Assembly (NCBI RefSeq): GCF_037890675.1
Contig: NZ_CP149574.1
Span: 3,820,874-3,884,873 of the forward strand
From: Methylovirgula sp. 4M-Z18
Lineage (GTDB): Bacteria > Pseudomonadota > Alphaproteobacteria > Rhizobiales > Beijerinckiaceae
Direction of reading: 5' to 3'
DNA: 64,000 nt
Numbering within the stretch: position 1 is the first letter of the stretch; every line of letters starts with the position of its first letter. Below the pieces are notes generated by a model. That model had not been told where the DNA came from. It saw nothing but the letters and a program-made list of their open reading frames with translations, and made no database searches. Positions 1 through 64,000 of the stretch are shown here, piece after piece. Position numbers and translations under genes: made by a program.

Positions 1-2
1 GC

Positions 3-647
3 ATTGCCCATGACGCGATCGAGAAGCGCTTCGGCGAACAGGTCTTGTCGTTCACCGATCCGGATGGAATGGCGCTTGCGCTTGTGGGCGTTGCTGGTGC
101 CGAGAACGAGCCGGGCTGGAGCAACGGCGACGTACCGGCCGAGCACGCGATCCGTGGCTTCCACGGCGTGACGTTGCTGCTCGAAGATGCCGCGAAGACC
201 GGCGCGATCCTGACCGACGTGTTTGGCCTGCAGGAGATTGCGCGCGAAGGCTCGGTCATTCGCTTCAAGACTCCGGGCGACGCGCTTGGCGGCATCGTCG
301 ACATCTACGAGGCCAAGGGCTTCCTGCGCGGGCGCCAGGGCCGCGGGTCGGTGCACCACATCGCCTTCCGCGCGGCGGATGACGCCGAACAGGCCGAAAT
401 GGCGCGCAAGCTCATCAATACCCATCGGATGCATCCGACGGAACAAAAGGACCGCAACTATTTCCGCTCGATCTACTTCCGTGAACCTGGCGGCGTCCTG
501 TTCGAGATCGCGACCGACGATCCGGGCTTTGCCGTCGACGAACCGGTGGCAACCTTGGGACAGGCGCTGAAGTTGCCGGCGTTCCTCGAGCCGCATCGCA
601 AGGAAATCGAGAAGGTTCTGCCTTCCTTAGGAGAAACGGTGTCATGA
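3..647 (+). CDS. VOC-family ring-cleaving dioxygenase (MhqO-like), 5' end outside window
   Basis: The reading frame is open from the first bases of the window, so the true start lies upstream and only the C-terminal part is present. What is visible is a vicinal-oxygen-chelate (glyoxalase/extradiol dioxygenase) fold: a first module ending in FTDPDGMALALVG, then a second module beginning HGVTLLLED with HHIAFRA and FEIATDDPGF, the His and Glu positions that bind the metal in this family. Proteins of this two-module type next to an MhqD-like hydrolase resemble the MhqO/MhqD pairs linked to hydroquinone and quinone handling. It overlaps the next gene by four bases (ATGA), so translation is probably coupled. 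The exact substrate cannot be read from the sequence. Confidence 0.85.
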   Translation: MAHDAIEKRFGEQVLSFTDPDGMALALVGVAGAENEPGWSNGDVPAEHAIRGFHGVTLLLEDAAKTGAILTDVFGLQEIAREGSVIRFKTPGDALGGIVDIYEAKGFLRGRQGRGSVHHIAFRAADDAEQAEMARKLINTHRMHPTEQKDRNYFRSIYFREPGGVLFEIATDDPGFAVDEPVATLGQALKLPAFLEPHRKEIEKVLPSLGETVS

Positions 648-1276
648 ACCAGGAAACCAATTTCGTCTACCGGTTCGAGGCTGGAAAAGAGAGCGGCGCG
701 CCGCCTCTTCTCCTGCTGCACGGCACCGGCGGGGACGAGAACGACCTGCTGGGTCTCGGCGCCAATGTGTCGCCGGGATCCGCGCTGCTTTCGCCGCGTG
801 GACGGGTGCTGGAACACGGCATGCCGCGCTTCTTCCGTCGTCTCGCCGAAGGCGTGTTCGACGAAGAGGATGTGCGGCGGCGGGCCAACGAACTGGCGGA
901 TTTCGTCGACGAGGCGCGGCAGCGTCACGGCCTCAACCGGCCTGTCGCGCTGGGCTATTCCAACGGGGCAAATATCGCGGCAGCCGTGATGCTGCTGCGC
1001 CCCGACACGCTTGCGGGCGCGATTCTGTTCCGCGCCATGGCACCGCTGTCCGATCCGCCGCACGCGAACCTTGCGGGGCGCCCGGTGCTCATCACCTCGG
1101 GCCGGGTCGATCCGATTGCGCCGCCGTCCAACGCGGCGGGACTGGCCGAAACGCTGCGCGAGGCCGGTGCCACGGTTACGCACGAGGTCTTGCCGGCGAG
1201 CCATCAGCTCACGCACACCGATCTCGACATCGCGCGCGACTGGATCCAAAAATTGTCCACGAGCGCATTCGCCTGA
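644..1276 (+). CDS. Alpha/beta hydrolase, phospholipase/carboxylesterase family (MhqD-like)
   Basis: A 210-residue serine hydrolase. The oxyanion region LLHGTGGDEND lies near residue 25, the nucleophile elbow GYSNGAN near residue 105, and the remaining triad residues fit the Asp in SGRVDPIAP and the His in LPASHQLT near the C-terminus. Length and motifs match the small carboxylesterase/phospholipase family that includes MhqD. No signal peptide is seen, so it should be cytoplasmic. It overlaps the preceding ring-cleaving dioxygenase by four bases, which supports a common role, for example hydrolysis of a ring-cleavage product or detoxification of quinone-type compounds; that role is inferred. 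Confidence 0.85.
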   Translation: MNQETNFVYRFEAGKESGAPPLLLLHGTGGDENDLLGLGANVSPGSALLSPRGRVLEHGMPRFFRRLAEGVFDEEDVRRRANELADFVDEARQRHGLNRPVALGYSNGANIAAAVMLLRPDTLAGAILFRAMAPLSDPPHANLAGRPVLITSGRVDPIAPPSNAAGLAETLREAGATVTHEVLPASHQLTHTDLDIARDWIQKLSTSAFA

Positions 1277-1291
1277 TCGAACCTTCGGACC

Positions 1292-1320
1292 GAGCGGTGC
1301 AGCTTATAACTGCACCGCTC
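1292..1320. terminator. Bidirectional hairpin between convergent genes
   Basis: An 11-bp perfect stem (GAGCGGTGCAG pairing with CTGCACCGCTC) around a seven-base loop sits between the hydrolase stop codon and the stop codon of the convergent RND transporter. There is no strong T-run on either side, so factor-independent termination is probable but not certain. Confidence 0.6.
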
Positions 1321-1349
1321 CATCGCTCTCAAGTGACAGCCACGATTGT

Positions 1350-4300
1350 TTAGGAAGAATGTTGATCGGGCGTCGAGGGGGTGGCCGTGGGGCCACCAAC
1401 CCCTTTCTTGACGCGTTCGCGCATTTGCTGAAAGACAACGTAAAGCATCGGAATAACGAAGATTCCGATGATCGACGCCGCCAGCATCCCACCAAACACA
1501 GGTGTACCGACGTCGCGGCGGCTCGCCGATCCCGCGCCGGCGGCGATGACGAGCGGCAGCAATCCGAGAATGAAGGCGAAGCTCGTCATCATCACCGGGC
1601 GGAAGCGGAGGCGTGCGCCGGCGATCGCCGCGTCATGAATGGACTTGCCATGGAGTCTTTGCTCGACCGCGAATTCCACGATGAGGATGCCGTTCTTGGC
1701 CGCAAGCGCGATCAGAACGACAAGTCCGATCTGTGAGTAGACGTCGAAACTGCGCCCCGTCAGCACAACGGCCACGATGCCGCCCAAAATGCCGACGCTC
1801 ACCGACAACAACACGGGAATGGGAATATTCCAGCTTTCATAAAGCGCGACGAGAAAGAGATAGGCGAACAGGAGCGCAAGCCCAAGAACGACCGTTGTAC
1901 CGCCGCTTGCCGCTTTTTCCTGCAATGCCGTTCCCGTCCATTCAAAACTATAGCCGGATGGAAGCGTCGTGCTTGAGATACGTTCCATCGCACCGAGGGC
2001 CTGACCGGAGCTGGAGCCAGGTTTGGCTGCGCCATTGATGATGGTGGATCGGTAGCCGTTGTAACGAATCAAGAGCTGCGGCCCCTGGACGAGTTTCGGC
2101 TGTGCAAGCGCGTGCATGGGCACCATCGCGCCTGCGGCGTTGCGGACGTATATATTCGATATCTGGTCGACCGATTTCCGGAACGGCGTGTCGGCCTGCA
2201 CGTTGACTTGCCAGACGCGGCCAAACGTATTGAACTCGTTCACGTAATAGCTGCCAAGCGTCGATTGCAAGGCACTGAAGATATCGGCGATCTTCACTCC
2301 CAGGACTTGCGCCTTGTCGCGATCGATATTGAGATAGACCTGCGGCGTATCCGCCGCGAACGTACTGAACACGCCGGCAAGTTCGGACTGTTGGTTGGCA
2401 GCCACCACCAAGCCCCGCATGGTCGAGGCAATATCGCTTGGAGGCTGACCTTGCAGACCCTCCATCACGTATTGGAAGCCGCCGGTGCTGCCAAGACCGA
2501 GGATCGGTGGCAGATTGAAGGGAAAGACGGTCGCCTGTTGAATGCTTGCCAATTGCGGCCGCAATTTTTGAATGATCGCCGCCGCGCTCTGCGATGGATC
2601 AGTGCGTTGCGCGTAGGGCTTTAGGCTGACGACAAAAAAGGCCTGGTTCGACGTGGCAAGGCCATCAATGAAATCATAGCCAACCACCGATACCACGCCA
2701 TCGACTCCCGGTATCGGACGGATAATATTCTCGACCTGCTCGACCACGGCCTGCGTGCGATTGACCGATGCGCCTTCCGGCAGCTTCATGGCGGCGAAAA
2801 ACGCGCCTTGATCTTCCTCAGGCAGAAAGCTCTGGGGTGTCTTGGTGAAGAGAAAGCCCGAGGCCGCGCCCACACCGATCACGAGAACAACACCGAGAAT
2901 CGCGACGCGTACCAGGCGAGTCACAATCCACGCGTAGCCGTCGCGCGTCCGGTCGATGACGCCCATCACGAGTTTCATCGGGCCGCGGCTGATCGTCCCG
3001 CGCTTGATGAGCACCGAACACAGCGCCGGACTGAGTGTCAGAGCATTGAGCGCCGAGATGAGCATCGACACCGAAACCGCAACAGCGAATTGCCGGAACA
3101 ATTGACCGCTGATACCTGGTATGAACGCAACCGGCACGAACACAGACAAAAGCACCAGCGTGATCGCGATGATCGGCGCGGTGATCTCTCCCATCGCCTT
3201 CTTTGTCGCCTCGGCGATTGTGAGATGCGGCTCCTCCTCCACCACCCGCTCGACATTCTCGATCACGACGATCGCATCGTCCACAACGATGCCGATGGCA
3301 AGCACGAGGGCCAGCAGCGAAACCGTATTGGCCGTGTAGCCGATCATAAACATCACGGCAAAGGTGCCAATGATCGAGACGGGTACGGCTACCAGCGGAA
3401 TGAGTGTCGTCCTGAGTTTACCCAGGAACAGAAACACCACGACGCCCACAAGCGCAAACGCCTCGCCGAGCGTGCGGATCACCTCATCGATCGTCGCCGT
3501 CACGAACACGGTCGTATCGAAGAAGACACCGTAGGTGAGATCGTCGGGAAAGCGTTTCGCGAGCGTATCCATCGCCTGCTTCACGGCCTTGGTGACCTCG
3601 ACCGCATTGGCGCCTGGCGACTGATAGATGCCGATCGCAGCCGTCGGTGCGCCGTTGAACCGCGTGTATCGATCCGATGACGCTGCGCCGATCTCGACCC
3701 GCGCCACGTCTTTGATCCGCACAACCGATCCGCCGGGATTCGTGCGCAGCACAATGTTCGCAAATTCCTCCGGCTTGGCGAGGCGTCCTTGCGTCTTGAT
3801 GGTCAGCTGAAGCTGCTGATCTTTCGAAACCGGCGCGGCGCCAACGCGCCCGAGCGCTGCCTGAACATTCTGCCCGTTGATCGCGTCAATGACATCGTTG
3901 GGCGTGAGGCTCAGCGCGGTGAGCCGATCGGGGTCCAGCCAAACCCGCAACGAATAGTCGAGCGGACCGAACAGGCTCGCCTGACCGACGCCTTTGATGC
4001 GCGACAACGTGTCGAGCACGTTGATCGTCGCATAATTGCTCAGGTAAAGGGAATCGTAGGTCCGATTCGGCGAATAAATCTGCAAGACTTGCAGCAAGGC
4101 CGCGGATTTCTTGCGGATCGTCAGGCCTTGCCGCGTGACCTCGGACGGCAGTTGCGGTTGCGCCAGGGCCGCGCGATTTTGCACATTGACCGTATTGATA
4201 TCAGGGTTGGTGCCGAGCGCGAAGGTGACGTTCAACGTATAGCTGCCGTCGGCGCCGCTGGTCGATTGATAATAAAGCGCGTTGTCGACCCCGTTGATCT

Positions 4301-4505
4301 GCTGCTCGATCGGTTGGGCGACCGTTGTCTCGACCGTCTCGGCATCGGCACCCGGGTAGGTTCCGGTCAGCGTCACCTGGGGCGGAACGATGTCGGGAAA
4401 TTGCGCCACGGGGATCGACGTGATCGCGATCAACCCCGCCAATGTGATGACGATCGAGATGACAAAGGCGAGCCGCGGGCGGTCGACGAAGATGGCTGAG
4501 ATCAT
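1350..4505 (-). CDS. RND multidrug efflux transporter, HAE1 family inner-membrane pump
   Basis: A 1051-residue AcrB/MexB-type pump, the usual length for the family. The N-terminus ([19 protein letters not shown]) gives transmembrane helix 1. The proton-relay aspartates appear in [17 protein letters not shown] in TM4 and the relay lysine in [14 protein letters not shown] in TM10. Two large periplasmic porter loops are present. It follows the adaptor gene with a gap of three bases, so the two form an operon. No outer-membrane channel gene is adjacent; it would have to use a TolC-like protein encoded elsewhere. The substrate cannot be told from sequence. Confidence 0.96.
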
Positions 4506-4508
4506 CGC

Positions 4509-5633
4509 TCAGCCCCCGTTGCGCGCGGCGATGGGCGTTGCATCGACCTCTTGGCCGGGTCGAACCTTTTGCACGCCATCGACGATCACGGCCTCTCCTT
4601 GCTTCAATCCCGAATTCACGACCACATCCGGGCCGGTGGTCGCTCCCGTCGTGACGCGCCGTATTTCGACCTTGTGCTCACCATTGACGATCAAGACGTA
4701 GCTGCCGGCCTGATCGATCTGTACGGCCGCCTGGGCAACAACCAATCGCGGCTGCTGCTCCCGCTCCTTCACCTCAACCGTCACGAATGTTCCGTCGATC
4801 AATTGCCGGTCGGGGTTGGGCAGGGTCGCCCGCATCAGCACAGTATCGGTCTGCTGGTCGACCTGCGGGTCCGTATAGTTCCAGACGCCCGGATGGCTAT
4901 ATTCCTGCCCGTTCGAGAGACGAACCAAGACTTCGATCTTTATGAGCGAGCCGCTTTCCTGCTGGCGTGCGGCCCTTATGTTCGCGAGCTGGCTGACGCT
5001 GACGGGGAATTGAACGTAAATCGGATCCTGGCTCACGATCGTCGCCAAAACGCCGCTGACGGCGTTGACGAGGTTCCCCTTCGTCAAGGCCGTCAGCCCG
5101 ATCCGGCCGTCGATCGGCGCTCGGATGTCCGTATAGCCCAAATTTTCCTGAGCGATCGTCAGCGCGGCCTTGTTCTGCAGAACGCTTGCCTTGGCGCTGT
5201 CGAGACTAGCCTGGTTCGTATCGACCGTCGCTTGTGGGCCCGCTTGCGTTTTGACGAGTTGAACGCTGCGATCATATTGCAGTTGCGCGTTCACCTCCTG
5301 GGCCTGCGCCGCAGCGACATTGGCCGAGGCCTGATCCACGCTCGCCTGATATTGCGTCTTTTCGATTTGATAGAGCAGATCGCCGCTCTTCACGTCTTGC
5401 CCTTCCGTGAACAGGACGTTTTCGAGATAGCCTTCAACACGGGCCCGCAACTGCACCGTATTGATCGCCTTGATCCTGCCGACAAAATTGTAGGAATTCG
5501 AAACGCCCTTGGTCTCGACCGATTGAACGCCGACGGCGGCGAGTGCGGTCGGCGCGGCAGGCTTTTGCTCCTGATTGCAGGCCGTCAGCAGGCCCAAATT
5601 CGCAGCAAGTATTAAGGCGTACCATTGTCTCAT
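4509..5633 (-). CDS. RND efflux periplasmic adaptor (membrane fusion protein, lipoprotein)
   Basis: A 374-residue MexA/AcrA-type adaptor. The N-terminus is a lipoprotein signal with lipobox LLTAC, giving Cys19 as the probable lipidated residue. Next come the biotinyl-lipoyl half (VGRIKAINTVQLRARVEGYL), an alpha-helical hairpin rich in Ala and Gln (about residues 100-165), the returning lipoyl half (LGYTDIRAPIDGRIG) and the beta-barrel domain. It bridges the inner-membrane pump encoded directly downstream with an outer-membrane channel. It is the first gene of a two-gene operon; no regulator gene is adjacent. Confidence 0.95.
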   Translation of the reverse strand: MRQWYALILAANLGLLTACNQEQKPAAPTALAAVGVQSVETKGVSNSYNFVGRIKAINTVQLRARVEGYLENVLFTEGQDVKSGDLLYQIEKTQYQASVDQASANVAAAQAQEVNAQLQYDRSVQLVKTQAGPQATVDTNQASLDSAKASVLQNKAALTIAQENLGYTDIRAPIDGRIGLTALTKGNLVNAVSGVLATIVSQDPIYVQFPVSVSQLANIRAARQQESGSLIKIEVLVRLSNGQEYSHPGVWNYTDPQVDQQTDTVLMRATLPNPDRQLIDGTFVTVEVKEREQQPRLVVAQAAVQIDQAGSYVLIVNGEHKVEIRRVTTGATTGPDVVVNSGLKQGEAVIVDGVQKVRPGQEVDATPIAARNGG

Positions 5634-5856
5634 GGCGGCGTTACCCTCGGTGCTGAATGGCCGAATTCGTTACGATATGTGCTTTCCGGATTTTGTCAAA
5701 AGCCGATGGCTTGTGCTGGGCGGCAGGCGGGACCTCGTCATGTCCCCGAAAATCACGAGGCTCCGTATTCCTTATTCATCCAATACTGCCGGCAGATGAC
5801 GAAAGATCACGTCCGAACGGCGGGAGCTTTATCCATGCGAAGCCACACCCTTAGCT

Positions 5857-6324
5857 CTACGCCATTCGCGAGCCAAAACGCTTGAAACAGAGGACCCCGG
5901 CCACGATCGCTGCGACGAGCAGCGCGACTTGCGCGACAATGAAAGATGGCTCCGTTTGAGTCGGCGCCAGGTCATGGAGAAACCCAATTTTCTGGAATGA
6001 TTGCACCACCGCGACGAAAGCGTTCAAGTAGAGCGCGGCAAGCGCCGTGCAGACATAAATGCGCCGCCAAACACCGGCGAGGCCAAGGACGTAGAGCGCC
6101 ACGCACGCAAATGCGAGAAGAACAAGCGACAAAAGACCAACGACGCGAGGAGGGTCAAAATCGAATGGGGGGATGAAGAAGCCCGTCACACTCGTCAGAA
6201 TCGTCGTCACGAGAAACAATCCCGTCCATCCGCTCGACCGCCCATCGCTGAGCCATCCGTATAAAACGACAAACCCCGAGACGAGTCCGATCAGGCTCAG
6301 GATAACGTGAATCTGCACCATCAT
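5857..6324 (-). CDS. Small integral membrane protein of unknown function
   Basis: A 155-residue hydrophobic protein with about five predicted membrane segments (near residues 6-26, 36-53, 62-82, 88-110 and 128-148). A short motif TGFFIPPFDFDPPR sits between the second and third segments. I do not recognise a characterised family, although the size and pattern resemble small DUF-type membrane proteins common in Hyphomicrobiales. It stands alone, upstream of the efflux operon on the same strand with a gap of about 220 bases, and divergent from the peroxiredoxin-like gene. Codon use looks native. Confidence 0.7.
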   Translation of the reverse strand: MMVQIHVILSLIGLVSGFVVLYGWLSDGRSSGWTGLFLVTTILTSVTGFFIPPFDFDPPRVVGLLSLVLLAFACVALYVLGLAGVWRRIYVCTALAALYLNAFVAVVQSFQKIGFLHDLAPTQTEPSFIVAQVALLVAAIVAGVLCFKRFGSRMA

Positions 6325-6706
6325 GCGCCCCCCATTCGATGCCGCACCACAACGCCTCGGCGGCGCTGTTCCACGACAATGCCGCCTTATCTATCTGCTG
6401 TTCGCGAGCCTCAGATCAACCCTTGACGAAGGCTCAAAGGTTCACGCCGGAGATGCCGGCGTGGAACGTAGTGAGGCCCCGAAGATAGCCAGGGTCAGTT
6501 TTCTGTCCACCAGTGTTGAGCAGTTTGATGGCGAAGTGTGCTGTCGTCAATCGGGACGATACGATCATCCTCGCCGTGCCGGTGAGGATCGCTATCGCCG
6601 ACCTCATTCCCGGCGGGAATGAATGCTAGTCCGGCGCCGCCGCTACCGGACAACGCGCGCGCGCGGCACTTTCATCTCATCGACGCACACCACCCAGGAG
6701 ATGAAA
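6325..6706. other. Divergent intergenic region with two small hairpins
   Basis: No gene is supported here. Two palindromes are visible: an 8-bp stem CACGCCGG/CCGGCGTG with a five-base loop at 6443-6463, and TCATTCCC/GGGAATGA with a three-base loop at 6604-6622. The second lies about 85 bases upstream of the peroxiredoxin-like start and could be regulatory. Confidence 0.4.
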
Positions 6707-7381
6707 ATGTCGCTGCAAGCCAAACTCGATGCGTTCAAAGCCGACTTCGAGGCCGGCAAGCCGCCCTACAACGTGCCCCGGTCCGTCGTCGAAACGATGC
6801 ACCGCGCAACGGCCGACCTCGAAGCCTCGGGCGCCGCCAAGCGCGCCCTCAAGGTTGGAGACAAAGCCCCCGCCTTCACCCTCAAGGACTCCGAGGGCAA
6901 TGACGTATCCTCCGTCGACCTGCTCAAGCACGGACCGCTGATCGTGAGCTTCTATCGCGGCGTCTGGTGCCCCTATTGCAATATGGACCTCAAGGCCCTG
7001 CAGGAGGCGCTGTCGGAATTTGAGCGGCGCGGCGCCAATCTGGTGGCGATCTCGCCGCAGACGGCGCCGAACAGCCGGAAGTCGCAGCGGCAAAATGGGC
7101 TGACTTTTCCCATTCTCTCGGACCCGCACAATGACGTCGCGGCGGCCTTCGGCTTGCGGTTCGAGCTTCAGGACTATCTGGTCGATCTCTACAAGAGCCT
7201 GAAAAATGACCTGACGAGCTTCAACGGCGACTCGAGCTGGACCCTGCCGATGCCGGCCCGTTACGTGATCGCGCCCAACGGCACGATCCTCTATGCCGAC
7301 GTCAACCCGGACTATACGATCCGGCCCGAGCCTGAAGACGTGCTGCCCGCGCTCGACAAGGCTGCGACCGTGACCGCTTAA
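6707..7381 (+). CDS. Peroxiredoxin-like protein, AhpC/TSA family
   Basis: A 224-residue thioredoxin-fold protein. After a helical N-terminal extension (residues 1-55) comes VGDKAPAFTLKDSEGN, typical of AhpC/TSA peroxiredoxins, followed by the active-site loop FYRGVWCPYCNMDL with two cysteines in a CxxC arrangement. The second of two close ATG codons was chosen because AGGAG lies six bases before it but directly abuts the first. It likely reduces peroxides or acts as a thiol oxidoreductase in the cytoplasm. It converges on a LysR regulator, but nothing in the sequence proves that regulator controls it. Confidence 0.88.
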   Translation: MSLQAKLDAFKADFEAGKPPYNVPRSVVETMHRATADLEASGAAKRALKVGDKAPAFTLKDSEGNDVSSVDLLKHGPLIVSFYRGVWCPYCNMDLKALQEALSEFERRGANLVAISPQTAPNSRKSQRQNGLTFPILSDPHNDVAAAFGLRFELQDYLVDLYKSLKNDLTSFNGDSSWTLPMPARYVIAPNGTILYADVNPDYTIRPEPEDVLPALDKAATVTA

Positions 7382-7389
7382 CCGACCCC

Positions 7390-7423
7390 GGGGCCGCGCC
7401 CGTTCGTTCAGGGGTGCGGCCCC
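7390..7423. terminator. Hairpin between peroxiredoxin-like gene and LysR gene
   Basis: GGGGCCGCGCCC pairs with GGGTGCGGCCCC through a single G-T wobble, loop about nine bases. It lies just after the peroxiredoxin stop codon and overlaps the last codons of the convergent LysR gene. There is no T-run. Confidence 0.55.
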
Positions 7424-8304
7424 CGATGCAAGACTTCATCGACAAAGCCAACGAAGGTACGAGCCTTCGTGGTCGCGGTACGCCCGGCGGGAAAGACGGC
7501 CCACAAATCGATGCTCGGCAGATGCCAATCGTCGAGCACCGTTCGGACCGTTCCGGCGGCGATCTCAGGCGCGAACATCCACTCGGATCCAATCGCAAGG
7601 CCCGCATCCGCCAGGACAGCGGCGCGGACCCCTTCGGCTGCGGTCACGTGCAACCGACCGCGGACCGTCACCGCGACCTCCGCCCCATCGCGCCGAAAGG
7701 TCCAAAGGGCACCGCCGCCGCCCTGCGTGTAAATGATGACCTCATGGGCAATCAGGTCCTCCGGAGCATTCGGCGTTCCGAACTTTTCGAAATAGGCGGC
7801 GGTGCCGAGCACCACCCGTCGCCCCGTCAGGATGCGCCGCGCGGTTAGCGCTGAGTCCGGAAGCTCCCCCATGCGCAGAGCGACATCGATACCCTCCTGA
7901 ACGAGATCGATATTCCGATCGTCGAGAACGACCTCCATGTCGAGGCCAGGATGCCGCGCGAGAAATTCGGGAAGATGCGGCATCACGTGGATGCGCGCGA
8001 AGGTCACGGCCGCGCAAACCCGCAGCTTGCCGATCGGCCCCGCGCCGGCGCCGCGCGCGCTCAACTCCGCCTCGTCCGCCTCTTCGATCGACCGCCGGGC
8101 CCGTTCATAAAAGCTCAGGCCCGCTTCCGTCGTTGTCAGCCCCCGCGTCGAGCGGACGAGCAGCGTCACCCCAAGCCAGGCCTCGAGCTGCGCGATGGAC
8201 TTTGAGACGGCGGGCTGCCCGACGTTCAGGCGGCGTGCCGCAGCCGAGAAGGATCCCGTCTCAACGACCAGCACGAAGGCCTCCATCGCCGCCATTCTGT
8301 CCAT
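7408..8304 (-). CDS. LysR-family transcriptional regulator
   Basis: A 298-residue LysR protein. The winged-helix domain is at residues 1-60 (AMEAFVLVVETGSFSAAARRL, then VGQPAVSKSIAQLE), followed by the linker helix and the substrate-binding domain ending near TFVGFVDEVLH. The start was set at the ATG six bases behind GGGAG; a neighbouring ATG two codons earlier directly abuts that site. The general type is close to the proteobacterial regulators of redox or aromatic-response genes. It converges on the peroxiredoxin-like gene and shares a terminator hairpin. Target and effector are unknown. Confidence 0.93.
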   Translation of the reverse strand: MDRMAAMEAFVLVVETGSFSAAARRLNVGQPAVSKSIAQLEAWLGVTLLVRSTRGLTTTEAGLSFYERARRSIEEADEAELSARGAGAGPIGKLRVCAAVTFARIHVMPHLPEFLARHPGLDMEVVLDDRNIDLVQEGIDVALRMGELPDSALTARRILTGRRVVLGTAAYFEKFGTPNAPEDLIAHEVIIYTQGGGGALWTFRRDGAEVAVTVRGRLHVTAAEGVRAAVLADAGLAIGSEWMFAPEIAAGTVRTVLDDWHLPSIDLWAVFPAGRTATTKARTFVGFVDEVLHRGPHP

Positions 8305-8503
8305 GCCCATCTCCCGCAGGAATGACCCCTCCCACCCCACGCATGCTGCCACATCGCTCGGGGAATAGCCATTCACGCGGCTGGCCTGGCACTCCGGAGG
8401 ACAAGCGCTCCGCAAAAGGAGGTCTGTACGAACCGCGGTCAATTATTTATATTTTGGCAAAAGCAATGATCTCGGTATTATCCGAGCCGTTTTGGGAGAA
8501 GCG

Positions 8504-9463
8504 ATGAACACACCCGTTCGTCGACACCAGGATCTTGTGCAAGCCGCGATCACGTCGCATGGCGCGGCGCGCTCTGCCCTCGTCGCCTCCTGGCAAAGAT
8601 CCGTCGATCTGCATCATCTCGATCCGGCGGCACGGACCTTGCCGAAGCGGCTGAGCGACGCGGAACTCAATGCCGCGCGGCAAGCCATCGAACCCTTGGT
8701 CGGCGCGGCGCGGGAGACCCTCGATCGGCTCTATCTGGCGGTCGGCGGCGTCGGCTGCTGTGTGCTTCTGGCCGATCGCGGCGGCATTCCGGTGGAGCGG
8801 CGTGGCGCCCCTGTCGACGACGAGACGTTCCGGAACTGGGGCCTGTGGACCGGCTCGGTCTGGAGCGAGGACGCAGAAGGCACCAACGGCATTGGCACCT
8901 GCCTCGTCGAAGAGCGTTTGCTGACGATCCATCGAGACCAGCATTTCTTCACACGCAACACGGCCCTCTCGTGTACCACCGCGCCGATCTACGATCACCA
9001 GGGCCGGCTCGCCGCGGCACTCGACGTATCCTCCTGCCGAGCCGATCTGACGGAGGGCTTTGCCAACCTGATCGCCACGGCCGTGGCAGACGCGGCGCGC
9101 CGCATCGAGGCAGAGAATTTCCGTCTCGCCTTCTCGAAAGCGCGCATCCTGATGGCGCCCAAGGCGGACCGGGCCGCCACGGCGCTGATCGCGGTGAACA
9201 GTGACGACATGGTCGTCGGGGCGACGCGCGCCGCCCGTGCGGCGCTCAATCTCTCGCCTGAGACGCTGGCAGCGGGCATCGCGGCGGCTGATTTGTTCGA
9301 TGAATCCAGCCGCACAGATCTCCTGCAAGCCGAACGCGCCGCCCTGCAGCGTGCGCTCGCCCAAGCCGGCGGCAATGTTTCCGCTGCGGCGCAACGCCTC
9401 GGCATTTCCCGTGCCACCTTGCATCGCAAGCTCAACCGCTCGGGCGTCAAGCGCATTCACTGA
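8504..9463 (+). CDS. AcoR-like regulator: GAF sensor plus Fis-type HTH, no AAA+ domain
   Basis: A 319-residue protein. The N-terminal half matches the GAF sensor of AcoR-type activators, including [18 protein letters not shown] and [18 protein letters not shown] (about residues 110-190). The C-terminus is a Fis-type helix-turn-helix: [22 protein letters not shown] followed by [10 protein letters not shown]. The sigma-54-interacting AAA+ domain with GAFTGA and Walker motifs that normally lies between them is absent; only about 70 residues join the two parts. It can therefore bind DNA and sense a ligand but should not drive sigma-54 open-complex formation. It precedes an aldehyde dehydrogenase and a DUF779 gene, which are its likely targets, and a 20-bp dyad lies between it and the dehydrogenase. 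Confidence 0.88.
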
Positions 9464-9480
9464 CCATATCGACGGCCGAT

Positions 9481-9500
9481 GTGTCGCACATCTGCGACAC
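9481..9500. promoter_or_regulatory. Perfect 20-bp dyad, candidate site for the GAF-Fis regulator
   Basis: GTGTCGCA and TGCGACAC face each other across four bases, a perfect inverted repeat, 110 bases upstream of the aldehyde dehydrogenase start and 18 bases after the regulator's stop codon. Fis-type HTH activators bind dyads of this size. Assignment to the adjacent regulator is inferred from position. Confidence 0.65.
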
Positions 9501-9609
9501 TTCCGGCCTCCTGGATATCTCGCCCCCCTGGCCGGTTTCCGGCATGCAAGCCATCCTCTTTGCCAACAGCGCCACCATTTCGCGGCGTCGTTACATGGGA
9601 GGAAATGGC

Positions 9610-11127
9610 ATGAACAAAGTCGAATTTTCACGCGCGACGAAAATCCCCTTCGCGGAGCGCTACGATAATTTTATCGGCGGCAAATGGGCCGCGCCGAAAT
9701 CGGGGAAATATTTCGAGAATATCTCCCCCGTCACGGGACGACCGCTCGGCGAGATCGCCCGGTCCGATGCCGCTGACGTCGAAGCGGCCCTCGATGCCGC
9801 CCATAAGGCCAAGGACGCCTGGGGGAAGACCTCCCCAGCGGAGCGCGCCCTGATCCTCAACCGCATCGCCGACCGGATGGAAGAGAATCTCGATCTTCTG
9901 GCGCTTGCCGAAACCTGGGACAACGGCAAGCCGATCCGCGAGACGACCGCCGCCGACCTGCCGCTGGCCATCGACCACTTCCGCTATTTTGCCGGCGTCC
10001 TGCGCAGCCAGGAAGGTAGCATCTCCGAGATCGACCACGACACGATCGCCTACCATTTCCATGAGCCGCTGGGCGTCGTCGGTCAGATCATTCCCTGGAA
10101 CTTCCCGCTGCTGATGGCGTGCTGGAAACTTGCTCCCGCGCTTGCCGCCGGCAATTGCGTCATCATCAAGCCGGCCGAACAGACCCCCGCGACCATCCTG
10201 CTGTGGGCGAGCCTCATCGGCGACCTTCTGCCCGAAGGCGTGCTCAACATCGTCACGGGCTTTGGCCTTGAGGCCGGTAAGCCGCTCGCGTCCAGCCCGC
10301 GGATCGCCAAAATCGCCTTTACCGGCGAAACGACGACCGGCCGGCTCATCATGCAATATGCGTCGCAGAATCTCATTCCCGTGACGCTGGAGCTCGGCGG
10401 CAAGAGCCCCAATATCTTCTTCCAGGACGTCACCGCGGAAGACGACGACTATTTCGACAAAGCGATCGAAGGCTTTGTCATGTTCGCGCTCAACCAGGGC
10501 GAAGTCTGCACCTGCCCGAGCCGCGCGCTGGTGCATGAGAAGATCTACGACAAGTTCATGGAACGCGCGCTGAAACGCGTTGAGGCCATCGTGCAGGGTG
10601 ATCCGCTCGATCCCGCCACCATGATCGGTGCCCAGGCTTCGTCCGAACAGCTCGAGAAAATCCTGAGCTACTTCGACATCGGCCGCAAGGAAGGGGCCGA
10701 CCTCCTGATTGGCGGCGAGCGCAATCATCTGCCCGGCGACCTCGCCGGCGGCTATTACGTCAAGCCGACGGTGTTCAAGGGCCACAACAAGATGCGCATC
10801 TTCCAGGAAGAGATCTTCGGCCCGGTCGTTTCGGTGACGACCTTCAAGGATGACGACGAAGCGCTCGCCATCGCGAACGACACGCTCTACGGCCTCGGCG
10901 CGGGCATCTGGAGCCGCGATGCCAACCGCTGCTATCGCTTCGGCCGCGCTATCCAGGCGGGACGCGTGTGGACCAATTGCTATCACGCCTATCCGGCGCA
11001 CGCGGCGTTCGGCGGTTATAAGCAATCGGGCATTGGCCGCGAGACCCACAAGATGATGCTCGATCATTACCAGCAGACGAAGAATATGCTGGTAAGCTAT
11101 TCGCCGAAGAAGCTCGGCTTCTTCTGA
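9610..11127 (+). CDS. NAD-dependent aldehyde dehydrogenase (AcoD/ExaC type)
   Basis: A 505-residue aldehyde dehydrogenase. Visible are the cofactor-binding [19 protein letters not shown], the general-base region [13 protein letters not shown] with the catalytic Glu, and the active-site cysteine in [11 protein letters not shown]. The C-terminus ([15 protein letters not shown], ending in KKLGFF) is typical of acetaldehyde dehydrogenases of the AcoD/ExaC group. The start was chosen because GGAGGA lies six bases upstream. The gene sits between an AcoR-like regulator and a DUF779 gene, an arrangement I recognise from aldehyde-oxidation loci, so oxidation of acetaldehyde or another short aldehyde is the best guess. 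Confidence 0.93.
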
Positions 11128-11141
11128 TCGGCTTGCCAAAC

Positions 11142-11257
11142 CAAAACCCTTCTCTCGTAACACAAACCGGGTATACCCGGTTTGTGCATTCTTGATGCTG
11201 AACTCGGGCAGGCCCGAGTTCAGTGCGGGAGAAGGGTTTTGCGGATTCGAAATCCGC
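11142..11257 (+). repeat. Nested palindromes forming a potential three-way junction
   Basis: An outer stem pairs 11142-11159 with 11224-11241 over 18 positions with two G-U-type pairs. Inside it lie a 26-bp perfect palindrome at 11161-11186 (half-site CACAAACCGGGTA) and an 11-bp-arm inverted repeat at 11199-11222 (TGAACTCGGGC, two-base spacer). A further hairpin GCGGATT/AATCCGC follows at 11241-11257. The element lies between the aldehyde dehydrogenase stop and the DUF779 start, so it would be transcribed as a leader of the latter. Confidence 0.7.
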
Positions 11258-11295
11258 TTCCCCATTCCGAATGCCTGCGCACGAGACTACCTGCC

Positions 11296-11652
11296 ATGGC
11301 TGAGAAAATATCCTTGGGAAAGGTCACCGCGACGCCGGAGGCTGTCGCCCTCCTCGACGAAATCATCGCCGAACACGGGCCGGTGCTCTTCCATCAATCG
11401 GGCGGCTGCTGCGACGGCTCCTCGCCCATGTGCTATCCGCGCGGTGATTTCATTGTGGGCGATCACGACGTCCTCCTGGGCGAAATCGGCGAGACGCCGG
11501 TCTTCATCAGTGCATCGCAATACGAAGCATGGAAACATACCGATCTGATCATCGACTGCGTGCCCGGGCGCGGCGGCATGTTCTCGCTCGACAATGGCCG
11601 CGAAAAACGCTTCCTCACCCGGTCGACGGTCTGCGCAATGCCGAAACCGTGA
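11296..11652 (+). CDS. DUF779 domain-containing protein
   Basis: A 118-residue protein matching the DUF779 family. Cysteines cluster in HQSGGCCDGSSPMCYP near residue 35, and the C-terminal part contains IDCVPGRGGMFSLDNGREKRF. The ATG at this position gives the normal family length. DUF779 genes often sit next to aldehyde dehydrogenases of the ExaC/AcoD group, as here. The cysteine cluster suggests metal binding or a redox role, but no biochemical function is established to my knowledge. A 168-base palindrome-rich stretch separates it from the dehydrogenase, so its expression may be adjusted separately within the operon. Confidence 0.88.
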   Translation: MAEKISLGKVTATPEAVALLDEIIAEHGPVLFHQSGGCCDGSSPMCYPRGDFIVGDHDVLLGEIGETPVFISASQYEAWKHTDLIIDCVPGRGGMFSLDNGREKRFLTRSTVCAMPKP

Positions 11653-11732
11653 GATCGCCGTCACAAGGCCTGGCGACAAAACGCGTCATGCCCTAAGACC
11701 AAACCCGGACTTACCGCATAGGGACAGACCGA

Positions 11733-12062
11733 ATGGCAAGGGACGCGGGACTCGAGGAACTGGTGCGCGACCATCTCGCCCCGGAATTGCTGCTTAGTGA
11801 GCGGACGATGTTCGGCGGCTATGCGTGGCTGCTCGACGGCAATCTCCTGTGCGGCGCCCGCGACGACGGGGTGCTGATCCGGCTCGGCAAAGGCAACGAT
11901 CAATGGGCCTTGGCGATCGATCGCATCGTCCCGATGATCTCACGCGGCCGGGCCATGTCGGGCTGGGTTCGGGTCGCCCCCGAAACCTTTGCCGACGAAG
12001 CGCTCGCCCGAAGACTCATCAGCGCGGCTTTGGCCTTTGTGCGGACGCTGCCGCCCAAATAG
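11733..12062 (+). CDS. TfoX/Sxy N-terminal domain protein
   Basis: A 109-residue protein that fits the TfoX N-terminal domain alone: ERTMFGGYAWLLDGNLLCG near residues 27-45, then DGVLIRLG and a C-terminal helix ALARRLISAALAFVRTLP. In gammaproteobacteria the full TfoX/Sxy protein has two domains and acts in competence regulation; stand-alone N-terminal domains are widespread in alphaproteobacteria without known function. It follows the DUF779 gene by 80 bases on the same strand and could be cotranscribed, but there is no evident functional tie. Confidence 0.85.
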   Translation: MARDAGLEELVRDHLAPELLLSERTMFGGYAWLLDGNLLCGARDDGVLIRLGKGNDQWALAIDRIVPMISRGRAMSGWVRVAPETFADEALARRLISAALAFVRTLPPK

Positions 12063-12250
12063 TAGCTCGTTATTGCCCCGATCCCCGCGCTTGACCTGGT
12101 TCGCCTTTTCGAGGATTGGAGAATCATAAGGGCGGGAACAAGTCGGGCGACCAGGCATGAGCATGCGGCTTCCAGCCGATGTCGTTCCATGCAAAGTTGC
12201 CGCTGTCCGCCCCGCGCATTTCGCGCGCATAGGGAAAAGGCGAGGCAAAC

Positions 12251-14230
12251 GTGGCGGCGGTTCCTGAAATTCAATCGAAGCTTTTTCCAAACCTCTTTCA
12301 ACCGCTGACGATCCGCGGCACGCGCATCAAGAACCGCATCATGTCGTCGGGCCACGACACGTATCTGCCTCAACATGGCCTCGTGTCGGATGCCTATATC
12401 GCCTATCAGGAGGCGCGTGCGCGCGGCGGCACCGGTCTGATCGTGACGCAGGTCGCCGGCATTCACGACACCGCGCGCTATACGTCCCATCTGATCATGG
12501 CGACCAGCGATACCTGCATCCCAGGGTACCGGCGCTTAGCGGACGCCTGTCATCGTCATGGAGCGACGGTCGTCTCGCAGCTCTTCCATCCCGGCCGTGA
12601 AATCATCGAGAGCGCCAACGGCTTGCTGGCCGTCGCCTACGCGCCCTCCGCCGTTCCGAACGAACGCTTTCACGTGATGCCGCGCGCGCTCGATCCGGCG
12701 ATGATCCGGCAAATCGTCGACGGCTATGCGGCCGGCGCCAAACGCATGCAAAAGGCCGGTCTCGACGGCGTCGAATTCGTCGCCTCCCACGGTTATCTGC
12801 CATCCCAATTCCTTTCTCCGAAGACAAACAAGCGCACGGACGCCTATGGCGGCTCGGTCGAAAACCGCGCGCGCTTCTTGCAGGAATGTTTGCAAGCCAT
12901 GCGCGACGCTACCGGCGAGGATTTCATCATCGGGATGCGGCTTTCACTCGATGAAAATGACGATCTCGTCGGCATCGAGCCGAATGACTGGTTGCAGGCC
13001 GTTCCGCTGCTGGACGGATTGGTCGATTATTATTCGGTGACCTGCGGCACATCGGCGAGCCTCGGCGCGGCCGTGCATATTACGGCGCCGATGGCTTACA
13101 AAGCCGCCTATGTCGCGCCTTATTCCGCGCGCCTGAAACAGCATACGCATGTTCCCGTTTTCGTGACCGGCCGGATCAATCAGCCGCATGAAGCGGACAT
13201 GCTCATCGCGAAGGGCGAAGCGGATCTGTGCGGCATGACGCGCGCATTGATCTGCGACCCCGACATGCCCGCCAAGGCGCAAGACGGACGCACCGATGAC
13301 ATTCGTGCCTGCATCGCCTGCAATCAAGCCTGCATCGGCCATTTCCATAAGGGACTGTCGATCTCCTGCATCCAGCATCCCGAAACCGGGCGCGAACTTG
13401 AATTCGGCACCCATATCAGAACGGAGACGAAAAAGACCGTCATGGTGATCGGCGGCGGCCCTGGCGGCATGAAGGCGGCGGCTATCGCCGCAACACGCGG
13501 TCATGACGTCACCGTCTATGAGGCCTCCGCCCAGCTGGGTGGACAGGCACTTCTCGCGCAGCTTCTGCCCGCGCGCGCCGAGTTCGGCGGCATCATCACC
13601 AATCTCGCGCGGGAGTGCGACGCGGCGGGCGTCAAGATCAAGCTCAAGACACCAGTCGACCGGCACTTGCTCGACGCCCTTCGCCCCGATGCCGTCATCT
13701 TGGCGACCGGCGCAATCCCTTACGTTCCCACGTTCGAAGCCGATGACTCCGTGCAGATCCTCACGCCCTGGGACATTTTGACGAAGCAGGTCAAGGCGCG
13801 CGGCAATGTGGTGGTGGCCGATTGGAAATCGGATTGGATCGGCCCCGGCATCGCGCAAAAGCTCGCGCAGGAAGGACATTGCGTGCGCATCGCCGTGAAC
13901 GCGCCCACATTCGGCGAGGCGCTCCCGCTGTACGTGCGCGACACACTGGCGGCGACAATGCACAAAATGCAAATAGCCATCACGCTCTATGCGCGGCTAT
14001 TTGGCGCGGACCAGCGCATCGCCTATTTCCAGCACACCACGTCGAACGAGCCGATCCTATTCGAAGATGTCGACACGCTGGTGCTCTCGACCGGACATCA
14101 GCCGCGTGCGGACCTCGCGGTGACCTTGAAGGACTTGAATATTCCCTTTCAGATGATCGGCGACGTCCTCGCCCCGCGCACGGCGGAAGAAGCCGTCTAC
14201 GAAGGTATGTGCGCGGGACGGAATGTCTGA
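12251..14230 (+). CDS. FMN/FAD/4Fe-4S oxidoreductase of the TMADH/2,4-dienoyl-CoA reductase family
   Basis: A 659-residue multidomain flavoenzyme with a GTG start. Residues 1-340 form an old-yellow-enzyme TIM barrel (LFQPLTIRGTRIKNRIM, GYLPSQFLSPKTNKRTDAYGG). A cysteine cluster, CIACNQACIG followed by SCIQHP, supplies the 4Fe-4S ligands. The rest is an FAD and NAD(P) binding region starting VMVIGGGPGGMKAAAIAA. This is the architecture of trimethylamine dehydrogenase, FadH dienoyl-CoA reductase and N-methylproline demethylases; the residues visible do not decide the substrate. The ribosome-binding site is weak. It is followed by a 285-base gap carrying a terminator that serves the opposite strand. 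Confidence 0.88.
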   Translation: MAAVPEIQSKLFPNLFQPLTIRGTRIKNRIMSSGHDTYLPQHGLVSDAYIAYQEARARGGTGLIVTQVAGIHDTARYTSHLIMATSDTCIPGYRRLADACHRHGATVVSQLFHPGREIIESANGLLAVAYAPSAVPNERFHVMPRALDPAMIRQIVDGYAAGAKRMQKAGLDGVEFVASHGYLPSQFLSPKTNKRTDAYGGSVENRARFLQECLQAMRDATGEDFIIGMRLSLDENDDLVGIEPNDWLQAVPLLDGLVDYYSVTCGTSASLGAAVHITAPMAYKAAYVAPYSARLKQHTHVPVFVTGRINQPHEADMLIAKGEADLCGMTRALICDPDMPAKAQDGRTDDIRACIACNQACIGHFHKGLSISCIQHPETGRELEFGTHIRTETKKTVMVIGGGPGGMKAAAIAATRGHDVTVYEASAQLGGQALLAQLLPARAEFGGIITNLARECDAAGVKIKLKTPVDRHLLDALRPDAVILATGAIPYVPTFEADDSVQILTPWDILTKQVKARGNVVVADWKSDWIGPGIAQKLAQEGHCVRIAVNAPTFGEALPLYVRDTLAATMHKMQIAITLYARLFGADQRIAYFQHTTSNEPILFEDVDTLVLSTGHQPRADLAVTLKDLNIPFQMIGDVLAPRTAEEAVYEGMCAGRNV

Positions 14231-14351
14231 AGCACGGGCGGACGGGCGAAACAGCATCATTTGAGCGAGCCGGACTCTTCGCCGAACGCGCGGAACATGG
14301 CGACGCGCGAATTGCGGCTGCTGCGGTTTCCCCCAACATGCGCCACACATA

Positions 14352-14382
14352 AAAAGGCCCGGTCGCGGGGGAGCGACCGGGC
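14352..14382 (-). terminator. Rho-independent terminator for the Q-rich WxxGxW protein gene
   Basis: Read on the minus strand, a perfect 10-bp GC stem (GCCCGGTCGC with GCGACCGGGC, six-base loop) is followed by CCTTTTT, the classic layout. It lies 134 bases after the stop codon of the minus-strand gene at 14516. Confidence 0.85.
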
Positions 14383-14515
14383 TTAGGGGCCATAAGAGGG
14401 GAGAAGCTGATTCGCATCAGCTCCCAAAGCGTGACACAAACCGTACACAAGTCAACGCCATATTGCCGTGACCCAACGTCAAGGCTTTCACCGGCGTCTC
14501 GGACTTAAGCCAATT

Positions 14516-15175
14516 TTAGCGGCGCGCCCACATGCCCTGGCGCCAGACCCACTGGCCGCGATCCCAGTCATAATGCCCCTGCACCCAGACAAAGCGCGGT
14601 CCAGGCGGCATGGGGCGCTCCTCGGCAAGGGGGGCGGGCATCGGCGGCACATCGCCGCGCACGAAATGGCCACGCATCCAGAACCAGTTGCCGCCACGCC
14701 AGACCCAACGACCCGGCAGCCAGGCCATGCCTGGGCGGACGGCCGGCATCATTTCGACACGCGGCGCGGGCATGGGTCGCTCCATCGGAGCGCCCATCTG
14801 CACCGAGACACCTGGCACGCGCACCGTGACGCCCGGCTGAGGCGGCTCCACGGCAACGCCTGGCTGGCCTGGCTGCTGCCGGTACATACCCGGCTGCTGT
14901 TGCATGTTACCTTGTTGCGGCTGCATTCCCGGCTGCCGCTGCATTCCAGGCTGTTGCTGCTGCTGCTGTCCGCCCTGTTGGCGACGCATCTGCTGGCGGC
15001 GGCGCATCTCTTGTTGCTGTTCGGGGGTCAAATTCTGCCCTGCGGCGTCCGGCGCAGGCTGCGCTTGGGCCATCAAGAGCGATGATCCCGGCGCGGCGCC
15101 GGCACCCGATACCGTCAGGATGGAAGCCGACACAATGGCCGTGAACAACGTTTTGGCTAGCAATGTGCGATGCAT
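14516..15175 (-). CDS. Exported Q/P-rich protein with tryptophan-rich YXWGQ-type repeats
   Basis: A 219-residue protein with an N-terminal signal peptide (about residues 1-28, cleavage probably after SGAGAA). The middle (residues 50-110) is low-complexity, dominated by Gln, Arg, Pro, Met and Gly with repeated QQPGM units. The C-terminus holds two copies of a Trp-rich repeat: WLPGRWVWRGGNWFWMRGHF and FVWVQGHYDWDRGQWVWRQG. Such repeats are typical of the YXWGQW family of envelope-associated proteins, whose function is not established. It is a single gene with its own terminator. The Q-rich linker suggests an extended segment in the periplasm or at the cell surface. Confidence 0.8.
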   Translation of the reverse strand: MHRTLLAKTLFTAIVSASILTVSGAGAAPGSSLLMAQAQPAPDAAGQNLTPEQQQEMRRRQQMRRQQGGQQQQQQPGMQRQPGMQPQQGNMQQQPGMYRQQPGQPGVAVEPPQPGVTVRVPGVSVQMGAPMERPMPAPRVEMMPAVRPGMAWLPGRWVWRGGNWFWMRGHFVRGDVPPMPAPLAEERPMPPGPRFVWVQGHYDWDRGQWVWRQGMWARR

Positions 15176-15546
15176 GATTTACTCTCCTTAATAAATCCGC
15201 GGCACTTTGGAGCGTTGTCGTAGCGACCTAATTCGGGGCTATTGACCCAATTGCGGTCTAACGCCCCAATCGACCGTACCCATAGGCTAACCCCTCCACG
15301 TGAACGCGGCATGAACAGCCGACGCGACCGGATGGAGGTGGCGCCCAGGCAGGGCAGTCGCCTGGAAAACGGGGCGATCCAAAGTCGGCGGTCGGCGCGA
15401 GGCCATTTCTTAAGAACGAGGCTCGATTGCGGACCGCCTTACGCTCCCTTGAAACGCCACATTCCACTCAAAAAATCCGTGAAATATAGCATAATATATT
15501 GAATAATAACATATATTCATCCTTTCAGTTCGTTCCCAAAAACTGT
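15176..15546. other. AT-rich intergenic stretch without a recognised gene
   Basis: Nothing coding is supported. From about 15,470 to 15,535 the sequence is strikingly AT-rich (runs such as CATAATATATTG), unlike the GC-rich surroundings, and could carry promoter elements for the exported protein gene or mark the edge of acquired DNA. Confidence 0.4.
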
Positions 15547-15732
15547 TCACGTACTTACCAATCGTTCACACGTAGGGCCCGTCAACCGATATGCGATGGT
15601 TTGCAATCGAAATAGACGGCTCCCTTTTTGCTCCCTCGTGCGATCGATCCCGTCCTTGAACGTCTTCAACCCGGCCTGTAGGGCATCCACTTGCCACGCG
15701 CCTCGTGCGCGTCGGGCCGCTGGCTGATGCAT
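15547..15732 (-). CDS. Candidate small SOS-controlled ORF, unknown function
   Basis: A 61-residue reading frame beginning MHQPAARRARGAWQVDALQ. An AGGGA ribosome-binding site lies about eight bases before the ATG, and a GAAC-N7-GAAC box lies 25 bases further upstream, the arrangement expected of a LexA-repressed small gene. The sequence is basic and not recognisably related to any family I know; it might be a decayed fragment of a larger gene. It could also be read as a longer frame starting at 15897, but that version would place the box inside the coding region. Coding status is uncertain. Confidence 0.35.
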   Translation of the reverse strand: MHQPAARRARGAWQVDALQAGLKTFKDGIDRTREQKGSRLFRLQTIAYRLTGPTCERLVST

Positions 15733-15756
15733 TTGCAATTCCCTGATAAACAAAAT

Positions 15757-15771
15757 GTTCACTATATGTTC
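15757..15771 (-). promoter_or_regulatory. Candidate alphaproteobacterial SOS (LexA) box
   Basis: Read on the minus strand the site is GAACATATAGTGAAC, an exact fit to GAAC-N7-GAAC, the LexA-binding direct repeat known from alphaproteobacteria such as Rhodobacter and Rhizobium. It lies 25 bases upstream of a possible small minus-strand gene and 177 bases upstream of the plus-strand DJ-1-family gene. Confidence 0.55.
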
Positions 15772-15947
15772 TTTGTCGGGATTTGTCAAATTCCCGCTGT
15801 TAATGTCAGGAACATAGATCGTTGCAAAAGTCGGTCGCAAAAGGCAAACTTTAATCGGGATTTTCGCGACGAAGCCTATGGTCAGCTGCAGACGCATGGG
15901 TTCGCCGGCTAGAAAGCAGCCGGCGTTAGATTGAGAGGAGAGCTACC

Positions 15948-16634
15948 GTGGTAGAGTCCCCTATCCTCATCGTCGAAGTTCTCTATCCCGGCCTTACGCA
16001 ACTCGACTTCACCGGGCCGCATACAATTTTCTCGCGGATTCCGGGTGTTGATGTCATCGTCGCCTCTGAGCCCGGCGGACCAATCGAGAGCGACGATCGG
16101 CTCACCTTCGCAGGAACGAAGAGGATGTGCGATATCGCGCGCTGCGACCTGCTGTTCGTCCCCGGCGGCCTCGCTTCGACCGACGTGATCAACGATCTCG
16201 CATTCATGGCCGAGTTCAAGCGGCTGGCTATGGGCGCGCGTTATCTCACCTCTGTCTGCACCGGCTCGCTAGTTCTGGGGGCGACGGGGCTTTTGAAAGG
16301 TAAACGTGCCGCCTGCCACTGGGCTTGGCGCGATATGCTGCCGTTGTTCGGTGCAATCCCGGACGCGGGACGGGTCGTGCGCGACGGCAACGTGATCACG
16401 GGCGGAGGTGTCACAGCAGGCATCGACTTCGCCCTGGTCGTCGCGGCGGAGCTTTCCGGCGAGACGTTCGCGCAGTCCCTGCAGCTCAACATTGAATACG
16501 CTCCCGCGCCGCCATTCGACTCAGGTCGGCCGGAAACCGCGCCACCGGACGCGTTGGCAATGTCCCGGGCGCGCTACTCGAAACTTCTGCCGGGTCGGCT
16601 CGAGGGCGCGAAAGCGGCGGCGGCGAGGATGTGA
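15948..16634 (+). CDS. DJ-1/PfpI family protein, isonitrile hydratase-like
   Basis: A 228-residue DJ-1/PfpI-fold protein with a GTG start behind GAGAGGAG. The nucleophile-elbow cysteine is in TSVCTGSLVLGATGLL near residue 105. The opening (VEVLYPGLTQLDFTGPHTIFSRIPG) and TAGIDFALVVAAELSGE resemble isonitrile hydratases and the sensor half of GlxA regulators; there is no HTH domain. An 8-bp hairpin (CGCCGGCT/AGCCGGCG) lies at 15903-15925 in the leader. It is followed at 100 bases by a SABATH-type methyltransferase gene on the same strand, an unusual partner. Hydration of an isonitrile is the closest family precedent, but another amidase or lyase role is possible. Confidence 0.82.
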   Translation: MVESPILIVEVLYPGLTQLDFTGPHTIFSRIPGVDVIVASEPGGPIESDDRLTFAGTKRMCDIARCDLLFVPGGLASTDVINDLAFMAEFKRLAMGARYLTSVCTGSLVLGATGLLKGKRAACHWAWRDMLPLFGAIPDAGRVVRDGNVITGGGVTAGIDFALVVAAELSGETFAQSLQLNIEYAPAPPFDSGRPETAPPDALAMSRARYSKLLPGRLEGAKAAAARM

Positions 16635-16734
16635 GGAGCGTCGAAGTTAGGCCAGCTCAGCGATCAAGCACAGGATGGTTGTCGCGAAAATCCTGATACC
16701 GACAAAATACAACCAGGACATTAGGGCAAGAACC

Positions 16735-17787
16735 ATGGTGACTGGCGGTAAGACCCTGGGCGCGGCCATGGAAGGCCACGGCGCCTATAATGCCAACTCG
16801 GGCTTGCAGGCGTCGGGCGCAGCGTTCGCGCTTCCTTTGCTCATCGAAGCCGCAAATGCGATTCCTCTCGACGGGTCCAGCAGCCCCATCGTGGTCGCAG
16901 ATTACGGTTCTTCGGAAGGACGCAATTCAATTGCCGTGTTCAAGGCGGTGCTACCGCATTTGCGCGCACGGTCTGCACGGCCTATCCTTGTTACGCACAC
17001 AGACGTGCCCACAAACGACTTCAGCACGCTGTTCGACCTCGCTGCATACGACAAAGGCGGCTATGCCGGCGTCGACGGTATCTTTGCGTCTGCGGTCGGC
17101 CGATCATTTTACGAGTCTGTTCTGCCGCGAAACTATGTTCACCTCGGTTGGAGTTCATATGCGGTGCATTGGCTGAGCAGACCCCCGTCGCCTGTCACAG
17201 GCCATTTCTTTTCCGGATGCGGGCAACCTCACGAACGCGAGGCGTTTGCAGAACAGGCGCGTGCCGACTGGGAGATGTTTCTGACATTGCGGAGCCGAGA
17301 GCTGTGCGCGGGCGGTCGTCTTGTCATTGTCGTACCGGCTCCGTTCCAGAAAGGCGCATCAACGCTGATGCCGTTGTACAACGCAGCCAATGACGTGCTT
17401 GCCGACATGGTGCACGACGGGACGTTGGAGGGCGCAGAACGCGAGGCTATGGTCTTGCCCATACATATTCGCACCCTGGACGAGCTGCTTGCTCCGCTCG
17501 CGGCACACGAACTGCACGCGGTGGCCGCTTTAATCGAGAAGTTCGGAGACGGCGCGCATCAGGAATATCAGGTGTCAGGCGACGCGGCGGCCCTCGCGGC
17601 TCGGCGCGCGGGGTTCTTTCGCGCAACGTTTGGTCCGACGCTGGCGTCGGCGCTCCGCCGAAGCGATGAGCTCGACGAAGGTCGCTCCTTTCTCGATCAG
17701 CTTGAGTCTGGGTTGAAGCGGCGGCTCGCTGGTATGACGCAATCGATTAATTCTGCCGTCGCACTGCTCGTTCTCGAAAAGCGCTGA
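16735..17787 (+). CDS. SABATH-family carboxyl methyltransferase
   Basis: A 350-residue S-adenosylmethionine-dependent methyltransferase with the hallmarks of the SABATH family, best known from plants (salicylate, benzoate, jasmonate and indole-acetate carboxyl methyltransferases). Motifs in order: MEGHGAYNANSGLQ near the N-terminus, VVADYGSSEGRNSI, THTDVPTNDFSTLF, then SAVGRSFYESVLP and GWSSYAVHWLSRPP, which carries the Trp that packs on the carboxylate substrate in the plant enzymes. It probably methylates a free carboxyl group of a small acid. The start is uncertain: an upstream ATG at 16675 would add 20 residues that do not resemble the family. It follows a DJ-1-family gene and may be cotranscribed. 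Confidence 0.85.
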   Translation: MVTGGKTLGAAMEGHGAYNANSGLQASGAAFALPLLIEAANAIPLDGSSSPIVVADYGSSEGRNSIAVFKAVLPHLRARSARPILVTHTDVPTNDFSTLFDLAAYDKGGYAGVDGIFASAVGRSFYESVLPRNYVHLGWSSYAVHWLSRPPSPVTGHFFSGCGQPHEREAFAEQARADWEMFLTLRSRELCAGGRLVIVVPAPFQKGASTLMPLYNAANDVLADMVHDGTLEGAEREAMVLPIHIRTLDELLAPLAAHELHAVAALIEKFGDGAHQEYQVSGDAAALAARRAGFFRATFGPTLASALRRSDELDEGRSFLDQLESGLKRRLAGMTQSINSAVALLVLEKR

Positions 17788-17937
17788 GGCTGGCGAAGCC
17801 CTTTATCGAGGCGAGAATCTTCTGTGAGCGACAACCGGAGTCAGCTCTCCGAACATCGCTGTCGCGGAAATGCTGACTTTTTGACGCTCCAACCCGTAGC
17901 CTGAAAGCCTACATCTTTTCCTGTTGCATATGTCAGC

Positions 17938-17971
17938 CGCAAAAGTCGGCCTTCGAAGGGGGACTTTTGCG
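17938..17971. terminator. Hairpin downstream of the SABATH methyltransferase gene
   Basis: CGCAAAAGTC pairs perfectly with GACTTTTGCG, and the loop contains the self-complementary CCTTCGAAGG. It lies 150 bases after the methyltransferase stop codon. It may act as a terminator or be part of a dispersed repeat; there is no T-run. Confidence 0.4.
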
Positions 17972-18147
17972 ACCGCATCGGAGCGGCTGAGGCCAACCAA
18001 CTTGCGCCCACAATGCGGGCGACTTCTGACATTCTGTGCAGTCGTCTTCTGAAAGTGACACCGGCGCCGGTTCAGACAGCGAAGCGGTGAAAAGGTTGAT
18101 TTCTCATCCCCTGAACCTTGTCTCGGACTCTTGGCACATCAGCGACT

Positions 18148-18175
18148 GTCATCCCGGGCTTCGCGCCGCGATGAC
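18148..18175. repeat. Solo copy of a CCGGGC-type palindromic repeat
   Basis: The element starts GTCATCCCGGGCTT and ends GCGATGAC, with matching GTCAT/ATGAC termini. The first 14 bases are identical to the arms of the paired repeat at 32887-33013, indicating a dispersed intergenic repeat family. Confidence 0.6.
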
Positions 18176-18284
18176 AATGTGGCCGTCTCATCGGTCGTAG
18201 CTTTCGTCGATTTTGCCTTGTGGTCGTGTGCCGGACATGTCGATACGTCCCAACGCGATTGCCTTGGACTCCCAGGTCCTGGGC

Positions 18285-19313
18285 TCAGGCTGCGCCCTGC
18301 ATCTCGAGGACCATCCGGAAGCGCGCTTCATTGGCGAGCATCTTCGCATAGGCCTTTGGCGCCTGTTGGAACGGCACCTTCTCGATCGTCGCCCGAACAT
18401 CCTGGAGCAGGCTGAAATTGAGGGCGTCCTCGATATCGATCGGCGCGCCCGTATTGGTCCCGACGACGATCCGTTCGCCGAAAAGCATGTCGGAGACGTT
18501 CACCGACATGGGCTCGAAGCCCGCGCCGACCAGGATCAACTGGCCTTTGGGTCTCAGGCCACGGATCAGCGGCCCGAAGGTCGCGGGGCTGGAGGCCGTT
18601 GCGACAATGGCGCTGGCGCCTCCCAATTCCAACAGCGCCTCCGCAGGGTCCTTTGCCGCGCTGTCGATATAGAGATGGGCGCCAAGCGCGAGTGCAAGAT
18701 CCTTCTTGCCCTCTCCGCGCGCGATCGCAGCCGTGCGGAAACCCATGTGCCGCGCGAACTGCACGGCGAGATGTCCCAGGCCGCCGATCCCCTGGACCGC
18801 GACGAGATCACCAGCCCGCGCAACGGACTTTCTGAGCGCATTGAACGTCGTCACGCCCGCGCACAGCAACGGCGCGGCATCGGCCGACGTCATGGTGTCG
18901 GGAATGGAGACGAGCGCATGCTCGCTCGCGGTCATCATCTCGGCATAGCCGCCGTCGACATGAAGCCCGGTAATCGCCTGGTTCGAGCAATTGACGAAAT
19001 CGCCGCGGCGGCAGGATGCGCAGTCCCCGCAACGTCCCGTCAGGAAGCCGACACCCACGCGCTGGCCGATCGCCCAACGGGAAACGCCCTCGCCGATCGC
19101 GTCGATACGGCCGACGGCTTCGTGCCCCGGCACACGCGGGTAGCTGAGACCCGGAAACCCGCCTTCGACCGTCAGCGCGTCGGTATGGCAGACGCCGCAC
19201 GCTTCGACCACGACGCGCACCATGCCCGGACGGGGATCCTCGACCGCGCGGTCGACCAGCTCAAGCTTACCTTCCCCAACCGCCTGATAGGCCCTGTAAT
19301 GTGTCTGCGCCAT
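18285..19313 (-). CDS. Zinc-dependent alcohol dehydrogenase (AdhP type)
   Basis: A 342-residue medium-chain dehydrogenase. Catalytic zinc ligands are in VVEACGVCHTD and PGHEAVG; the structural zinc site is GRCGDCASCRRGDFVNC (four cysteines). The Rossmann glycine motif GIGGLGHLAVQFARHMG lies near residue 175. Length and motif spacing match the propanol-preferring AdhP/AdhA group, which interconverts primary alcohols and aldehydes with NAD. It is divergent from the NTF2-like gene and appears to be a single transcription unit; the substrate is not determined. Confidence 0.93.
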   Translation of the reverse strand: MAQTHYRAYQAVGEGKLELVDRAVEDPRPGMVRVVVEACGVCHTDALTVEGGFPGLSYPRVPGHEAVGRIDAIGEGVSRWAIGQRVGVGFLTGRCGDCASCRRGDFVNCSNQAITGLHVDGGYAEMMTASEHALVSIPDTMTSADAAPLLCAGVTTFNALRKSVARAGDLVAVQGIGGLGHLAVQFARHMGFRTAAIARGEGKKDLALALGAHLYIDSAAKDPAEALLELGGASAIVATASSPATFGPLIRGLRPKGQLILVGAGFEPMSVNVSDMLFGERIVVGTNTGAPIDIEDALNFSLLQDVRATIEKVPFQQAPKAYAKMLANEARFRMVLEMQGAA

Positions 19314-19696
19314 TTCTTTCCTCCGATCTGGGATGCGTTGTGGTCAGGCATACTGGTTGCGAGCGATCTAGCGGCGTTCAGGCGAGTTGTTCGCACCCGG
19401 CCGTGACGAGATGCTCTGATGCTCGCCTGCCCTCCCCATGGCTCGATCAATATTCGATATCGATAGTGAGTGGCTTCAGCGTCGCAAATGACGAAAACAC
19501 TGTGAATTCTGGTCATTCGCGATACGACACGCTTGGCGAAAGTCCGGGATGACGTCCCGAAACATCGGTATTTCCGTCATTTGCCGGGTCCGCCACTCCC
19601 CATAGAGTGGAGACACAAGCTTGATGCGGCACGCGTCAACGATAGCTGTGTCTGCCGCGTCCAGAGGTAGATTTGACCCGAAATGAGGAGATGGGC
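19314..19696. other. Divergent intergenic region, no gene seen
   Basis: About 380 bases between the alcohol dehydrogenase and the NTF2-like gene. It must hold both promoters; I see no convincing consensus promoter, operator dyad or RNA element in it. Confidence 0.4.
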
Positions 19697-20092
19697 ATGG
19701 CGACCCCTGCCGAGAACAAAGCGATCGTCCTTGAGGCTTTCGACACGCTTTTCAACAAGCGCGACTATGCGAAGGCCGCGACATTCTGGTCGCCCAACTA
19801 CATTCAGCACAGCGCCCATATCCCGCCCGGCCGCGAAGGGCTGTTCAATCTCGTGAAGTCCTTCCCGGATACGCTTCACTATGAAAATTCGCTGATTTTT
19901 GCCGATGGCGATGTCGTGATGTTGCACGGCCGATTCACTGGAACCGGAGCACCCGCCAATCTGATTGCCGCAGATATCTTGCGGATGGAAAACGGAATCC
20001 TCGCCGAGCATTGGGACGTGTTGCAGGATGAAGCGACCAAGGAGCAGTCCAAGAGCGGCTTGCCCATGTTTGGTGACAGCTTCCCAGGTTAG
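19697..20092 (+). CDS. SnoaL/NTF2-like protein
   Basis: A 131-residue single-domain protein of the SnoaL-like branch of the NTF2 fold: ENKAIVLEAFDTLFNKRDYAKAATFWSPN near the start, then a region with YIQHSAHIPPGREG and the closing HWDVLQDEA. Such proteins are often annotated as polyketide-cyclase-like or as predicted SnoaL-type hydrolases. The start was chosen at the ATG six bases behind GAGGAG, since an earlier ATG directly abuts that site. It is followed 18 bases later by a conserved hypothetical gene, so the two are probably one operon. Function unknown. Confidence 0.85.
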   Translation: MATPAENKAIVLEAFDTLFNKRDYAKAATFWSPNYIQHSAHIPPGREGLFNLVKSFPDTLHYENSLIFADGDVVMLHGRFTGTGAPANLIAADILRMENGILAEHWDVLQDEATKEQSKSGLPMFGDSFPG

Positions 20093-20110
20093 AGGCGGAG
20101 GGACATGCAC

Positions 20111-20839
20111 ATGAGCGACCTTCTCGATGTCGCCGTGAAGGCGCATGGCGGTCTCGATGCTTGGAATCGCCACGCATCCGTCTCGATCGACCTGTCGATT
20201 GGCGGCGGGTTATGGGATCTCAAAGGTCAGACGGGGCTCTTTGCCGCCAGCACCTTTGACTCTGACTTACGCGCGCAACGGGCAACCTTCGGGCATTTTG
20301 GGGATGCGAAACGACGGATGCGTTTTTCGCCCGAGAAACTATCGCTCGAAACCACCGAAGGATCGATATTGGCCGTTCGCGACAATCCGCGGGCAGCTTT
20401 TGCGGGGCACGTCAACGAGACGCCTTGGGATGGATTCCATGCCGCGTATTTCTGCGCCTACGCGTTGTGGACATATGTGACCCTGCCGTTTCTCTACACC
20501 TATCCGGGTTTTGCGACGGAGGAAATTGCGCCCTGGCAGGAAGATGGCGAGACATGGCGCAGGCTCAAGGTGACTTTTCCTGCAAATATCGCGAGCCACA
20601 CGCGCGAGCAGGTGAGCTATTTCGGGCCGGACGGAATTTTACGGCGGCACGATTACGCCGTCGACGTGCTCGGCGGCAGCCAGGGTGCTCATTACGTCCA
20701 CGATTACCATGATCACGACGGGATTCTGGTGCCGCATCGGCGGCGCGTTTATCCGCTCGGTCCGGACAACAACAAGATCGCCGAGCCGATCCTCGTCTCG
20801 ATCGACATCAAGCGCCTCCACTGGGAGCCGGCGGGCTAA
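20111..20839 (+). CDS. Conserved hypothetical protein
   Basis: A 242-residue protein. I do not recognise a characterised family. It begins MSDLLDVAVKAHGGLDAWNR, a pattern seen in proteins that share a LolA-like or outer-membrane lipoprotein-sorting-type fold, and continues with beta-rich segments such as HYVHDYHDHDGILVPHRRRV. No signal peptide or membrane segment is present. The ATG here is eight bases behind GGAGGG, while another ATG two codons earlier is too close to it. It is the second gene of a probable operon with the SnoaL-like protein and converges on a GlxA-type regulator. Confidence 0.75.
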   Translation: MSDLLDVAVKAHGGLDAWNRHASVSIDLSIGGGLWDLKGQTGLFAASTFDSDLRAQRATFGHFGDAKRRMRFSPEKLSLETTEGSILAVRDNPRAAFAGHVNETPWDGFHAAYFCAYALWTYVTLPFLYTYPGFATEEIAPWQEDGETWRRLKVTFPANIASHTREQVSYFGPDGILRRHDYAVDVLGGSQGAHYVHDYHDHDGILVPHRRRVYPLGPDNNKIAEPILVSIDIKRLHWEPAG

Positions 20840-20853
20840 ACACGTGCCATCGG

Positions 20854-21801
20854 CTAACCTTCGGCCCCGAAGCGCGTGGCACGGCGGATCGTCTGCGGCG
20901 GGAGCCCGAACGTTCGAAGGAACGCGCGGCGCATGCGCTCGCGATCGGTAAAGCCATTCTCGACAGCGATCTCGTCGAGCGAATGGCGGCTCTGCTCCAG
21001 CATCAGCCGCGCGGCTTCCACGCGCAGATTCTCAATGGCCCTTGCCGGCGTCTTGCCGGTTTCCGCACGGAAGGCCCGGCTGAACTGACGCGGGCTGAGA
21101 TTGGCGGCTCGCGCCAACTGCTCGACGCCGAGCGCGGCGCGAAGATTCTGCTGTGCGAAGGTCAGCGCATTCTGGATCCGGTCGGACTTGGGATTCATCT
21201 TCAGCAGGTTCGAATGCTGCGACTGCCCGCCCGCGCGGCGGTGATAGACGACGAGATTCTGCGCCACGACACGGGCGAGGTCGGCGCCATAATCCTTCTC
21301 GATCATGCCCAGGGCGAGGTCGATGCCCGAGGTCATGCCGGCCGACGTCCAGATCGGACCATCGACGATGAAGATGCGATCCTCCTCCATCTTGACCTTG
21401 GGGAAACGCGCCTGAAGGTCGCGCGCGAAGTGCCAATGGGTGGTCGCCCGCCGTCCGTCCAAAAGTCCGGCCTCGGCAAGCATGAAGGCGCCGGTGCAGA
21501 TCGACGCGACGCGCCGACACCGAACGCTGGCTGCGCGAAGAAAGGCGATCAGGCCGTCCGACACAGGCGCCGGCTTCATCAGCCCGCCAGCGATAACCGT
21601 ATCGAAATCGCCGGGATCGCCGAACCGTTCGGTCTCGAGGGCCGCGCCGAGGGTGCTCTTCACCGGCCCACCCTCTTCCGACAGGATGGAAATATCATAG
21701 TGCCGCTCGCCGGCGGCGACATTCGCGATCTCGAACGCCGAGATTGCCGCGAAGCACATCATCTGAAATCCGGGTGAGAGAACAAGTGCAACGCGGGGCA
21801 T
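20854..21801 (-). CDS. GlxA-family transcriptional regulator (DJ-1/PfpI sensor with AraC HTH)
   Basis: A 315-residue regulator. Residues 1-190 are a DJ-1/PfpI domain with the elbow cysteine in VASICTGAFMLAEAGLL; residues 210-310 are an AraC-type double helix-turn-helix (LGVEQLARAANLSPRQFSRAF, then DEIAVENGFTDRERMRRAF). This domain order is that of GlxA/FtrA-type activators. It converges with the hypothetical operon at 19697-20839 and lies upstream, on the same strand, of nothing closely spaced. Target genes are unknown; the neighbouring SnoaL-like operon is a candidate only by proximity. Confidence 0.93.
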   Translation of the reverse strand: MPRVALVLSPGFQMMCFAAISAFEIANVAAGERHYDISILSEEGGPVKSTLGAALETERFGDPGDFDTVIAGGLMKPAPVSDGLIAFLRAASVRCRRVASICTGAFMLAEAGLLDGRRATTHWHFARDLQARFPKVKMEEDRIFIVDGPIWTSAGMTSGIDLALGMIEKDYGADLARVVAQNLVVYHRRAGGQSQHSNLLKMNPKSDRIQNALTFAQQNLRAALGVEQLARAANLSPRQFSRAFRAETGKTPARAIENLRVEAARLMLEQSRHSLDEIAVENGFTDRERMRRAFLRTFGLPPQTIRRATRFGAEG

Positions 21802-21945
21802 AGTGGCTCCTGCATGTCCTAAATTAGGAGTTTACTCATTAATTAGGACACGACCGTCGCAACTGACAATGGGTTTTTCCCCGCACTCACCGTTCCAGAG
21901 GCCAAGAAGCGCCGCATTCGCGACGTCGAGCCAACCCTCCGCCTG

Positions 21946-22848
21946 TCATGGCTGCGTCGGTACCTGACCCAAGAGCCAGTCCTGGAATTCGAGGGCCATC
22001 GGGGTTTCCTGCCGCCCTTCGGGCAGCACGACATAATAGCTGTTGTCAGTCGACATCGGCTGATCGAGCACAATTCGCAACGTGGCCGACGCCAGTTCCT
22101 GTTCGATCAGATATTTAGGCAGCAGGGCAAAGCCGAGACCCGCCACCGCCGCTTCGATGATCATGTTGAACTGATCGAAGCGATGGCCGTGATAGGCCTG
22201 CGTCCACCCGCCGCCATTCATCTCGAACCATTCGGCCCAAAGTTTCGGCCTCGTCGCGAGATGCAGCAGCGGGCGATGCGCAAGGTCTTGCGGCGCGTGG
22301 ATCGCATGGGAGGCGATCAAAGCGGGGCTCGCGACCGGCACGATGATCTCGCCGCAAAGATAGGTGCATGTCGCATGCGCCCAGATCGGCTGGCCATAAT
22401 GGATCGCGACATCGAACGCATCGGCGGCCATGTCGAAGGGCTCGGAACGGGACGCGATGTTCAAAGTGACGCGCGGATGTCGCCGCGCGAAATCCGGCAG
22501 GCGCGGCAACAGCCACCGGCTGGCGAAAGTCGGAAGCGCGGCGACGGAGAGCACGCTCGTGCCGTCCGAAGATGCCATCGCGCGCAAAACCACCTCTTCC
22601 ATCTGGCCGAGCATGCGCGACACATCCGGCAGGAGCGCCCGGCCGCTCGCCGAGAGGACAACGCGCTTGCGCACCCGCTCGAACAGATTGACCCCAAGTT
22701 GTGCCTCCAGCGTCCGGATCTGCCGGCTGATGGCGCTTTGCGTCAGGTTCAGCTCGGCCGCCGCGCGGGTGAAACTGCCATGCCGCGCGGCACATTCGAA
22801 CGCCTGCAGGACGGCAAAATCCGGTATGAGGCTCCTACCTAAGTTCAT
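21946..22848 (-). CDS. LysR-family regulator, GcvA-like, likely regulator of the pipecolate/lysine cluster
   Basis: A 300-residue LysR protein of the GcvA-like branch: PDFAVLQAFECAARHGSFTRAAAELNLT and SAISRQIRTLEAQLGVNLF form the winged helix, and the effector domain starts near LSVAALPTFASRWLLPRL. It is transcribed divergently from the HglS-type 2-oxoadipate dioxygenase gene across about 110 bases, the usual position for a LysR activator of a catabolic operon. Control of the pipecolate/lysine genes is therefore inferred; no T-N11-A box was clear enough to list. Confidence 0.92.
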   Translation of the reverse strand: MNLGRSLIPDFAVLQAFECAARHGSFTRAAAELNLTQSAISRQIRTLEAQLGVNLFERVRKRVVLSASGRALLPDVSRMLGQMEEVVLRAMASSDGTSVLSVAALPTFASRWLLPRLPDFARRHPRVTLNIASRSEPFDMAADAFDVAIHYGQPIWAHATCTYLCGEIIVPVASPALIASHAIHAPQDLAHRPLLHLATRPKLWAEWFEMNGGGWTQAYHGHRFDQFNMIIEAAVAGLGFALLPKYLIEQELASATLRIVLDQPMSTDNSYYVVLPEGRQETPMALEFQDWLLGQVPTQP

Positions 22849-22961
22849 TCCATACTCGCATGAACATAGTCATAAAAGTCGCAACATCGAAACGATCTAA
22901 CGCGATATGATGAAAATTACAAATGATCTCCCACCGAAATGACCCTGTGAAGGATGGCGTG

Positions 22962-24359
22962 ATGACCGAGAGTGCATTCGTTTCGAGCGATGTCATCCGT
23001 TCGGATTTTTCTGCGGCAATGTCCGCAATGTATCGCGACGAAGTCCCCGCTTACGGCACGCTGATAGGGCTGGTCGCCAAGGTCAACGCCGCTGCGCTTG
23101 CCGCCGATCCGGGATTGAAGGCACGCCTCGAAGCCACGGATTCCCTCGAGCGCATTTCCGAGGAACGGCACGGCGCGATCCGCCTCGGCACGGCGGCCGA
23201 ACTCGCCATGATGCGGCGGGTCTTCGCTGTCATGGGCATGTCTCCGGTCGGCTATTATGATCTTTCCACCGCCGGCGTTCCGGTGCATTCGACAGCTTTC
23301 CGGCCCGTTGGCGCGGCGAGCCTCAGACGCAATCCGTTCCGTGTCTTCACCTCCCTGCTCCGCCTCGACCTCATCCCCGATGCCGCATTGCGGGAGGAAG
23401 CTGCCAAGGTGCTCGCCACGCGCCGGATCTTCACGGACGGCGCCATCGCCCTCGTGGAAAAGGCCGAGCGGAACGGCGGCCTCAATGCCGCCGATGCGGG
23501 CCGTTTCGTCAACGAAGTCCTCGAAACCTTCCGCTGGCATGACAAGGCGATCGTCAGCGCCGAACTTTACGAGCGCCTGCATGACGCGCATCGGCTGGTC
23601 GCCGACGTCGTTTCGTTCAAAGGGCCGCACATCAACCACCTGACGCCGCGCACGCTCGACATCGACAAGGTCCAGGTGCTGATGCCGGAGGAAAGCATCG
23701 CACCGAAAGCCGTGGTCGAAGGCCCGCCGACGCGCCGGTGCCCGATCCTGTTGCGCCAGACGTCCTTCAAAGCGCTGGACGAGCCGGTCTCCTTCCTTGG
23801 CAAAAGCGGCGAATGGAAGCCTGGCTCGCACACGGCCCGTTTCGGCGAAATCGAACAACGGGGCGTCGCGCTGACGCCCAAGGGGCGCGCCCTTTACGAC
23901 AAGCTCCTGAATAACGCACGCGACCGCGTGACGCCTGCCGCCGACGGTTCGAATGCCGGAGCCTATGAGGCCGCGCTGGCCGAGGTCTTCAAAGGCTTCC
24001 CCGATGACTGGAACGGCATCCGTGCGGCCGGGCTCGGCTATTTCAGCTATTCGCTCACGGAGAAGGGCCAGTCCGCCACGGGCCACCAAGCTGATCTCGA
24101 AACCGCGATCGCGCAGGGGCTCATCCAGTTCGATCCGATCATTTACGAGGATTTCCTGCCGGTCAGCGCGGCCGGGATCTTCCAGTCGAACCTCGGCGAC
24201 GACGCGGCGAAAGAATTCGTGGCGAGCCCGAACCAGCGCATGTTCGAGCGCGATCTGGGTGCGCCTGTTCTTGACGAGTTCGCGCATTATAGTGAGATCG
24301 AGCGCGCCTCCTTGCAAACCTGCGGGAGCGTCCTCGATAGACATCTCGCCGCGGAGTGA
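22962..24359 (+). CDS. hglS: 2-oxoadipate dioxygenase/decarboxylase (HglS, DUF1338 family)
   Basis: A 465-residue DUF1338 protein. In characterised members (HglS/YdcJ) a metal-bound enzyme converts 2-oxoadipate to D-2-hydroxyglutarate. The metal- and substrate-binding pattern is visible: His and Arg in ERHGAIRLG, a second His in PHINHLTPR, and a Glu in RFGEIEQRG. The start was placed at the ATG behind AAGGA, which gives the usual N-terminus; an earlier in-frame ATG adds 13 residues. It is followed ten bases later by a D-2-hydroxyglutarate dehydrogenase gene, exactly the next pathway step, which makes the assignment strong. Confidence 0.92.
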   Translation: MTESAFVSSDVIRSDFSAAMSAMYRDEVPAYGTLIGLVAKVNAAALAADPGLKARLEATDSLERISEERHGAIRLGTAAELAMMRRVFAVMGMSPVGYYDLSTAGVPVHSTAFRPVGAASLRRNPFRVFTSLLRLDLIPDAALREEAAKVLATRRIFTDGAIALVEKAERNGGLNAADAGRFVNEVLETFRWHDKAIVSAELYERLHDAHRLVADVVSFKGPHINHLTPRTLDIDKVQVLMPEESIAPKAVVEGPPTRRCPILLRQTSFKALDEPVSFLGKSGEWKPGSHTARFGEIEQRGVALTPKGRALYDKLLNNARDRVTPAADGSNAGAYEAALAEVFKGFPDDWNGIRAAGLGYFSYSLTEKGQSATGHQADLETAIAQGLIQFDPIIYEDFLPVSAAGIFQSNLGDDAAKEFVASPNQRMFERDLGAPVLDEFAHYSEIERASLQTCGSVLDRHLAAE

Positions 24360-24369
24360 CACAGGAACC

Positions 24370-25788
24370 ATGATTGAAGCCAGCCCTATTGACGCTTTGC
24401 GCGCGCTGCTTGGCCCGCAGGGACTTCTCGTTACGCCAAGCGATATGGCGGCTTACGAAACGGGCGCCCGCTACGATCAGGGCCGCGCCGCTTTCGTGGC
24501 GCGGCCGGCGTCGACAGCGGAAACATCCGCGGTCGTTGCCTATTGCGTGCGGAACGGCATCGCGCTGGTGCCGCAATCGGGAAACACCGGCCTCGTCTCC
24601 GGCTCGACACCGGATGCAAGCGGCCAGCAAGGCGTGCTCAGCCTCGACCGGCTGACGGGCATCTTCGAACTCGATCGCGTGAACCGATCGGTACAAGTGG
24701 GCGCGGGCCTGCGTCTGTCCGACCTGAATGCGCGGCTCGAGGCGGACGGCCTGTTCTTTCCGATCGACCTCGGTGCCGACCCGCGCCTCGGCGGTATGAT
24801 CGCCACCAACACCGGCGGTTCGCGCTTCCTGCGCTATGGCGACGTGCGCCGCAATACGCTCGGGCTCAAAGTGGTCTTGGCCGACGAGGCCGGCACCGTG
24901 CTCGAACTGGGCACCGGCCTACGCAAGGACAACACCGGCATCGACTGGAAGCAGATGTTCATCGGCACGTCCGGCGCCTTTGGCGTCATCACCGAATGTG
25001 TGCTGAATTTGGAGCCGCTGCCGCGCCAGACGGCCACGGCCTTCCTCGTGCCCTCTGCGCTCGACCGCGTGCCGGACCTCCTGACGGCCATGGAGCAGGC
25101 GCTCGGCAACGATCTTTCCGCTTTCGAGGGGTTGTCGAAAAACGCGGTCACGGCCGCGCTGAGCCATGTACCGTCGCTGCGCAATCCTTTTCAGGCTGGC
25201 ATCGTGCCGGAATTCGTGATTCTCGCGGAAATCTCCCGCTCGAACCTTCCGCGCGCCGGCGAGCAACCGCTCGACGCGGTGATGGAAGAGGTGCTCGGCG
25301 CGATCTTCGAGCGTGAGGACGCTCTGCTTGCCGACGCGTTCATCGGGCGGCCGCAGGAAATGTGGGCGCTGCGCCATGCGCTGTCGGAGGGCGTCAAGCA
25401 TCTCGGGCGGCTCATCGCTTTCGACCTGTCGTTCCGGCGTGGCGACATCATGCGCTTCCTCGACCACATGAAAGCCGAAATGCCGAAGCATTTTGCCGAT
25501 GTCCTGATCTGCGATTTCGGCCATATCGGCGACGGCGGTGTGCATTTCAATCTCGTCGTCCCGAAGGACGATCCGCGCCTGCGTGACGCCGGCTTCGAGA
25601 CCGCCTTGCGCGAATGGGTCTTCAGCGTCGCCGTCGAGGAATTCCATGGCAGCTTCAGCGCCGAGCATGCGATCGGCCGCAAGAATCAAGCCTTTTACGA
25701 CCGCTACACGCCGCACGACATCCGCCGGCTCGCCACAGACCTGAAGGCAATCGCCGCGCCGGGGCCGCTCGGCAGCGTGACCTTTTAA
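24370..25788 (+). CDS. D-2-hydroxyglutarate dehydrogenase (FAD-linked oxidase)
   Basis: A 472-residue protein with a PCMH-type FAD-binding domain (VPQSGNTGLVSGSTPDASG, then ADPRLGGMIATNTGGSRFLR) and a C-terminal FAD-oxidase domain with the metal-binding FGHIGDGGVHFNLV and EEFHGSFSAEHAIGR. This is the D-2-hydroxyglutarate/D-lactate dehydrogenase family. Because the preceding gene makes D-2-hydroxyglutarate, oxidation to 2-oxoglutarate is the natural role. The gene is third in the chain from the LysR promoter and is followed 29 bases later by the aldehyde dehydrogenase. Confidence 0.92.
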   Translation: MIEASPIDALRALLGPQGLLVTPSDMAAYETGARYDQGRAAFVARPASTAETSAVVAYCVRNGIALVPQSGNTGLVSGSTPDASGQQGVLSLDRLTGIFELDRVNRSVQVGAGLRLSDLNARLEADGLFFPIDLGADPRLGGMIATNTGGSRFLRYGDVRRNTLGLKVVLADEAGTVLELGTGLRKDNTGIDWKQMFIGTSGAFGVITECVLNLEPLPRQTATAFLVPSALDRVPDLLTAMEQALGNDLSAFEGLSKNAVTAALSHVPSLRNPFQAGIVPEFVILAEISRSNLPRAGEQPLDAVMEEVLGAIFEREDALLADAFIGRPQEMWALRHALSEGVKHLGRLIAFDLSFRRGDIMRFLDHMKAEMPKHFADVLICDFGHIGDGGVHFNLVVPKDDPRLRDAGFETALREWVFSVAVEEFHGSFSAEHAIGRKNQAFYDRYTPHDIRRLATDLKAIAAPGPLGSVTF

Positions 25789-25817
25789 AACCCAATCATG
25801 AAATGGAGAACGAACCC

Positions 25818-27341
25818 ATGACCTCGGTCAACGTGAAACAGGAAACCGCCAGCCTGCTCGACAAGCTCGGCGTGCCGCGCGCCGCCTGGACGGGTGGCGA
25901 CATGGCCTCCTTTAGCCCGGTGAGTGGCGAGGAAATTGCAAAGTTGAAGACGGCGTCCGCCGACGAAACCGGCAAGGTCATCGATGCGGCGCATGACGCC
26001 TTCAAAGCCTGGCGGCTCGTGCCCGCGCCGCGACGCGGTGAATTGGTGCGGCTGCTCGGCGAGGAACTGCGTGCCGCCAAGGCCGATCTCGGCCGCCTCG
26101 TCTCGATCGAGGCCGGCAAAATTCCGTCGGAAGGTCTCGGCGAAGTTCAGGAAATGATCGATATCTGCGACTTCGCGGTCGGTCTTTCCCGCCAGCTTTA
26201 CGGCCTGACGATCGCGACCGAGCGTCCCGGCCACCGCATGATGGAGACGTGGCATCCGCTCGGCGTCGTCGGCATCATCTCCGCGTTCAATTTCCCGGTT
26301 GCCGTCTGGTCCTGGAACGCGGCGCTCGCGCTCGTGTGCGGCAATGCGATTGTCTGGAAGCCATCGGAAAAGACGCCGCTGACCGCGCTCGCATCGCAGG
26401 CGATCCTCGAGCGCGCCCTCGCTCGCTTCGGCGATGCGCCAAAGAACCTCTCGCAGGTCCTGATCGGCGACCGCGCGATCGGCGAAGCCTTGGTCGATCA
26501 TCCCAAGGTCGCGCTCCTCTCGGCCACCGGCTCGACCCGCATGGGCCGCGAGGTCGGTCCGCGTTTGGCCAAACGGTTCGCCCGCTCGATTCTCGAACTC
26601 GGAGGCAACAATGCCGGCATCGTTTGCCCCTCGGCCGATCTCGACATGGCCCTGCGCGCCATCGCCTTCGGCGCCATGGGCACCGCCGGCCAGCGCTGCA
26701 CGACTTTGCGCCGCCTCTTCGTGCACGAAAGCGTCTACGACCAACTCGTGCCGCGGCTGAAGGCAGCTTACGCAAGCGTGTCGGTCGGGAACCCGCTCGA
26801 AACCTCGGCCCTGGTCGGTCCGCTCATCGACAAACAGGCTTTCGATGCCATGCAGAAAGCCTTGGCCGGCGCAAAAGCTGCGGACGGCAAGGTCTCGGGG
26901 GGCGAGCGCGTGAACGGTGCAGGCGAAGAGACCGCCTACTACGTCAAGCCGGCGATCGTGGAAATGCCGCAGCAATCTGGACCCGTGCTCGAAGAGACCT
27001 TCGCGCCGATCCTCTACGTCATGAAATATGCCGACTTCGACCAGGCACTTGCGGATCACAACGCGGTTGCGGCAGGGCTTTCGTCCAGCATCTTCACCCT
27101 CAATATGCAGGAAGCCGAACGTTTCCTCGGCACGGACGGATCCGACTGCGGCATCGCCAATGTTAACATCGGCACGTCCGGCGCCGAGATCGGCGGCGCG
27201 TTCGGCGGCGAGAAGGAGACGGGCGGCGGCCGCGAATCCGGATCCGACGCCTGGAAAGCCTACATGCGCCGTGCCACCAATACGGTGAATTTCTCGAAGG
27301 CGCTGCCGCTCGCGCAGGGTGTTTCCTTCGACATCGCATGA
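25818..27341 (+). CDS. amaB: L-alpha-aminoadipate-semialdehyde (piperideine-6-carboxylate) dehydrogenase, AmaB/ALDH7 type
   Basis: A 507-residue aldehyde dehydrogenase of the ALDH7 (antiquitin) subfamily. The cofactor region is IISAFNFPVAVWSWNAALAL, the catalytic Glu is in ILELGGNNAGIV, and the catalytic Cys is in GTAGQRCTTLRRLF. The C-terminal signature GGAFGGEKETGGGRESGSD followed by AWKAYMRR is diagnostic of ALDH7 enzymes, which oxidise alpha-aminoadipate semialdehyde, in equilibrium with piperideine-6-carboxylate. The ATG used has GGAGAA upstream. It shares the operon with HglS and D-2-hydroxyglutarate dehydrogenase, giving three steps of lysine breakdown in one locus. Confidence 0.94.
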   Translation: MTSVNVKQETASLLDKLGVPRAAWTGGDMASFSPVSGEEIAKLKTASADETGKVIDAAHDAFKAWRLVPAPRRGELVRLLGEELRAAKADLGRLVSIEAGKIPSEGLGEVQEMIDICDFAVGLSRQLYGLTIATERPGHRMMETWHPLGVVGIISAFNFPVAVWSWNAALALVCGNAIVWKPSEKTPLTALASQAILERALARFGDAPKNLSQVLIGDRAIGEALVDHPKVALLSATGSTRMGREVGPRLAKRFARSILELGGNNAGIVCPSADLDMALRAIAFGAMGTAGQRCTTLRRLFVHESVYDQLVPRLKAAYASVSVGNPLETSALVGPLIDKQAFDAMQKALAGAKAADGKVSGGERVNGAGEETAYYVKPAIVEMPQQSGPVLEETFAPILYVMKYADFDQALADHNAVAAGLSSSIFTLNMQEAERFLGTDGSDCGIANVNIGTSGAEIGGAFGGEKETGGGRESGSDAWKAYMRRATNTVNFSKALPLAQGVSFDIA

Positions 27342-27424
27342 TGCCTCTGGCCATGGGCGGCGGGCGTTGACCCGCCGCTGTCATTTTCACCGCAACAAAG
27401 CCGCCGAAACATCACGTAACTGGT

Positions 27425-27444
27425 GACTCCTTTGCGAAGGAGTC
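27425..27444. other. Perfect hairpin between aldehyde dehydrogenase and oxidase genes
   Basis: GACTCCTT and AAGGAGTC pair across the loop TGCG. It lies 83 bases after the aldehyde dehydrogenase stop and 122 bases before the oxidase start. No T-run follows, so it may be an mRNA-processing or stability element rather than a terminator. Confidence 0.45.
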
Positions 27445-27565
27445 CCAAGATGATGACGAGCAATCAAATAGCCTTAAATTATGCGACAAAATGACCGACT
27501 ATGTGTTCGGCCAGGACTCGCGGCGACACGTGCAGCGCGAACCGGCCATCTAAAGGAATTTTGAC

Positions 27566-28849
27566 ATGCTCGACGACGCCCGCTCCCACGGACTATGGGA
27601 GAAGACCGCACCGGCGGCCCCCGTCACAGGACCGCTGGAGACCGACATCATTGCGGATGTCGCCATTATTGGCGGCGGTTTTACGGGCCTGTCGGCCGCC
27701 CTGCATCTGGCCGAAAAGGCGCGCAAAGTCGTGGTCTTGGAGGGCGCCGAAATCGGCTTCGGCGGCTCGGGCCGCAATGTCGGCCTGATCAATGCGGGCA
27801 TGTGGGTGATGCCGGACGATCTGCCCGGAGAATTGGGTCAGCCGCACGGGGAACGGCTGCTGCAACTTCTCGGCGACGGGCCGCGCGCGGTGATGGACAT
27901 CATCGACAAGCATGGCATCGCCTGCGAACTCGAACGCAACGGCACGCTCCACTGCGCGGTCGGAACGGCCGGTCTCGCGGAAATCGCCGAGCGCGCGCGA
28001 CAATGGCAAAAGCGCGGCGCGCCGGTCACGTTGCTCGACGCTGCGGAAACGGCCCGGCGGACCGGCACCGAAGCCTACGCCGGCTCCCTCCTCGACATGC
28101 GCGCAGGAACTCTGCAGCCGCTCGCCTATGTGCGCGGGCTTGCCCATGCGGCGGTGCGCGCTGGCGTGACGCTGCACACCCAGTCCCGTGTCAGTTCCTA
28201 TACTCTCGAAGGAAGCGGCTGGAAGCTTTCGGCGGGACGCGGTGCCGTCGTCGCAGATTGGATCGTCGTCGCGACCGACGCCTATGGCGCTGGACCTGGC
28301 GACGCCGTACGCCGCGAGCAGACGCTCTTGCCCTACTTCAACCTTGCGACCCAGCCGCTTGCCCCACACTTATGCGCCTCCATCCTTCCGGGCCGCGAAG
28401 GGGCATGGGACACCAAGGAAATCCTGTCGTCCTTCCGCATGGATCACGCGGGCCGGCTGGTGTTTGGCAGCGTCGGCGCTTTGCGCAATACGGGAACGGC
28501 GATCCACCCCGCCTGGGCGAAACGTTCGCTCGCCCGCCTTTTCCCGCAACTCGGCTCCGTCGACTTCGAGTATCAATGGTACGGCAAGATTGGGATGACC
28601 GAGAATGCTTTGCCGCGCTTCCATCGCTTCGATCGCAACGTCGTGGGTTTTTCCGGCTACAACGGGCGCGGCATCGCGCCGGGAACGGTTTTCGGCCGCA
28701 CGCTGGCCCAGCACATTCTGGGCGAGCTTGGAGAAGCGGATCTGCCCTTGCCCGTCACCGAACTGCAGGCGCCTGCATTCCGGCGCGTGAAGGAAGCCTA
28801 TTATGAAGCCGGTGCGCAGATCGCCCATCTGACGGGCGAGCGTTTTTAA
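27566..28849 (+). CDS. amaA: FAD-dependent oxidoreductase, probable L-pipecolate oxidase (AmaA-like)
   Basis: A 427-residue DAO-family flavoprotein. The FAD dinucleotide-binding motif VAIIGGGFTGLSAALHLAEKA starts near residue 31, followed by GSGRNVGLINAGMWV, and the C-terminal FSGYNGRGIAPGTVFGR closes the FAD site. These match the gamma-glutamylputrescine/pipecolate oxidase group. Given the upstream ALDH7, the simplest role is oxidation of L-pipecolate to piperideine-6-carboxylate, feeding the dehydrogenase. It is separated from that gene by 225 bases with a hairpin and may have its own promoter. A putrescine- or other amine-directed activity is the alternative. Confidence 0.82.
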   Translation: MLDDARSHGLWEKTAPAAPVTGPLETDIIADVAIIGGGFTGLSAALHLAEKARKVVVLEGAEIGFGGSGRNVGLINAGMWVMPDDLPGELGQPHGERLLQLLGDGPRAVMDIIDKHGIACELERNGTLHCAVGTAGLAEIAERARQWQKRGAPVTLLDAAETARRTGTEAYAGSLLDMRAGTLQPLAYVRGLAHAAVRAGVTLHTQSRVSSYTLEGSGWKLSAGRGAVVADWIVVATDAYGAGPGDAVRREQTLLPYFNLATQPLAPHLCASILPGREGAWDTKEILSSFRMDHAGRLVFGSVGALRNTGTAIHPAWAKRSLARLFPQLGSVDFEYQWYGKIGMTENALPRFHRFDRNVVGFSGYNGRGIAPGTVFGRTLAQHILGELGEADLPLPVTELQAPAFRRVKEAYYEAGAQIAHLTGERF

Positions 28850-28860
28850 GGCGTCGGAGA

Positions 28861-30357
28861 TCAGGCTGCGGACAGAAGGGTCAGCAATCGCCTCGCCGCA
28901 GCGATATCTGAAGCCAGGGGCCGATCATCGCGATAAAGAGATACAACGTCCCGCACCATGCGATAGTAAGAGTCCGTGCCCGGCGCGCGGGCAAGGTCGT
29001 TTTGCTGCAGGTCATAGGCCTGGGCGCCAGCGAGCAACTCGATTGCAAGGATGTTCTCGACGTTGTCAAGGATATCATGTGCCTTCAACGCCGCCGGTGT
29101 TGCATGAGACAGATGGTCCTCTTGCAAAGCAGATGTGATGCCCCCATCGAGGCTGGCAGGGCTGGCGAGGCGGCGGTTGAGCGCGACCAGCGAAGCCGCG
29201 GTGTATTGCGCGATCATGAAGCCGGAGGTGGCGCCGGTGTCCGTTGCCAGAAACGGCGGCAAACCGCTCACCATCGGATTGAGCAGCCGATCAATGCGCC
29301 GTTCCGCCATTGCCGCCACTTCAGCAACAGCAATCCCGAGCGTATCCATGGCAAGGCCAATGTGCGGCGCGACCGCATGGGCTTCGGAATAGACTTGCGG
29401 CGCTTCCGATGTGCCCATCACGGCGGGATTGTCGGTGACGGAGGCGAGTTCCCGGTCGATCGTCGCGCCAATGGTCAGAAGAGCGTCGCGCACCGCGCCA
29501 TGCACGTGCGGTACGGCGCGCAAGCTGAGCGGATCCTGGGTTTGGCGGCCTGCCGAAGCTTCGACGATGGCGCTGCCATTAAGAAGGGCGCGGAGCCGTT
29601 GACCGGTCTCTTGCGTGCCGTCGGATACGCGCAAGGCAAGGGAGATCGGATCGAACGCGGCCAATTGGCCGCGCAAATTCTCAAAACTCATGGCCGCCGT
29701 GACATCGGCCCATTCGACAAGGTTGCCGGCCCGCGCCAGCGCCAAAGCGGCAAGACCGGTGACGCATGGCGAGCCGTTGACGAGGCTGAGCCCTTCCTTG
29801 GCTTCGAGCACGAGCGGCTCGCGCCCGATGCGCGCGAGCGCGGCGCCGCCGCTCAGCCTCTCGTCCTGCAGCGTTGCGAAGCCTTCGCCGATCAACACCA
29901 ACGCAATATGCGCCATGTGGCTCAGATAGCCGACGGAACCAAGCGCCGGCACTTCTGGAATGCAATCATGCGTGAGCAAGGCAAGGAGTTGCTCGGCCAC
30001 GACGGGACGCACGCCCGAACGGCCGTGCGCATAATTGTTCACGGCCGCAGCGACGATGGCTCGCGTCTCCGTTTTGCCCAGCGCGGCGCCCACGCCGACG
30101 GAATGGCTCATGACTATGTTACGTGACAGCGCACGCTGCTTCGGGCCATCGACGATGACATTGGCAAGGCCACCGACGCCGGTATTGACGCCGTAAGCGC
30201 GAATGCGCTTTTCGACAATCGCATCGACGATGGAACGGGCATCGCCGATGCGTTGCCAGGCGGCGGGGGAAAGGTGAAGTTCAGCGCCGCCGCCGATCGC
30301 GGCGACTTGTTGCCAGGTCAGGGGGCGGTCGAGTGTGATACTAGTCATGCCAGGCAT
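28861..30357 (-). CDS. Histidine/aromatic ammonia-lyase homologue lacking the MIO Ala-Ser-Gly triad
   Basis: A 498-residue protein of the HAL/PAL fold. Conserved parts are YGVNTGVGGL (the catalytic Tyr loop), SVTDNPAVMG, SGFMIAQYTAASL and the QEDHLSHA motif. Where active lyases carry GSVGASGDLAPLSHM, this protein has GSVGYLSHMAHIAL: the Ala-Ser-Gly that cyclises to the MIO prosthetic group is deleted. The second active-site Tyr region reads TQDPLSLR, with Leu in place of Tyr. It therefore cannot work as a normal ammonia-lyase. It is the last gene of the operon encoding a polar amino acid importer, 66 bases behind the ATPase gene, so it should act on or bind the imported compound. No hutU, hutI or hutG is present. 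Confidence 0.85.
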   Translation of the reverse strand: MPGMTSITLDRPLTWQQVAAIGGGAELHLSPAAWQRIGDARSIVDAIVEKRIRAYGVNTGVGGLANVIVDGPKQRALSRNIVMSHSVGVGAALGKTETRAIVAAAVNNYAHGRSGVRPVVAEQLLALLTHDCIPEVPALGSVGYLSHMAHIALVLIGEGFATLQDERLSGGAALARIGREPLVLEAKEGLSLVNGSPCVTGLAALALARAGNLVEWADVTAAMSFENLRGQLAAFDPISLALRVSDGTQETGQRLRALLNGSAIVEASAGRQTQDPLSLRAVPHVHGAVRDALLTIGATIDRELASVTDNPAVMGTSEAPQVYSEAHAVAPHIGLAMDTLGIAVAEVAAMAERRIDRLLNPMVSGLPPFLATDTGATSGFMIAQYTAASLVALNRRLASPASLDGGITSALQEDHLSHATPAALKAHDILDNVENILAIELLAGAQAYDLQQNDLARAPGTDSYYRMVRDVVSLYRDDRPLASDIAAARRLLTLLSAA

Positions 30358-30423
30358 CAAAAGAGGTCATGGAACCCTCTCGAACATCGCGAGAGGAATG
30401 GGCGGGATGGGGCGCAATAGGCG

Positions 30424-31206
30424 TCAATGATGGTGTTGGCTCGAGATGAACTGCTTGAAGCGTTCCGACTTCATCTCCTTGAACAATTCATCCGGAGACC
30501 CATCCGCTTCCACCTCGCCTTTGTGCAGGAACATCACCCGGTTGGACACGTGGCGGGCAAAGCCCATTTCGTGGGTGACGACGAGCATGGTGCGGCCTTC
30601 TTCGGCGAGGCCGCGCATGACGCGCAACACTTCGCCAACGAGTTCGGGATCGAGCGCCGATGTCGGCTCGTCGAACAGCATGACCTTGGGCTTCATCGCC
30701 AAGGCGCGCGCGATCGCGGCGCGCTGCTGCTGGCCGCCGGACATATGTGATGGATAGTAATTGCGCCGGTCGGCGAGGCCCACGCGTTCGAGCAAGGCTT
30801 CAGCCTCGGCGATGCACTCGGCCTTGGGGCGGCCGAGCACGTGCACCGGCCCCTCGATCAGATTCTGGAGGACCGTCATATGTGACCAGAGATTGAAACT
30901 CTGAAACACCATGCCAAGCTCGGAGCGGATGCGATCCACTTGCTTGCCGTTGGCAGGCTCCAGATGGCCCGATCTGTTGCGGCGCATTTCGAGCTTTTCG
31001 CCGGCAACGATGATCTCGCCCTCGTCCGGCGTCTCGAGCAGGTTTATGCAGCGCAAGAAGGTGCTCTTGCCGGAGCCCGAGGCGCCGAGAATGGAGATCA
31101 CATCGCCCTGGTGGGCATCGAGCGAGATGCCCTTGAGCACTTCGTGATCGCCGAAACTTTTGTGGATGTTTTTCACGCTGAGCGCGATTTCGCTGGAAGA
31201 GCTCAC
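30424..31206 (-). CDS. Polar amino acid ABC transporter, ATP-binding subunit (HisP/GlnQ type)
   Basis: A 260-residue ATPase with a GTG start behind AAGGA. Walker A is GASGSGKST, the signature is SHMSGGQQQRAAIARAL, Walker B is VMLFDEPTSALD, and the switch His is in VVTHEMGFA. The family is the polar amino acid transport group (HisP, GlnQ). It lies 11 bases after the second permease gene and is followed by the lyase homologue, all in one operon. Confidence 0.96.
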   Translation of the reverse strand: MSSSSEIALSVKNIHKSFGDHEVLKGISLDAHQGDVISILGASGSGKSTFLRCINLLETPDEGEIIVAGEKLEMRRNRSGHLEPANGKQVDRIRSELGMVFQSFNLWSHMTVLQNLIEGPVHVLGRPKAECIAEAEALLERVGLADRRNYYPSHMSGGQQQRAAIARALAMKPKVMLFDEPTSALDPELVGEVLRVMRGLAEEGRTMLVVTHEMGFARHVSNRVMFLHKGEVEADGSPDELFKEMKSERFKQFISSQHHH

Positions 31207-31217
31207 GGAATGTCCTT

Positions 31218-31940
31218 TCAGCCGACGATGGTGCGGGGCGTTTGCGCGCTGGGTGGCATGAACCGCAGATGCGGAGAGAGTAGGCGCTCGACCCAGCCGA
31301 GCGCCAGAATGGCGAGAAAGCCCACTGTCAGATAAATGATACCGGTGAGGGCCAGGGTCGCGACCTCATGCAAGGTCCGCCGCCCGACCGCCTGGGCAAC
31401 GCCCGTCATTTCGACGACGCCGATGAGGCCAGCGAGCGACGTCGATTTCAGCATCAGCACGACCTCGGTGGAATAGGCCGGCAACGCCTGGCGCAGGGCA
31501 TTTGGCGCGATGATGCGGCGCAGGAGCTTGAAGCCCGACATGCCGATGGCGCGGGCGGCCTCGATTTCCTTGGCCGGAACCGCGAGAAGGCCGCCGCGGA
31601 AAATTTCCGCCGAATAGGCTGCAGTACAGAAAGCGAGGCACATGACCGCCGTCCAGAAGCGGCTCGCAAGCACCCACCACATCGGCGGGAGATGAAAGAA
31701 CATGAACTGCGCGAGACCGTAAAAGATCAAGAACATCTGAATCAGCAGCGGCGTGCCGCGGAAGAAGAAGATGTAGGTCTTGGCAAGGCCGGACAGGATC
31801 GGATTCGCGCTCATCCGCATCCACAAGATGAGCATCGCAAGCACCGCGCCGATCGGGACACAGAGCGCGAAGAGCGCCAGGGTGGTCGGCAGTACGGCCA
31901 GAATTTGCTGAAACGTGGTGACGAGAAAATTCATGTCCAT
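31218..31940 (-). CDS. Polar amino acid ABC transporter, permease (HisM type)
   Basis: A 240-residue inner-membrane protein with about five helices. The EAA loop that contacts the ATPase reads EIEAARAIGMSGFKLLRRII near residue 135. The N-terminal helix pair (LAVLPTTLALFALCVPIGAVLAM) and YIFFFRGTPLLIQMFLIFYG are typical of HisM/GlnP. It is eight bases downstream of its partner permease and 11 bases upstream of the ATPase gene. Confidence 0.95.
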   Translation of the reverse strand: MDMNFLVTTFQQILAVLPTTLALFALCVPIGAVLAMLILWMRMSANPILSGLAKTYIFFFRGTPLLIQMFLIFYGLAQFMFFHLPPMWWVLASRFWTAVMCLAFCTAAYSAEIFRGGLLAVPAKEIEAARAIGMSGFKLLRRIIAPNALRQALPAYSTEVVLMLKSTSLAGLIGVVEMTGVAQAVGRRTLHEVATLALTGIIYLTVGFLAILALGWVERLLSPHLRFMPPSAQTPRTIVG

Positions 31941-31948
31941 GGCGGCAC

Positions 31949-32704
31949 CTACATTCCAACCGGGCGACGGAAAGTCTTGGCGACACGCCGCTCGCCGGCG
32001 TTGAACATCCGGGTCGAGATGCTTGTCAGGACCAAATAGAGACAGGCGCCCACGATGAAGAACATGAAGAATTGCTTAGTCGATCCCGCCGCCTTGTTGC
32101 TCGCGTTCATGATCTCGACGAGCCCGGTGACGGAAATCAGCGCCGAATCCTTGATGCTGAGCTGGAAGACATTGCCGAGGCCGGGAATGGCGTAGCGCAT
32201 GATTTGCGGCGCGATGATGCGGCGGAAGCGCATGAAACGGTGCATGCCGATCGAGCGCGCCGCCTCGATCTCGCCCTTGAAGATCGCCGTGTAGGCGCCG
32301 CGAAAGACCTCCGCCTGGTACGCCGCGGAAATCAAGCCGACCCCGAGCGCGCCGGCGAGGAACGAATTGATCACGTGGCTGTCGCCCAGCCCTAGCGCAC
32401 TCACGGTGTTGCCGATCAGGTCGACGACCTTACCGAAATAGACCATGTAGATGATCAGAAGTTCGGGAGCGCCGCGCAGGACGACGGTATAGATATTGCC
32501 GACGATCTTTGCCGGCACATTGTCCGCGAGCTTCGCCCAAGTCACCAGCGCGCCGACGATCGCGCCGATGATCATGGCGAAGACGGTGACTGCCAGGGTC
32601 ATCGCCGCGCCGCCGAGGAGATAAAAGCCCCAGCCAGTTTGGCCGAATCCAAGCTCCGAAACAAGCGACGAGACTCGATCAACAAACGCAGTGAAAAGGT
32701 CCAA
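31949..32704 (-). CDS. Polar amino acid ABC transporter, permease (HisQ type)
   Basis: A 251-residue permease with the EAA loop EIEAARSIGMHRFMRFRRII and the conserved VVLRGAPELLIIYMVYFG. The start was set at a TTG because GAGGAG lies nine bases before it; the frame extends 24 codons further upstream, but those alternative starts have poor or no ribosome-binding sites and one lies beside a strong palindrome. It pairs with the HisM-type permease. The 323 bases between the binding-protein gene and this start hold two palindromic elements, a layout expected to lower permease relative to binding-protein synthesis. Confidence 0.92.
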   Translation of the reverse strand: MDLFTAFVDRVSSLVSELGFGQTGWGFYLLGGAAMTLAVTVFAMIIGAIVGALVTWAKLADNVPAKIVGNIYTVVLRGAPELLIIYMVYFGKVVDLIGNTVSALGLGDSHVINSFLAGALGVGLISAAYQAEVFRGAYTAIFKGEIEAARSIGMHRFMRFRRIIAPQIMRYAIPGLGNVFQLSIKDSALISVTGLVEIMNASNKAAGSTKQFFMFFIVGACLYLVLTSISTRMFNAGERRVAKTFRRPVGM

Positions 32705-32775
32705 GGCTTGGCTCTCCTCTTCGGGTGGGCCAGTGAGTTGCGCAAGCATTCCACCGATGATGTGCGCATTCGTCA

Positions 32776-32798
32776 ATGACCGGGCCGGGCCCGGTCAT
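32776..32798. repeat. Perfect palindrome upstream of the HisQ-type permease
   Basis: ATGACCGGGCC and GGCCCGGTCAT flank a single central base, giving an 11-bp-arm palindrome in the leader of the permease gene. It may form part of the intergenic mRNA structure between the binding protein and permease genes. Confidence 0.55.
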
Positions 32799-32886
32799 GC
32801 CGTGAAGTTCAGGCTCGTCGCAGCACGAAACCTACGCCAAATCATACCAGTGGCGCTTGCATCGAACTCATGTGACGCCAGCAATT

Positions 32887-33013
32887 GTCATCCCGGGCTT
32901 GACCCGGGATACAGCGCCCCAACCTCGACGGCGCGAGATTGGCCTGTCCTGCAGCGCCAGCGATGATTCATGCGTTGCACGGCTGATGGATCCCGGGTCA
33001 AGCCCGGGATGAC
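32887..33013. repeat. Paired inverted repeat element (REP/BIME-like)
   Basis: Two 24-bp arms, 32887-32910 and 32990-33013, are exact reverse complements of each other; each arm is itself palindromic around CCCGGG-N4-CCCGGG (arm begins GTCATCCCGGGCTTGA). They bracket about 79 bases of unique sequence and sit directly after the binding-protein stop codon. A variant solo copy is at 18148-18175. The pattern is that of bacterial interspersed palindromic repeats. Confidence 0.8.
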
Positions 33014-33027
33014 ATCGAGGCCGGCAC

Positions 33028-33885
33028 TCAGGGCGTCGCGGCCGGGGTCACGTCCAGCTTGAACCACTTCAAGCTGAGCTTCTTGACGGTGCCGTCAGCA
33101 ATCGCGTCGGCGATCGCCTTGTCGAACTTGTCCCGCAGGTCGGCGTCGTCTTTGCGGAAGCCGGGGCCAATGCCCTTGCCCCAGATAGAACCGCCGATTT
33201 GCGGACCGACCAGCACCATCTGATCGTTACCCGGCTTGGCAAAGGCCGAGGTGAAGTAGGTGTCATCGTCAAAGGCGACATCGATACGATTGGCCGTGAC
33301 GTCAAGGTCATGCTCAGGCGCGGTCTTATATTCGGTGATGGTGGCGATATCGCCGAAATTGTTCTTCACAAAGTCGGTGTAGACGGTGGCGGTCTGGATG
33401 CCGATCGTCTTGCCCTTCAGCGCCTTGCGCAGAATTTCGACGGTAGCCTTGTCGTGCGCCGCGTCGCCGGTGAGCGACACCATGGTTCCGGTGCCGTCCA
33501 TCTTGGCAAGATCGCTGCTCTTGAGGCCCGCGAAGCCAGCCGGGGTTTGTGCGTAGGGGCGCGAGAAGGCAATTTGTTGTTCGCGTTCAGGCGTGATCGA
33601 CATCGCATCCATGATGACGTCGAACTTGCCGGCGTTAAGGCCGGCGATCATGCCGTCCCAATCCTGGGCGATATATTTGCACTCGACCTTCATGCGCGCA
33701 CACAGATCGTTGGCGAGCTCAATTTCAAAGCCCCCCAGCGTTCCGTCGGGCTTCGTCAAGTTCCATGGCTCGTAGTCGCCTTCGAGGCCGATCGTAACGG
33801 TCTTCCAGTCCTTGGCTTGAACTTCGGGCGCCGCCGCAAATGCGGCGAGCGCCAGGAATGCGGAGATGGCAACGGTCTTCTTCAT
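33028..33885 (-). CDS. Polar amino acid ABC transporter, substrate-binding protein (HisJ/LAO type)
   Basis: A 285-residue periplasmic protein. The signal peptide is MKKTVAISAFLALAAFAAA with cleavage near EVQA; GGGAGAA lies upstream of this ATG, so 39 further in-frame codons upstream were not included. The ligand-binding core shows VTIGLEGDYEPWNLTKPDG, GGFEIELANDLCARMKVECK and DVIMDAMSITPEREQQIAFS, typical of lysine/arginine/ornithine- or histidine-binding proteins. It is the first gene of the importer operon and is transcribed divergently from the HutC-like regulator. Ligand identity cannot be fixed; basic amino acids or histidine are likely. Confidence 0.94.
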   Translation of the reverse strand: MKKTVAISAFLALAAFAAAPEVQAKDWKTVTIGLEGDYEPWNLTKPDGTLGGFEIELANDLCARMKVECKYIAQDWDGMIAGLNAGKFDVIMDAMSITPEREQQIAFSRPYAQTPAGFAGLKSSDLAKMDGTGTMVSLTGDAAHDKATVEILRKALKGKTIGIQTATVYTDFVKNNFGDIATITEYKTAPEHDLDVTANRIDVAFDDDTYFTSAFAKPGNDQMVLVGPQIGGSIWGKGIGPGFRKDDADLRDKFDKAIADAIADGTVKKLSLKWFKLDVTPAATP

Positions 33886-34085
33886 GCGGTGTTCTCCCTG
33901 GTGTGAACCTACAAGTTCGGCCTGATGCGCCGGCAACCCGGATGTCAGAGGCAGTTTTGAATGTTTGCATACCCGCTGTGGCACCTCCCCAGATCGCCAC
34001 ATTCTCGTCCGGTCATTCCACGCCGCAAAGTCTTCTCTGGCGCCTGAGATAAAAATCAGGCATAGTCAGATAGGAGTGTGCAGAA

Positions 34086-34099
34086 CTTGTATGTATAAG
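34086..34099. promoter_or_regulatory. HutC/GntR-type operator between regulator and importer operon
   Basis: CTTGTATGTATAAG differs at one or two positions from CTTGTATGTACAAG-like palindromes that I associate with HutC-type regulators. It lies in the divergent promoter region, 77 bases before the regulator start and about 200 bases before the binding-protein start. A second TA-rich half-like sequence, CTATACATAA, follows at 34102. Confidence 0.6.
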
Positions 34100-34175
34100 T
34101 TCTATACATAATTTTGGGCGGTATGCAAGCGTTCGATGGACGCGTCCTGGCGCTTTTTTCGAGGTTGACGCAAAT

Positions 34176-34985
34176 ATGAGCATGCTATCGGAAAACAAGC
34201 GCGAGGCGGCTGAAACCTCCACACCGCTCTATGCCGAGGTAAAACAACACATTTTGGCGCGCGTGCGCAGCGGTGAATGGCCGCCGGATCATCGCATTCC
34301 CTCGGAGAGCGAGTTGGTAGAACAGCTCGGGGTGAGCCGTATGACCGTGAATCGGGCTTTGCGCGAACTCAGTCTGGAAGGCGTTCTCGTCCGCATGCAG
34401 GGCAAAGGCTCCTTTGTCTCGGGGGGCAACAGCCGATCGGACGTCTTTGCGGTCGGGAACATAGCCGATGAGATCCGCGGGCGCGGTCACGATTACAGCG
34501 CCCAGGTTCTGCTCCTTGACACCCTCAAGGCCACGCCCGACGTGGCCGACCTCCTGGAATTGCCCATCGGCAGCCCGGTTTTTCATTCGATTATCGTGCA
34601 TTACGAGAATGATGTGCCCGTGCAGCTCGAGGACCGTTTCGTCAATCCACTGGTGGTGCCGCATTATCTGGAAGCGGATTTTTCGAAGCTGACGCCCAAT
34701 CACGTCCTCAGCGCCGTCGTGCCATGGAGCGAGGCGGAGCACCGCATCGAGGCGGTGTTGCCGCAGCCCTGGGAATGCAAGCTACTCGCGATCTCGCGCT
34801 CCGATCCGTGTCTGCTGATCCGCAGACGGACATGGACGGCTGGCCAGATTGAGCCGCTTGCGCAACCAGCCGGCAGTGCCGAGGATGCCCGAACACAGGG
34901 CCATGTGGTGACGTCCGTGCGGTTGCTGCTGCCCGGCGGGCGCTACCGGATCGAAAACCGCAGACAAACGAACCGCGCAGACTAG
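34176..34985 (+). CDS. GntR-family regulator with UTRA domain, HutC-like
   Basis: A 269-residue regulator. The N-terminal winged helix reads PLYAEVKQHILARVRSGEW with ESELVEQLGVSRMTVNRALRELS; the UTRA ligand-binding domain starts near FAVGNIADEIRGRGHDYSAQVL and ends RRRTWTAGQ with LLLPGGRYRIENRR, the C-terminus of HutC proteins. HutC proteins bind urocanate or related ligands and repress histidine-use genes. Here it is divergent from an amino acid importer and a lyase homologue, with an operator-like palindrome between, so it very probably represses that operon. The ligand may differ because the lyase lacks its prosthetic group. Confidence 0.92.
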   Translation: MSMLSENKREAAETSTPLYAEVKQHILARVRSGEWPPDHRIPSESELVEQLGVSRMTVNRALRELSLEGVLVRMQGKGSFVSGGNSRSDVFAVGNIADEIRGRGHDYSAQVLLLDTLKATPDVADLLELPIGSPVFHSIIVHYENDVPVQLEDRFVNPLVVPHYLEADFSKLTPNHVLSAVVPWSEAEHRIEAVLPQPWECKLLAISRSDPCLLIRRRTWTAGQIEPLAQPAGSAEDARTQGHVVTSVRLLLPGGRYRIENRRQTNRAD

Positions 34986-34991
34986 CTTAAA

Positions 34992-35005
34992 CTTATATGT
35001 ACATG
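34992..35005. promoter_or_regulatory. Second GntR-type operator-like sequence, downstream of the regulator gene
   Basis: CTTATATGTACATG resembles the site at 34086 (CTTRTATGTA core). It is seven bases beyond the regulator's stop codon and ahead of a shared terminator, so it is not an obvious promoter site; it could serve DNA looping or be fortuitous. Confidence 0.35.
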
Positions 35006-35050
35006 ATGCGCAACATTATGTACGAGCTTGGCTCATAACCAAAGACAGGC

Positions 35051-35094
35051 CTAGGGTCAAAACGCGGTCATGGATGATCGCGTTTTGACCCTAG
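35051..35094. terminator. Strong bidirectional terminator hairpin
   Basis: A perfect 16-bp stem (CTAGGGTCAAAACGCG with its complement) is nearly extended to 20 bp with a TGGA loop. It ends both the HutC-like gene and the convergent GH15-like gene, whose stop codon lies within the right arm. The stem itself carries AAAA/TTTT, and the outermost pairs are followed by no T-run. Confidence 0.8.
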
Positions 35095-36407
35095 AGGCGT
35101 TCAGCCCTCTGCTTGGCCGCCACCGCGCTGATAAAGCCCGCATAGCTCCACGCCAGATGCTTGGCCGAGGTCTGGACGCCTGTGGCCTTGTCGAATTGTT
35201 CGGACATGTCGCCGCTCTCGGGCGTGTAGGCGCGGATTGTCCGGAGGTAGGCGTCGCCTCGCGCCAGAAACGCAGCGGCTTGCGGCGCGTCCGACGGTTG
35301 CAAGGCGCAAGCGCGCAGAAAGCAGAATTCCGCCGCGGCGAGCGTGGAGAAATAATAGGCCCCGCCGGAATAATAGACGTCGCCATGATAACGGCCGAGC
35401 GCCGGCCCACGGTTTGCCGGTCTACCCCGATTGATCGGGTAATCGGTTTCGAACAGCGCATCGAGGCGATCGAGCGTTGCCGCCATCCGAGCGTCTGCCG
35501 GCGAATGCGATGAGGAGCCGCCAGCATGAATGGCGGCGAGGATCACGGCGATATCCAGATCCTTTGTCAAGTCCGTATCTTTGCCCACGCGTGAGCGGAA
35601 ATAACCAGCTTCAGGCACCCAAAAGGCATCCAGCCGTTGCATGATTTCGGCCGCATCGTCTCTTGCCGCTTGCGCCGGCTCAGCCTCTCCTTGCTCCTCC
35701 AGCCAGCCGGCACCGAATTCCAAAGCGGCGGCCTGCACGCGCAACGTATAATAGTGCTCGGCCTTTTCCTCCTCCCATATGTCGACGGTTGGTATGCGCC
35801 AATGCGCCAGGATGAACAGCAGATCTTCGCGCAGCAATGTCTTGATCGCCTGATCTTCTCTCATCCCGAATGTACGGCCGCTGCGGCACCAGCGCATCAA
35901 TGTTAAGGCCCTTGTCGCCACGCCGTCATATTGCGGGCGGCCCCAGCCCAGGATATCGAGGCTGCCATCAGGATTGACTCGGGCTTCGCCGCGCACGACG
36001 GCTGCGGCAAGATCGTCGTCCGCGCGGACGAATTGCTGCAACTCTGGCGCAATCGGCCGCCGCCATGCCGCATCCTTCACCAATGCGCCGCCATCAAGCC
36101 GATCGAGTGCGAGGCTGAAATCGACGAAATCGCAGAAATGCCGCGCTGCCTCCTCGGTGCCGACCAAACGCAGGGCGTCCATCACCAGCGCGGAATCGCG
36201 ATACCAGTGGAAGAAATAATCGGGGTCGGGATTGTAGGACGCCAAGACAGGAGAGGCGACGACGGATCCTTTCGCCGGCACGATGACCTGCCCGAAGCCA
36301 TCGCGGCGCTTGACAATGCTGCTCGCCGAAACGCTGCGCAGCATGTTCGCGACGGCAATCGGATATTGCCGCGCGATCCAGCTTTCAAGGTCTGGTGAAT
36401 CGTTCAT
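35091..36407 (-). CDS. Glycoside hydrolase family 15-like glucoamylase
   Basis: A 438-residue (alpha/alpha)6-barrel glycosidase. NPDPDYFFHWYRDSALVMDAL is the glucoamylase substrate-binding signature, GRPQYDGVATRAL another, and the acids in VDIWEEEKAEHYYTLR (general acid) and SGDMSEQFDKATG (general base) fit GH15. The start was set at the ATG behind GGAG. No signal peptide is present, so it acts in the cytoplasm. It is the third gene of an operon behind a GH144-like and a GH3 enzyme, 19 bases after the former. It should release glucose from an alpha- or other glucan; the companion genes suggest beta-linked glucans are also processed. Confidence 0.87.
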   Translation of the reverse strand: MNDSPDLESWIARQYPIAVANMLRSVSASSIVKRRDGFGQVIVPAKGSVVASPVLASYNPDPDYFFHWYRDSALVMDALRLVGTEEAARHFCDFVDFSLALDRLDGGALVKDAAWRRPIAPELQQFVRADDDLAAAVVRGEARVNPDGSLDILGWGRPQYDGVATRALTLMRWCRSGRTFGMREDQAIKTLLREDLLFILAHWRIPTVDIWEEEKAEHYYTLRVQAAALEFGAGWLEEQGEAEPAQAARDDAAEIMQRLDAFWVPEAGYFRSRVGKDTDLTKDLDIAVILAAIHAGGSSSHSPADARMAATLDRLDALFETDYPINRGRPANRGPALGRYHGDVYYSGGAYYFSTLAAAEFCFLRACALQPSDAPQAAAFLARGDAYLRTIRAYTPESGDMSEQFDKATGVQTSAKHLAWSYAGFISAVAAKQRAERL

Positions 36408-36426
36408 GGCCGCTCCACTCAAAGCG

Positions 36427-37731
36427 CTATTTCGCCGCCAGATGCGGCGACTCAAAACCAAGGCGACGCAAACCGTGCTGGATTTCGGGGCAGCTCATGA
36501 AGAGATTCCACAACAGTCCCGTCCGGTAATTCTCGATCATGATGATGATCGGGCCTTGGTCGATGGCGAGATGCGTATCGGCATACCAGCCGCGCGACTC
36601 GCAAAATCCATCGACAAAACCGTAATCGCGCCAAAGCTGATGACCGAGCGTCCCGTGAAAATGTTTCAAGGCCGCCAGCGAATGGTCCGGCGCATAGGGC
36701 ATAGAAGACAGCGCTGCAGTGGGCGCAATGACGCCGGCATCGCTATCGGGCGCGTAAGCACCATAGCCATCCGGGCCGTCGCACGACGTCAGGCCCCAGG
36801 CATGTTCGCCGTAACCCGCAAAGCCATTCGGGTTGCGCACACAATGTTCGCGATTGATCCGCACGTGCTGCACATTCTGTTGCCAATAATCAGCGTAGCG
36901 ATCTTTCAACCCGCGCGGATCAAGGCCAAGAAACGAATAATGCGCGAAAAACATCGGCCCGCCGTAATCGGGGCCAAGCGGCAATTCGATATCGTAGTAG
37001 CGCCGCCCGTTCGTGAACTTGCGGCCCTCGGCCCAGCCCTTGTGATAGACATCCGGGTTGATGGGATAACGCGGTGAAGACGCCCCGAGCACATAGGTGA
37101 TCAAAGCCTCGTTCCAGCCGCGCAGCTCGAAATTCATGGCCCAACCGTTATTCGGGCTCCAGTGCCAGTAGAGCACGTTGCCGCCATCGCGGGCGTGCCA
37201 ATCCCACTCAGTCTCTTCCCAAAACCAATTGATGATCTGCCGCAAATGGCTTTCCACCGCATTGTCGCGATTGAAATATTGCCTGGCACATAAGAGTCCG
37301 ACGACGAGAAAGGCAGTCTCGACCAAATCGCCGCCGTCGTCCTTGCGGCCAAGATGGATAACGTTGCCGGTATTGCCGTTCAGCATATGCGGCATGACGC
37401 CGTGGTAGCAGGGAATGGAAAACAGAAAGTCGATGATCGTCGTCAAGCGTTCGACAGCTTGTTCCCGCGTAATCCAGCCGCGCTCAACAGCGACGACGAT
37501 GGCCATCACGCCAAAGCCGGAGCCTCCGGAGACCACGACGTCGATTTTGTCCTGGCTCTTCGGATCGCTGCGATCGCGGGCGAGACCGCAATGCGGATGG
37601 GCGAAATCCCAAAAATAGCGGAAGGTCTGGCGTTGCACGAGCTCGAGCAATGCCTCGTCGGATTTGGTCAGACGAAAAGGTTTGGCTGCTTTGGCGGAAT
37701 GCGTTCCGGATTGCCTTGGATCTTGCCGCAA
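36427..37731 (-). CDS. Glycoamylase-domain glycosidase (PF10091), GH144-like, possible beta-1,2-glucanase
   Basis: A 434-residue protein matching the PF10091 Glycoamylase domain, which covers GH144 endo-beta-1,2-glucanases and the C-terminal part of cyclic beta-1,2-glucan synthases. Motifs include LELVQRQTFRYFWDFAHP, VVSGGSGFGVMAIVVAVERGW, GDLVETAFLVVGLLCARQYF, and AWGLTSCDGPDGYGAYAP. The start was set at a TTG six bases behind AGGGAGG, since another TTG directly abuts that site. It has no signal peptide, unusual for an endo-glucanase. It follows a GH3 gene by 52 bases; GH144 with GH3 beta-glucosidase is a known pairing for beta-1,2-glucan breakdown, so that substrate is the favoured inference. 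Confidence 0.83.
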   Translation of the reverse strand: MRQDPRQSGTHSAKAAKPFRLTKSDEALLELVQRQTFRYFWDFAHPHCGLARDRSDPKSQDKIDVVVSGGSGFGVMAIVVAVERGWITREQAVERLTTIIDFLFSIPCYHGVMPHMLNGNTGNVIHLGRKDDGGDLVETAFLVVGLLCARQYFNRDNAVESHLRQIINWFWEETEWDWHARDGGNVLYWHWSPNNGWAMNFELRGWNEALITYVLGASSPRYPINPDVYHKGWAEGRKFTNGRRYYDIELPLGPDYGGPMFFAHYSFLGLDPRGLKDRYADYWQQNVQHVRINREHCVRNPNGFAGYGEHAWGLTSCDGPDGYGAYAPDSDAGVIAPTAALSSMPYAPDHSLAALKHFHGTLGHQLWRDYGFVDGFCESRGWYADTHLAIDQGPIIIMIENYRTGLLWNLFMSCPEIQHGLRRLGFESPHLAAK

Positions 37732-37783
37732 ATCCAACCTCCCTGTCGTGTCACGTCCCGCCTTATCCGGCGGCTCACCGCGG

Positions 37784-39937
37784 TCAGCCTAGCACCTCGA
37801 TGCGGGTGCGCAAAAGTCCGCTTGCCTCGGCGCTCGCACCGACCAGGATATCGAATGCCCCCGGCTCGAGCTTTGGCTGAAGATCGCGATCGAGAAAGCG
37901 CAAATCATCCGTGGTGAGATGAAAGTTCAGGGCGCCGCTCTCGCCAGCAGCGAGCGTGATCTTGCGGAAGTCCTTGAGTTCCAAGGCGGGCCGCGTCACG
38001 CTCGACGCGAGATCGCGAATGAAGAGGAAGAGGGTCTGCTCGCCGGCCTGCGGCCCCTTGTTGCTGACATCGACCGTGACGTCGAGAGCCTCCCCCGCGC
38101 GCACCGCCTGCCGGCTCGTTCGCAACCCGCTCAATTCGAATTGGCTGTAGGACAAGCCATGCCCGAACGCGAATCGCGGTTCGTTCGGCATATCGAGATA
38201 TTTGCTTGAGTAATGCTCCGCCGGAACGGGCGGACGCCCGGTCGGCCGCTCGGCGAAATAGATCGGGATCTGCCCGACATCGACCGGCCAGGACATGGTG
38301 AGCCGGCCGCTCGGGTTGAAGCGGCCGCTGAGCACGTCGGCGATCGCCGTCCCCGCCCCGTCGCCCAGAAACCAGACCGCCAGGATCGCCTTGGCTTTCT
38401 CGACGAGCCAATCCGGCAGGACGAGCGGACGACCGGAGAACAAGAGGACGATGACCGGCTTCTTTTGCGCAAGCACGGCGCGGGCAAGTTCCTGCTGGGC
38501 GTGCGGCAGATCCGGGCGGCCGCGGCTGCTGGCTTCGCCGCTCATGCCGATGGTTTCTCCAAGGCAAAGGACGACCGCGTCGCACTGCCGGGCGAGAACA
38601 CGCGCGTCGGCCAGTGCCTTCTTGTGACCGCGTTCGATCTCGCATCCGGGCGCAAACGCGACGCGCGTCTGCGGCAAAGCGTCACGCAGCCACTCAAACA
38701 CGACGGGGTTTTTCCCAGCCGTGTCTTGCTGCGCCTCGCCCTTGCCGTCGGCCAATGGTCCGATGACGGCGAGCACGCCCGTGCTGTCGCGCAGCGGCAA
38801 AGTATCATCCTTATTCGTCAGCAGCACGATCGAGCGACGGGCCGCCTCTCGTGCGAGACCATGCCGACTGCGCTGGGCACTCTTGGCGGCGACCGCTTCT
38901 GCCGATCCGCACCGCCGATAGGGATCTTCGAAGAGCCCGAGCTTTTCCTTCAGTTCCAGCACCCGGCGGACAGAGCTGTCGATCGTCTCCATCGTGACAA
39001 GGCCGCGCTTCAGGGCTTGCGGCAGACCGTCGGTATAGGCACCGCCGCCCATCATATCGATATCGACGCCGGCATTGAGCGCGAGGGCGGCCGCTTCCGT
39101 CTGGTCGGCCGCGATGCCATGCACCATGAGTTCGGCAACCGCGCTGTAGTCGCTGATCATGACGCCGGAGAACCCCCATTCGCGGCGCACGATGTCGCGC
39201 AGGATGGCGACATGAGCCGTCATCGGCGTGCCATTCAAATCGGTGAAGGCCGGCATGATCGCCGCAACGCCCGCCGCGACGCCCGCCCGGAACGGGGGCA
39301 GATAGACCTCATGAAGGCTGCGCTCGGAAATATCCACCGACGCATATTCCCGGCCGGCCCGCACGGTGCCGTAAGCGGCAAGATGCTTGATGGTCGCGGC
39401 AATAGAGCCGGCGTCCGCCAGTCGTGGGCCTTGATAGCCGCGCACCTTTGCTTCCGCCATGCGCGCCCCGACCAGTGCATCCTCGCCTGGTCCCTCCTGA
39501 ATGCGCCCCCAACGGGGATCGCGCGCCACGTCGATCATCGGTGCGAAGGTAATGTCGACCCCAAAGACCGCGCATTCCTCGGCGGCAACGCGGGCCGTAG
39601 CTTCCCAGAGCTTCGGGTCAAAAGCCGCTCCTTCGCCAAAGGGTATGGGGAAGATCGTGCTCAATCCCCGCAGCACATCGAGGCCGAAGAACATCGGGAT
39701 CTTGAGACGGGATTCCTCGACCGCCAGGCGCTGCACGTCGCGGACCCGCTCAGGTCCCCACAGATTGAGAAGACTGCCGATCTTGCCGCCGACGATCGCT
39801 TCATGGGTCACGGACGCGGAGGTGGGCCCGGTCTTGACCAAATCGCCGCTCAGCATGACCAATTGCCCAATCTTTTCCTCGAGCGTCATCTGCGAAAGGA
39901 GCTGCTCGATGCGCGTCGTGCCGCTAGACTCCATCAT
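37784..39937 (-). CDS. Glycoside hydrolase family 3 beta-glucosidase (BglX-like)
   Basis: A 717-residue GH3 enzyme without a signal peptide. The (beta/alpha)8 domain opens LLSQMTLEEKIGQLVMLSGD; the nucleophile Asp is in GVMISDYSAVAELM; the second domain includes DAVVLCLGETIGMSGEASSR, and a fibronectin-III-like domain closes the protein (ALDVTVDVSNKGPQAGEQTLFLF). It removes terminal beta-linked glucose units. It is the first gene of the GH3-GH144-GH15 operon; lack of export signals in all three suggests cytoplasmic use of imported or internal glucans. An operator-like sequence lies about 75 bases upstream. Confidence 0.94.
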   Translation of the reverse strand: MMESSGTTRIEQLLSQMTLEEKIGQLVMLSGDLVKTGPTSASVTHEAIVGGKIGSLLNLWGPERVRDVQRLAVEESRLKIPMFFGLDVLRGLSTIFPIPFGEGAAFDPKLWEATARVAAEECAVFGVDITFAPMIDVARDPRWGRIQEGPGEDALVGARMAEAKVRGYQGPRLADAGSIAATIKHLAAYGTVRAGREYASVDISERSLHEVYLPPFRAGVAAGVAAIMPAFTDLNGTPMTAHVAILRDIVRREWGFSGVMISDYSAVAELMVHGIAADQTEAAALALNAGVDIDMMGGGAYTDGLPQALKRGLVTMETIDSSVRRVLELKEKLGLFEDPYRRCGSAEAVAAKSAQRSRHGLAREAARRSIVLLTNKDDTLPLRDSTGVLAVIGPLADGKGEAQQDTAGKNPVVFEWLRDALPQTRVAFAPGCEIERGHKKALADARVLARQCDAVVLCLGETIGMSGEASSRGRPDLPHAQQELARAVLAQKKPVIVLLFSGRPLVLPDWLVEKAKAILAVWFLGDGAGTAIADVLSGRFNPSGRLTMSWPVDVGQIPIYFAERPTGRPPVPAEHYSSKYLDMPNEPRFAFGHGLSYSQFELSGLRTSRQAVRAGEALDVTVDVSNKGPQAGEQTLFLFIRDLASSVTRPALELKDFRKITLAAGESGALNFHLTTDDLRFLDRDLQPKLEPGAFDILVGASAEASGLLRTRIEVLG

Positions 39938-40010
39938 TGCCGCGTCCTCCCCTAATCTCTCGAGCTTTATCGGTGATAGACTACACGTGCTGGCGGGCTC
40001 AATCAGGCGA

Positions 40011-40024
40011 ACTTATATGTATAG
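40011..40024. promoter_or_regulatory. GntR-type operator-like sequence upstream of the GH3 gene
   Basis: ACTTATATGTATAG shares the CTTRTATGTA core with the sites at 34086 and 34992. It lies 75 bases upstream of the GH3 start and 73 bases before the divergent ABC gene, in their shared promoter region. Control by the HutC-like regulator is speculative. Confidence 0.4.
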
Positions 40025-40096
40025 ACATCATAGGTTGTCTCAGTCTGCGTTGTCACTGTACTATGTGGGCACAGCCGAGATCTGGACTAGAGCAAT

Positions 40097-41896
40097 ATGA
40101 ACGTTCCAGCCAAGTTGCCGCAACCCGTCGCAACGCATATCGCAGATGCTTCCAGCAATGGCGTTTGGGCCCAGTTGCTCATTATGCTCGAAGCGCTGAA
40201 AGGGTCGCCGCGGAAATGGGTGCTGATAAGTCTGCCGGCCGGCAGCGTGGTCGTCATCTCGGCGATCGCGGTTGGCCAGGTCCGGTTGAACCAATGGCAA
40301 GGCGCCCTCTACGACACGCTGGTACAACGCAATTTCAGCGGTTTCCTGCATCAGACTACCGTGTTCTTGGCCATTGTTTCTGCCCTTCTCGCCCTGGTGG
40401 TGGCCCAAACCTGGCTGACGGAAGTGGGCAAAGTTAGGCTGCGCGGCTGGCTGGTCCGCGACGTAATGGATGAATGGCTGCGCCCGAAGCGCGCCTATCT
40501 CTTCGCCTATACCGGGGAGAGCGGCGTCAATCCCGATCAGCGCATTCATGAGGACGCGCGCCATCTTTCGGAACTCTCGGTGGATTTCGGCAACGGACTG
40601 CTGCAATCTTCGCTTCTGCTCATCAGCTTCGTCGGCGTCCTGTGGGGGCTCTCGTCCCAGGTCGTCTTCAACTGGGACGGCAAAGACTTCACGATTCCGG
40701 GCTACATGGTTTGGTGCGCCTTTGCCTACGCTTCCGTCGGCTCCTGGCTCACCTGGTGGGTCGGACGCCCGCTCATCCAGCTCAATGCCGATCACTATGC
40801 GCGGGAGGCAGCATTTCGCACGGCCCTGGTCCGCGTCGTCGAACGAGCGGAAGCCATCGTGCTCTATCGCGGGGAGGCCGACGAACGCGCGTGGCTCGAT
40901 GATAAATTCAACGCCGTTCAAATCGTTGCCCGCAAACTGGCGGGAGGCGTGGCGCGCCTGACCTGGATTACGTCCGGCCATGGCTGGCTGGCGATTCTTG
41001 CACCATTCCTGATCGCCGCACCGGGCTATTTCAGCGGCAGGCTGTCGCTTGGCGCCCTCATGATCACGGTCGGCGCGTTCAATCAAGTTCAAAGCTCATT
41101 GCGCTGGTTCGTCGATAATTTTTCGCGGATCGCTGATTGGCGCGCCACTTTGGGCCGCGTCGTCACGATGCGCGAGGCATTGCGGGCATTGGAAACCCTG
41201 CACGAAAATGAGAGCCGGATCGACTTCTCGGAACATCCGGAACAGAAGCTGGTACTTGAGCATGTCGAAACCTTTCTGCCGGGTTCACTTGTCGAATGCG
41301 CCGTCCTCAATGAAGAGCGAATCGAATTGTGCCCCGGCGAACATGTACAGGTCATCGGCGACGTAACGGCCGTCAAAACGACATTTTTCCTGGCGCTCGC
41401 CGGATTGTGGCCGTGGGGCCGCGGCACGATCAGCTTGCCGCCGCGCGACGACATGATGTTCTTGCCACGGCAGCCCTATCTGCCCACCGGCTCGCTCCGG
41501 AGCGCGATCGCCTATCCGGCGGAAGCCCATGTGTTCAGTGACGAGGCGATGCGCGCCGCTCTGTCCCGCGTTGAGCTCGGGCATCTCGCCGACGACCTCG
41601 ATCGCAAGGCCACCTGGGAAAAGGAACTCTCCCTCGATGAAGAGCAAGCGCTCGGCTTTGCCCGCGTGCTGTTGCATGCACCCAAATGGGTGTTCCTCGA
41701 TGATGCCTTAGGCGCGATGGATCCGAAAATGCGGGCATCGATCATGTCGACGTTCGGCCAAGAGCTGGCCGGCACGTCGGTTGTCAGCACGGGCCGCAGT
41801 GCTGAGAACGGTTTCTACAGCAAGACGTTGCATTTGCGACGGTTGGAGCGTCAGGAAAAACGAAGCACGCCGCTGTCAGTTGACGCGGTGACCTGA
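40097..41896 (+). CDS. SbmA/BacA-like ABC transporter with a degenerate nucleotide-binding domain
   Basis: A 599-residue membrane-domain plus ATPase-domain protein of the ABC_membrane_2 type (six membrane helices across residues 40-330, then the NBD). The NBD has lost key residues: Walker A reads GDVTAVKTT, with Val for the second Gly; the signature reads LSLDEEQALGFAR, with Asp for the Gly of LSGGQ-type motifs; Walker B reads WVFLDDALGAMD, with Asp for the catalytic Glu; and the switch region VVSTGRSAE lacks the His. It probably binds ATP poorly and hydrolyses it little if at all. It is divergent from the glycosidase operon and precedes an M20 peptidase by about 50 bases. Confidence 0.85.
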   Translation: MNVPAKLPQPVATHIADASSNGVWAQLLIMLEALKGSPRKWVLISLPAGSVVVISAIAVGQVRLNQWQGALYDTLVQRNFSGFLHQTTVFLAIVSALLALVVAQTWLTEVGKVRLRGWLVRDVMDEWLRPKRAYLFAYTGESGVNPDQRIHEDARHLSELSVDFGNGLLQSSLLLISFVGVLWGLSSQVVFNWDGKDFTIPGYMVWCAFAYASVGSWLTWWVGRPLIQLNADHYAREAAFRTALVRVVERAEAIVLYRGEADERAWLDDKFNAVQIVARKLAGGVARLTWITSGHGWLAILAPFLIAAPGYFSGRLSLGALMITVGAFNQVQSSLRWFVDNFSRIADWRATLGRVVTMREALRALETLHENESRIDFSEHPEQKLVLEHVETFLPGSLVECAVLNEERIELCPGEHVQVIGDVTAVKTTFFLALAGLWPWGRGTISLPPRDDMMFLPRQPYLPTGSLRSAIAYPAEAHVFSDEAMRAALSRVELGHLADDLDRKATWEKELSLDEEQALGFARVLLHAPKWVFLDDALGAMDPKMRASIMSTFGQELAGTSVVSTGRSAENGFYSKTLHLRRLERQEKRSTPLSVDAVT

Positions 41897-41947
41897 CGGC
41901 CGAAGCGTGGCGCGTGCTCAAACTTGGTTCTGCGTGAAGGAACAATC

Positions 41948-43339
41948 ATGGCGACGAGAGCCGACGCAATCGCTGTTGTACAAGAGCATTTTCAATCCGG
42001 GCAATTCCTCAAAGAACTGAATGCAAGGGTCGCCTACCGGACCGAGAGCCAGAATGCCGACAAGGGCGACGCCTTGCGCGCCTATCTCGTCGAGAATTTG
42101 CAGCCGGCCCTTGCTGAACTCGATTTCACGACGCGGCTGGTCGAGTCGCCGACCGGCCGCGGGCCGTATCTGTTAGCTGCATACCATGAGGATGCCGCGC
42201 TGCCGACGGTCTTGACCTATGGCCATGGCGATGTCGTCGACGGCATGGCCGGCGAATGGCGCGACGGTCTCGATCCGTGGCGGATCACGGTCAAGGGCGA
42301 CCGCGTCTACGGCCGCGGCACCGCCGACAACAAGGGGCAGCACAGCATCAACATGGCTGCGCTACGGGCGGTGCGGCAGGCGCGCGGCGGCAGGCTCGGC
42401 TTCAATGCGAAATTCGTTGTCGAGACCGGCGAGGAGATCGGCTCGCCCGATCTGCGCCAGGTCTGCGAGGCGCATCGCGACGAGCTCAAAGCCGATCTGT
42501 TCCTGGCGTCCGACGGGCCGCGGCTTTCGGCCGAGCGCCCGACGATCTTCCTCGGCTGCCGCGGCGGCAACCGCATCCATCTCGACGTCGACTTGCGCGA
42601 GGGCGGACACCATTCGGGCAATTGGGGCGGCGTGCTCGCCAACCCTGCAACCATTCTGGCGAATGCGATCGCGAGCCTCGTCGACGGCAAGGGCCGCATG
42701 AAGCTCGAGATCCTGAAGCCACCGCCGATCTCGCCCGAGGTCCGCGCCGCGCTGGCGGATGTCAAGGTCGAACCGGCCGCGGACGAGCCCGCGCTCTCGC
42801 CCAACTGGGGAGAAGAAGGCCTGAGCGCCGCCGAGCGGCTCTATGCCTGGAACACGCTCGAAGTGCTGGCGATGTCCGCCGGCAATATCGAGAGGCCGGC
42901 CAATGCCATTCCGGGCAAGGCCAGCGCCGTGCTGCAGCTCCGCTTTGTCGTCGGCACGAAATATCTCGAAATGGTCGATGCGATACGCGCCCATCTGCAC
43001 GCCGACGGCTTTCCGATGGTGAAGGTCTCGGGCGCGCAACGCTTCGCCGCCTCGCGCGCCGACATGGACAGCCCGTGGATCGACCGGGCAGCGAAATCGA
43101 TCCGCCAGACCACCGGCAAGCCGCCGGCGATCCTGCCGAATTTCGGCGGCTCGCTGCCCAACGACGTGTTCGCCGAAGGCCTCGGCCTGCCGACCATCTG
43201 GGTGCCGCATTCCTATCCGGGATGCTCGCAGCACGCCCCCGACGAGCACATCCTGTTGCCGGTGACGGAAGAGGCACTCGCCATCATGGCCGGCCTGTTC
43301 TGGGATCTCGGCGAGATGCCGCGCACGTCTCACAAATAA
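41948..43339 (+). CDS. M20-family metallopeptidase (dipeptidase/acetylornithine-deacetylase type)
   Basis: A 463-residue M20 enzyme. The metal ligands sit in VLTYGHGDVVDG (His and bridging Asp follow-up in VYGRGTADNKGQHSINM) and in VVETGEEIGSPDLR with the catalytic Glu pair; a further His is in YPGCSQHAPDEHIL. A dimerisation domain lies between about residues 215 and 335. The start at this ATG has GAAGGA upstream. It hydrolyses a peptide or amide bond in the cytoplasm. It follows the degenerate ABC protein in the same direction, but a shared role cannot be deduced. Confidence 0.92.
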   Translation: MATRADAIAVVQEHFQSGQFLKELNARVAYRTESQNADKGDALRAYLVENLQPALAELDFTTRLVESPTGRGPYLLAAYHEDAALPTVLTYGHGDVVDGMAGEWRDGLDPWRITVKGDRVYGRGTADNKGQHSINMAALRAVRQARGGRLGFNAKFVVETGEEIGSPDLRQVCEAHRDELKADLFLASDGPRLSAERPTIFLGCRGGNRIHLDVDLREGGHHSGNWGGVLANPATILANAIASLVDGKGRMKLEILKPPPISPEVRAALADVKVEPAADEPALSPNWGEEGLSAAERLYAWNTLEVLAMSAGNIERPANAIPGKASAVLQLRFVVGTKYLEMVDAIRAHLHADGFPMVKVSGAQRFAASRADMDSPWIDRAAKSIRQTTGKPPAILPNFGGSLPNDVFAEGLGLPTIWVPHSYPGCSQHAPDEHILLPVTEEALAIMAGLFWDLGEMPRTSHK

Positions 43340-43358
43340 GGGGGATTCTGCCGCTCGA

Positions 43359-44255
43359 TCAGACCTTGATTGCGCTCGCGGTGTATATCTCGTCGATGGT
43401 CTTGGCGAGGCTGGCATCGAATTCTGCATCGCTCATCGTCACGCGCAGATCCTCCGTCAGGGCGCGCGAGAAGCTGGCGATCATGCCATGATTGTGGCTG
43501 AGCTTCTCGCAAGCATCGGCACGGGTATAGCCGCCTGACAGCGCTACCACGCGGGTGACGGCCGCATGGTCGATGAGTGGCTTGTAGAAATCCGCGACGG
43601 TGGGGATGGTGAGCTTGAGCATCACCTTCTCGCCGGACGGCAAAGCGTCGAGTTGCTTGGCGATCTCGTCACGCAGGATAGCCTCGGCTTCCTGCTTGGT
43701 CGGGCTCTTGATCGAAACTTCCGGCTCGATGATCGGCACCAGGCCGTGGCCAAGGATCTGTCGGCCCACCTCGAATTGCTGCTTGACCACCGCAGCAATG
43801 CCCGCCTTATCGGCATTGGCGATCACCGAGCGCATCTTGGTGCCGAAGATGCCCTTCTTCGCCGCGCGGGCAAGCAAGGCGTCGAGCTCAGGCATCGGTT
43901 TCATCACCTGCGCGCCGTTCTCCTCCGCGGCCAGGCCCTTGTCGACCTTGAGGAAGGGAACCACGCCGCGCTCCTCCCACAGATAGGAGGGAACCGGCTT
44001 GCCGTTGGCATCGCCGTCCATGGTCTTCTCGAACAGGATGGCGCCAATCACTTTGTCGCCGGAGAAGGCGGGAGCCGTCATGATGCGCACGCGCATTTCG
44101 TGCATCAAACGGAACATGTCCTCGTCGCCACTGTAGCTGGAATCCGCGATGCCATAGAGACGTAGGGCGCCGGGAGTGGAACCACCGCTCTGATCGAGGG
44201 CGGCGATAAAGCCATCCTTGCCGGTCATCTGCGACATCATCTTGGCGTCTGCCAT
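43359..44255 (-). CDS. Class I fructose-bisphosphate aldolase
   Basis: A 298-residue class I aldolase of the bacterial FbaB-like short type (MADAKMMSQMTGKDGFIAA, ALDQSGGSTPGAL, SYSGDEDMFRLMHEMRVRI). The Schiff-base lysine is expected in VMLKLTIPTV, and VIGAILFEKTMDGDANG is also conserved. GGGAGA lies six bases before the ATG. It cleaves fructose-1,6-bisphosphate to triose phosphates without a metal. It stands alone, convergent with the M20 gene across 19 bases. Confidence 0.94.
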   Translation of the reverse strand: MADAKMMSQMTGKDGFIAALDQSGGSTPGALRLYGIADSSYSGDEDMFRLMHEMRVRIMTAPAFSGDKVIGAILFEKTMDGDANGKPVPSYLWEERGVVPFLKVDKGLAAEENGAQVMKPMPELDALLARAAKKGIFGTKMRSVIANADKAGIAAVVKQQFEVGRQILGHGLVPIIEPEVSIKSPTKQEAEAILRDEIAKQLDALPSGEKVMLKLTIPTVADFYKPLIDHAAVTRVVALSGGYTRADACEKLSHNHGMIASFSRALTEDLRVTMSDAEFDASLAKTIDEIYTASAIKV

Positions 44256-44604
44256 GCTACTCTCCCTTTTGCGATCTGGTTCGCGACTGTCACGATACGA
44301 TATAATAGGGTCTTCCGAGAGCCGCTGTCGATAAGGGAACGGCATCGCTTTATCGGGTTGAGCTTGAGGCAGGTGCGGAATGCGAGCCCGCCGGGGATGA
44401 GCGCGGTGGGCAGGAATGATATTTTGCCAGTGACTGAGCGCATCGTGGGCATCACAAAATCCGCGCCCGAGCGGCTTAGACTTTCTGGTTGTGGAAACCC
44501 GGACGACGTTCGAGGATGCAAGTCTCGCACATCGATTGACATTTGAGCTCTTTGCGTCGCCCCCAACTTCTTTGGGCTTTATGTCGCTGGCTGCGGCATA
44601 ACCC
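44256..44604. other. Intergenic region, no gene seen
   Basis: About 350 bases between the aldolase start and the autotransporter stop. It should hold the aldolase promoter. A weak GC hairpin near 44,565-44,580 could end autotransporter transcription, but without a T-run; nothing else is supported. Confidence 0.4.
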
Positions 44605-47600
44605 TCAGAAATCGTATCGCATGCCGCCGTTGAAGGCCCAGCCGCGGAAGCCACCGCTGCTGACGTTCTGCTCGCGCGCCACATCGCCATAGAGCGAGAC
44701 ATTGTGTGTCAGAGTGCCCGTCATACCGGCCCGGAACTCGACCGCCGTGCCAAGCTGACCGGTGCTGAACCCGACATTGCTGAGCGTCACCTTGTTGCTG
44801 CCGCCAATGCCCTGCAGCAGATTAACCTCAAAATAAGGTGTCAGCTGCATTTGGCTTGGGCCCGCAAAATGCCGCAGCACCCGCCCGCCAGCGCGGAACA
44901 CCGCCTGATCCGGGCTGCCAAGATCGACATTGATGTTGTCGATATCGATCTTATGCGCAAAGTCCAGCCGCTGATAGGTCATCTGAGCCTCAGGCTCGAC
45001 GATGAGATCGTACCAGCCGGTCTGCAGCGGATACCCCGTTTCGAGCGAAAGATCGAAGCTGTTGCCATCGAGGCTCGTGGTCTTGCCGCGCTGCGGCGTC
45101 GTGGCCTTGCCAGTGAACCAGCCCCCCGAGACGATGGCATCGACATACCAGCCAAGACGAGACTGCCAGGTCAGCATGCCGGCCACGGTCACAGTGTTGG
45201 CGTCACCTTTGCTTTGCCCGTCGACCGCACTCGGCTGATACCGCAGCGAGCCCAGCGTGGTGGCAAGGCCAACGCGCAACTTACCGTCTTCGCGATCAAG
45301 CCCGATCCAGTTGCCACCGAACTGCACCGCCGAATAGTCGCCCGAGAAGTTGAAGCCGAAGTTGCCAAAACTCTTCGTCGACTTGTAGTCGAAGGTGTTG
45401 CCAAAGCCGCGCACGAAGAACTCGCCTTGCTGCGGCATGCCCTGTTGCTGCGCATCACGGATCTCACCAAGCCGGCGATGCAGCTCATCCAGATCCTGGA
45501 AGTTAGCGTAGAAGAGAGCCGTCGGCGCCGAGATATAAGCAGGTACCTGCGGCACGACCGCTGGGCGCGTGTTGGGCAGTGTCAGCGGAGCACCCGGACT
45601 CACGGGTCCAGCCGGTGAGACATAGGCGTTCTGCAGCCGGTAGTCCCAATAGCCATTGGCATTGCCGACAAGGTCCTGGCTCGCCGCCGCCGGGCCATTC
45701 GGAGATCCTGGCCCATAGGCATAGAGTTTGTATTGGAACGGCGTGCCGCCACTGATATAGCCGCCAGGAAGCGTGAAGGCATTGGCGGTGGAAGCGCCGG
45801 CCACCTGAACGAGGGAAATACCGTCGACCGCATTGGGTATGCCGGTGGGACCGAAAGCACCGGTGACGGCGCCGCTGCCGGCGGCGCGCACAATGAGCGA
45901 CGTGTTGCCGATCGGGTCACCCGTGACCAGCATTCGATCGGTGAATTGATTGGAGAGTGGGCCGCCGGCATTCAGCAGCGTGTTGAGCACGAGCCTACCG
46001 TTGTTGCCGGTATAATTGCCGGTCACAGTCAAGGTCGTGCCAGTCGAGGTACCGTGCAGGTTGGTTGCGACGACACCGGCGTTGGTCAGGCCGGCAATCG
46101 TCTGGCTGATGCCGTTGGCATCGAGCGTAGCGCCGCTGGCGACGACAAAGTTGGAGCCCGGGCTGAATGCGCCCGACGCACCGGCCTGCAAGGTGCCGGC
46201 TGAGACCGTTGTCATGCCGGTATAGGTGTTGGCGGCGGTCAGAACGGTCGTTCCCGCGCCAATCTGCTGCACCGCGCCGGTGCCCGAGATCACACCGCTA
46301 AAATCATAAGTATCGGAGCGATCGAAGGCCAGCGTACCGTTATCAGTGACACTGCCGGTGATGCTGCCTGAGCTGCCGCCATTGCCGAGTTGCAACGTGC
46401 CTGCGCTAATGGTGGTGCCGCCTGTGTAGGTGTTATTGCCGGTTAGGACGGTCGTGCCGGCGCCAATCTGCTGCACCGCGCCCGTGCCCGAGATCACACC
46501 ACCAAAATCATACGTATCGGAGCGATCGAAGGCCAGCGTGCCCTTATCGGCGACATTGCCGGTGATGCTGCCTGAGCTGCCGCCATTGCCGAGTTGCAAC
46601 GTGCCTGCGCTAATGGTGGTACCACCTGTGTAAGTGTTATCCCCGGTCAGGACGGTCGTTCCCGCGCCGATCTGCTGCACCGCGCCCGTGCCCGAGATCA
46701 CACCGCCAAAATCATAAGTATCGGAGCGATCGAAGACCAACGCGCCGTCATCGGTGACATCGCCGGTGATGCTGCCTGAGGCGCCGCCATTGCCGATTTG
46801 CAGCGTGCCCGCGCTGATCGTCGTTCCACCGCTATATGTATTATTTGCGATGAGCGCCAGTGTACCGCTGTCGGCCTTGGTCAACGCGCCTTGGCCGCTG
46901 ATAACGCCGCCGATTGTGTAGGTGTTGGTGCCACTTACATCGATCGTGTTGGCAAAGCCGGCGATAGGATTGAGCACGACATCGCGCGTGGTACTCGTGG
47001 TCGCGGTCACCGCCAACGTGCCGCTGCCAGGAAGGCCCGTATCTGCGTCGGTGCCGCCGAACGTGAGGGCACCCGCGGTACTCCCCAGAGCGGCATCGTT
47101 GCTGATTTGCAACGTGCCGCCCGTGATCGTCCACGGTGTCACCACGCCTGTCGCGCTTGTCAATTGCCAAGTGCCGGTGCCCGACTTCTGGAACGCATTG
47201 AAGTTCTGATATTTGGCGCCGATCTGCGACACGTCGAAGACCGTCGCCGTGGCGGTGCCGCCGCCTAAGAGATTCGACGAGCTCCCGCCGAGGATCAGAG
47301 TGTTGATGGTACCGGTCACGCCCGAAGCATTGCCGACATTGCCGCTGATCACCCAGCCGGATTGCAGCTCCAAGCTGTTGGTGCCTCCGGTGAAGAGAAT
47401 GGCATTGGATCGGACGGTGCCGGTATTGCCGTCAAGGCCGCCGGCGATCGTGCCGGAATTGACGATAGTCAGATTGCTGCCGCGAATGCCGACGCCGCCA
47501 ACGCCGCCACCTGTCGTAAGACCTGGTGATGGGGGCCCGCCATTGCCGCCCTGGAGGAGGCCCGTGTTAATGATCGTTGTTGCGAGCCCCGCGACTTGGC

Positions 47601-48423
47601 CGCCGATGCCGCCGACGCCGCTGATGCCGCCGCCTAGACCGCCACCGCCGCCATTGCCAATGGCGTCGCCGCCATCACCGGCGGTGCCATGCTGCAGAGG
47701 GTTGAGCGAATAGTTGACGCCGGCCGCGCCATTACCACCGTAGATTTTGCCATTATTTGTGATGCGGAAGATGCCCGTGATATTGCCGCCCGTGCCACCG
47801 ACGCCACTTGCCCCATAGCCGCCCGCGCCGCCACCACCGCCAACGCCCGCGCCGCCGCCTCCGCCGCCTCCACCACCGCCGAGGCCATACCCGCCGCCGC
47901 CACCGCCGCCGCCGCCGCCAACGCCCGCGCCGCCACCGCCGCCGCCGCCGGAGCCATAAAGGTGACTACCTTGGCCGCCGCTGCCACCACTGATGACGGA
48001 GCCTATGGGATTGGTGAAGATGAAAGATTGGCTAACACCGCCCCCCGGATTTCCGGTGTGCTGATATGCCCCGCTGTTGCCACCCCCGCCGCCGGTGACG
48101 CCGGAGCCGGGGCCCCCGCCGCCACCTCCGCCACCGCCATAAGTGCCGCCGCCGCCCAAGCCACCGGTTGCGTCGGCGCCAGCACCGCCGCCGGGGGACG
48201 TGCCGCCGCTACCGCCAACGCCCGTATTGGTGCCCGGTGTGCCACCTGCGGCCATTGCAGGAGAGCCAGCTATTGCAACTGCTGCAACCGTTAGGACCAT
48301 AACAGCGAGCGCTGTGGTACCCATCAAAAACGCGCGGTGTAGCCCCTTCGCGGCAGACGTCATGACGCGAGGCGGCAGATCGACCTTCACATGCTTCGGG
48401 CTGCCGTGCCGGCGACGGGCCAT
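44605..48423 (-). CDS. Autotransporter (type Va secreted protein) with glycine-rich and PATR-repeat passenger
   Basis: A 1272-residue protein. It begins with a long signal peptide (basic MARRRHGSPKHVKVDLPP stretch, then FLMGTTALAVMVLTVAAVAIAGS, cleaved near PAMA). Residues about 50-300 are extremely glycine-rich (runs such as GGGGGGGGAGVGG), followed by beta-helical autotransporter-associated repeats: at least four PATR units of the form NTYTGGTTISAGTLQLGNGG. The last 270 residues are an autotransporter beta-barrel ending in RYDF, the terminal aromatic needed for outer-membrane insertion. It should display an adhesin-like or structural passenger on the cell surface. It is divergent from a sulfotransferase gene. 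Confidence 0.9.
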   Translation of the reverse strand: MARRRHGSPKHVKVDLPPRVMTSAAKGLHRAFLMGTTALAVMVLTVAAVAIAGSPAMAAGGTPGTNTGVGGSGGTSPGGGAGADATGGLGGGGTYGGGGGGGGGPGSGVTGGGGGNSGAYQHTGNPGGGVSQSFIFTNPIGSVISGGSGGQGSHLYGSGGGGGGGAGVGGGGGGGGGGYGLGGGGGGGGGGAGVGGGGGAGGYGASGVGGTGGNITGIFRITNNGKIYGGNGAAGVNYSLNPLQHGTAGDGGDAIGNGGGGGLGGGISGVGGIGGQVAGLATTIINTGLLQGGNGGPPSPGLTTGGGVGGVGIRGSNLTIVNSGTIAGGLDGNTGTVRSNAILFTGGTNSLELQSGWVISGNVGNASGVTGTINTLILGGSSSNLLGGGTATATVFDVSQIGAKYQNFNAFQKSGTGTWQLTSATGVVTPWTITGGTLQISNDAALGSTAGALTFGGTDADTGLPGSGTLAVTATTSTTRDVVLNPIAGFANTIDVSGTNTYTIGGVISGQGALTKADSGTLALIANNTYSGGTTISAGTLQIGNGGASGSITGDVTDDGALVFDRSDTYDFGGVISGTGAVQQIGAGTTVLTGDNTYTGGTTISAGTLQLGNGGSSGSITGNVADKGTLAFDRSDTYDFGGVISGTGAVQQIGAGTTVLTGNNTYTGGTTISAGTLQLGNGGSSGSITGSVTDNGTLAFDRSDTYDFSGVISGTGAVQQIGAGTTVLTAANTYTGMTTVSAGTLQAGASGAFSPGSNFVVASGATLDANGISQTIAGLTNAGVVATNLHGTSTGTTLTVTGNYTGNNGRLVLNTLLNAGGPLSNQFTDRMLVTGDPIGNTSLIVRAAGSGAVTGAFGPTGIPNAVDGISLVQVAGASTANAFTLPGGYISGGTPFQYKLYAYGPGSPNGPAAASQDLVGNANGYWDYRLQNAYVSPAGPVSPGAPLTLPNTRPAVVPQVPAYISAPTALFYANFQDLDELHRRLGEIRDAQQQGMPQQGEFFVRGFGNTFDYKSTKSFGNFGFNFSGDYSAVQFGGNWIGLDREDGKLRVGLATTLGSLRYQPSAVDGQSKGDANTVTVAGMLTWQSRLGWYVDAIVSGGWFTGKATTPQRGKTTSLDGNSFDLSLETGYPLQTGWYDLIVEPEAQMTYQRLDFAHKIDIDNINVDLGSPDQAVFRAGGRVLRHFAGPSQMQLTPYFEVNLLQGIGGSNKVTLSNVGFSTGQLGTAVEFRAGMTGTLTHNVSLYGDVAREQNVSSGGFRGWAFNGGMRYDF
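46215..46840 (-). repeat. Tandem 204-bp repeats inside the autotransporter gene
   Basis: Three near-identical units, each 204 bp (68 codons), recur in frame: the marker TGCCCGAGATCACACC starts at 46281, 46485 and 46689. Each encodes a PATR-containing stretch with AFDRSDTYDFGGVISGTGAV. High DNA identity suggests recent duplication and a potential for length variation by recombination. Confidence 0.85.
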
Positions 48424-48807
48424 CTCCCGTGCCCCCGGCAAGATTTGCCCGCATTCAGATCGAATCGGCGAATGAGTACGGATCAAGTAAGTTCGCACTA
48501 TTGCCTGCCCCATAGCATAAGCGCGTCTTCAAGGAGTACCCCACCCTTAACCTTGAAAGCGTACATTACCAAGAGCTTTTTTGCGGAATTAATGTGGGAG
48601 CTTTGTGTCAAGGGGAGAAAGGGGGCACTCCCTGTCCACGCGCAGGCGAAGGAGCGCCCGCATGCCGCGGCAAGCTGCGGCAATAACGAGCTTGCCGACG
48701 CCGGTCCGCGCCTCCTCATCGCAAATCACGGGCCGGATTGAATTCGGAATCGGCATGTGGCTATCTGAGGAGCGTATTTCATTTTATGGGTATGGCTGGA
48801 GAAGGCG
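48424..48807. other. Divergent promoter region, autotransporter and sulfotransferase
   Basis: About 385 bases without a supported gene. The part 48,520-48,610 is AT-richer than its surroundings, fitting promoter function. I see no clear operator dyad. Confidence 0.4.
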
Positions 48808-49638
48808 TTGACACAAGAACTTTTGCAGCGCCGTTTTCATTTCATTTCCGGCCTTCCGCGGTCCGGCTCGACATTGTTGTCAGCCATTTTGAGCCAGAAC
48901 CCCCGGTTTCAGGCCAGTATGAGTAGCCCGCTGGGAAGCATGTTCGATACCATGCTGGGAGAGCTAAGTGATCACAACGAATATTCCGTCTTCATCACAA
49001 ATGACCAGCGCCGCCGGATTTTAAAAGGCCTGTTCGACGGTTATTACGGCCCGGAATTCGGTGCCGGTGTGATTTTTGACACCAACCGTGTCTGGTGCAC
49101 CAGGCTGGAGGCGCTCAGACAATTATTTCCGCACAGCAAGATCATCGCCTGTGTGCGGCATGTATCATGGGTTATCGACAGTATCGAGCGGTTGGTTCGT
49201 CGCAACATCTTTCAGCCTTCCGGAATCTTCAACTATAAACCCGGCGGCACGGTATATTCGCGCGCGGAGGGGTTGGCCAAAGGAGACGGTTTGGTTGGCT
49301 TTGCGCATAATGCGGTGAAACAGGCCTTTTATAGTGATGACCCCTCCAACTTGATGCTTCTGCGCTTTGAAACGCTGACAAATGAGCCCGCCCGCGCCAT
49401 CGCCGCAGTGTACAACTTTATCGGTGAGCCGGCATACAGCCATGACTTCAACAATGTCCAATACGAGGCGGATGCGTTTGACCGGCGCCTGGGCACGCCC
49501 GGGCTCCACACGGTGCGCCCGAAAGTCGAGCCGGTCGCACGTTCCAGCGTGCTGCCGCCGGATTTGTTTCACCGTTATGAAAATGAGGCCTTTTGGCTCG
49601 AACCGGCCTTGAACTCTGGTAAAGTGAAGGTGGTGTAG
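48808..49638 (+). CDS. Sulfotransferase family protein
   Basis: A 276-residue PAPS-dependent sulfotransferase with a TTG start behind GGAGAAGG. The 5'-phosphosulfate loop FISGLPRSGSTLLSAILSQNP is at residues 11-31 and the 3'-phosphate-binding motif IIACVRHVSWVIDSIERL near residue 115. It lacks a signal peptide and membrane segment, so it works in the cytoplasm. The acceptor is unknown. It is divergent from the autotransporter gene; modification of a surface protein or glycan before export is one possibility, but small-molecule or lipid sulfation is equally open. Confidence 0.87.
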   Translation: MTQELLQRRFHFISGLPRSGSTLLSAILSQNPRFQASMSSPLGSMFDTMLGELSDHNEYSVFITNDQRRRILKGLFDGYYGPEFGAGVIFDTNRVWCTRLEALRQLFPHSKIIACVRHVSWVIDSIERLVRRNIFQPSGIFNYKPGGTVYSRAEGLAKGDGLVGFAHNAVKQAFYSDDPSNLMLLRFETLTNEPARAIAAVYNFIGEPAYSHDFNNVQYEADAFDRRLGTPGLHTVRPKVEPVARSSVLPPDLFHRYENEAFWLEPALNSGKVKVV

Positions 49639-49749
49639 CGCGTGATACGAAAGGGTCGGAACCTGTTCCAAGTATCCGTTTGAATCCTCTTGGCCCGGCA
49701 CGACAGCACCAAAGACTCTTAGGTCTCGGCTTCGGCACTCTCGCAGCAG

Positions 49750-51378
49750 TCAAGCCCCGGTCGATTGCTTCAGCCGGAACCGCTGGATTTTCCCCGACTC
49801 CGTTTTCGGCAGGGCATCTGTGAAGACGATCGATCGCGGATATTTGTAAGGCGCAATGATGGTTTTGACGTACTCCTGCAGGAGCTTTGCCATCGCCTCG
49901 CTTGCGGTGGAGCGATCATTGAGGACGACATGTGCCTGGACGATCATGCCGCGCGCCTCGTCGGGCACGCCGATGACGGCGCATTCGGCGACGGCTTCGT
50001 GTTTCAGCAGCGCCGCCTCGACTTCCGGCCCGGCGATATTGTAGCCAGCGGACACGATTATGTCGTCGGATCGTGCCGCGAAGTGGAAATAGCCATCCCC
50101 GTCCTGGAAAAAGGCATCGCCTGTCAGGTTCCAGCCGTCGCGGACATAGTCCTTCTGTCTTGCGTCCGCGAGATAGCGGCAGCCGATCGGTCCCTTGACG
50201 GCGAGCCGTCCGATGGTGCCGCGCGAAACTTCGTTCATCGCCTCGTCCACGATCTTCGCGGTGTAGCCCGCCAATGGGCGGCCGGTGCAGCCTGGGCGAC
50301 TGTCGCCGAGATGATTGGAAATGAAAACGTGCAGCATTTCCGTTGAACCGATGCCATCAAGGATCGGTTTGCCGGTCTTGCGCGTCCATTCCTCGAACAC
50401 GGGAGCAGGCAAGGTCTCGCCCGCCGAGACCGCGATGCGCAGCGACGACAGATCGGCCCCTTCGTCAATCGCCGCAAGCATGGCTCGATAGGCGGTCGGG
50501 GCGGTGAAGCAGATGGTCGCCTTGTAGGTCTGGATGATCTCGACCATTTTCGGCGGCGAGGCCGTTTCGAGCAGGGTAGCTGCCGCGCCGAAGCGAAGCG
50601 GGAAGATCGCCAATCCGCCGAGCCCGAAGGTGAAGGCGATCGGCGGCGAGCCGACGAAAACGTCCTCCGGCGTGACGTGGAGCACTTCTTTCGCATAGGC
50701 GTCGGCGATGATGAGCATATCGCGGTGGAAGTGCATCGTTGCCTTGGGAACGCCGGTGGAGCCCGACGTGAAGCCAAGCAGCGCAACATCGTCGCGGCCG
50801 GTTTTGACCGCCTCGAAATGGACAGGCTTATCGAGCGCGGCGCGGTCGAGTTCCGCGTCGTGGTTGGCGGTGCCGTCGAAGCCGATCACCTGGGTCAGAA
50901 AGGGGCTTTCCTTGGCAACGGCGATCAGTTCATCCATCAGGCGCGTGTCGCACAGCGCCATCGAAACCTCGGCCTTGTCGATAATCTTCATCAGCTCGCC
51001 GGCACGCAGCATCGGCATGGTGTTGACGACGACCGCGCCGGCCTTTGTCGCCGCCAGCCAGCAGGCAATCATCGCCGGATTGTTGGCGGAACGGATGAGA
51101 ATGCGATTGCCGGGCTTGATGTCATAGTCTTCGACCAGCGTCCGTGCGAGCCGGTTCGTCCAGTCGGTCAGTTCCTTGTAGGTGCGCCGCCGTCCGTTGC
51201 CGATCAGCGCGGTGTGGTCGCCGAATCCCTTTTCGACCATTCGGTCGGTCAGTTCCACCGCTGCATTGAGATAGTCTGGATACTCAAACCCTTCGAGATC
51301 GAGCTCGGGCCATTCCTCGAAAGGCGGCAGATGGTTCCGGGTAAACGTGTCTGCATGTCCAGATGGGCCCAGGTTCAT
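49750..51378 (-). CDS. 2-aminobenzoate-CoA ligase-like (benzoate-CoA ligase family) acyl-CoA synthetase
   Basis: A 542-residue AMP-binding enzyme. The phosphate-binding loop is LLGFTSGSTGVPKAT, the adenine/acid-binding motif GIGSTEMLHVFISN, and the hinge YFHFAARSDDIIVSAGYNIAGPEVE; the C-terminal lysine is in PKTESGKIQRF. The overall sequence fits the aryl-CoA ligase branch that includes benzoate- and 2-aminobenzoate-CoA ligases. It lies beside a MarR regulator and the aminobenzoyl-CoA/salicylyl-CoA hydroxylase operon, so it should supply the CoA-thioester substrate. An AT-rich motif upstream is shared with that operon. Anthranilate is the favoured substrate; salicylate is the alternative. Confidence 0.87.
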   Translation of the reverse strand: MNLGPSGHADTFTRNHLPPFEEWPELDLEGFEYPDYLNAAVELTDRMVEKGFGDHTALIGNGRRRTYKELTDWTNRLARTLVEDYDIKPGNRILIRSANNPAMIACWLAATKAGAVVVNTMPMLRAGELMKIIDKAEVSMALCDTRLMDELIAVAKESPFLTQVIGFDGTANHDAELDRAALDKPVHFEAVKTGRDDVALLGFTSGSTGVPKATMHFHRDMLIIADAYAKEVLHVTPEDVFVGSPPIAFTFGLGGLAIFPLRFGAAATLLETASPPKMVEIIQTYKATICFTAPTAYRAMLAAIDEGADLSSLRIAVSAGETLPAPVFEEWTRKTGKPILDGIGSTEMLHVFISNHLGDSRPGCTGRPLAGYTAKIVDEAMNEVSRGTIGRLAVKGPIGCRYLADARQKDYVRDGWNLTGDAFFQDGDGYFHFAARSDDIIVSAGYNIAGPEVEAALLKHEAVAECAVIGVPDEARGMIVQAHVVLNDRSTASEAMAKLLQEYVKTIIAPYKYPRSIVFTDALPKTESGKIQRFRLKQSTGA

Positions 51379-51708
51379 GATCGTCCCCTATTTGCAAACA
51401 TATGGTCTGCACGCCTTGCCGCATCTGCGGGTGGCGGGATTTTGCTTTTGACTAAGACTGACACAGGCTTGGTCGACCTGCAATAAAAATATTTTAAGCT
51501 TGTAATATTTTTTTTGCGAAGCCGCCAAAGCCACCCTTCGCCAGGGGGCAGAGCGTCGCCGATATGAGGGATTTCAGGAATAAGCTTGGAACAAACGCCG
51601 ATCGTCAGCGAATTTTCTGAACTTTATTGCACCTCGTCATGCAATTATTGCCAGCCTCGAAGTTGAATCTTCGCACGGAAGAGCTGGTCTAGTTTGATAA
51701 AATCAATA
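51379..51708. other. Promoter region of the aryl-CoA ligase
   Basis: About 330 bases between the ligase start and the MarR stop codon. It holds the operator-like site at 51488-51510 and is otherwise featureless; no gene is supported. Confidence 0.45.
51488..51510. promoter_or_regulatory. MarR-type operator-like site upstream of the aryl-CoA ligase
   Basis: The core AATATTTTAAGCTTGTAAT lies 110 bases upstream of the ligase start. It aligns without gaps to AATATTTTAATCTTAAAAT at 52363, matching at 16 of 19 positions. Such AT-rich imperfect palindromes of about 20 bp are the usual MarR-family targets, and a marR gene lies between the two sites. Confidence 0.65.
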
Positions 51709-52215
51709 TCAGTCGTCGTCCGACGATCCCGACTTGGACATATACTTTGCCGTGGAGCTTTTGACCTGACCGACGTGCGTTAACAGGCCGGCGAGAACGA
51801 TCGGATCGACATCCGCCAGCAATTCCTTCAACCAATTTTCGTGGGCCCGCGCCATGCGGCCGAAGATTTCGCGGCCCTGTGGCGTGAGGCGGGCGACGGT
51901 GACGCGGCGGTCCTGTCCAAGTCGCTCGCGCACCAGCATGCCCTCGGCTTCGAGCCTCTCGACCAGCGCGGTGATGTTGCCGTTGGTGACCATGGTGAGC
52001 TGCGAGATTTCGCCGAGGCGCAATCCGTCCGGCTGACGATAGAGCTGCGAGAGCACGTCGAATTGCGGCAGCGTCGTATTGAATTCATTGCGCAATCTTT
52101 GCCGAATCTCCTGCGAGATCAGCCGTGTTGTGGACAGCAGGCGCAGCCACAGGCGCAGCTCCAGCTTCTTGCCTTCCTGTGTTCCGGCGACGATCGCCTC
52201 CAGGTCGTTCGACAT
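51709..52215 (-). CDS. MarR-family transcriptional regulator
   Basis: A 168-residue MarR protein. The winged helix spans about residues 45-115: FDVLSQLYRQPDGLRLGEISQ, MVTNGNITALVERLEAEGM, then the wing RLGQDRRVTVARLTPQGRE. It is transcribed divergently from the seven-gene operon and in line with the aryl-CoA ligase gene. MarR proteins in such clusters commonly repress the pathway and are released by an aryl-CoA thioester; the two operator-like sites flanking it support this arrangement, though the effector is not shown by the sequence. Confidence 0.94.
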   Translation of the reverse strand: MSNDLEAIVAGTQEGKKLELRLWLRLLSTTRLISQEIRQRLRNEFNTTLPQFDVLSQLYRQPDGLRLGEISQLTMVTNGNITALVERLEAEGMLVRERLGQDRRVTVARLTPQGREIFGRMARAHENWLKELLADVDPIVLAGLLTHVGQVKSSTAKYMSKSGSSDDD

Positions 52216-52362
52216 CGCGCCCTCACTTTTTCGACAGATCCGGAGTGCTGAGGAATGCCGGGGATGTCAAGCCGAATGATTAAACGCTCAAATATTCGGG
52301 CGGCGGCATCGGGATGGAAACGCAACACCCGCATTTTTCCGATTGACAATCGCCGCAACCAT

Positions 52363-52385
52363 AATATTTTAATCTTAAAATAATT
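52363..52385. promoter_or_regulatory. MarR-type operator-like palindrome upstream of the hydroxylase operon
   Basis: The core ATTTTAATCTTAAAAT is a perfect 7+2+7 palindrome, 39 bases before the start of the fused monooxygenase gene and about 150 bases before the divergent marR start. The longer motif AATATTTTAAKCTT is shared with 51488-51510. Confidence 0.7.
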
Positions 52386-52423
52386 GCCAGCAACCACAGA
52401 ACCCGAGCGAGAAGGAAACGACA

Positions 52424-54736
52424 ATGCGTATCGTCTGCATCGGTGGCGGGCCAGCCGGGCTCTATTTCGGCTTGCTGATGAAAAAACTGCATCCGGACCA
52501 TCAGGTCAGCGTGGTCGAGCGCAACCGGCCTTATGATACATTCGGTTGGGGGGTTGTCTTTTCGGACGCCACGATGGCCTCGATGCAGGCCTGGGATAAG
52601 GAAAGCGCCGACGAAATCCAGCAGGCGTTCAACCATTGGGACGACATCGAGGTGCTGTTCAAGGGCACGCGCCAGCGCACCTCCGGCCACGGTTTCGTCG
52701 GCATCGGGCGCAAGAAGCTCCTCAACATCCTCCAGGCGCGTTGCGAGGCGCTGGGCGTCGAACTGAAGTTCGAGACGGACGTCAACAGCGACAGCGATTT
52801 CCCCGACGCGGACCTCATCATCGCATCAGACGGCCTCAACTCGAGGATACGCAACAAATATGCAAAGGTTTTCGAACCCGATCTGGTGGTTCGCCCCAAT
52901 CGCTATATCTGGCTCGGCACAAACAAGCCTTTCGACGCCTTCACCTTCGATTTCCGCAAAACGGAACATGGCTGGTTCCAGGCGCATATCTATAAATTCG
53001 ACGAAAACACCTCCACCTTCATCGTGGAAACGACCGAAGAGGCCTATGAGGCGCACGGTCTCGGTCAGATGGACCAGCAACAATCGATCGACTTCTGCCA
53101 GAACCTTTTCGCCGAAACGCTCGACGGCGCACCGCTGATGACCAATGCGCGCCACCTGCGTGGCAGCGCGTGGCTCAACTTCAGCCGCCTGATCTGCGGA
53201 AAATGGAGTTGTTTCAACGGCCAATCGCATGTGGTCCTGATGGGGGACGCTGCCCATACCGCGCATTTCGCCATCGGATCTGGCACCAAGCTTGCCATTG
53301 ACGACGCGATCGAGCTTGCCAATCAGTTCAACCAGGCAGGTCACACCAAGGAAAGCATTCCCGACGTTCTCAAAACCTATGAGGACATTCGCCGTATCGA
53401 TGTGGCGCGCATCCAGAATGCCGCGCGCAATGCGATGGAATGGTTCGAAGTGGTGGGCAGCCGCTATGCCGACACGCTGCCACCCGAACAATTCATGTAT
53501 TCCATGCTGACGCGCTCGCAGCGCATCAGCCACGAGAACCTGCGCCTGCGCGACAAAGCCTGGCTCGAAGGGTACGAACATTGGTTTGCCGGCCAATCCG
53601 GTCTTGCCGTCACGGAAAACGAGCGCTGCCTGCCGCCGATGCTCACGCCCTATACTTTGCGTGGCACCACGCTCGCCAACCGCATCGTGGTGTCGCCCAT
53701 GGCCATGTATTCGGCGAAGGACGGGCTGCTCGACGATTTCCATATGGTGCATCTGGGCGCACGCGCACTCGGCGGCGCAGGCCTCGTCTTTGGTGAAATG
53801 ACTTGCGTGGCCGCCGATGCCCGCATCACGCCCGGCTGTCTCGGCCTGTGGAATGACGCCCAGACCAAGGGCTGGAAACGCTTCATCGATTTCGTGCACG
53901 CCAACAGCGCAGCGAAAGTGGGCATCCAGCTTGGCCATGCGGGCCGCAAGGGCGCGACAAAGATTGCCTGGGAAGGCATCGACCAGCCGTTGGAAGACGG
54001 CGCATGGTCATTGCTTTCGGCCTCTGCGCTCCCCTACCTCAAGCACAGCCAGATGCCGAAGGCGATGGACCGGGCCGACATGGATCGCGTGAAGGCCGAT
54101 TTCGTCGCCGCCGCGAAGCGCGCGGCGGAAGCCGGCGCCGATTGGCTGGAGTTCCATGCGGCGCACGGTTATCTGATATCCTCCTTCCTCTCACCGCTCA
54201 CCAACCGGCGCGAGGATGAATACGGCGGCAGTCACGAAAACCGCGCGCGCTATCCGCTGGAAGTCTTCGCTGCCATCCGTGAAGTTTGGCCGCAGGACAG
54301 GCCGATTTCCGTTCGCCTCTCCTGCCATGACTGGACGGACGGCGGAAACACGCCGGAAGATGCGGCGACTTTTGCCAACATGTTCAAGAAAGCCGGCGCG
54401 GACCTCATCGATTGCTCGTCCGGCCAGGTTTGGAAGGAAGAAAAGCCGGTTTACGGCCGGCTGTTCCAGACGCCGTTTTCCGACAAGATCCGTAATGAGA
54501 TCGGTATTCCGACGATCGCCGTCGGCGCGATTTCCGAAGCCGATCATGCCAATTCGATCATCGCGGCCGGCCGCGCCGATCTGTGCGCCGTGGCCCGCCC
54601 GCATCTCGCAGATCCCGCCTGGGTCTTGCATGAAGCCGCGAAGATCGGCCTGAAATCGGTGCCGTGGCCAAAGCAATATATGGCTGCGAAATACCAATAT
54701 GAAGCCAATCTCTCCCGCACCATGGCGGCGAAGTGA
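52424..54736 (+). CDS. Fused flavin monooxygenase/old yellow enzyme: 2-aminobenzoyl-CoA monooxygenase/reductase or salicylyl-CoA 5-hydroxylase type
   Basis: A 770-residue fusion. Residues 1-390 are a p-hydroxybenzoate-hydroxylase-type FAD monooxygenase (IVCIGGGPAGLYFGLLMKK; VVLMGDAAHTAHFAIGSGTK). Residues about 405-770 are an old-yellow-enzyme reductase (LTPYTLRGTTLANRIVVSPM; EFHAAHGYLISSFLSPLTN; VGAISEADHANSIIAAGRAD). This architecture is known from Azoarcus 2-aminobenzoyl-CoA monooxygenase/reductase, which hydroxylates and then reduces the ring to a non-aromatic 2-amino-5-oxocyclohexene-carboxyl-CoA, and from annotated salicylyl-CoA 5-hydroxylases. The nearby ligase supplies the CoA ester. 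It leads a seven-gene operon. Confidence 0.9.
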   Translation: MRIVCIGGGPAGLYFGLLMKKLHPDHQVSVVERNRPYDTFGWGVVFSDATMASMQAWDKESADEIQQAFNHWDDIEVLFKGTRQRTSGHGFVGIGRKKLLNILQARCEALGVELKFETDVNSDSDFPDADLIIASDGLNSRIRNKYAKVFEPDLVVRPNRYIWLGTNKPFDAFTFDFRKTEHGWFQAHIYKFDENTSTFIVETTEEAYEAHGLGQMDQQQSIDFCQNLFAETLDGAPLMTNARHLRGSAWLNFSRLICGKWSCFNGQSHVVLMGDAAHTAHFAIGSGTKLAIDDAIELANQFNQAGHTKESIPDVLKTYEDIRRIDVARIQNAARNAMEWFEVVGSRYADTLPPEQFMYSMLTRSQRISHENLRLRDKAWLEGYEHWFAGQSGLAVTENERCLPPMLTPYTLRGTTLANRIVVSPMAMYSAKDGLLDDFHMVHLGARALGGAGLVFGEMTCVAADARITPGCLGLWNDAQTKGWKRFIDFVHANSAAKVGIQLGHAGRKGATKIAWEGIDQPLEDGAWSLLSASALPYLKHSQMPKAMDRADMDRVKADFVAAAKRAAEAGADWLEFHAAHGYLISSFLSPLTNRREDEYGGSHENRARYPLEVFAAIREVWPQDRPISVRLSCHDWTDGGNTPEDAATFANMFKKAGADLIDCSSGQVWKEEKPVYGRLFQTPFSDKIRNEIGIPTIAVGAISEADHANSIIAAGRADLCAVARPHLADPAWVLHEAAKIGLKSVPWPKQYMAAKYQYEANLSRTMAAK

Positions 54737-54743
54737 GGCGGCG

Positions 54744-55532
54744 ATGCTGAATGCCGAACCTCTGAAAGGACGCCATGCGCTTGTCACCGGAGCCGGAAGC
54801 GGCATCGGTGCGGCGATCGCCCGAACGCTTGCCCAAGGAGGCGCGAACGTGACACTGGCAGGCCGCCGCCGTGCGCCTCTGGAAGAGCTTGCTTCCGACA
54901 TCGGGGCAAACTGTTTCGTCCTTCAAGGTTTCGACGTGACCGAACCGGATGCGATCACCACCGGCCTCGCGGCGGCCCGGGGCACGTTCGGTCCGATCTC
55001 CATCCTCGTCAACAATGCCGGCGAGGCTCCGAGCGCACCTTTCGAAAAGACCTCCGCGGAGATGTGGAACCATGTGCTTTCCGTCGATCTGACTGGCGTC
55101 TTCAACGTGACGCAAGCAACGCTCGCCGATCTCAAGGCGCATAGCGATGGGGCGCGCATCATCAACATCGCTTCGACCGCGGGCCTGACCGGCTATGCTT
55201 ACGTCTCGGCCTATTGCGCCGCCAAACACGGCGTCATCGGCCTGACGCGGGCGCTGGCACTCGAACTGGCGAAAAAGGGCGTGACGGTCAACGCCGTTTG
55301 CCCCGGTTTCACGGACACGCCGATCATCCAGCACTCCATCGGCACAATCATGCAAAAGACCGGGCGCAGCCACGCGGACGCCCTTGCGGAACTCACGAAA
55401 TCGAACCCGCAGGGGCGGCTCGTTCAGCCGCAGGAAGTGGCCGATGCGGTGCTGTGGCTTGCATCGCCGAGCGCTGCTTCTGTCACCGGGCAGGCGATTG
55501 CGGTCTCCGGCGGCGAAGTCATGGCCGGCTGA
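54744..55532 (+). CDS. SDR-family dehydrogenase (aryl-CoA operon)
   Basis: A 262-residue short-chain dehydrogenase. The cofactor motif is HALVTGAGSGIGAAIA, the NNAGEAPS segment follows, and the catalytic set is Ser in NIASTAGLTG with YCAAKHG (Tyr and Lys). It starts seven bases after the stop of the fused hydroxylase gene. It probably oxidises or reduces a hydroxyl/keto group on the dearomatised CoA ester or a later acyl-CoA. Substrate not determined. Confidence 0.9.
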   Translation: MLNAEPLKGRHALVTGAGSGIGAAIARTLAQGGANVTLAGRRRAPLEELASDIGANCFVLQGFDVTEPDAITTGLAAARGTFGPISILVNNAGEAPSAPFEKTSAEMWNHVLSVDLTGVFNVTQATLADLKAHSDGARIINIASTAGLTGYAYVSAYCAAKHGVIGLTRALALELAKKGVTVNAVCPGFTDTPIIQHSIGTIMQKTGRSHADALAELTKSNPQGRLVQPQEVADAVLWLASPSAASVTGQAIAVSGGEVMAG

Positions 55533-55561
55533 GCACAAAAGCAAACGAGAAGAGAAGAACA

Positions 55562-55981
55562 ATGCCCTTCACCATATCGAAGCCCATGCGGTTCGGCGAT
55601 TGCGATCTGACTGGGATCGCCTATCACCCGGCCTACCTGTCCATGCTGGTTGACGTCAACGAGGCAATGTTCGCCTCCTTCGGCGTCACATGGAAAGAGA
55701 TCATGTTCGAGCGCAAGCTTGGCCTGCCCACGGTGACGCTGAACCTTGAGTTCAAAAAGCCCGCGGTCTATGGCGATACGCTCGATTTCGCCGTGCATGT
55801 GCGCGCCATCGGTCGCGCCTCGCTCGATCTGGAAACCGTTGTGACGGTGCGGGGCGATGTGATCTGGACAGTGCGCCAGCGGATCGTCATGACCTCGCTC
55901 GAAGACCACAAATCCCATCCCTGGCCTGACGATGTCCGTGCGGGCCTCAAAAATTATCTGGAGCCCAGACATGATGCATGA
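55562..55981 (+). CDS. Hotdog-fold acyl-CoA thioesterase (4-hydroxybenzoyl-CoA thioesterase type)
   Basis: A 139-residue hotdog protein: MRFGDCDLTGIAYHPAYLSM carries the conserved Asp of the 4-hydroxybenzoyl-CoA thioesterase family (DCDLTGIAYHP), followed by the long helix and the beta-strand region LGLPTVTLNLEFKKPAVYGD. It should release CoA from an aryl or alicyclic acyl-CoA in this pathway. The stop codon overlaps the start of the Rid-family gene by 11 bases, which points to coupled translation. Confidence 0.9.
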   Translation: MPFTISKPMRFGDCDLTGIAYHPAYLSMLVDVNEAMFASFGVTWKEIMFERKLGLPTVTLNLEFKKPAVYGDTLDFAVHVRAIGRASLDLETVVTVRGDVIWTVRQRIVMTSLEDHKSHPWPDDVRAGLKNYLEPRHDA

Positions 55982-56369
55982 AATCATCCAGCCGGACGGT
56001 TGGGCAAAGCCGATCGGTTATTCAAACGGAATCAGTGCCCGGGGCCGCATTGTGCAAATCGGCGGCCAGATCGGCTGGGACGAGCATTGCCAGTTTCATT
56101 CGGACGACTTTGTCGATCAGGTGCGCCAGACGCTGCTCAACATCGTCAGCGTGTTGAAGGCGGCCGATGCAAAGCCCGAACATCTGATCCAGATGACATG
56201 GTATTTCACCGACCGCATCGCCTACAAATCGCGCATGAAAGAAATCGGCGCCGTCTATCGCGAAATCATCGGCCGTCATTTCCCGCCGATGGCTGCGGTG
56301 CAGGTTGTGGCTCTCATGGAAGACCGCGCCAAGATCGAGATTCAGGCGCTCGCCGTCGTGCCCGATTGA
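55971..56369 (+). CDS. RidA/YjgF-family protein without the catalytic arginine
   Basis: A 132-residue trimeric Rid-type protein (GYSNGISARGRIVQIGGQIG; EIIGRHFPPMAAVQVVAL; AKIEIQALAVV). In imine/enamine deaminases of the RidA group an Arg follows Pro-Ala in the PARxxV motif; here the corresponding stretch is PPMAAV, so that Arg is missing. It may still bind an enamine or act in hydrolysis by another route, or belong to a Rid subgroup with different chemistry. Its place after a hydroxylase that is expected to make a cyclic enamine is suggestive. GGAG lies seven bases before this ATG; a second ATG follows directly. Confidence 0.87.
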   Translation: MMHEIIQPDGWAKPIGYSNGISARGRIVQIGGQIGWDEHCQFHSDDFVDQVRQTLLNIVSVLKAADAKPEHLIQMTWYFTDRIAYKSRMKEIGAVYREIIGRHFPPMAAVQVVALMEDRAKIEIQALAVVPD

Positions 56370-56405
56370 AAAGGCCGTCGATCATCAGATTCCAAGGAGG
56401 AAAAC

Positions 56406-56831
56406 ATGAGCACCAAAGTCATGCCCGTCATCACCCGCAAGGGGCAGGAAGACAATCAGACCGGCCAGTCCGGCGGCTGCGTGCGCATTTCCGGTGTTGG
56501 CCCGCAGCATACGCCTGCGACCAAGATCTGGTTCGGCAAAGTCTCGAATGAACCGGGCTATCGTTCTTATCCGCATCATCACGGCGAAGCGGAAACGGGC
56601 GGCTATGTGCTGAAGGGCAAGGCCCGCATCTATTTCGGCGAGAACTGGCAGGAATATCTCGACATGGAGGAAGGCGATTTCATTTTCGTGCCGCCGCACT
56701 GGCCGCATATCGAAGTCAACATGTCCACGACGGAAGAACTGGTCTGGCTGACGACGCGCACGCCGGACAATATCGTGATCAACCTGCCCGACGTTGACGA
56801 CTCTGTTCTCGTCGGCTTCCGGAGGGCCTGA
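56406..56831 (+). CDS. Small cupin-domain protein
   Basis: A 141-residue single cupin. The metal-binding motif is YRSYPHHHGEAETGGYVLKG (three His and a Glu), with the second motif EEGDFIFVPPHWPHIEVN supplying the last His. Such proteins can be dioxygenases, isomerases or sensors. In this operon it could act on a pathway intermediate, for example as a ring-cleaving or C-C-bond enzyme, but the sequence alone does not tell. It overlaps the next gene by one base in a TGATG arrangement. Confidence 0.85.
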   Translation: MSTKVMPVITRKGQEDNQTGQSGGCVRISGVGPQHTPATKIWFGKVSNEPGYRSYPHHHGEAETGGYVLKGKARIYFGENWQEYLDMEEGDFIFVPPHWPHIEVNMSTTEELVWLTTRTPDNIVINLPDVDDSVLVGFRRA

Positions 56832-57679
56832 TGAAGCTGCTGCGCTATGGCCCTTTCGGTGCTGAAAAGCCAGCTCTTCTGGCAGAAGACGGCACGATCC
56901 GTGATCTGTCGAGCATCATCGCCGATATTTCCAGCCAGACGCTGCGCGACGAAACACTTGCGCATGTGCGTGCTGTCGATCCGGCCAGCCTGCCGGCCGT
57001 GTCGCCCGGGCGCATCGGCGCATGTGTCGGCAATATTGGCAAATTCATCTGCGTTGGCCTGAACTATGTCGACCACGCCCGCGAAACCGGCAAGGCGCCG
57101 CCCGAGGAGCCGATCCTCTTCATGAAAGCGACGACCGCAGTCGTTGGCCCGAATGACGATATCGAAATCCCGCGCGGCTCGACGAAGGCCGACTGGGAAG
57201 TCGAACTTGGCGTCGTCATCGGCAAGCGGGCGAAATATGTGCCGGAAGATAAGGCCCTCGACCATGTCGCCGGCTACTGCGTCGTCAATGACGTGTCTGA
57301 GCGCGCCTTCCAGTCGGAGCGGGGCGGACAATGGACAAAGGGCAAGAGCCACGACACATTCGGCCCGATCGGTCCTTACCTCGTGACGCGCGATGAGGTC
57401 ACCGATCCGCAGAAACTTTCGCTCTGGCTGGATGTCGATGGCGTGCGCCGCCAGACCGGCACAACCGGCAACATGATCTTCCCGGTCGCTTTCCTTGTCA
57501 GCTATATCAGCCAATTCATGACGCTGGAGCCCGGTGACATCATTGCCACCGGCACGCCGCCCGGCGTCGGCATGGGCATCAGGCCCGAACCTTTGTTCCT
57601 GAAGCCCGGCCAAGTGATTGCGCTTGGCATTGAAGGGCTTGGCCAACAGCGCCAGCAAACCATCGCCGCGAGGGATTGA
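56831..57679 (+). CDS. Fumarylacetoacetate-hydrolase family protein
   Basis: A 282-residue FAH-fold protein. GKFICVGLNYVDHARETG, the metal ligands in ADWEVELGVVIGKRAKYV and VVNDVSERAFQSER, and the closing GDIIATGTPPGVGMGIRPE are typical of this family, which hydrolyses C-C bonds of beta-diketo acids or acts as decarboxylase/hydratase on 2-oxo acids. In the aryl-CoA operon a beta-diketone cleavage of the former ring is an attractive role. It starts within the stop codon of the cupin gene. Confidence 0.92.
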   Translation: MKLLRYGPFGAEKPALLAEDGTIRDLSSIIADISSQTLRDETLAHVRAVDPASLPAVSPGRIGACVGNIGKFICVGLNYVDHARETGKAPPEEPILFMKATTAVVGPNDDIEIPRGSTKADWEVELGVVIGKRAKYVPEDKALDHVAGYCVVNDVSERAFQSERGGQWTKGKSHDTFGPIGPYLVTRDEVTDPQKLSLWLDVDGVRRQTGTTGNMIFPVAFLVSYISQFMTLEPGDIIATGTPPGVGMGIRPEPLFLKPGQVIALGIEGLGQQRQQTIAARD

Positions 57680-57681
57680 TC

Positions 57682-58464
57682 ATGAGTGATCTGAAGGGCC
57701 GTCTTGCCATCATCACCGGCGGCGCACGCGGCCAGGGCGAAGCCGAGGCCCGCCTTTTTGCCGCAAAAGGCGCCGCCGTCATCATTGCCGACGTGCTGGC
57801 GGAAGAGGGACGCGCGCTCGCGCAAACCCTGCAGGACGATGGCCTCGAAGCTCGCTTCACTTATCTCGACGTCACGGACCCGGCAAGCTGGGCAAGCGCC
57901 GTGGCGCTGGCCCTCGAATGGAAAAGCCGGATCGACATTCTGGTCAACAATGCCGGGATCATCAATCGCTCGACCATATCGAACACCGGCCTCGATGCCT
58001 GGGAGCGTGTGCTCAAGGTCAACCTGACCGGTGCGTTCCTTGGGATACAGGCGGTGAGCGAACCGATGGCCGAAAATGGCGGTGGTTCGGTCGTCAACAT
58101 ATCCTCCAACAGCGCATTTTCCGGCCATTATGATCCGGCTTACACCGCCAGCAAATGGGGCCTTCGCGGATTGACCCGCAGCGCGGCGATGGAATTCGCT
58201 TCGAAGAATATTCGGATCAATGCCGTTTGCCCCGGCCTTGTCGTCACCGGACTGAATGCCTCCAGCCCTCATCTGGAGCCGATGATCCAGATGACGCCGA
58301 TGAAACGCAGCGGCAAGCCCGAAGAAATCGCCGAACTGGTTCTTTTCCTTGCCTCCGATGCATCAAGCTTCATCACGGGAGAGGATTTCGTCATCGACGG
58401 CGGATTCACGGCAGGGGCGGCCTATCGCCGCGTTGCGACGCAAACAGGGATCTTCAAAGCATAG
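57682..58464 (+). CDS. SDR-family dehydrogenase, last gene of the aryl-CoA operon
   Basis: A 260-residue short-chain dehydrogenase distinct from the one at 54744: LAIITGGARGQGEAEARLFA, ILVNNAGIINRS, then NISSNSAFSGHYDPAYTASKWG with the catalytic Ser, Tyr and Lys. The GGARGQGEAEA pattern resembles 3-oxoacyl/hydroxysteroid dehydrogenase-like SDRs. It begins two bases after the FAH gene and closes the operon. It probably reduces or oxidises an alicyclic or open-chain intermediate. Confidence 0.9.
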   Translation: MSDLKGRLAIITGGARGQGEAEARLFAAKGAAVIIADVLAEEGRALAQTLQDDGLEARFTYLDVTDPASWASAVALALEWKSRIDILVNNAGIINRSTISNTGLDAWERVLKVNLTGAFLGIQAVSEPMAENGGGSVVNISSNSAFSGHYDPAYTASKWGLRGLTRSAAMEFASKNIRINAVCPGLVVTGLNASSPHLEPMIQMTPMKRSGKPEEIAELVLFLASDASSFITGEDFVIDGGFTAGAAYRRVATQTGIFKA

Positions 58465-58877
58465 CTGGCACTTGAAGAGGCGCCGCGCCAGCAGTGTTCG
58501 GGTCGTGATCCAACGGCCGCGTTTAAGCGGTCGGTCTCGCACACATGACAGGCGTCGGCCTGCGCGCAGTGCAATCTTGAAACGCAGTCGCATGCGCGGC
58601 CGTTCATATTCGGTCGCGGTGACGATTTAAGCTATGGCCGCGGGCGCCCAAGAGATAGGCACCCTCTCTCCTCGGGCTGCTGTTTCGCGATTGACCCTGA
58701 TTTTATCGGGAGCGGCCGCCAAAAAGCCGACATTCTGTTACGAAATAGTCTCCGTGCGGGAAACCGCATCGTCTCGCGTGCGACACGCATTGAGGTCGCA
58801 CACCTCTGCGTCGTGGCTGAAGGCATCCATTTGGGATGATGCAGCCACTCAACTCCAAAACCAACGAAGAGGGAAAG
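58465..58877. other. Intergenic region, no gene seen
   Basis: About 410 bases between the aryl-CoA operon and the mechanosensitive channel gene. It should contain the operon's terminator and the channel promoter, but I find no convincing hairpin with a T-run and no supported gene. Confidence 0.4.
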
Positions 58878-59753
58878 ATGGAAGAGAAAGCTGCAGAACT
58901 CGTCAAAAATACAAACGCTTTTGTAGTTATGCTCACGGATTTGTTCATAAGGTATGCACTGTCGACCGTTGGCGCGATCGTCATCCTGTGCGCGGGATGG
59001 CTCTTCGCGGGCGTCATGCAGCGATGGACCATCCAATCTCTCGCGCGAATCCACGGTATCGATGAAACCCTTACGCGCTTTTTCGGGGCTTTGGTGCGTT
59101 ACGCCATCCTCATCATGGTTTTTGTCATGGTGCTTGGACAATTTGGCGTGCAAACGGCTTCGATATTGGCGGCCCTCGGCGCAGCGGGTCTGGCCATTGG
59201 TCTTGCACTGCAAGGGACGCTGCAAAATATCGCGGCCGGTATCATGCTGCTCGTGCTGCGCCCCTTGCGGGTGGGCGAATCTATCAGCGCCGGAACGATC
59301 GTCGGCACTGTGCAAGAGATTGGGCTCTTTGCGACAGAGCTGAAAACCTATGATGGCCTTTACATGTTGGTCCCCAACTCGTCGCTATGGAACACGCCGG
59401 TCACCAACTACAGCCGGCTGAAGACACGGATGCATGATTTTAAAGTCAGCATCGCCTATGACGACGACATTGAGAAGGCATTTGCGATCATCAAAGACAT
59501 TGTGGATGCTCAACGCGGCGTCCTGACAACCCCAGCGCCCGTTCATTTTGTTTCGGCCTTAAACGAGAACGCGGTCGTTCTATGCTATCACTATTGGATC
59601 ACGCGCGACGAATATTGGAACGTCGTATGGAACACGATTAAATCGGTCAAAACCGCCTTTGAGCAGGAAGGCTTCCGCATTCCCTACCCGCAGACGATGT
59701 ACTTGCTCGCGGACAAAGGCAAGAAAGGCGATGTTCCCGCGAGCGCTTCCTGA
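58878..59753 (+). CDS. MscS-family mechanosensitive ion channel
   Basis: A 291-residue small-conductance channel. Three N-terminal membrane helices cover about residues 25-140, the pore helix TM3 containing ALGAAGLAIGLALQGTLQNIAAG, followed by the cytoplasmic vestibule (LRPLRVGESISAGTIVGTV; FATELKTYDGLYMLVPNSS). Length is that of the standard E. coli MscS. GAGGGAAAG precedes this ATG. It protects against hypo-osmotic shock. It is a single gene. Confidence 0.94.
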   Translation: MEEKAAELVKNTNAFVVMLTDLFIRYALSTVGAIVILCAGWLFAGVMQRWTIQSLARIHGIDETLTRFFGALVRYAILIMVFVMVLGQFGVQTASILAALGAAGLAIGLALQGTLQNIAAGIMLLVLRPLRVGESISAGTIVGTVQEIGLFATELKTYDGLYMLVPNSSLWNTPVTNYSRLKTRMHDFKVSIAYDDDIEKAFAIIKDIVDAQRGVLTTPAPVHFVSALNENAVVLCYHYWITRDEYWNVVWNTIKSVKTAFEQEGFRIPYPQTMYLLADKGKKGDVPASAS

Positions 59754-59856
59754 ACGTAGCTACGCTCAACAAGCGGCCGTTTCGTGCTATGGTCGATCCC
59801 CGATGTCGCGTGCATAGGCCGCGTTGCCTTGCACGCACCAATGACGGGAGGTCACA

Positions 59857-60786
59857 ATGACACTCACCCTGTCCGAAGAAGCCATCGCAAGAGTCCTGAC
59901 ATACGAACAGCTGATCCCCTTGATGGAAAAGACACTCTCAGCTTTTTCAGCCGGACGCGCCATCCAGCCTATGCGCAATGTGCTTACGATTGAAGAAGGG
60001 AAACGCTTTCTCGGCGTCATGCCGGCTGTCAGCGAGGATGGCATGGGCGCCAAGCTCGTGTGCTTCTACCCGAAAAACGCCGGCACGGGCATTCCGACCC
60101 ATCTGGCCATGATCATGCTGTTCGATCCAGAAACGGGGAAGCCGCTCGCATTTCTTGACGGACGGCTCATCACCGAAATGCGGACTGCGGCCGTTTCAGC
60201 GGCAGTGACAAAACATCTCGCTCCCGAAGGTGGCAAAATTCTCACCTTGCTTGGCAGCGGCATTCAGGCGCATGCCCATCTCCAGGCACTTCGTCACGTC
60301 TGCGATTTCGAGGAAGTGAGGGTATGGAGCCGAACGCGGGAGAACGCTCAACGTTTTTCCGAACAGCACAATGCTACAGCGATGGACCTCGAAACCGCAG
60401 TGCGCGGCGCCGATGTCGTGGTCACTGCGACACTTGCCGTAGAGCCCATTCTGAAGGGCGAGTGGCTCAAACAAGGCGCCCATGTGAATGCGATCGGCGC
60501 TGCCCGCCCAACTTGGAGGGAGCTCGACGACGCTGCCATGCGCAACACTTTGGTTGTGGACTCGCGCGAGGCGGCACTCAAGGAATCTGGCGACGTCATC
60601 TTGTCCAAGGCCGCGATCATCGCGGAGGTCGGCGAAATCTTCTCGAGCTTCAAGAATGTGCCTCGATTTGAAACGACCATCTTCAAGTCCGTGGGAATCG
60701 CTGTCGAGGATATCGCCACGGCGCGGCTCGTCTACGACTCCATCGGAAGCGACCAACGTGATCGTCAAGACTCTCTCTCGCGATGA
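59857..60786 (+). CDS. Ornithine cyclodeaminase/mu-crystallin family protein
   Basis: A 309-residue NAD(P)-binding protein. LTLLGSGIQAHAHLQALRHV is the nucleotide-binding motif, with GRLITEMRTAAVSAAVTKHLA before it and GAHVNAIGAARPTWRELDD later, all typical of the ornithine cyclodeaminase/mu-crystallin family, which includes alanine dehydrogenases, ketimine reductases and cyclodeaminases. It is a single gene with no pathway context nearby; the pipecolate cluster 30 kb away is a possible partner if this is a ketimine reductase, but that is speculation. Confidence 0.9.
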   Translation: MTLTLSEEAIARVLTYEQLIPLMEKTLSAFSAGRAIQPMRNVLTIEEGKRFLGVMPAVSEDGMGAKLVCFYPKNAGTGIPTHLAMIMLFDPETGKPLAFLDGRLITEMRTAAVSAAVTKHLAPEGGKILTLLGSGIQAHAHLQALRHVCDFEEVRVWSRTRENAQRFSEQHNATAMDLETAVRGADVVVTATLAVEPILKGEWLKQGAHVNAIGAARPTWRELDDAAMRNTLVVDSREAALKESGDVILSKAAIIAEVGEIFSSFKNVPRFETTIFKSVGIAVEDIATARLVYDSIGSDQRDRQDSLSR

Positions 60787-60814
60787 GCCCGCTCATACGG
60801 GCGGCTGACGAAAT

Positions 60815-61096
60815 TTAGGCTGCGTTGAGCACCATGCTGGCGTCGCAGATATCGTGCCACCCTTCCATGAGCGCCAGCTCTCCGGCAGTTTGAACATGGT
60901 CGAAAGCTTCCGCCAGGACCGCATCGTGTGCCTCGCCATCCTCGCGCTTCATATATTCTGCATGGGCGGCGGCAAGTGCTTCCGTCGTATCCAGATGTTC
61001 TTTGACAAGAGCTGCACGAACAGCCTCTTCGGCGCGGGCGATGTCGTGGGGGGCGGCATGACCGTGCGTGATCTCAATGTGAAACCGAGCAGTCAT
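60815..61096 (-). CDS. Small conserved hypothetical protein
   Basis: A 93-residue protein, MTARFHIEITHGHAAPHDIA followed by helical, Ala/Glu-rich sequence and ending DICDASMVLNAA. I do not recognise a family. The ATG was chosen because GGAGAA lies about five bases upstream; the frame remains open further upstream, where it overlaps the SRAP remnant in another frame. It is cytoplasmic by composition and acidic. It converges with the ornithine-cyclodeaminase-family gene. Confidence 0.65.
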   Translation of the reverse strand: MTARFHIEITHGHAAPHDIARAEEAVRAALVKEHLDTTEALAAAHAEYMKREDGEAHDAVLAEAFDHVQTAGELALMEGWHDICDASMVLNAA

Positions 61097-61236
61097 TGTG
61101 GTTCTCCGGGATTGGCCCTCGGCAAACAGCGCGGCCACTTCGGCTTCGGTCCCCGCTCTGCCTGTCGGGCAATCGGCGCGATGCCTTCGGGGAAAATGGC
61201 CTTCGGACCTTTCGTATGGGAGTAGAGATTGCACAT
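61093..61236 (-). pseudogene. Remnant of an SRAP (YedK/DUF159, SOS response-associated peptidase) gene
   Basis: A 47-codon frame starts MCNLYSHTKGPKAI, the hallmark N-terminus of SRAP proteins with the catalytic Cys2, and then departs from the family after about 14 residues; intact members have roughly 190-250 residues. The stop codon overlaps the start of the downstream small gene by four bases. An internal deletion or fusion with unrelated sequence seems to have destroyed it. Confidence 0.6.
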
Positions 61237-61963
61237 GGCCAAACGCTGCGACCGATTGTTGCAGCCGGCGAGCCCAGCCAGCCGCGCTATGTTCTTATAT
61301 TGTTCTCGCACAAGAAATGGAAATTGTCCATCATTATCGACGCGCAGGACGCAATGCCTGACAAGGGCGATCGGGGCATCTGCCGAGCCAGAAGGGCTGA
61401 TCTGTGGCAAATGGAAGAGACTGCTGGTGCATTGTCCGGCGGGGAAATCGGAGTCTGAAGCGTGCTCGGTATCTCCGAGTGCATCAACGGCGCGCTGGTT
61501 GGCGGTGGCGAGGCGATCTTCGTGGCCTCGCACCGGCTCGCGAGCCTTCAGCGGACCGCTGGACGCGGCAATGTGAGGCGAGGTGTCGGGCCCGGCGCAG
61601 GCCGTACGCCGCCGGCGTCGATGATGATGGCGATCACGAGGGGCTCCGAGCCTTGGTCAGCCTGACTGGCCGCTATCTGTCGCACAGCTCCATGTAACGC
61701 ATTTGACGGTCAGGGTCTTCGTCACCGTGCGTGCCGATTCCAGCAAGCGGAAGCCTGTCTATGGCAAATTGCCCAATTTCGATGGTTGCCGCGCCGGCCA
61801 TATGTGAGACTATTCGTTGAGGCTGAGAATTTTGTTCGCAAGCGTTGGTCGAGGAAAGCGCTCCGGCCTGCCGGGCGAAACTGCATTGATAACGCTAACC
61901 TTGCGGGTCATCGCGCGCGTGGCACGTTGGCGAAAAGGACAAACCAAAGGGAGGGGGTACATC
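61237..61963. other. Long intergenic stretch, no gene supported
   Basis: About 730 bases. Several short frames exist on both strands, but none has a recognisable domain together with a good ribosome-binding site. It may contain further decayed remnants near the broken SRAP gene, plus the promoter of the exported protein at 61964. Confidence 0.4.
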
Positions 61964-62845
61964 ATGCGGCTGCTTTGGACGATCCTACTGGCACTGGCGA
62001 GCAGTGCGGCTCTCGCGGCCTCGCCCCAGGACGATTATATCGCGGCGCGCGACAAGGCGATTGCCGCTATTGAACAGCTTCAAAAGTCACATGCCAATCA
62101 GGAAGCCGTTGATGCCGCGGATACGAAGGCGCTGGCGGATCTTCGCAACCGCCTCGCCACGATTGTCGCCCCCTTTGCGGTGGCAGGCTTTCCCGACGCC
62201 GGCGAGATGAATCTTCAAACCCTCAACCCCGACCCAGGGGAGCAAGGATTTGGAATGCTCGACGGGCTCAGGCATGCTCAGAGCGAAGGCCGGGCGAGCA
62301 TCGTCGCAACGACCCGTGGCCTCGTCGAGCGCTGGCTCAAGTCCAAAGCAAAGGCACTGCCGTCGAACCTCGATCAAGCCCTGAAACTGGATGACTTCTA
62401 CACGTCCGCCATGAGCAGCGACGCCACGTTTTCGGGAACGCTCGACTTTCCACTCAAAATGCCTGACGGCGCCGATATTGCGATTGCGCGGCTCGGCGTT
62501 TGGGCGCAGGACATCGGACCATGGCGCGAATATGAGCTCGTCGTGACGATCGCGAAAGGCGACAGCGTCCTCATTGCTGATGTTCCTGCCACATCGTCTG
62601 TTTCCAAGATTGCGACTTGCGAGGCGATATGGACCTCCGCCGCAGCCACCGCCGAAAAGCTCAACAAGGTCCACGTGGCTTCAAACATCCAGAACAAGCA
62701 GGCTTCCGAGGCTGCCGAAGCGGCGGAGAACAAGGGGGATCGCGACTACCGCAAATGCATGGGAGAGCATTTGCCGCACGAATCTGTCTTTTCGGCACTT
62801 CTCAAACAGGCACAGGATTTGGCCGATCTCCTGGTCGCCAAATAG
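61964..62845 (+). CDS. Exported protein of unknown function
   Basis: A 293-residue protein with a clear signal peptide (MRLLWTILLALASSAALA, cleavage before ASPQDDY) and a very strong GGGAGGGGG ribosome-binding region. The mature part is helical at the start (AARDKAIAAIEQLQKSHANQ) and carries two cysteines (IATCEAIW and YRKCMGEHL) that could pair in the periplasm. I know no family for it. A second exported protein gene follows 94 bases downstream and may be cotranscribed. Confidence 0.75.
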   Translation: MRLLWTILLALASSAALAASPQDDYIAARDKAIAAIEQLQKSHANQEAVDAADTKALADLRNRLATIVAPFAVAGFPDAGEMNLQTLNPDPGEQGFGMLDGLRHAQSEGRASIVATTRGLVERWLKSKAKALPSNLDQALKLDDFYTSAMSSDATFSGTLDFPLKMPDGADIAIARLGVWAQDIGPWREYELVVTIAKGDSVLIADVPATSSVSKIATCEAIWTSAAATAEKLNKVHVASNIQNKQASEAAEAAENKGDRDYRKCMGEHLPHESVFSALLKQAQDLADLLVAK

Positions 62846-62939
62846 CCCCGCCCCCTTACCGCGCCATGAGAGCCGGACAAGCTAACCTGGCACACTGCTA
62901 ATGCCGTCGTGAGGCCTACAGCAACCAAGGGAGCGGCCA

Positions 62940-63428
62940 ATGAGAACTGCGAACAAACGCGTTTTGACGGCGATCGTGCTGTCGCTGTATGCATGCGCGG
63001 CGCCCGCCGCCGACTGGGTCCCATATGGAAATGCACGATTTCAATATTGGATCGATATCCCCCCAGACTTCTCAGCCGTTGAGGAGTCTCAAAATGGTGA
63101 CGGCGGCGTGGCCACGTCGAAGGACGAAAAAACGGAGCTCAGTGTCTGGGGCAGTTATCTATCGGATAGTACATTCTCCGAAGAGATGATATCGCGGATA
63201 GAGCAAGATCAGGCTGATGGCTGGAATGTTACGTATCAAAAGCGGCAGTCAAATTGGGCCGTTTGGTCAGGGACGAAAGGAACGCGTATTTTCTACGAAC
63301 GCTCGATACCGGTCTGCGCGGAAGCTGCCGCCTACTATCGCCTTGAGTACGATAAAGAGATATCGGAAACGATGGAGAAAATTATTTCCCGCCTGAACAG
63401 GTCGCTTCGTTCAGGCCAATGCCGTTAA
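62940..63428 (+). CDS. Small exported protein of unknown function
   Basis: A 162-residue protein with a signal peptide (MRTANKRVLTAIVLSLYACA, cleaved near APAA). The mature domain begins DWVPYGNARFQYWIDIPPDF and looks like the many small periplasmic proteins with a PsbP/LpqN-like beta-sandwich that share YxxxRFxYxIDxP; two cysteines (PVCAEAA and the terminal GQCR) may form a disulfide. Function unknown. It lies on the same strand after another exported protein gene. Confidence 0.75.
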   Translation: MRTANKRVLTAIVLSLYACAAPAADWVPYGNARFQYWIDIPPDFSAVEESQNGDGGVATSKDEKTELSVWGSYLSDSTFSEEMISRIEQDQADGWNVTYQKRQSNWAVWSGTKGTRIFYERSIPVCAEAAAYYRLEYDKEISETMEKIISRLNRSLRSGQCR

Positions 63429-63498
63429 TTGACCAAGCTCGGCGAGCTTTTGAATCAGGTTTCGAAAATCAGCAAAAGCCAATTATTGGGTCCTGACC

Positions 63499-64000
63499 CT
63501 ATTTCTTGGGTTCCGCCCACGTGTATGCGCGGATGGAGTCCGGTTTCATCTCGATCGAAAAACCGGGCGCCGAGGGCGGCATATAGGCCGCGTTCCGAAT
63601 GACGCACGGGTCCACGAAGTGCTCGTGCAGATGATCGACATATTCGATCACCCTGCCCTCCTTGGTGCTCGAAACGCATAGATAGTCGATCATCGACAGG
63701 TGCTGCACGTATTCGCATAGGCCTACACCGCCAGCATGCGGCCAGACGGGCAGGTTGTATTTCGCCGCGATGAGCAACACGGCCAAGACCTCGTTCAGTC
63801 CGCCCATGCGGCAGGAATCGATCTGGACGATATCGATCGCGCCTTCGGCGATGAATTGCTTGAACATGATGCGGTTCTGGCACATCTCGCCGGTCGCCAC
63901 TTTCATCGGCGCGACGGCCTGCCGGATCTTGCGATGCCCCGCAATGTCATCGGGGCTGGTTGGCTCTTCGATGAAGAACGGCTTGGCAAAGGCGAGCTCC
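63499..64000 (-). CDS. L-fuconate dehydratase (enolase superfamily), N-terminal part outside window
   Basis: The last 167 residues of an enolase-superfamily enzyme; the frame is open to the edge of the window, so the start lies beyond it. Visible are FFIEEPTSPDDIAGHRKI (metal-binding Glu), VATGEMCQNRIMFKQ, the DIVQIDSCRMGGLNE barrel strand, and WPHAGGVGLCEYVQHLSM with the catalytic His. HLHEHFVDPCVIRNAAYMPP near the end is characteristic of L-fuconate dehydratases. It dehydrates L-fuconate to 2-keto-3-deoxy-L-fuconate in L-fucose breakdown. Neighbouring pathway genes would lie beyond position 64000. Confidence 0.9.
   Translation of the reverse strand, partial: ELAFAKPFFIEEPTSPDDIAGHRKIRQAVAPMKVATGEMCQNRIMFKQFIAEGAIDIVQIDSCRMGGLNEVLAVLLIAAKYNLPVWPHAGGVGLCEYVQHLSMIDYLCVSSTKEGRVIEYVDHLHEHFVDPCVIRNAAYMPPSAPGFSIEMKPDSIRAYTWAEPKK

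Follow-up and report, generated by a model that had tools for sequence, protein, structure and literature searches.

The Rhizobium-specific intergenic mosaic elements (RIME) of rhizobia are intergenic elements of ~100 bp with two large palindromes, and the repeat described below resembles them in general description. REP and BIME repeats are short dispersed palindromes, often arranged as dimers, that form variant families and carry complementary changes in their stems (PMC3733652). Di Nocera et al. (2013, PMC3733652) describe dimers of REPs that have inserted into longer palindromes of H. neapolitanus and A. variabilis; in T. roseum they report REPs lying inside small palindromes. REPINs are inverted doublets of related hairpins with a short linker, which show long-hairpin and clover folds as well as compensatory changes (Bertels and Rainey 2011, PMC3116915). 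Br-REP1 of Bradyrhizobium is an intergenic repeat of three palindromes that is located in 3'-UTRs, and parts of it also occur alone (PMC5082802).

The window analysed here, a 64-kb stretch, holds a dense cluster of palindromes between an aldehyde dehydrogenase (ALDH) gene and a DUF779-type gene. This cluster very probably belongs, as one copy, to a dispersed composite repeat of the REP/BIME type, palindromic and non-coding, whose copies would have spread as hairpins, and is not a dedicated regulator of DUF779. As in REP and BIME families, the palindromes are short, dispersed, paired, divided into variants and altered on both sides of the stem. Conversely, the GTAG or CGTC tetranucleotide that marks one end of each hairpin in the REP superfamilies (PMC3733652) was not found at the core hairpins (one class of host palindrome, class E, starts with CGTC), several palindromes host the core within one genome, and G-U pairs are not preferred. 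The inverted doublet of hairpins, seen in fold, alignment and covariation, is shared with REPINs, but the two hairpins are only partly alike and the genome lacks a RAYT gene; since both tags and RAYT are missing, we file the repeat as a REP/BIME-type composite and not as a REPIN. Br-REP1 is likewise an alphaproteobacterial intergenic composite of three palindromes, but it differs in sequence (central CCGGAATCTCGAGATTCCGG) and has a central palindrome with flanking ones instead of nested ones. The CCCTTCTCCC host string occurs in none of the papers that a literature search listed, and blastn at distant settings matched no record of the plasmid collection, the sole named collection so searched. 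The features of the locus are as follows:

9481-11127, + strand: ALDH open reading frame in its longest reading, stopping 19 bases short of the repeated unit.
11142-11157, + strand: left arm of the outer stem (inverted repeat, fold, alignment); its CAAAA, 11142-11146, is private to the window copy.
11147-11236, + strand: whole repeated unit, class A, with host arms CCCTTCTCTCG / CGGGAGAAGGG and the core in the loop; conservation ends just beyond the arms.
11157-11227, + strand: two-hairpin core (covariance model R1, 93.2 bits; 65.2 bits on the - strand).
11161-11186, no strand: H1, a perfect 26-nt palindrome, CACAAACCGGGTATACCCGGTTTGTG (inverted repeat and covariation).
11187-11197, + strand: linker between H1 and H2, here CATTCTTGATG, family consensus CATTTTTGATGC (conserved in the alignment).
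11198-11223, no strand: H2, inverted repeat CTGAACTCGGGC-AG-GCCCGAGTTCAG, with 12-nt arms 11198-11209 / 11212-11223 and a 2-nt loop (covariation).
11226-11241, + strand: right arm of the outer stem (inverted repeat, fold, alignment).
11241-11257, + strand: fourth hairpin, GCGGATT-CGA-AATCCGC, outside the repeat (fold) and missing from other copies.
11296-11652, + strand: DUF779-type gene, downstream of the repeat (open reading frame and homologue search).

An earlier note on this sequence had described an 18-bp outer stem enclosing a perfect 26-bp palindrome and an inverted repeat with 11-bp arms, with a fourth hairpin behind, and its coordinates and symmetry are correct within a base or two. 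The outer stem exists, although the inverted-repeat search of the window gives it 16-nt arms at 94% complementarity and not 18 bp; the palindrome is exactly as described, the arms of the second inverted repeat measure 12 nt, and the fourth hairpin appears in the predicted fold as a separate 7-bp element. That fold is a three-way junction, one of the two forms the note had proposed, with an outer 16-bp stem bearing two hairpins; its energy is -73.5 kcal/mol, whereas shuffled sequences average -34.6 (z = -11.3; 0 of 200 shuffles as good). Three of only 12 inverted repeats listed across the window with arms of at least 12 nt fall within this ~100-bp patch, so that the density of symmetry is well beyond chance. 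H1 and H2 share CGGG-N4-CCCG and differ outside that motif. In the alignment of copies from the same genome, the repeated unit runs from CCCTTCTC to GAGAAGGG; the window copy alone adds CAAAA/TTTTG pairs to the outer stem and carries the fourth hairpin.

BLAST returned 37-47 matches in the same genome, the best long ones being 94-75% identical, and the R1 model gave 97 matches at ~52 places, of which a few weak ones below ~36 bits may be chance. The core is thus dispersed in tens of copies per genome, as expected of REP/BIME-type repeats (~52 core places and 102 sites of the main host). Among the 60 genomes searched, in which the genus is represented by this genome alone, R1 matches occur in 10, that is, in 9 of the 59 others; these span nine further genera, two of which belong to other families of the order, a lineage-specific distribution. 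One relative carries three core copies in tandem, ~218 bp apart (L045, G011:C35:491081-491588). We also considered H2 as a free-standing REP and rejected it, as all 25 exact matches to the H2 core in the genome lie inside known core copies.

The stems are maintained by compensatory change, as in REP and BIME repeats. In a set of 33 copies drawn from four genomes, standard pairs make up 93.8% of the pair cells; both sides have changed in 19 of the 22 pairs, and compensatory cells number 89, against 20.4 in shuffles. Pairing drops to 18-46% in slid controls, and in classes A and B the outer arms fit their own partner better than partners taken from other copies (0 of 2000 shuffles). The covariation that the earlier note had asked to be checked is therefore strong, and its suggestion of a mobile palindromic element is supported by the ~52 dispersed copies. 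The same dispersal, without positional conservation, goes against its regulatory reading, and together with the covariation it points to a structured mobile repeat and not a cis-regulator. Selection at the RNA level on one strand should favour G-U pairs. We found no such excess in the stems (11 G-U against 17 A-C mismatches), which leaves RNA-level selection unsupported. Because G-U is no commoner than A-C and copies lie in mixed orientation, the symmetry looks like a DNA-level property of both strands. All of these pairing counts are inflated by ancestry shared among the copies.

By home-made gene calls, which missed DUF779 itself, the 52 copies are mostly extragenic, with 29 in same-direction gaps, 14 in convergent and five in divergent gaps, two at locus edges and only two inside called open reading frames. 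Their orientation relative to transcription is mixed and their neighbours are many unrelated genes. Among class A copies in same-direction gaps, nine of 13 are found no more than 35 nt from the stop codon upstream, where 5.1 would be expected at random in the gaps (P = 0.011). Such a context agrees with tolerance of the REP kind, or with a mildly useful role, at 3' ends. That the repeat is kept by selection at gene ends, as a terminator of transcription in both directions or as a stabiliser of mRNA 3' ends, is possible but rather unlikely. This proximity to stop codons would suit it, as would several more class A copies in convergent gaps, the different hairpins that relatives carry after the ALDH stop, and the TTTT that follows the stem of the window copy on both strands. 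However, most other copies lack the T run after the stem, orientation and core would be irrelevant to such a function and two nested hairpins unnecessary for it, and nearness to stops may merely mark where insertions are tolerated.

The family is built in two layers. An inner stretch of ~70 nt (H1 - CATTTTTGATGC - H2) is kept across copies, while the surrounding palindrome varies, its hosts being different REP-like repeats. In class A, to which the window copy belongs, the core lies in the loop of CCCTTCTCCC/GGGAGAAGGG (~20 copies); in class B it lies in the second hairpin of the parent repeat of class A, GGTGGCATGC..GCATGACGGATGAGGGG (~13 copies); in class E, in a CGTC-tagged REP, CGTCATTGCGA..GCGACGAAGCAATCC (~10 copies); and in class C, in a fourth repeat, ATGACCATTTTTCACCTCACC..GGCGAATTTGACC (~3 copies). 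These counts include corrections made by eye (3477826 reassigned to B and 52481 to C, both out of A; 1325528 doubtful). Hosts are also present in the same genome without the core: the pattern CCTTCTCCC-N0-30-GGGAGAAGG at 102 sites, CATTGCGAG..GACGAAGCAATCC at 19 and TTTTTCACCTCACC..GAATTTGRCCG at two, with no sites for any of the reversed controls. In other genomes the core occurs within further hosts, e.g. TTCTGGATTCCGGACAGC..GGCTTCCGGGATGACA in G015. The distinctive point of the family is this occurrence of one core in several host families within a single genome.

The core variant differs from one host class to the next, as would be expected if host and core were never separate and the core-free hosts were deletion products of an ancestral composite. 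Palindromes are prone to deletion, which would help such losses along. We regard this reading as unlikely nonetheless, given that the same core type occupies four or more unrelated hosts in this genome, with additional ones in other genomes, that hosts lacking the core greatly outnumber the composites (102 and 19 sites), and that three class E copies carry TGCGA on both flanks of the core whereas the empty host has a single TGCGA. MITEs are marked by terminal inverted repeats and target-site duplications; here the core ends are palindromic, and the 5-bp TGCGA duplication, suggestive of insertion, is confined to class E and to one fixed site, with the H1 arm itself using TTGCGA. As all class E copies share that site, the insertion may have been a single event that was copied later. 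Since each host type carries its own core version, copies could have spread as ready-made composites rather than by fresh insertion of the core. That the core is an independent mobile unit, moved by a non-RAYT enzyme and inserting repeatedly into the stems or loops of unrelated REP families under the guidance of single-stranded hairpin structure, is a tentative proposal that we think improbable.

We also weighed a true REPIN/RAYT system, in which the doublet would be moved by a REP-associated tyrosine transposase. The inverted doublet of related hairpins that together form a larger hairpin, the clover and long-hairpin folds known from REPINs (PMC3116915) and the restriction of the H2 core to doublets all recall such a system, but its hairpins have no GTAG tag here and a search for Y1_Tnp (PF01797) gave no match in the genome, so that no Y1/RAYT transposase is available there as a partner; we consider it quite unlikely. 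An IS110-family element was also rejected as mover of the core: its four near-identical copies are always placed at one position of CGTC REPs, and they show no link to the core. These copies (G000:C1:38541, 1031666, 3783994 and 4567596; L248-L251) all lie at ..GCAATCC|TGTATGTTTG, a placement consistent with the published targeting of REPs by insertion sequences (PMC1525189). At L190 (G000:C1:372038), a class E composite is followed at this spot by a truncated end of the IS110 element.

Our preferred explanation remains a REP/BIME-type composite, in which the ~70-nt core of H1, linker and H2, nested in a host palindrome, would adopt a clover or three-way fold in single-stranded DNA or RNA. Copies would probably have been spread non-autonomously, as DNA hairpins, by an enzyme; we take this route as the most likely because Y1/RAYT is lacking, the TGCGA sign may stem from one copied event and the H1 arm itself contains TTGCGA. 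Neither excision nor an insertion polymorphism nor an intermediate of transposition was observed. Copies just past stop codons may persist because they do no harm at that position, or because they are of mild use as 3'-end structures working in both directions. The window copy would have landed between ALDH and DUF779 in the present lineage, where it may incidentally end or stabilise the ALDH transcript.

DUF779 homologues are present in 25 of the 60 family genomes, this one included, and many of these keep the ALDH-DUF779 adjacency with other sequence in the gap: plain terminator-like hairpins, other REPs or, at one locus (L150), a bare CCCTCTCCC..GGGAGAGGG palindrome. Control of DUF779 by a structured RNA leader acting in cis, the regulatory option of the earlier note, or by an intercistronic switch is highly improbable and largely refuted: although the repeat ends ~60 bases before DUF779 begins, folds very stably and covaries at its paired positions, the core is absent within ~1.5 kb of all 24 other DUF779 loci found in the family despite the frequent ALDH-DUF779 order, copies adjoin unrelated genes in either orientation with no preference for G-U, and an Rfam scan of the region yielded no known RNA (the top score was 14.4 bits, where the gathering score is 80).

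The striking symmetry of the locus is thereby explained without a special regulator, which guards against its annotation as a riboswitch or DUF779 leader. More generally, because hosts with and without the core coexist in one genome, the family lends itself well to the study of how palindromes can spread in the absence of RAYT enzymes and of why they gather in the hairpins of other repeats. Elsewhere in the window, an inverted pair of TGTCATCCCGGGCTTGACCCGGGATACA at 32886-33014, with 28-nt arms 73 nt apart, resembles another REP doublet, and at 35051-35094 lies CTAGGGTCAAAACGCGGTCAT, an almost perfect palindrome whose 21-nt arms enclose a loop of 2 nt.

Follow-up and report, generated by a model that had tools for sequence, protein, structure and literature searches.

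The question raised by the window, by which we mean the whole 64,000-nucleotide stretch of Methylovirgula sp. 4M-Z18 DNA analysed here, is what becomes of an ABC half-transporter that has lost its ATPase motifs and kept its reading frame. A sequence-only reading had proposed such a concerted loss and had quoted four motif strings, all of which are present in the open 599-residue forward frame (Table 1). Its statement that every motif is altered stands for the signature and the switch; in Walker A a single residue is changed (G426V) and K427 and T428 are kept, and in Walker B D535 is kept, with D536 at the position of the catalytic Glu. The G426V change takes Walker A out of the G(x4)GK[ST] consensus, and the signature Gly, catalytic Glu, switch His and Q-loop Gln are all replaced (D514, D536, R567 and R458, respectively), the Q-loop substitution being a further change absent from the earlier list. 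Position 514 is presumably homologous to G551 of CFTR, in the numbering we assume. To judge from these residues, the protein is very probably dead as an ATPase.

Table 1. Features of the ABC gene, its product and its conserved neighbours in the window.
Feature	Position	Strand	Remarks
GH15 family protein	35091..36461	-	conserved neighbour
PF10091 protein, GH144-type endo-beta-1,2-glucanase homologue	36427..37737	-	5gzh/5gzk, E about 1e-147; conserved neighbour
GH3 beta-glucosidase, divergent neighbour	37784..39937	-	matches several beta-glucosidases including Lin1840; conserved neighbour
ABC half-transporter, degenerate ATPase site, 599 aa, ExsE/BacA-like clade	40097..41896	+	open frame, Pfam, trees
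Membrane domain, residues 25-372, used for trees	40169..41212	+	PF06472 58-290, PF05992 39-351; 6tqe most similar solved structure, residues 75-566
H151-E152-D-x-x-H156	40547..40564	+	E152 aligns with SbmA switch Glu E193; both His specific to degenerate clade
W337 at SbmA gate Tyr368 position	41105..41107	+	Trp in 135/135 degenerate rows
Nucleotide-binding domain (NBD), residues 385-585	41249..41851	+	fold-type residues kept, catalytic lost
Walker A GDVTAVKTT	41357..41383	+	G426V; K427, T428 kept
Q-loop Gln -> Arg458 (Q458R)	41468..41470	+	alignment
Signature LSLDEEQALG	41627..41656	+	G514D
Walker B and D-loop WVFLDDALGAMD	41687..41722	+	D535 kept; catalytic Glu E536D
Switch His -> Arg567 (H567R)	41795..41797	+	alignment

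The protein matched three Pfam families: ABC_membrane_2 (PF06472) with 124 bits, SbmA_BacA (PF05992) with 78 bits against a cut-off of 24, and, weakly, ABC_tran (PF00005) with 27 bits against a cut-off of 25. A match to PF05992, which the window protein thus has, was the entry criterion of a study of ExsE/BacA-like proteins, according to its accessible text (PMC12003926). Its best match among solved structures over both domains is 6tqe, the Rv1819c/BacA protein of Mycobacterium (E = 6e-58). The accessible parts of PMC12003926 and PMC10960864 describe both Rv1819c and BclA as ATP-driven; the motifs of the window protein argue against a BclA-type dependence on ATP. An AlphaFold model computed from a two-row alignment reached a pLDDT of 36.

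To compare the motifs across homologues, six residues were scored: the Walker A Lys and Ser/Thr, the signature Gly, the Walker B Asp, the catalytic Glu and the switch His. In the family of the window genome 290 of 298 genomes carry some homologue at E <= 1e-40, mostly a distant one. All seven nearest orthologues (58-67% identity, two genera) are without signature Gly, catalytic Glu and switch His, and their Walker A ranges from intact (L011 and L012, re-fetched as L040 and L041) to a K-to-E replacement (L015 and L016, re-fetched as L044 and L045). The loss of the hydrolysis machinery is therefore shared, with Walker A decaying on top of it; the patchy pattern among close orthologues that would have spoken for a dying gene is confined to Walker A. 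Every scored residue is retained in the intact controls (16/16 more distant same-family homologues and 23 nearer ones), as it is in all 40 intact rows of the final set. Among its 176 degenerate rows the signature Gly is missing in 174, the switch His in 170, both in 168, and these two together with the catalytic Glu in 70. The catalytic Glu is kept in 101 rows, the Walker A Lys in 140 (lost in 36) and the Walker B Asp in 148, which suggests that most degenerate members may still bind ATP. Some lineages have lost all six (11 of 135 degenerate rows).

Fifty NBD positions are invariant in the intact rows, and 14 of them are lost in most of 97 degenerate representatives. Catalytic-motif positions account for 9 of these 14 versus 7 of the 36 kept (Fisher p = 0.005, with motif boundaries set after viewing the alignment). 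Of the lost positions outside the motifs, R518, T538 and S564 adjoin them and R432 and H574 lie near them; W438, G441, G443, P448, L467, W507, R523 and P529 are kept at >= 95% in the degenerate representatives. The most eroded full-length NBDs with PF10091 linkage belong to eight rows of one family (f16: L157, L159, L161, L163, L167, L171, L172 and L204), in which replacements affect the Walker A Lys, the signature and Walker B alike (e.g. VDRTGSAHRA, ISYDEEVRVT and WIFSEQTIDAMD).

The trees rest on the membrane domain alone, which keeps the NBD from influencing the grouping. The first set comprised family homologues of roughly 40% identity or more and, as outgroup, 16 remoter ones; in the 107-row tree (72 degenerate, 35 intact) the loss maps to one change (shuffled mean 29.7; 0 of 500 shuffles as low). 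One change was found again when the set was widened with homologues sought throughout the order (found at E <= 1e-105 in 70 of 397 genomes) and with named plasmid records, to 135 degenerate and 40 intact rows. With family f24 added, the rows numbered 176 degenerate, 40 intact and 6 NBD-less, and the three states require exactly two changes. The clade of degenerate and NBD-less rows has a support of 99/96 on a careful 62-row tree and of 71, 80 and 91 on the larger quick trees (107-row, widened and f24-added, respectively). Its degenerate rows span 13 coded families of one order, in addition to named records without a family code.

Duplicates (L140-L143, L146-L151, L223, L227, L229, L230, L273 and L277) and truncated or split rows (L194, L198, L208, and L255, a fragment whose NBD continues in another frame) were dropped; the split record was that of Sinorhizobium R11 (L208, in two pieces), and strain 2011 was used instead. 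The counts include a few rows from the same or near-identical records (e.g. L064/L209 and L079/L211). NBD-less loci L251-L254 are represented in the three-state tree by their re-fetched copies L267-L269 and L271, and L131 and L216 were left out of the 62-row tree as long branches. The latter, on a Variovorax paradoxus plasmid, is a betaproteobacterial GH3/PF10091/GH15/ABC set whose ABC gene is interrupted by an in-frame stop; its location suggests horizontal transfer. Long open frames at L118, L101, L207 and L174, known by their frame coordinates only, look like fusions; we think that they are putative antisense or upstream frames in GC-rich DNA.

Selection was assessed by simple Nei-Gojobori counts over pairs that are not independent. 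The median omega was 0.28 for the NBD and 0.18 for the transmembrane domain (TMD) in the degenerate clade (208 close pairs), compared to 0.13 and 0.15 in the intact rows (76 close pairs), and dN(NBD)/dN(TMD) was 1.66 (274 pairs) as against 1.01 (109 pairs). These ratios indicate that the NBD of the degenerate clade is relaxed yet still constrained: its chemistry and some of its constraint are lost, selection is not. The proposal of a concerted ATPase loss in an intact frame is thus borne out, the gene being intact and under selection and the loss being conserved among close homologues.

In a search of 199 family-f24 genomes with the ExsE protein of Sinorhizobium fredii NGR234 (63 matching genomes; the DNA of 46 matches was fetched), some matches covered the membrane domain only, and in these genes a stop codon directly follows the domain. 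A second search, of 394 genomes with one NBD-less query (100 matching genomes; 12 loci fetched then, others earlier), gave six such genes in four genera, the five other proteins being 76-81% identical to the query and ranking above all full-length ones. An NBD remnant was sought in four of the NBD-less loci and none was found. When a separate NBD was sought in the six genomes, only generic ABC domains appeared among the matches listed: the best-scoring are 29-33% identical and lie in frames of about 570-730 residues, and the highest identities are 36-37% over most of the query and 43% over one 61-residue stretch. A separate NBD gene was accordingly rejected. The NBD-less rows form one clade (support 100) nested deep inside the degenerate clade, and their omega of 0.18-0.39 indicates that the membrane domain is worth keeping alone. 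The order of events is therefore intact, then dead, then deleted, once each. A YddA-type TMD gene of Rhizobium tibeticum whose operon has no NBD is described in the accessible text of PMC13316013, and it may be one of these six.

On the membrane-domain tree the degenerate clade includes the genes of S. meliloti 2011 and S. fredii NGR234, and the window protein groups there with Sinorhizobium ExsE (L213/L214). The motifs of the NGR234 protein read GDPRAGKTL, LSDDDQRLLA, DEALE and IGRTP. In Sinorhizobium strain RCAM1750 the gene adjoins queC/queD and lies near exsH, and these neighbours identify the S. meliloti member as ExsE; we take queC, queD and queE to be exsB, exsC and exsD. Sinorhizobium ExsE differs from the window protein in that its gene belongs to the exs region and does not lie among glucan hydrolases, and in that it retains the Walker A Lys and the catalytic Glu. 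Linkage to GH genes is for the most part missing in the ExsE family: the short flanks of the 26 newly examined full-length rows of L221-L250 contain none. ExsE was placed in Clade A by Smith et al. 2025, as given in the available part of PMC12003926, and by its tree position the window protein belongs with it. The same text reports that exsE of Phyllobacterium zundukense partly complemented (to an intermediate level) the gentamicin resistance phenotype of a Sinorhizobium bacA mutant, with little or no complementation for NCR247, so that at least one ExsE-class protein is functional. All 56 rows examined from f24, likely the GTDB family of P. zundukense and equated here with Rhizobiaceae/Phyllobacteriaceae, are degenerate or NBD-less.

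The ExsE of Sinorhizobium, a model symbiont, is annotated as an ABC transporter ATP-binding protein/permease and probably does not hydrolyse ATP. Our search of the open-access literature, which leaves subscription journals largely outside, returned nothing about an ATPase-dead ExsE or about glucan loci with a degenerate ABC protein; the word "degenerate" does not occur in the main text of PMC12003926 or PMC13316013, nor "ExsE" in that of the latter. ExsE has apparently never been described as ATPase-dead.

The neighbourhood of the gene was examined for a possible cargo. In the window the ABC gene is divergent from the GH3 gene, which is followed on its strand by the PF10091 and then the GH15 gene; the endo-beta-1,2-glucanase structures matched by the PF10091 protein belong to the family that the accessible text of PMC12102758 treats as GH144. 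By eye, none of the three enzymes has an N-terminal hydrophobic stretch. In 67 linked family loci, each with a GH3, PF10091 or GH15 homologue by tblastn, these three were the only neighbours found as whole frames in more than 13; next came GH13 (13), SOGP (10) and two kinds of glucokinase (7 and 7). GH3, glycoamylase or GH15 genes lie near 110 of 135 degenerate rows versus 1 of 23 intact ingroup rows; the rows are non-independent, and the first figure is a lower bound because flank lengths differ. The window genome has a single PF10091 gene and three MdoG/OpgG genes, which makes a periplasmic source of glucan plausible. The cargo suggested by these genes is glucan and not peptide.

One intact homologue (L068 in genome G057, at 6004-7650 on the reverse strand) lies in a complete glucan locus, and the same genome has an unlinked degenerate copy (L053). 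Linkage and ATPase loss were therefore not one event; L068 branches basally among the intact sisters, which hints that linkage may be the older of the two. L068 offers a natural ATP-driven control for its dead homologues. The loci resemble the beta-1,2-glucan gene set of Listeria, which has GH3 (Lin1840) and SOGP (Lin1839) enzymes. The Listeria set uses a binding-protein ABC importer, whereas the recurrent membrane protein of the present loci is the degenerate ABC protein. If its substrate is indeed a beta-1,2-glucan, it would fill the place of importer in a locus where the enzymes are present and no canonical transporter recurs.

The explanation that we favour, with a probability of about 0.58, is that the window protein is a living ExsE/BacA-like half-transporter with an NBD unable to hydrolyse ATP, and that it carries its cargo, likely beta-1,2-gluco-oligosaccharides, independently of ATP hydrolysis. 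As to the parts of this reading, the protein is in all likelihood a transporter, and its transport would probably be hydrolysis-independent; glucan as the cargo is a little short of an even bet, and proton coupling is possible but rather doubtful. The membrane domain would still transport, with the dead NBD retained as its structural appendage. The protein is presumed to form a homodimer, both composite sites of which would be without signature Gly, catalytic Glu and switch His. A gradient would drive transport, through proton coupling or by facilitated passage, and degradation of the cargo in the cytoplasm would sustain net uptake; the cargo could be pieces of osmoregulated periplasmic glucans, which the GH3, GH144-type and GH15 enzymes would cleave. 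That transport would proceed without ATP hydrolysis is suggested by the absence of a canonical ATP site in any homo- or heterodimer, taken together with the NBD-less forms under selection.

One competing explanation is an ATP-binding-gated facilitator or channel, CFTR-like in its logic, in which nucleotide held by the remaining Walker A and B residues gates a pore and is not hydrolysed. The frequent retention of the Walker A Lys and Walker B Asp and the continuing constraint on the NBD would fit it; however, nearly all degenerate rows lack the signature residue needed to complete the ATP sandwich and some lack all six residues, six genomes dispense with the NBD, and Walker A, too, is eroding in the clade of the window protein. 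We consider this explanation unlikely. A role without transport, in which the protein would serve the adjacent glucan enzymes as scaffold or sensor, would be in keeping with a lost motor and with the gene linkage, and is improbable because the membrane domain is the more constrained part and the NBD the dispensable one, and because an ExsE-class protein altered gentamicin sensitivity (PMC12003926, accessible text); the "regulator" offered by the sequence-only reading as an option found no support. Hydrolysis through non-canonical residues, to which the widely kept catalytic Glu might lend some credit, is very improbable, since lineages went on to lose different residues after the common loss of signature Gly and switch His, which ill fits one replacement chemistry, and since NBD-less forms exist.

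Rescue by an intact partner in a heterodimer could be imagined from the one other close relative in the window genome, an unlinked intact half-transporter paralogue (L002, 30% identity), and from genome G536, where two tandem copies lie in a complete GH3/PF10091/GH15 locus (L170:6004-9768). The window protein is hit on both faces, in the Walker B Glu and switch His and in the signature, and would leave any heterodimer without an undamaged composite site; the two G536 copies are both degenerate, and the 22 commonest neighbour families at the glucan locus include no second ABC half-transporter. A heterodimer was rejected on the site logic and the state of the G536 pair, and we give it hardly any credence; the tandem pair may itself be an obligate heterodimer of two dead halves. 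In known heterodimeric ABC exporters with one degenerate site, the other stays canonical. These also lose catalytic Glu, switch His or signature residues (PMC7756269, available part); unlike in them, every site of a window homodimer would be hit. A decaying gene, as the patchy Walker A and an NBD evolving faster than the TMD might hint, was rejected as next to impossible, given frames that are full-length nearly throughout (internal stops in 3 of 223 aligned rows, L067, L216 and L236), purifying selection on both domains and presence across many families.

On the descent of proton-driven carriers such as SbmA from ATP-driven ABC transporters, the accessible text of PMC13316013 speculates that a YddA-like TMD was separated from its NBD. 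The sequence-only reading had placed the window protein in the SbmA/BacA group, some members of which work by proton gradient. When ten BacA rows and E. coli SbmA and YddA were added to the tree, SbmA/BacA formed a separate 11-row clade (support 100), on a very long branch, outside the group of ExsE and its intact sisters. SbmA ancestry was accordingly rejected, and ExsE would represent a second, independent route away from ATP. SbmA/BacA, the SLiPT family of PMC13316013 (available part), is similar in its related membrane fold and in not depending on an NBD; it differs in having no NBD, which the window protein has and six relatives lack, and SbmA has extra TM0 helices according to the same text.

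The SbmA ladder glutamates are given there as E193, E203, E269, E276, E287 and E378. In the window protein E193 and E276 are kept, as E152 and E237, and E378 corresponds to D347; E203, E269 and E287 are not Glu (V162, N230 and residue 248), as in the intact sisters, the E287 equivalence being alignment-dependent (an earlier alignment paired it with E260). With half of the ladder missing, the SbmA mechanism is not simply transferable, and the proposed membership of the proton-driven SbmA/BacA group found no support. Gradient coupling through the H-E-D-x-x-H site is a guess. H151 and/or H156 is present in 88 of 97 degenerate representatives compared to 0 of 23 intact ingroup rows, and every one of the six NBD-less proteins has both. 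About 20 TMD positions differ between degenerate and intact rows, two of them being the gained His, and the proton-site idea is only a lead because it rests on clade-defining substitutions such as any clade would show.

The wider reading, that the ExsE clade is a second secondary-transporter lineage evolved independently from an ABC transporter, with all stages extant, perhaps with H151-E152-D-x-x-H156 as a new protonation site replacing the glutamate ladder, and importing beta-1,2-glucans, is put forward tentatively, as we think it rather more apt to fail than to hold. The lineage offers a plausible order of events with living members at each stage, in which the ATPase dies, the dead domain stays for long and is then deleted.

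Some further features of the window were observed. An M20 peptidase gene (41954-43339, forward strand; PRK07079, 732 bits) starts 57 bases after the ABC stop codon; as a conserved partner it was rejected, having not been seen at other loci. The region 27566-34985 contains an aromatic amino-acid lyase, an FAD oxidoreductase, an ABC importer of amino-acid type and a GntR/UTRA regulator, and has the look of a histidine-utilisation type cluster. A 1302-residue frame at 44605-48513 (reverse strand) is glycine-rich, repeat-bearing and autotransporter-like by eye, and a single 770-residue frame at 52424-54736 (forward strand) has both FAD-binding monooxygenase and Oxidored_FMN parts.
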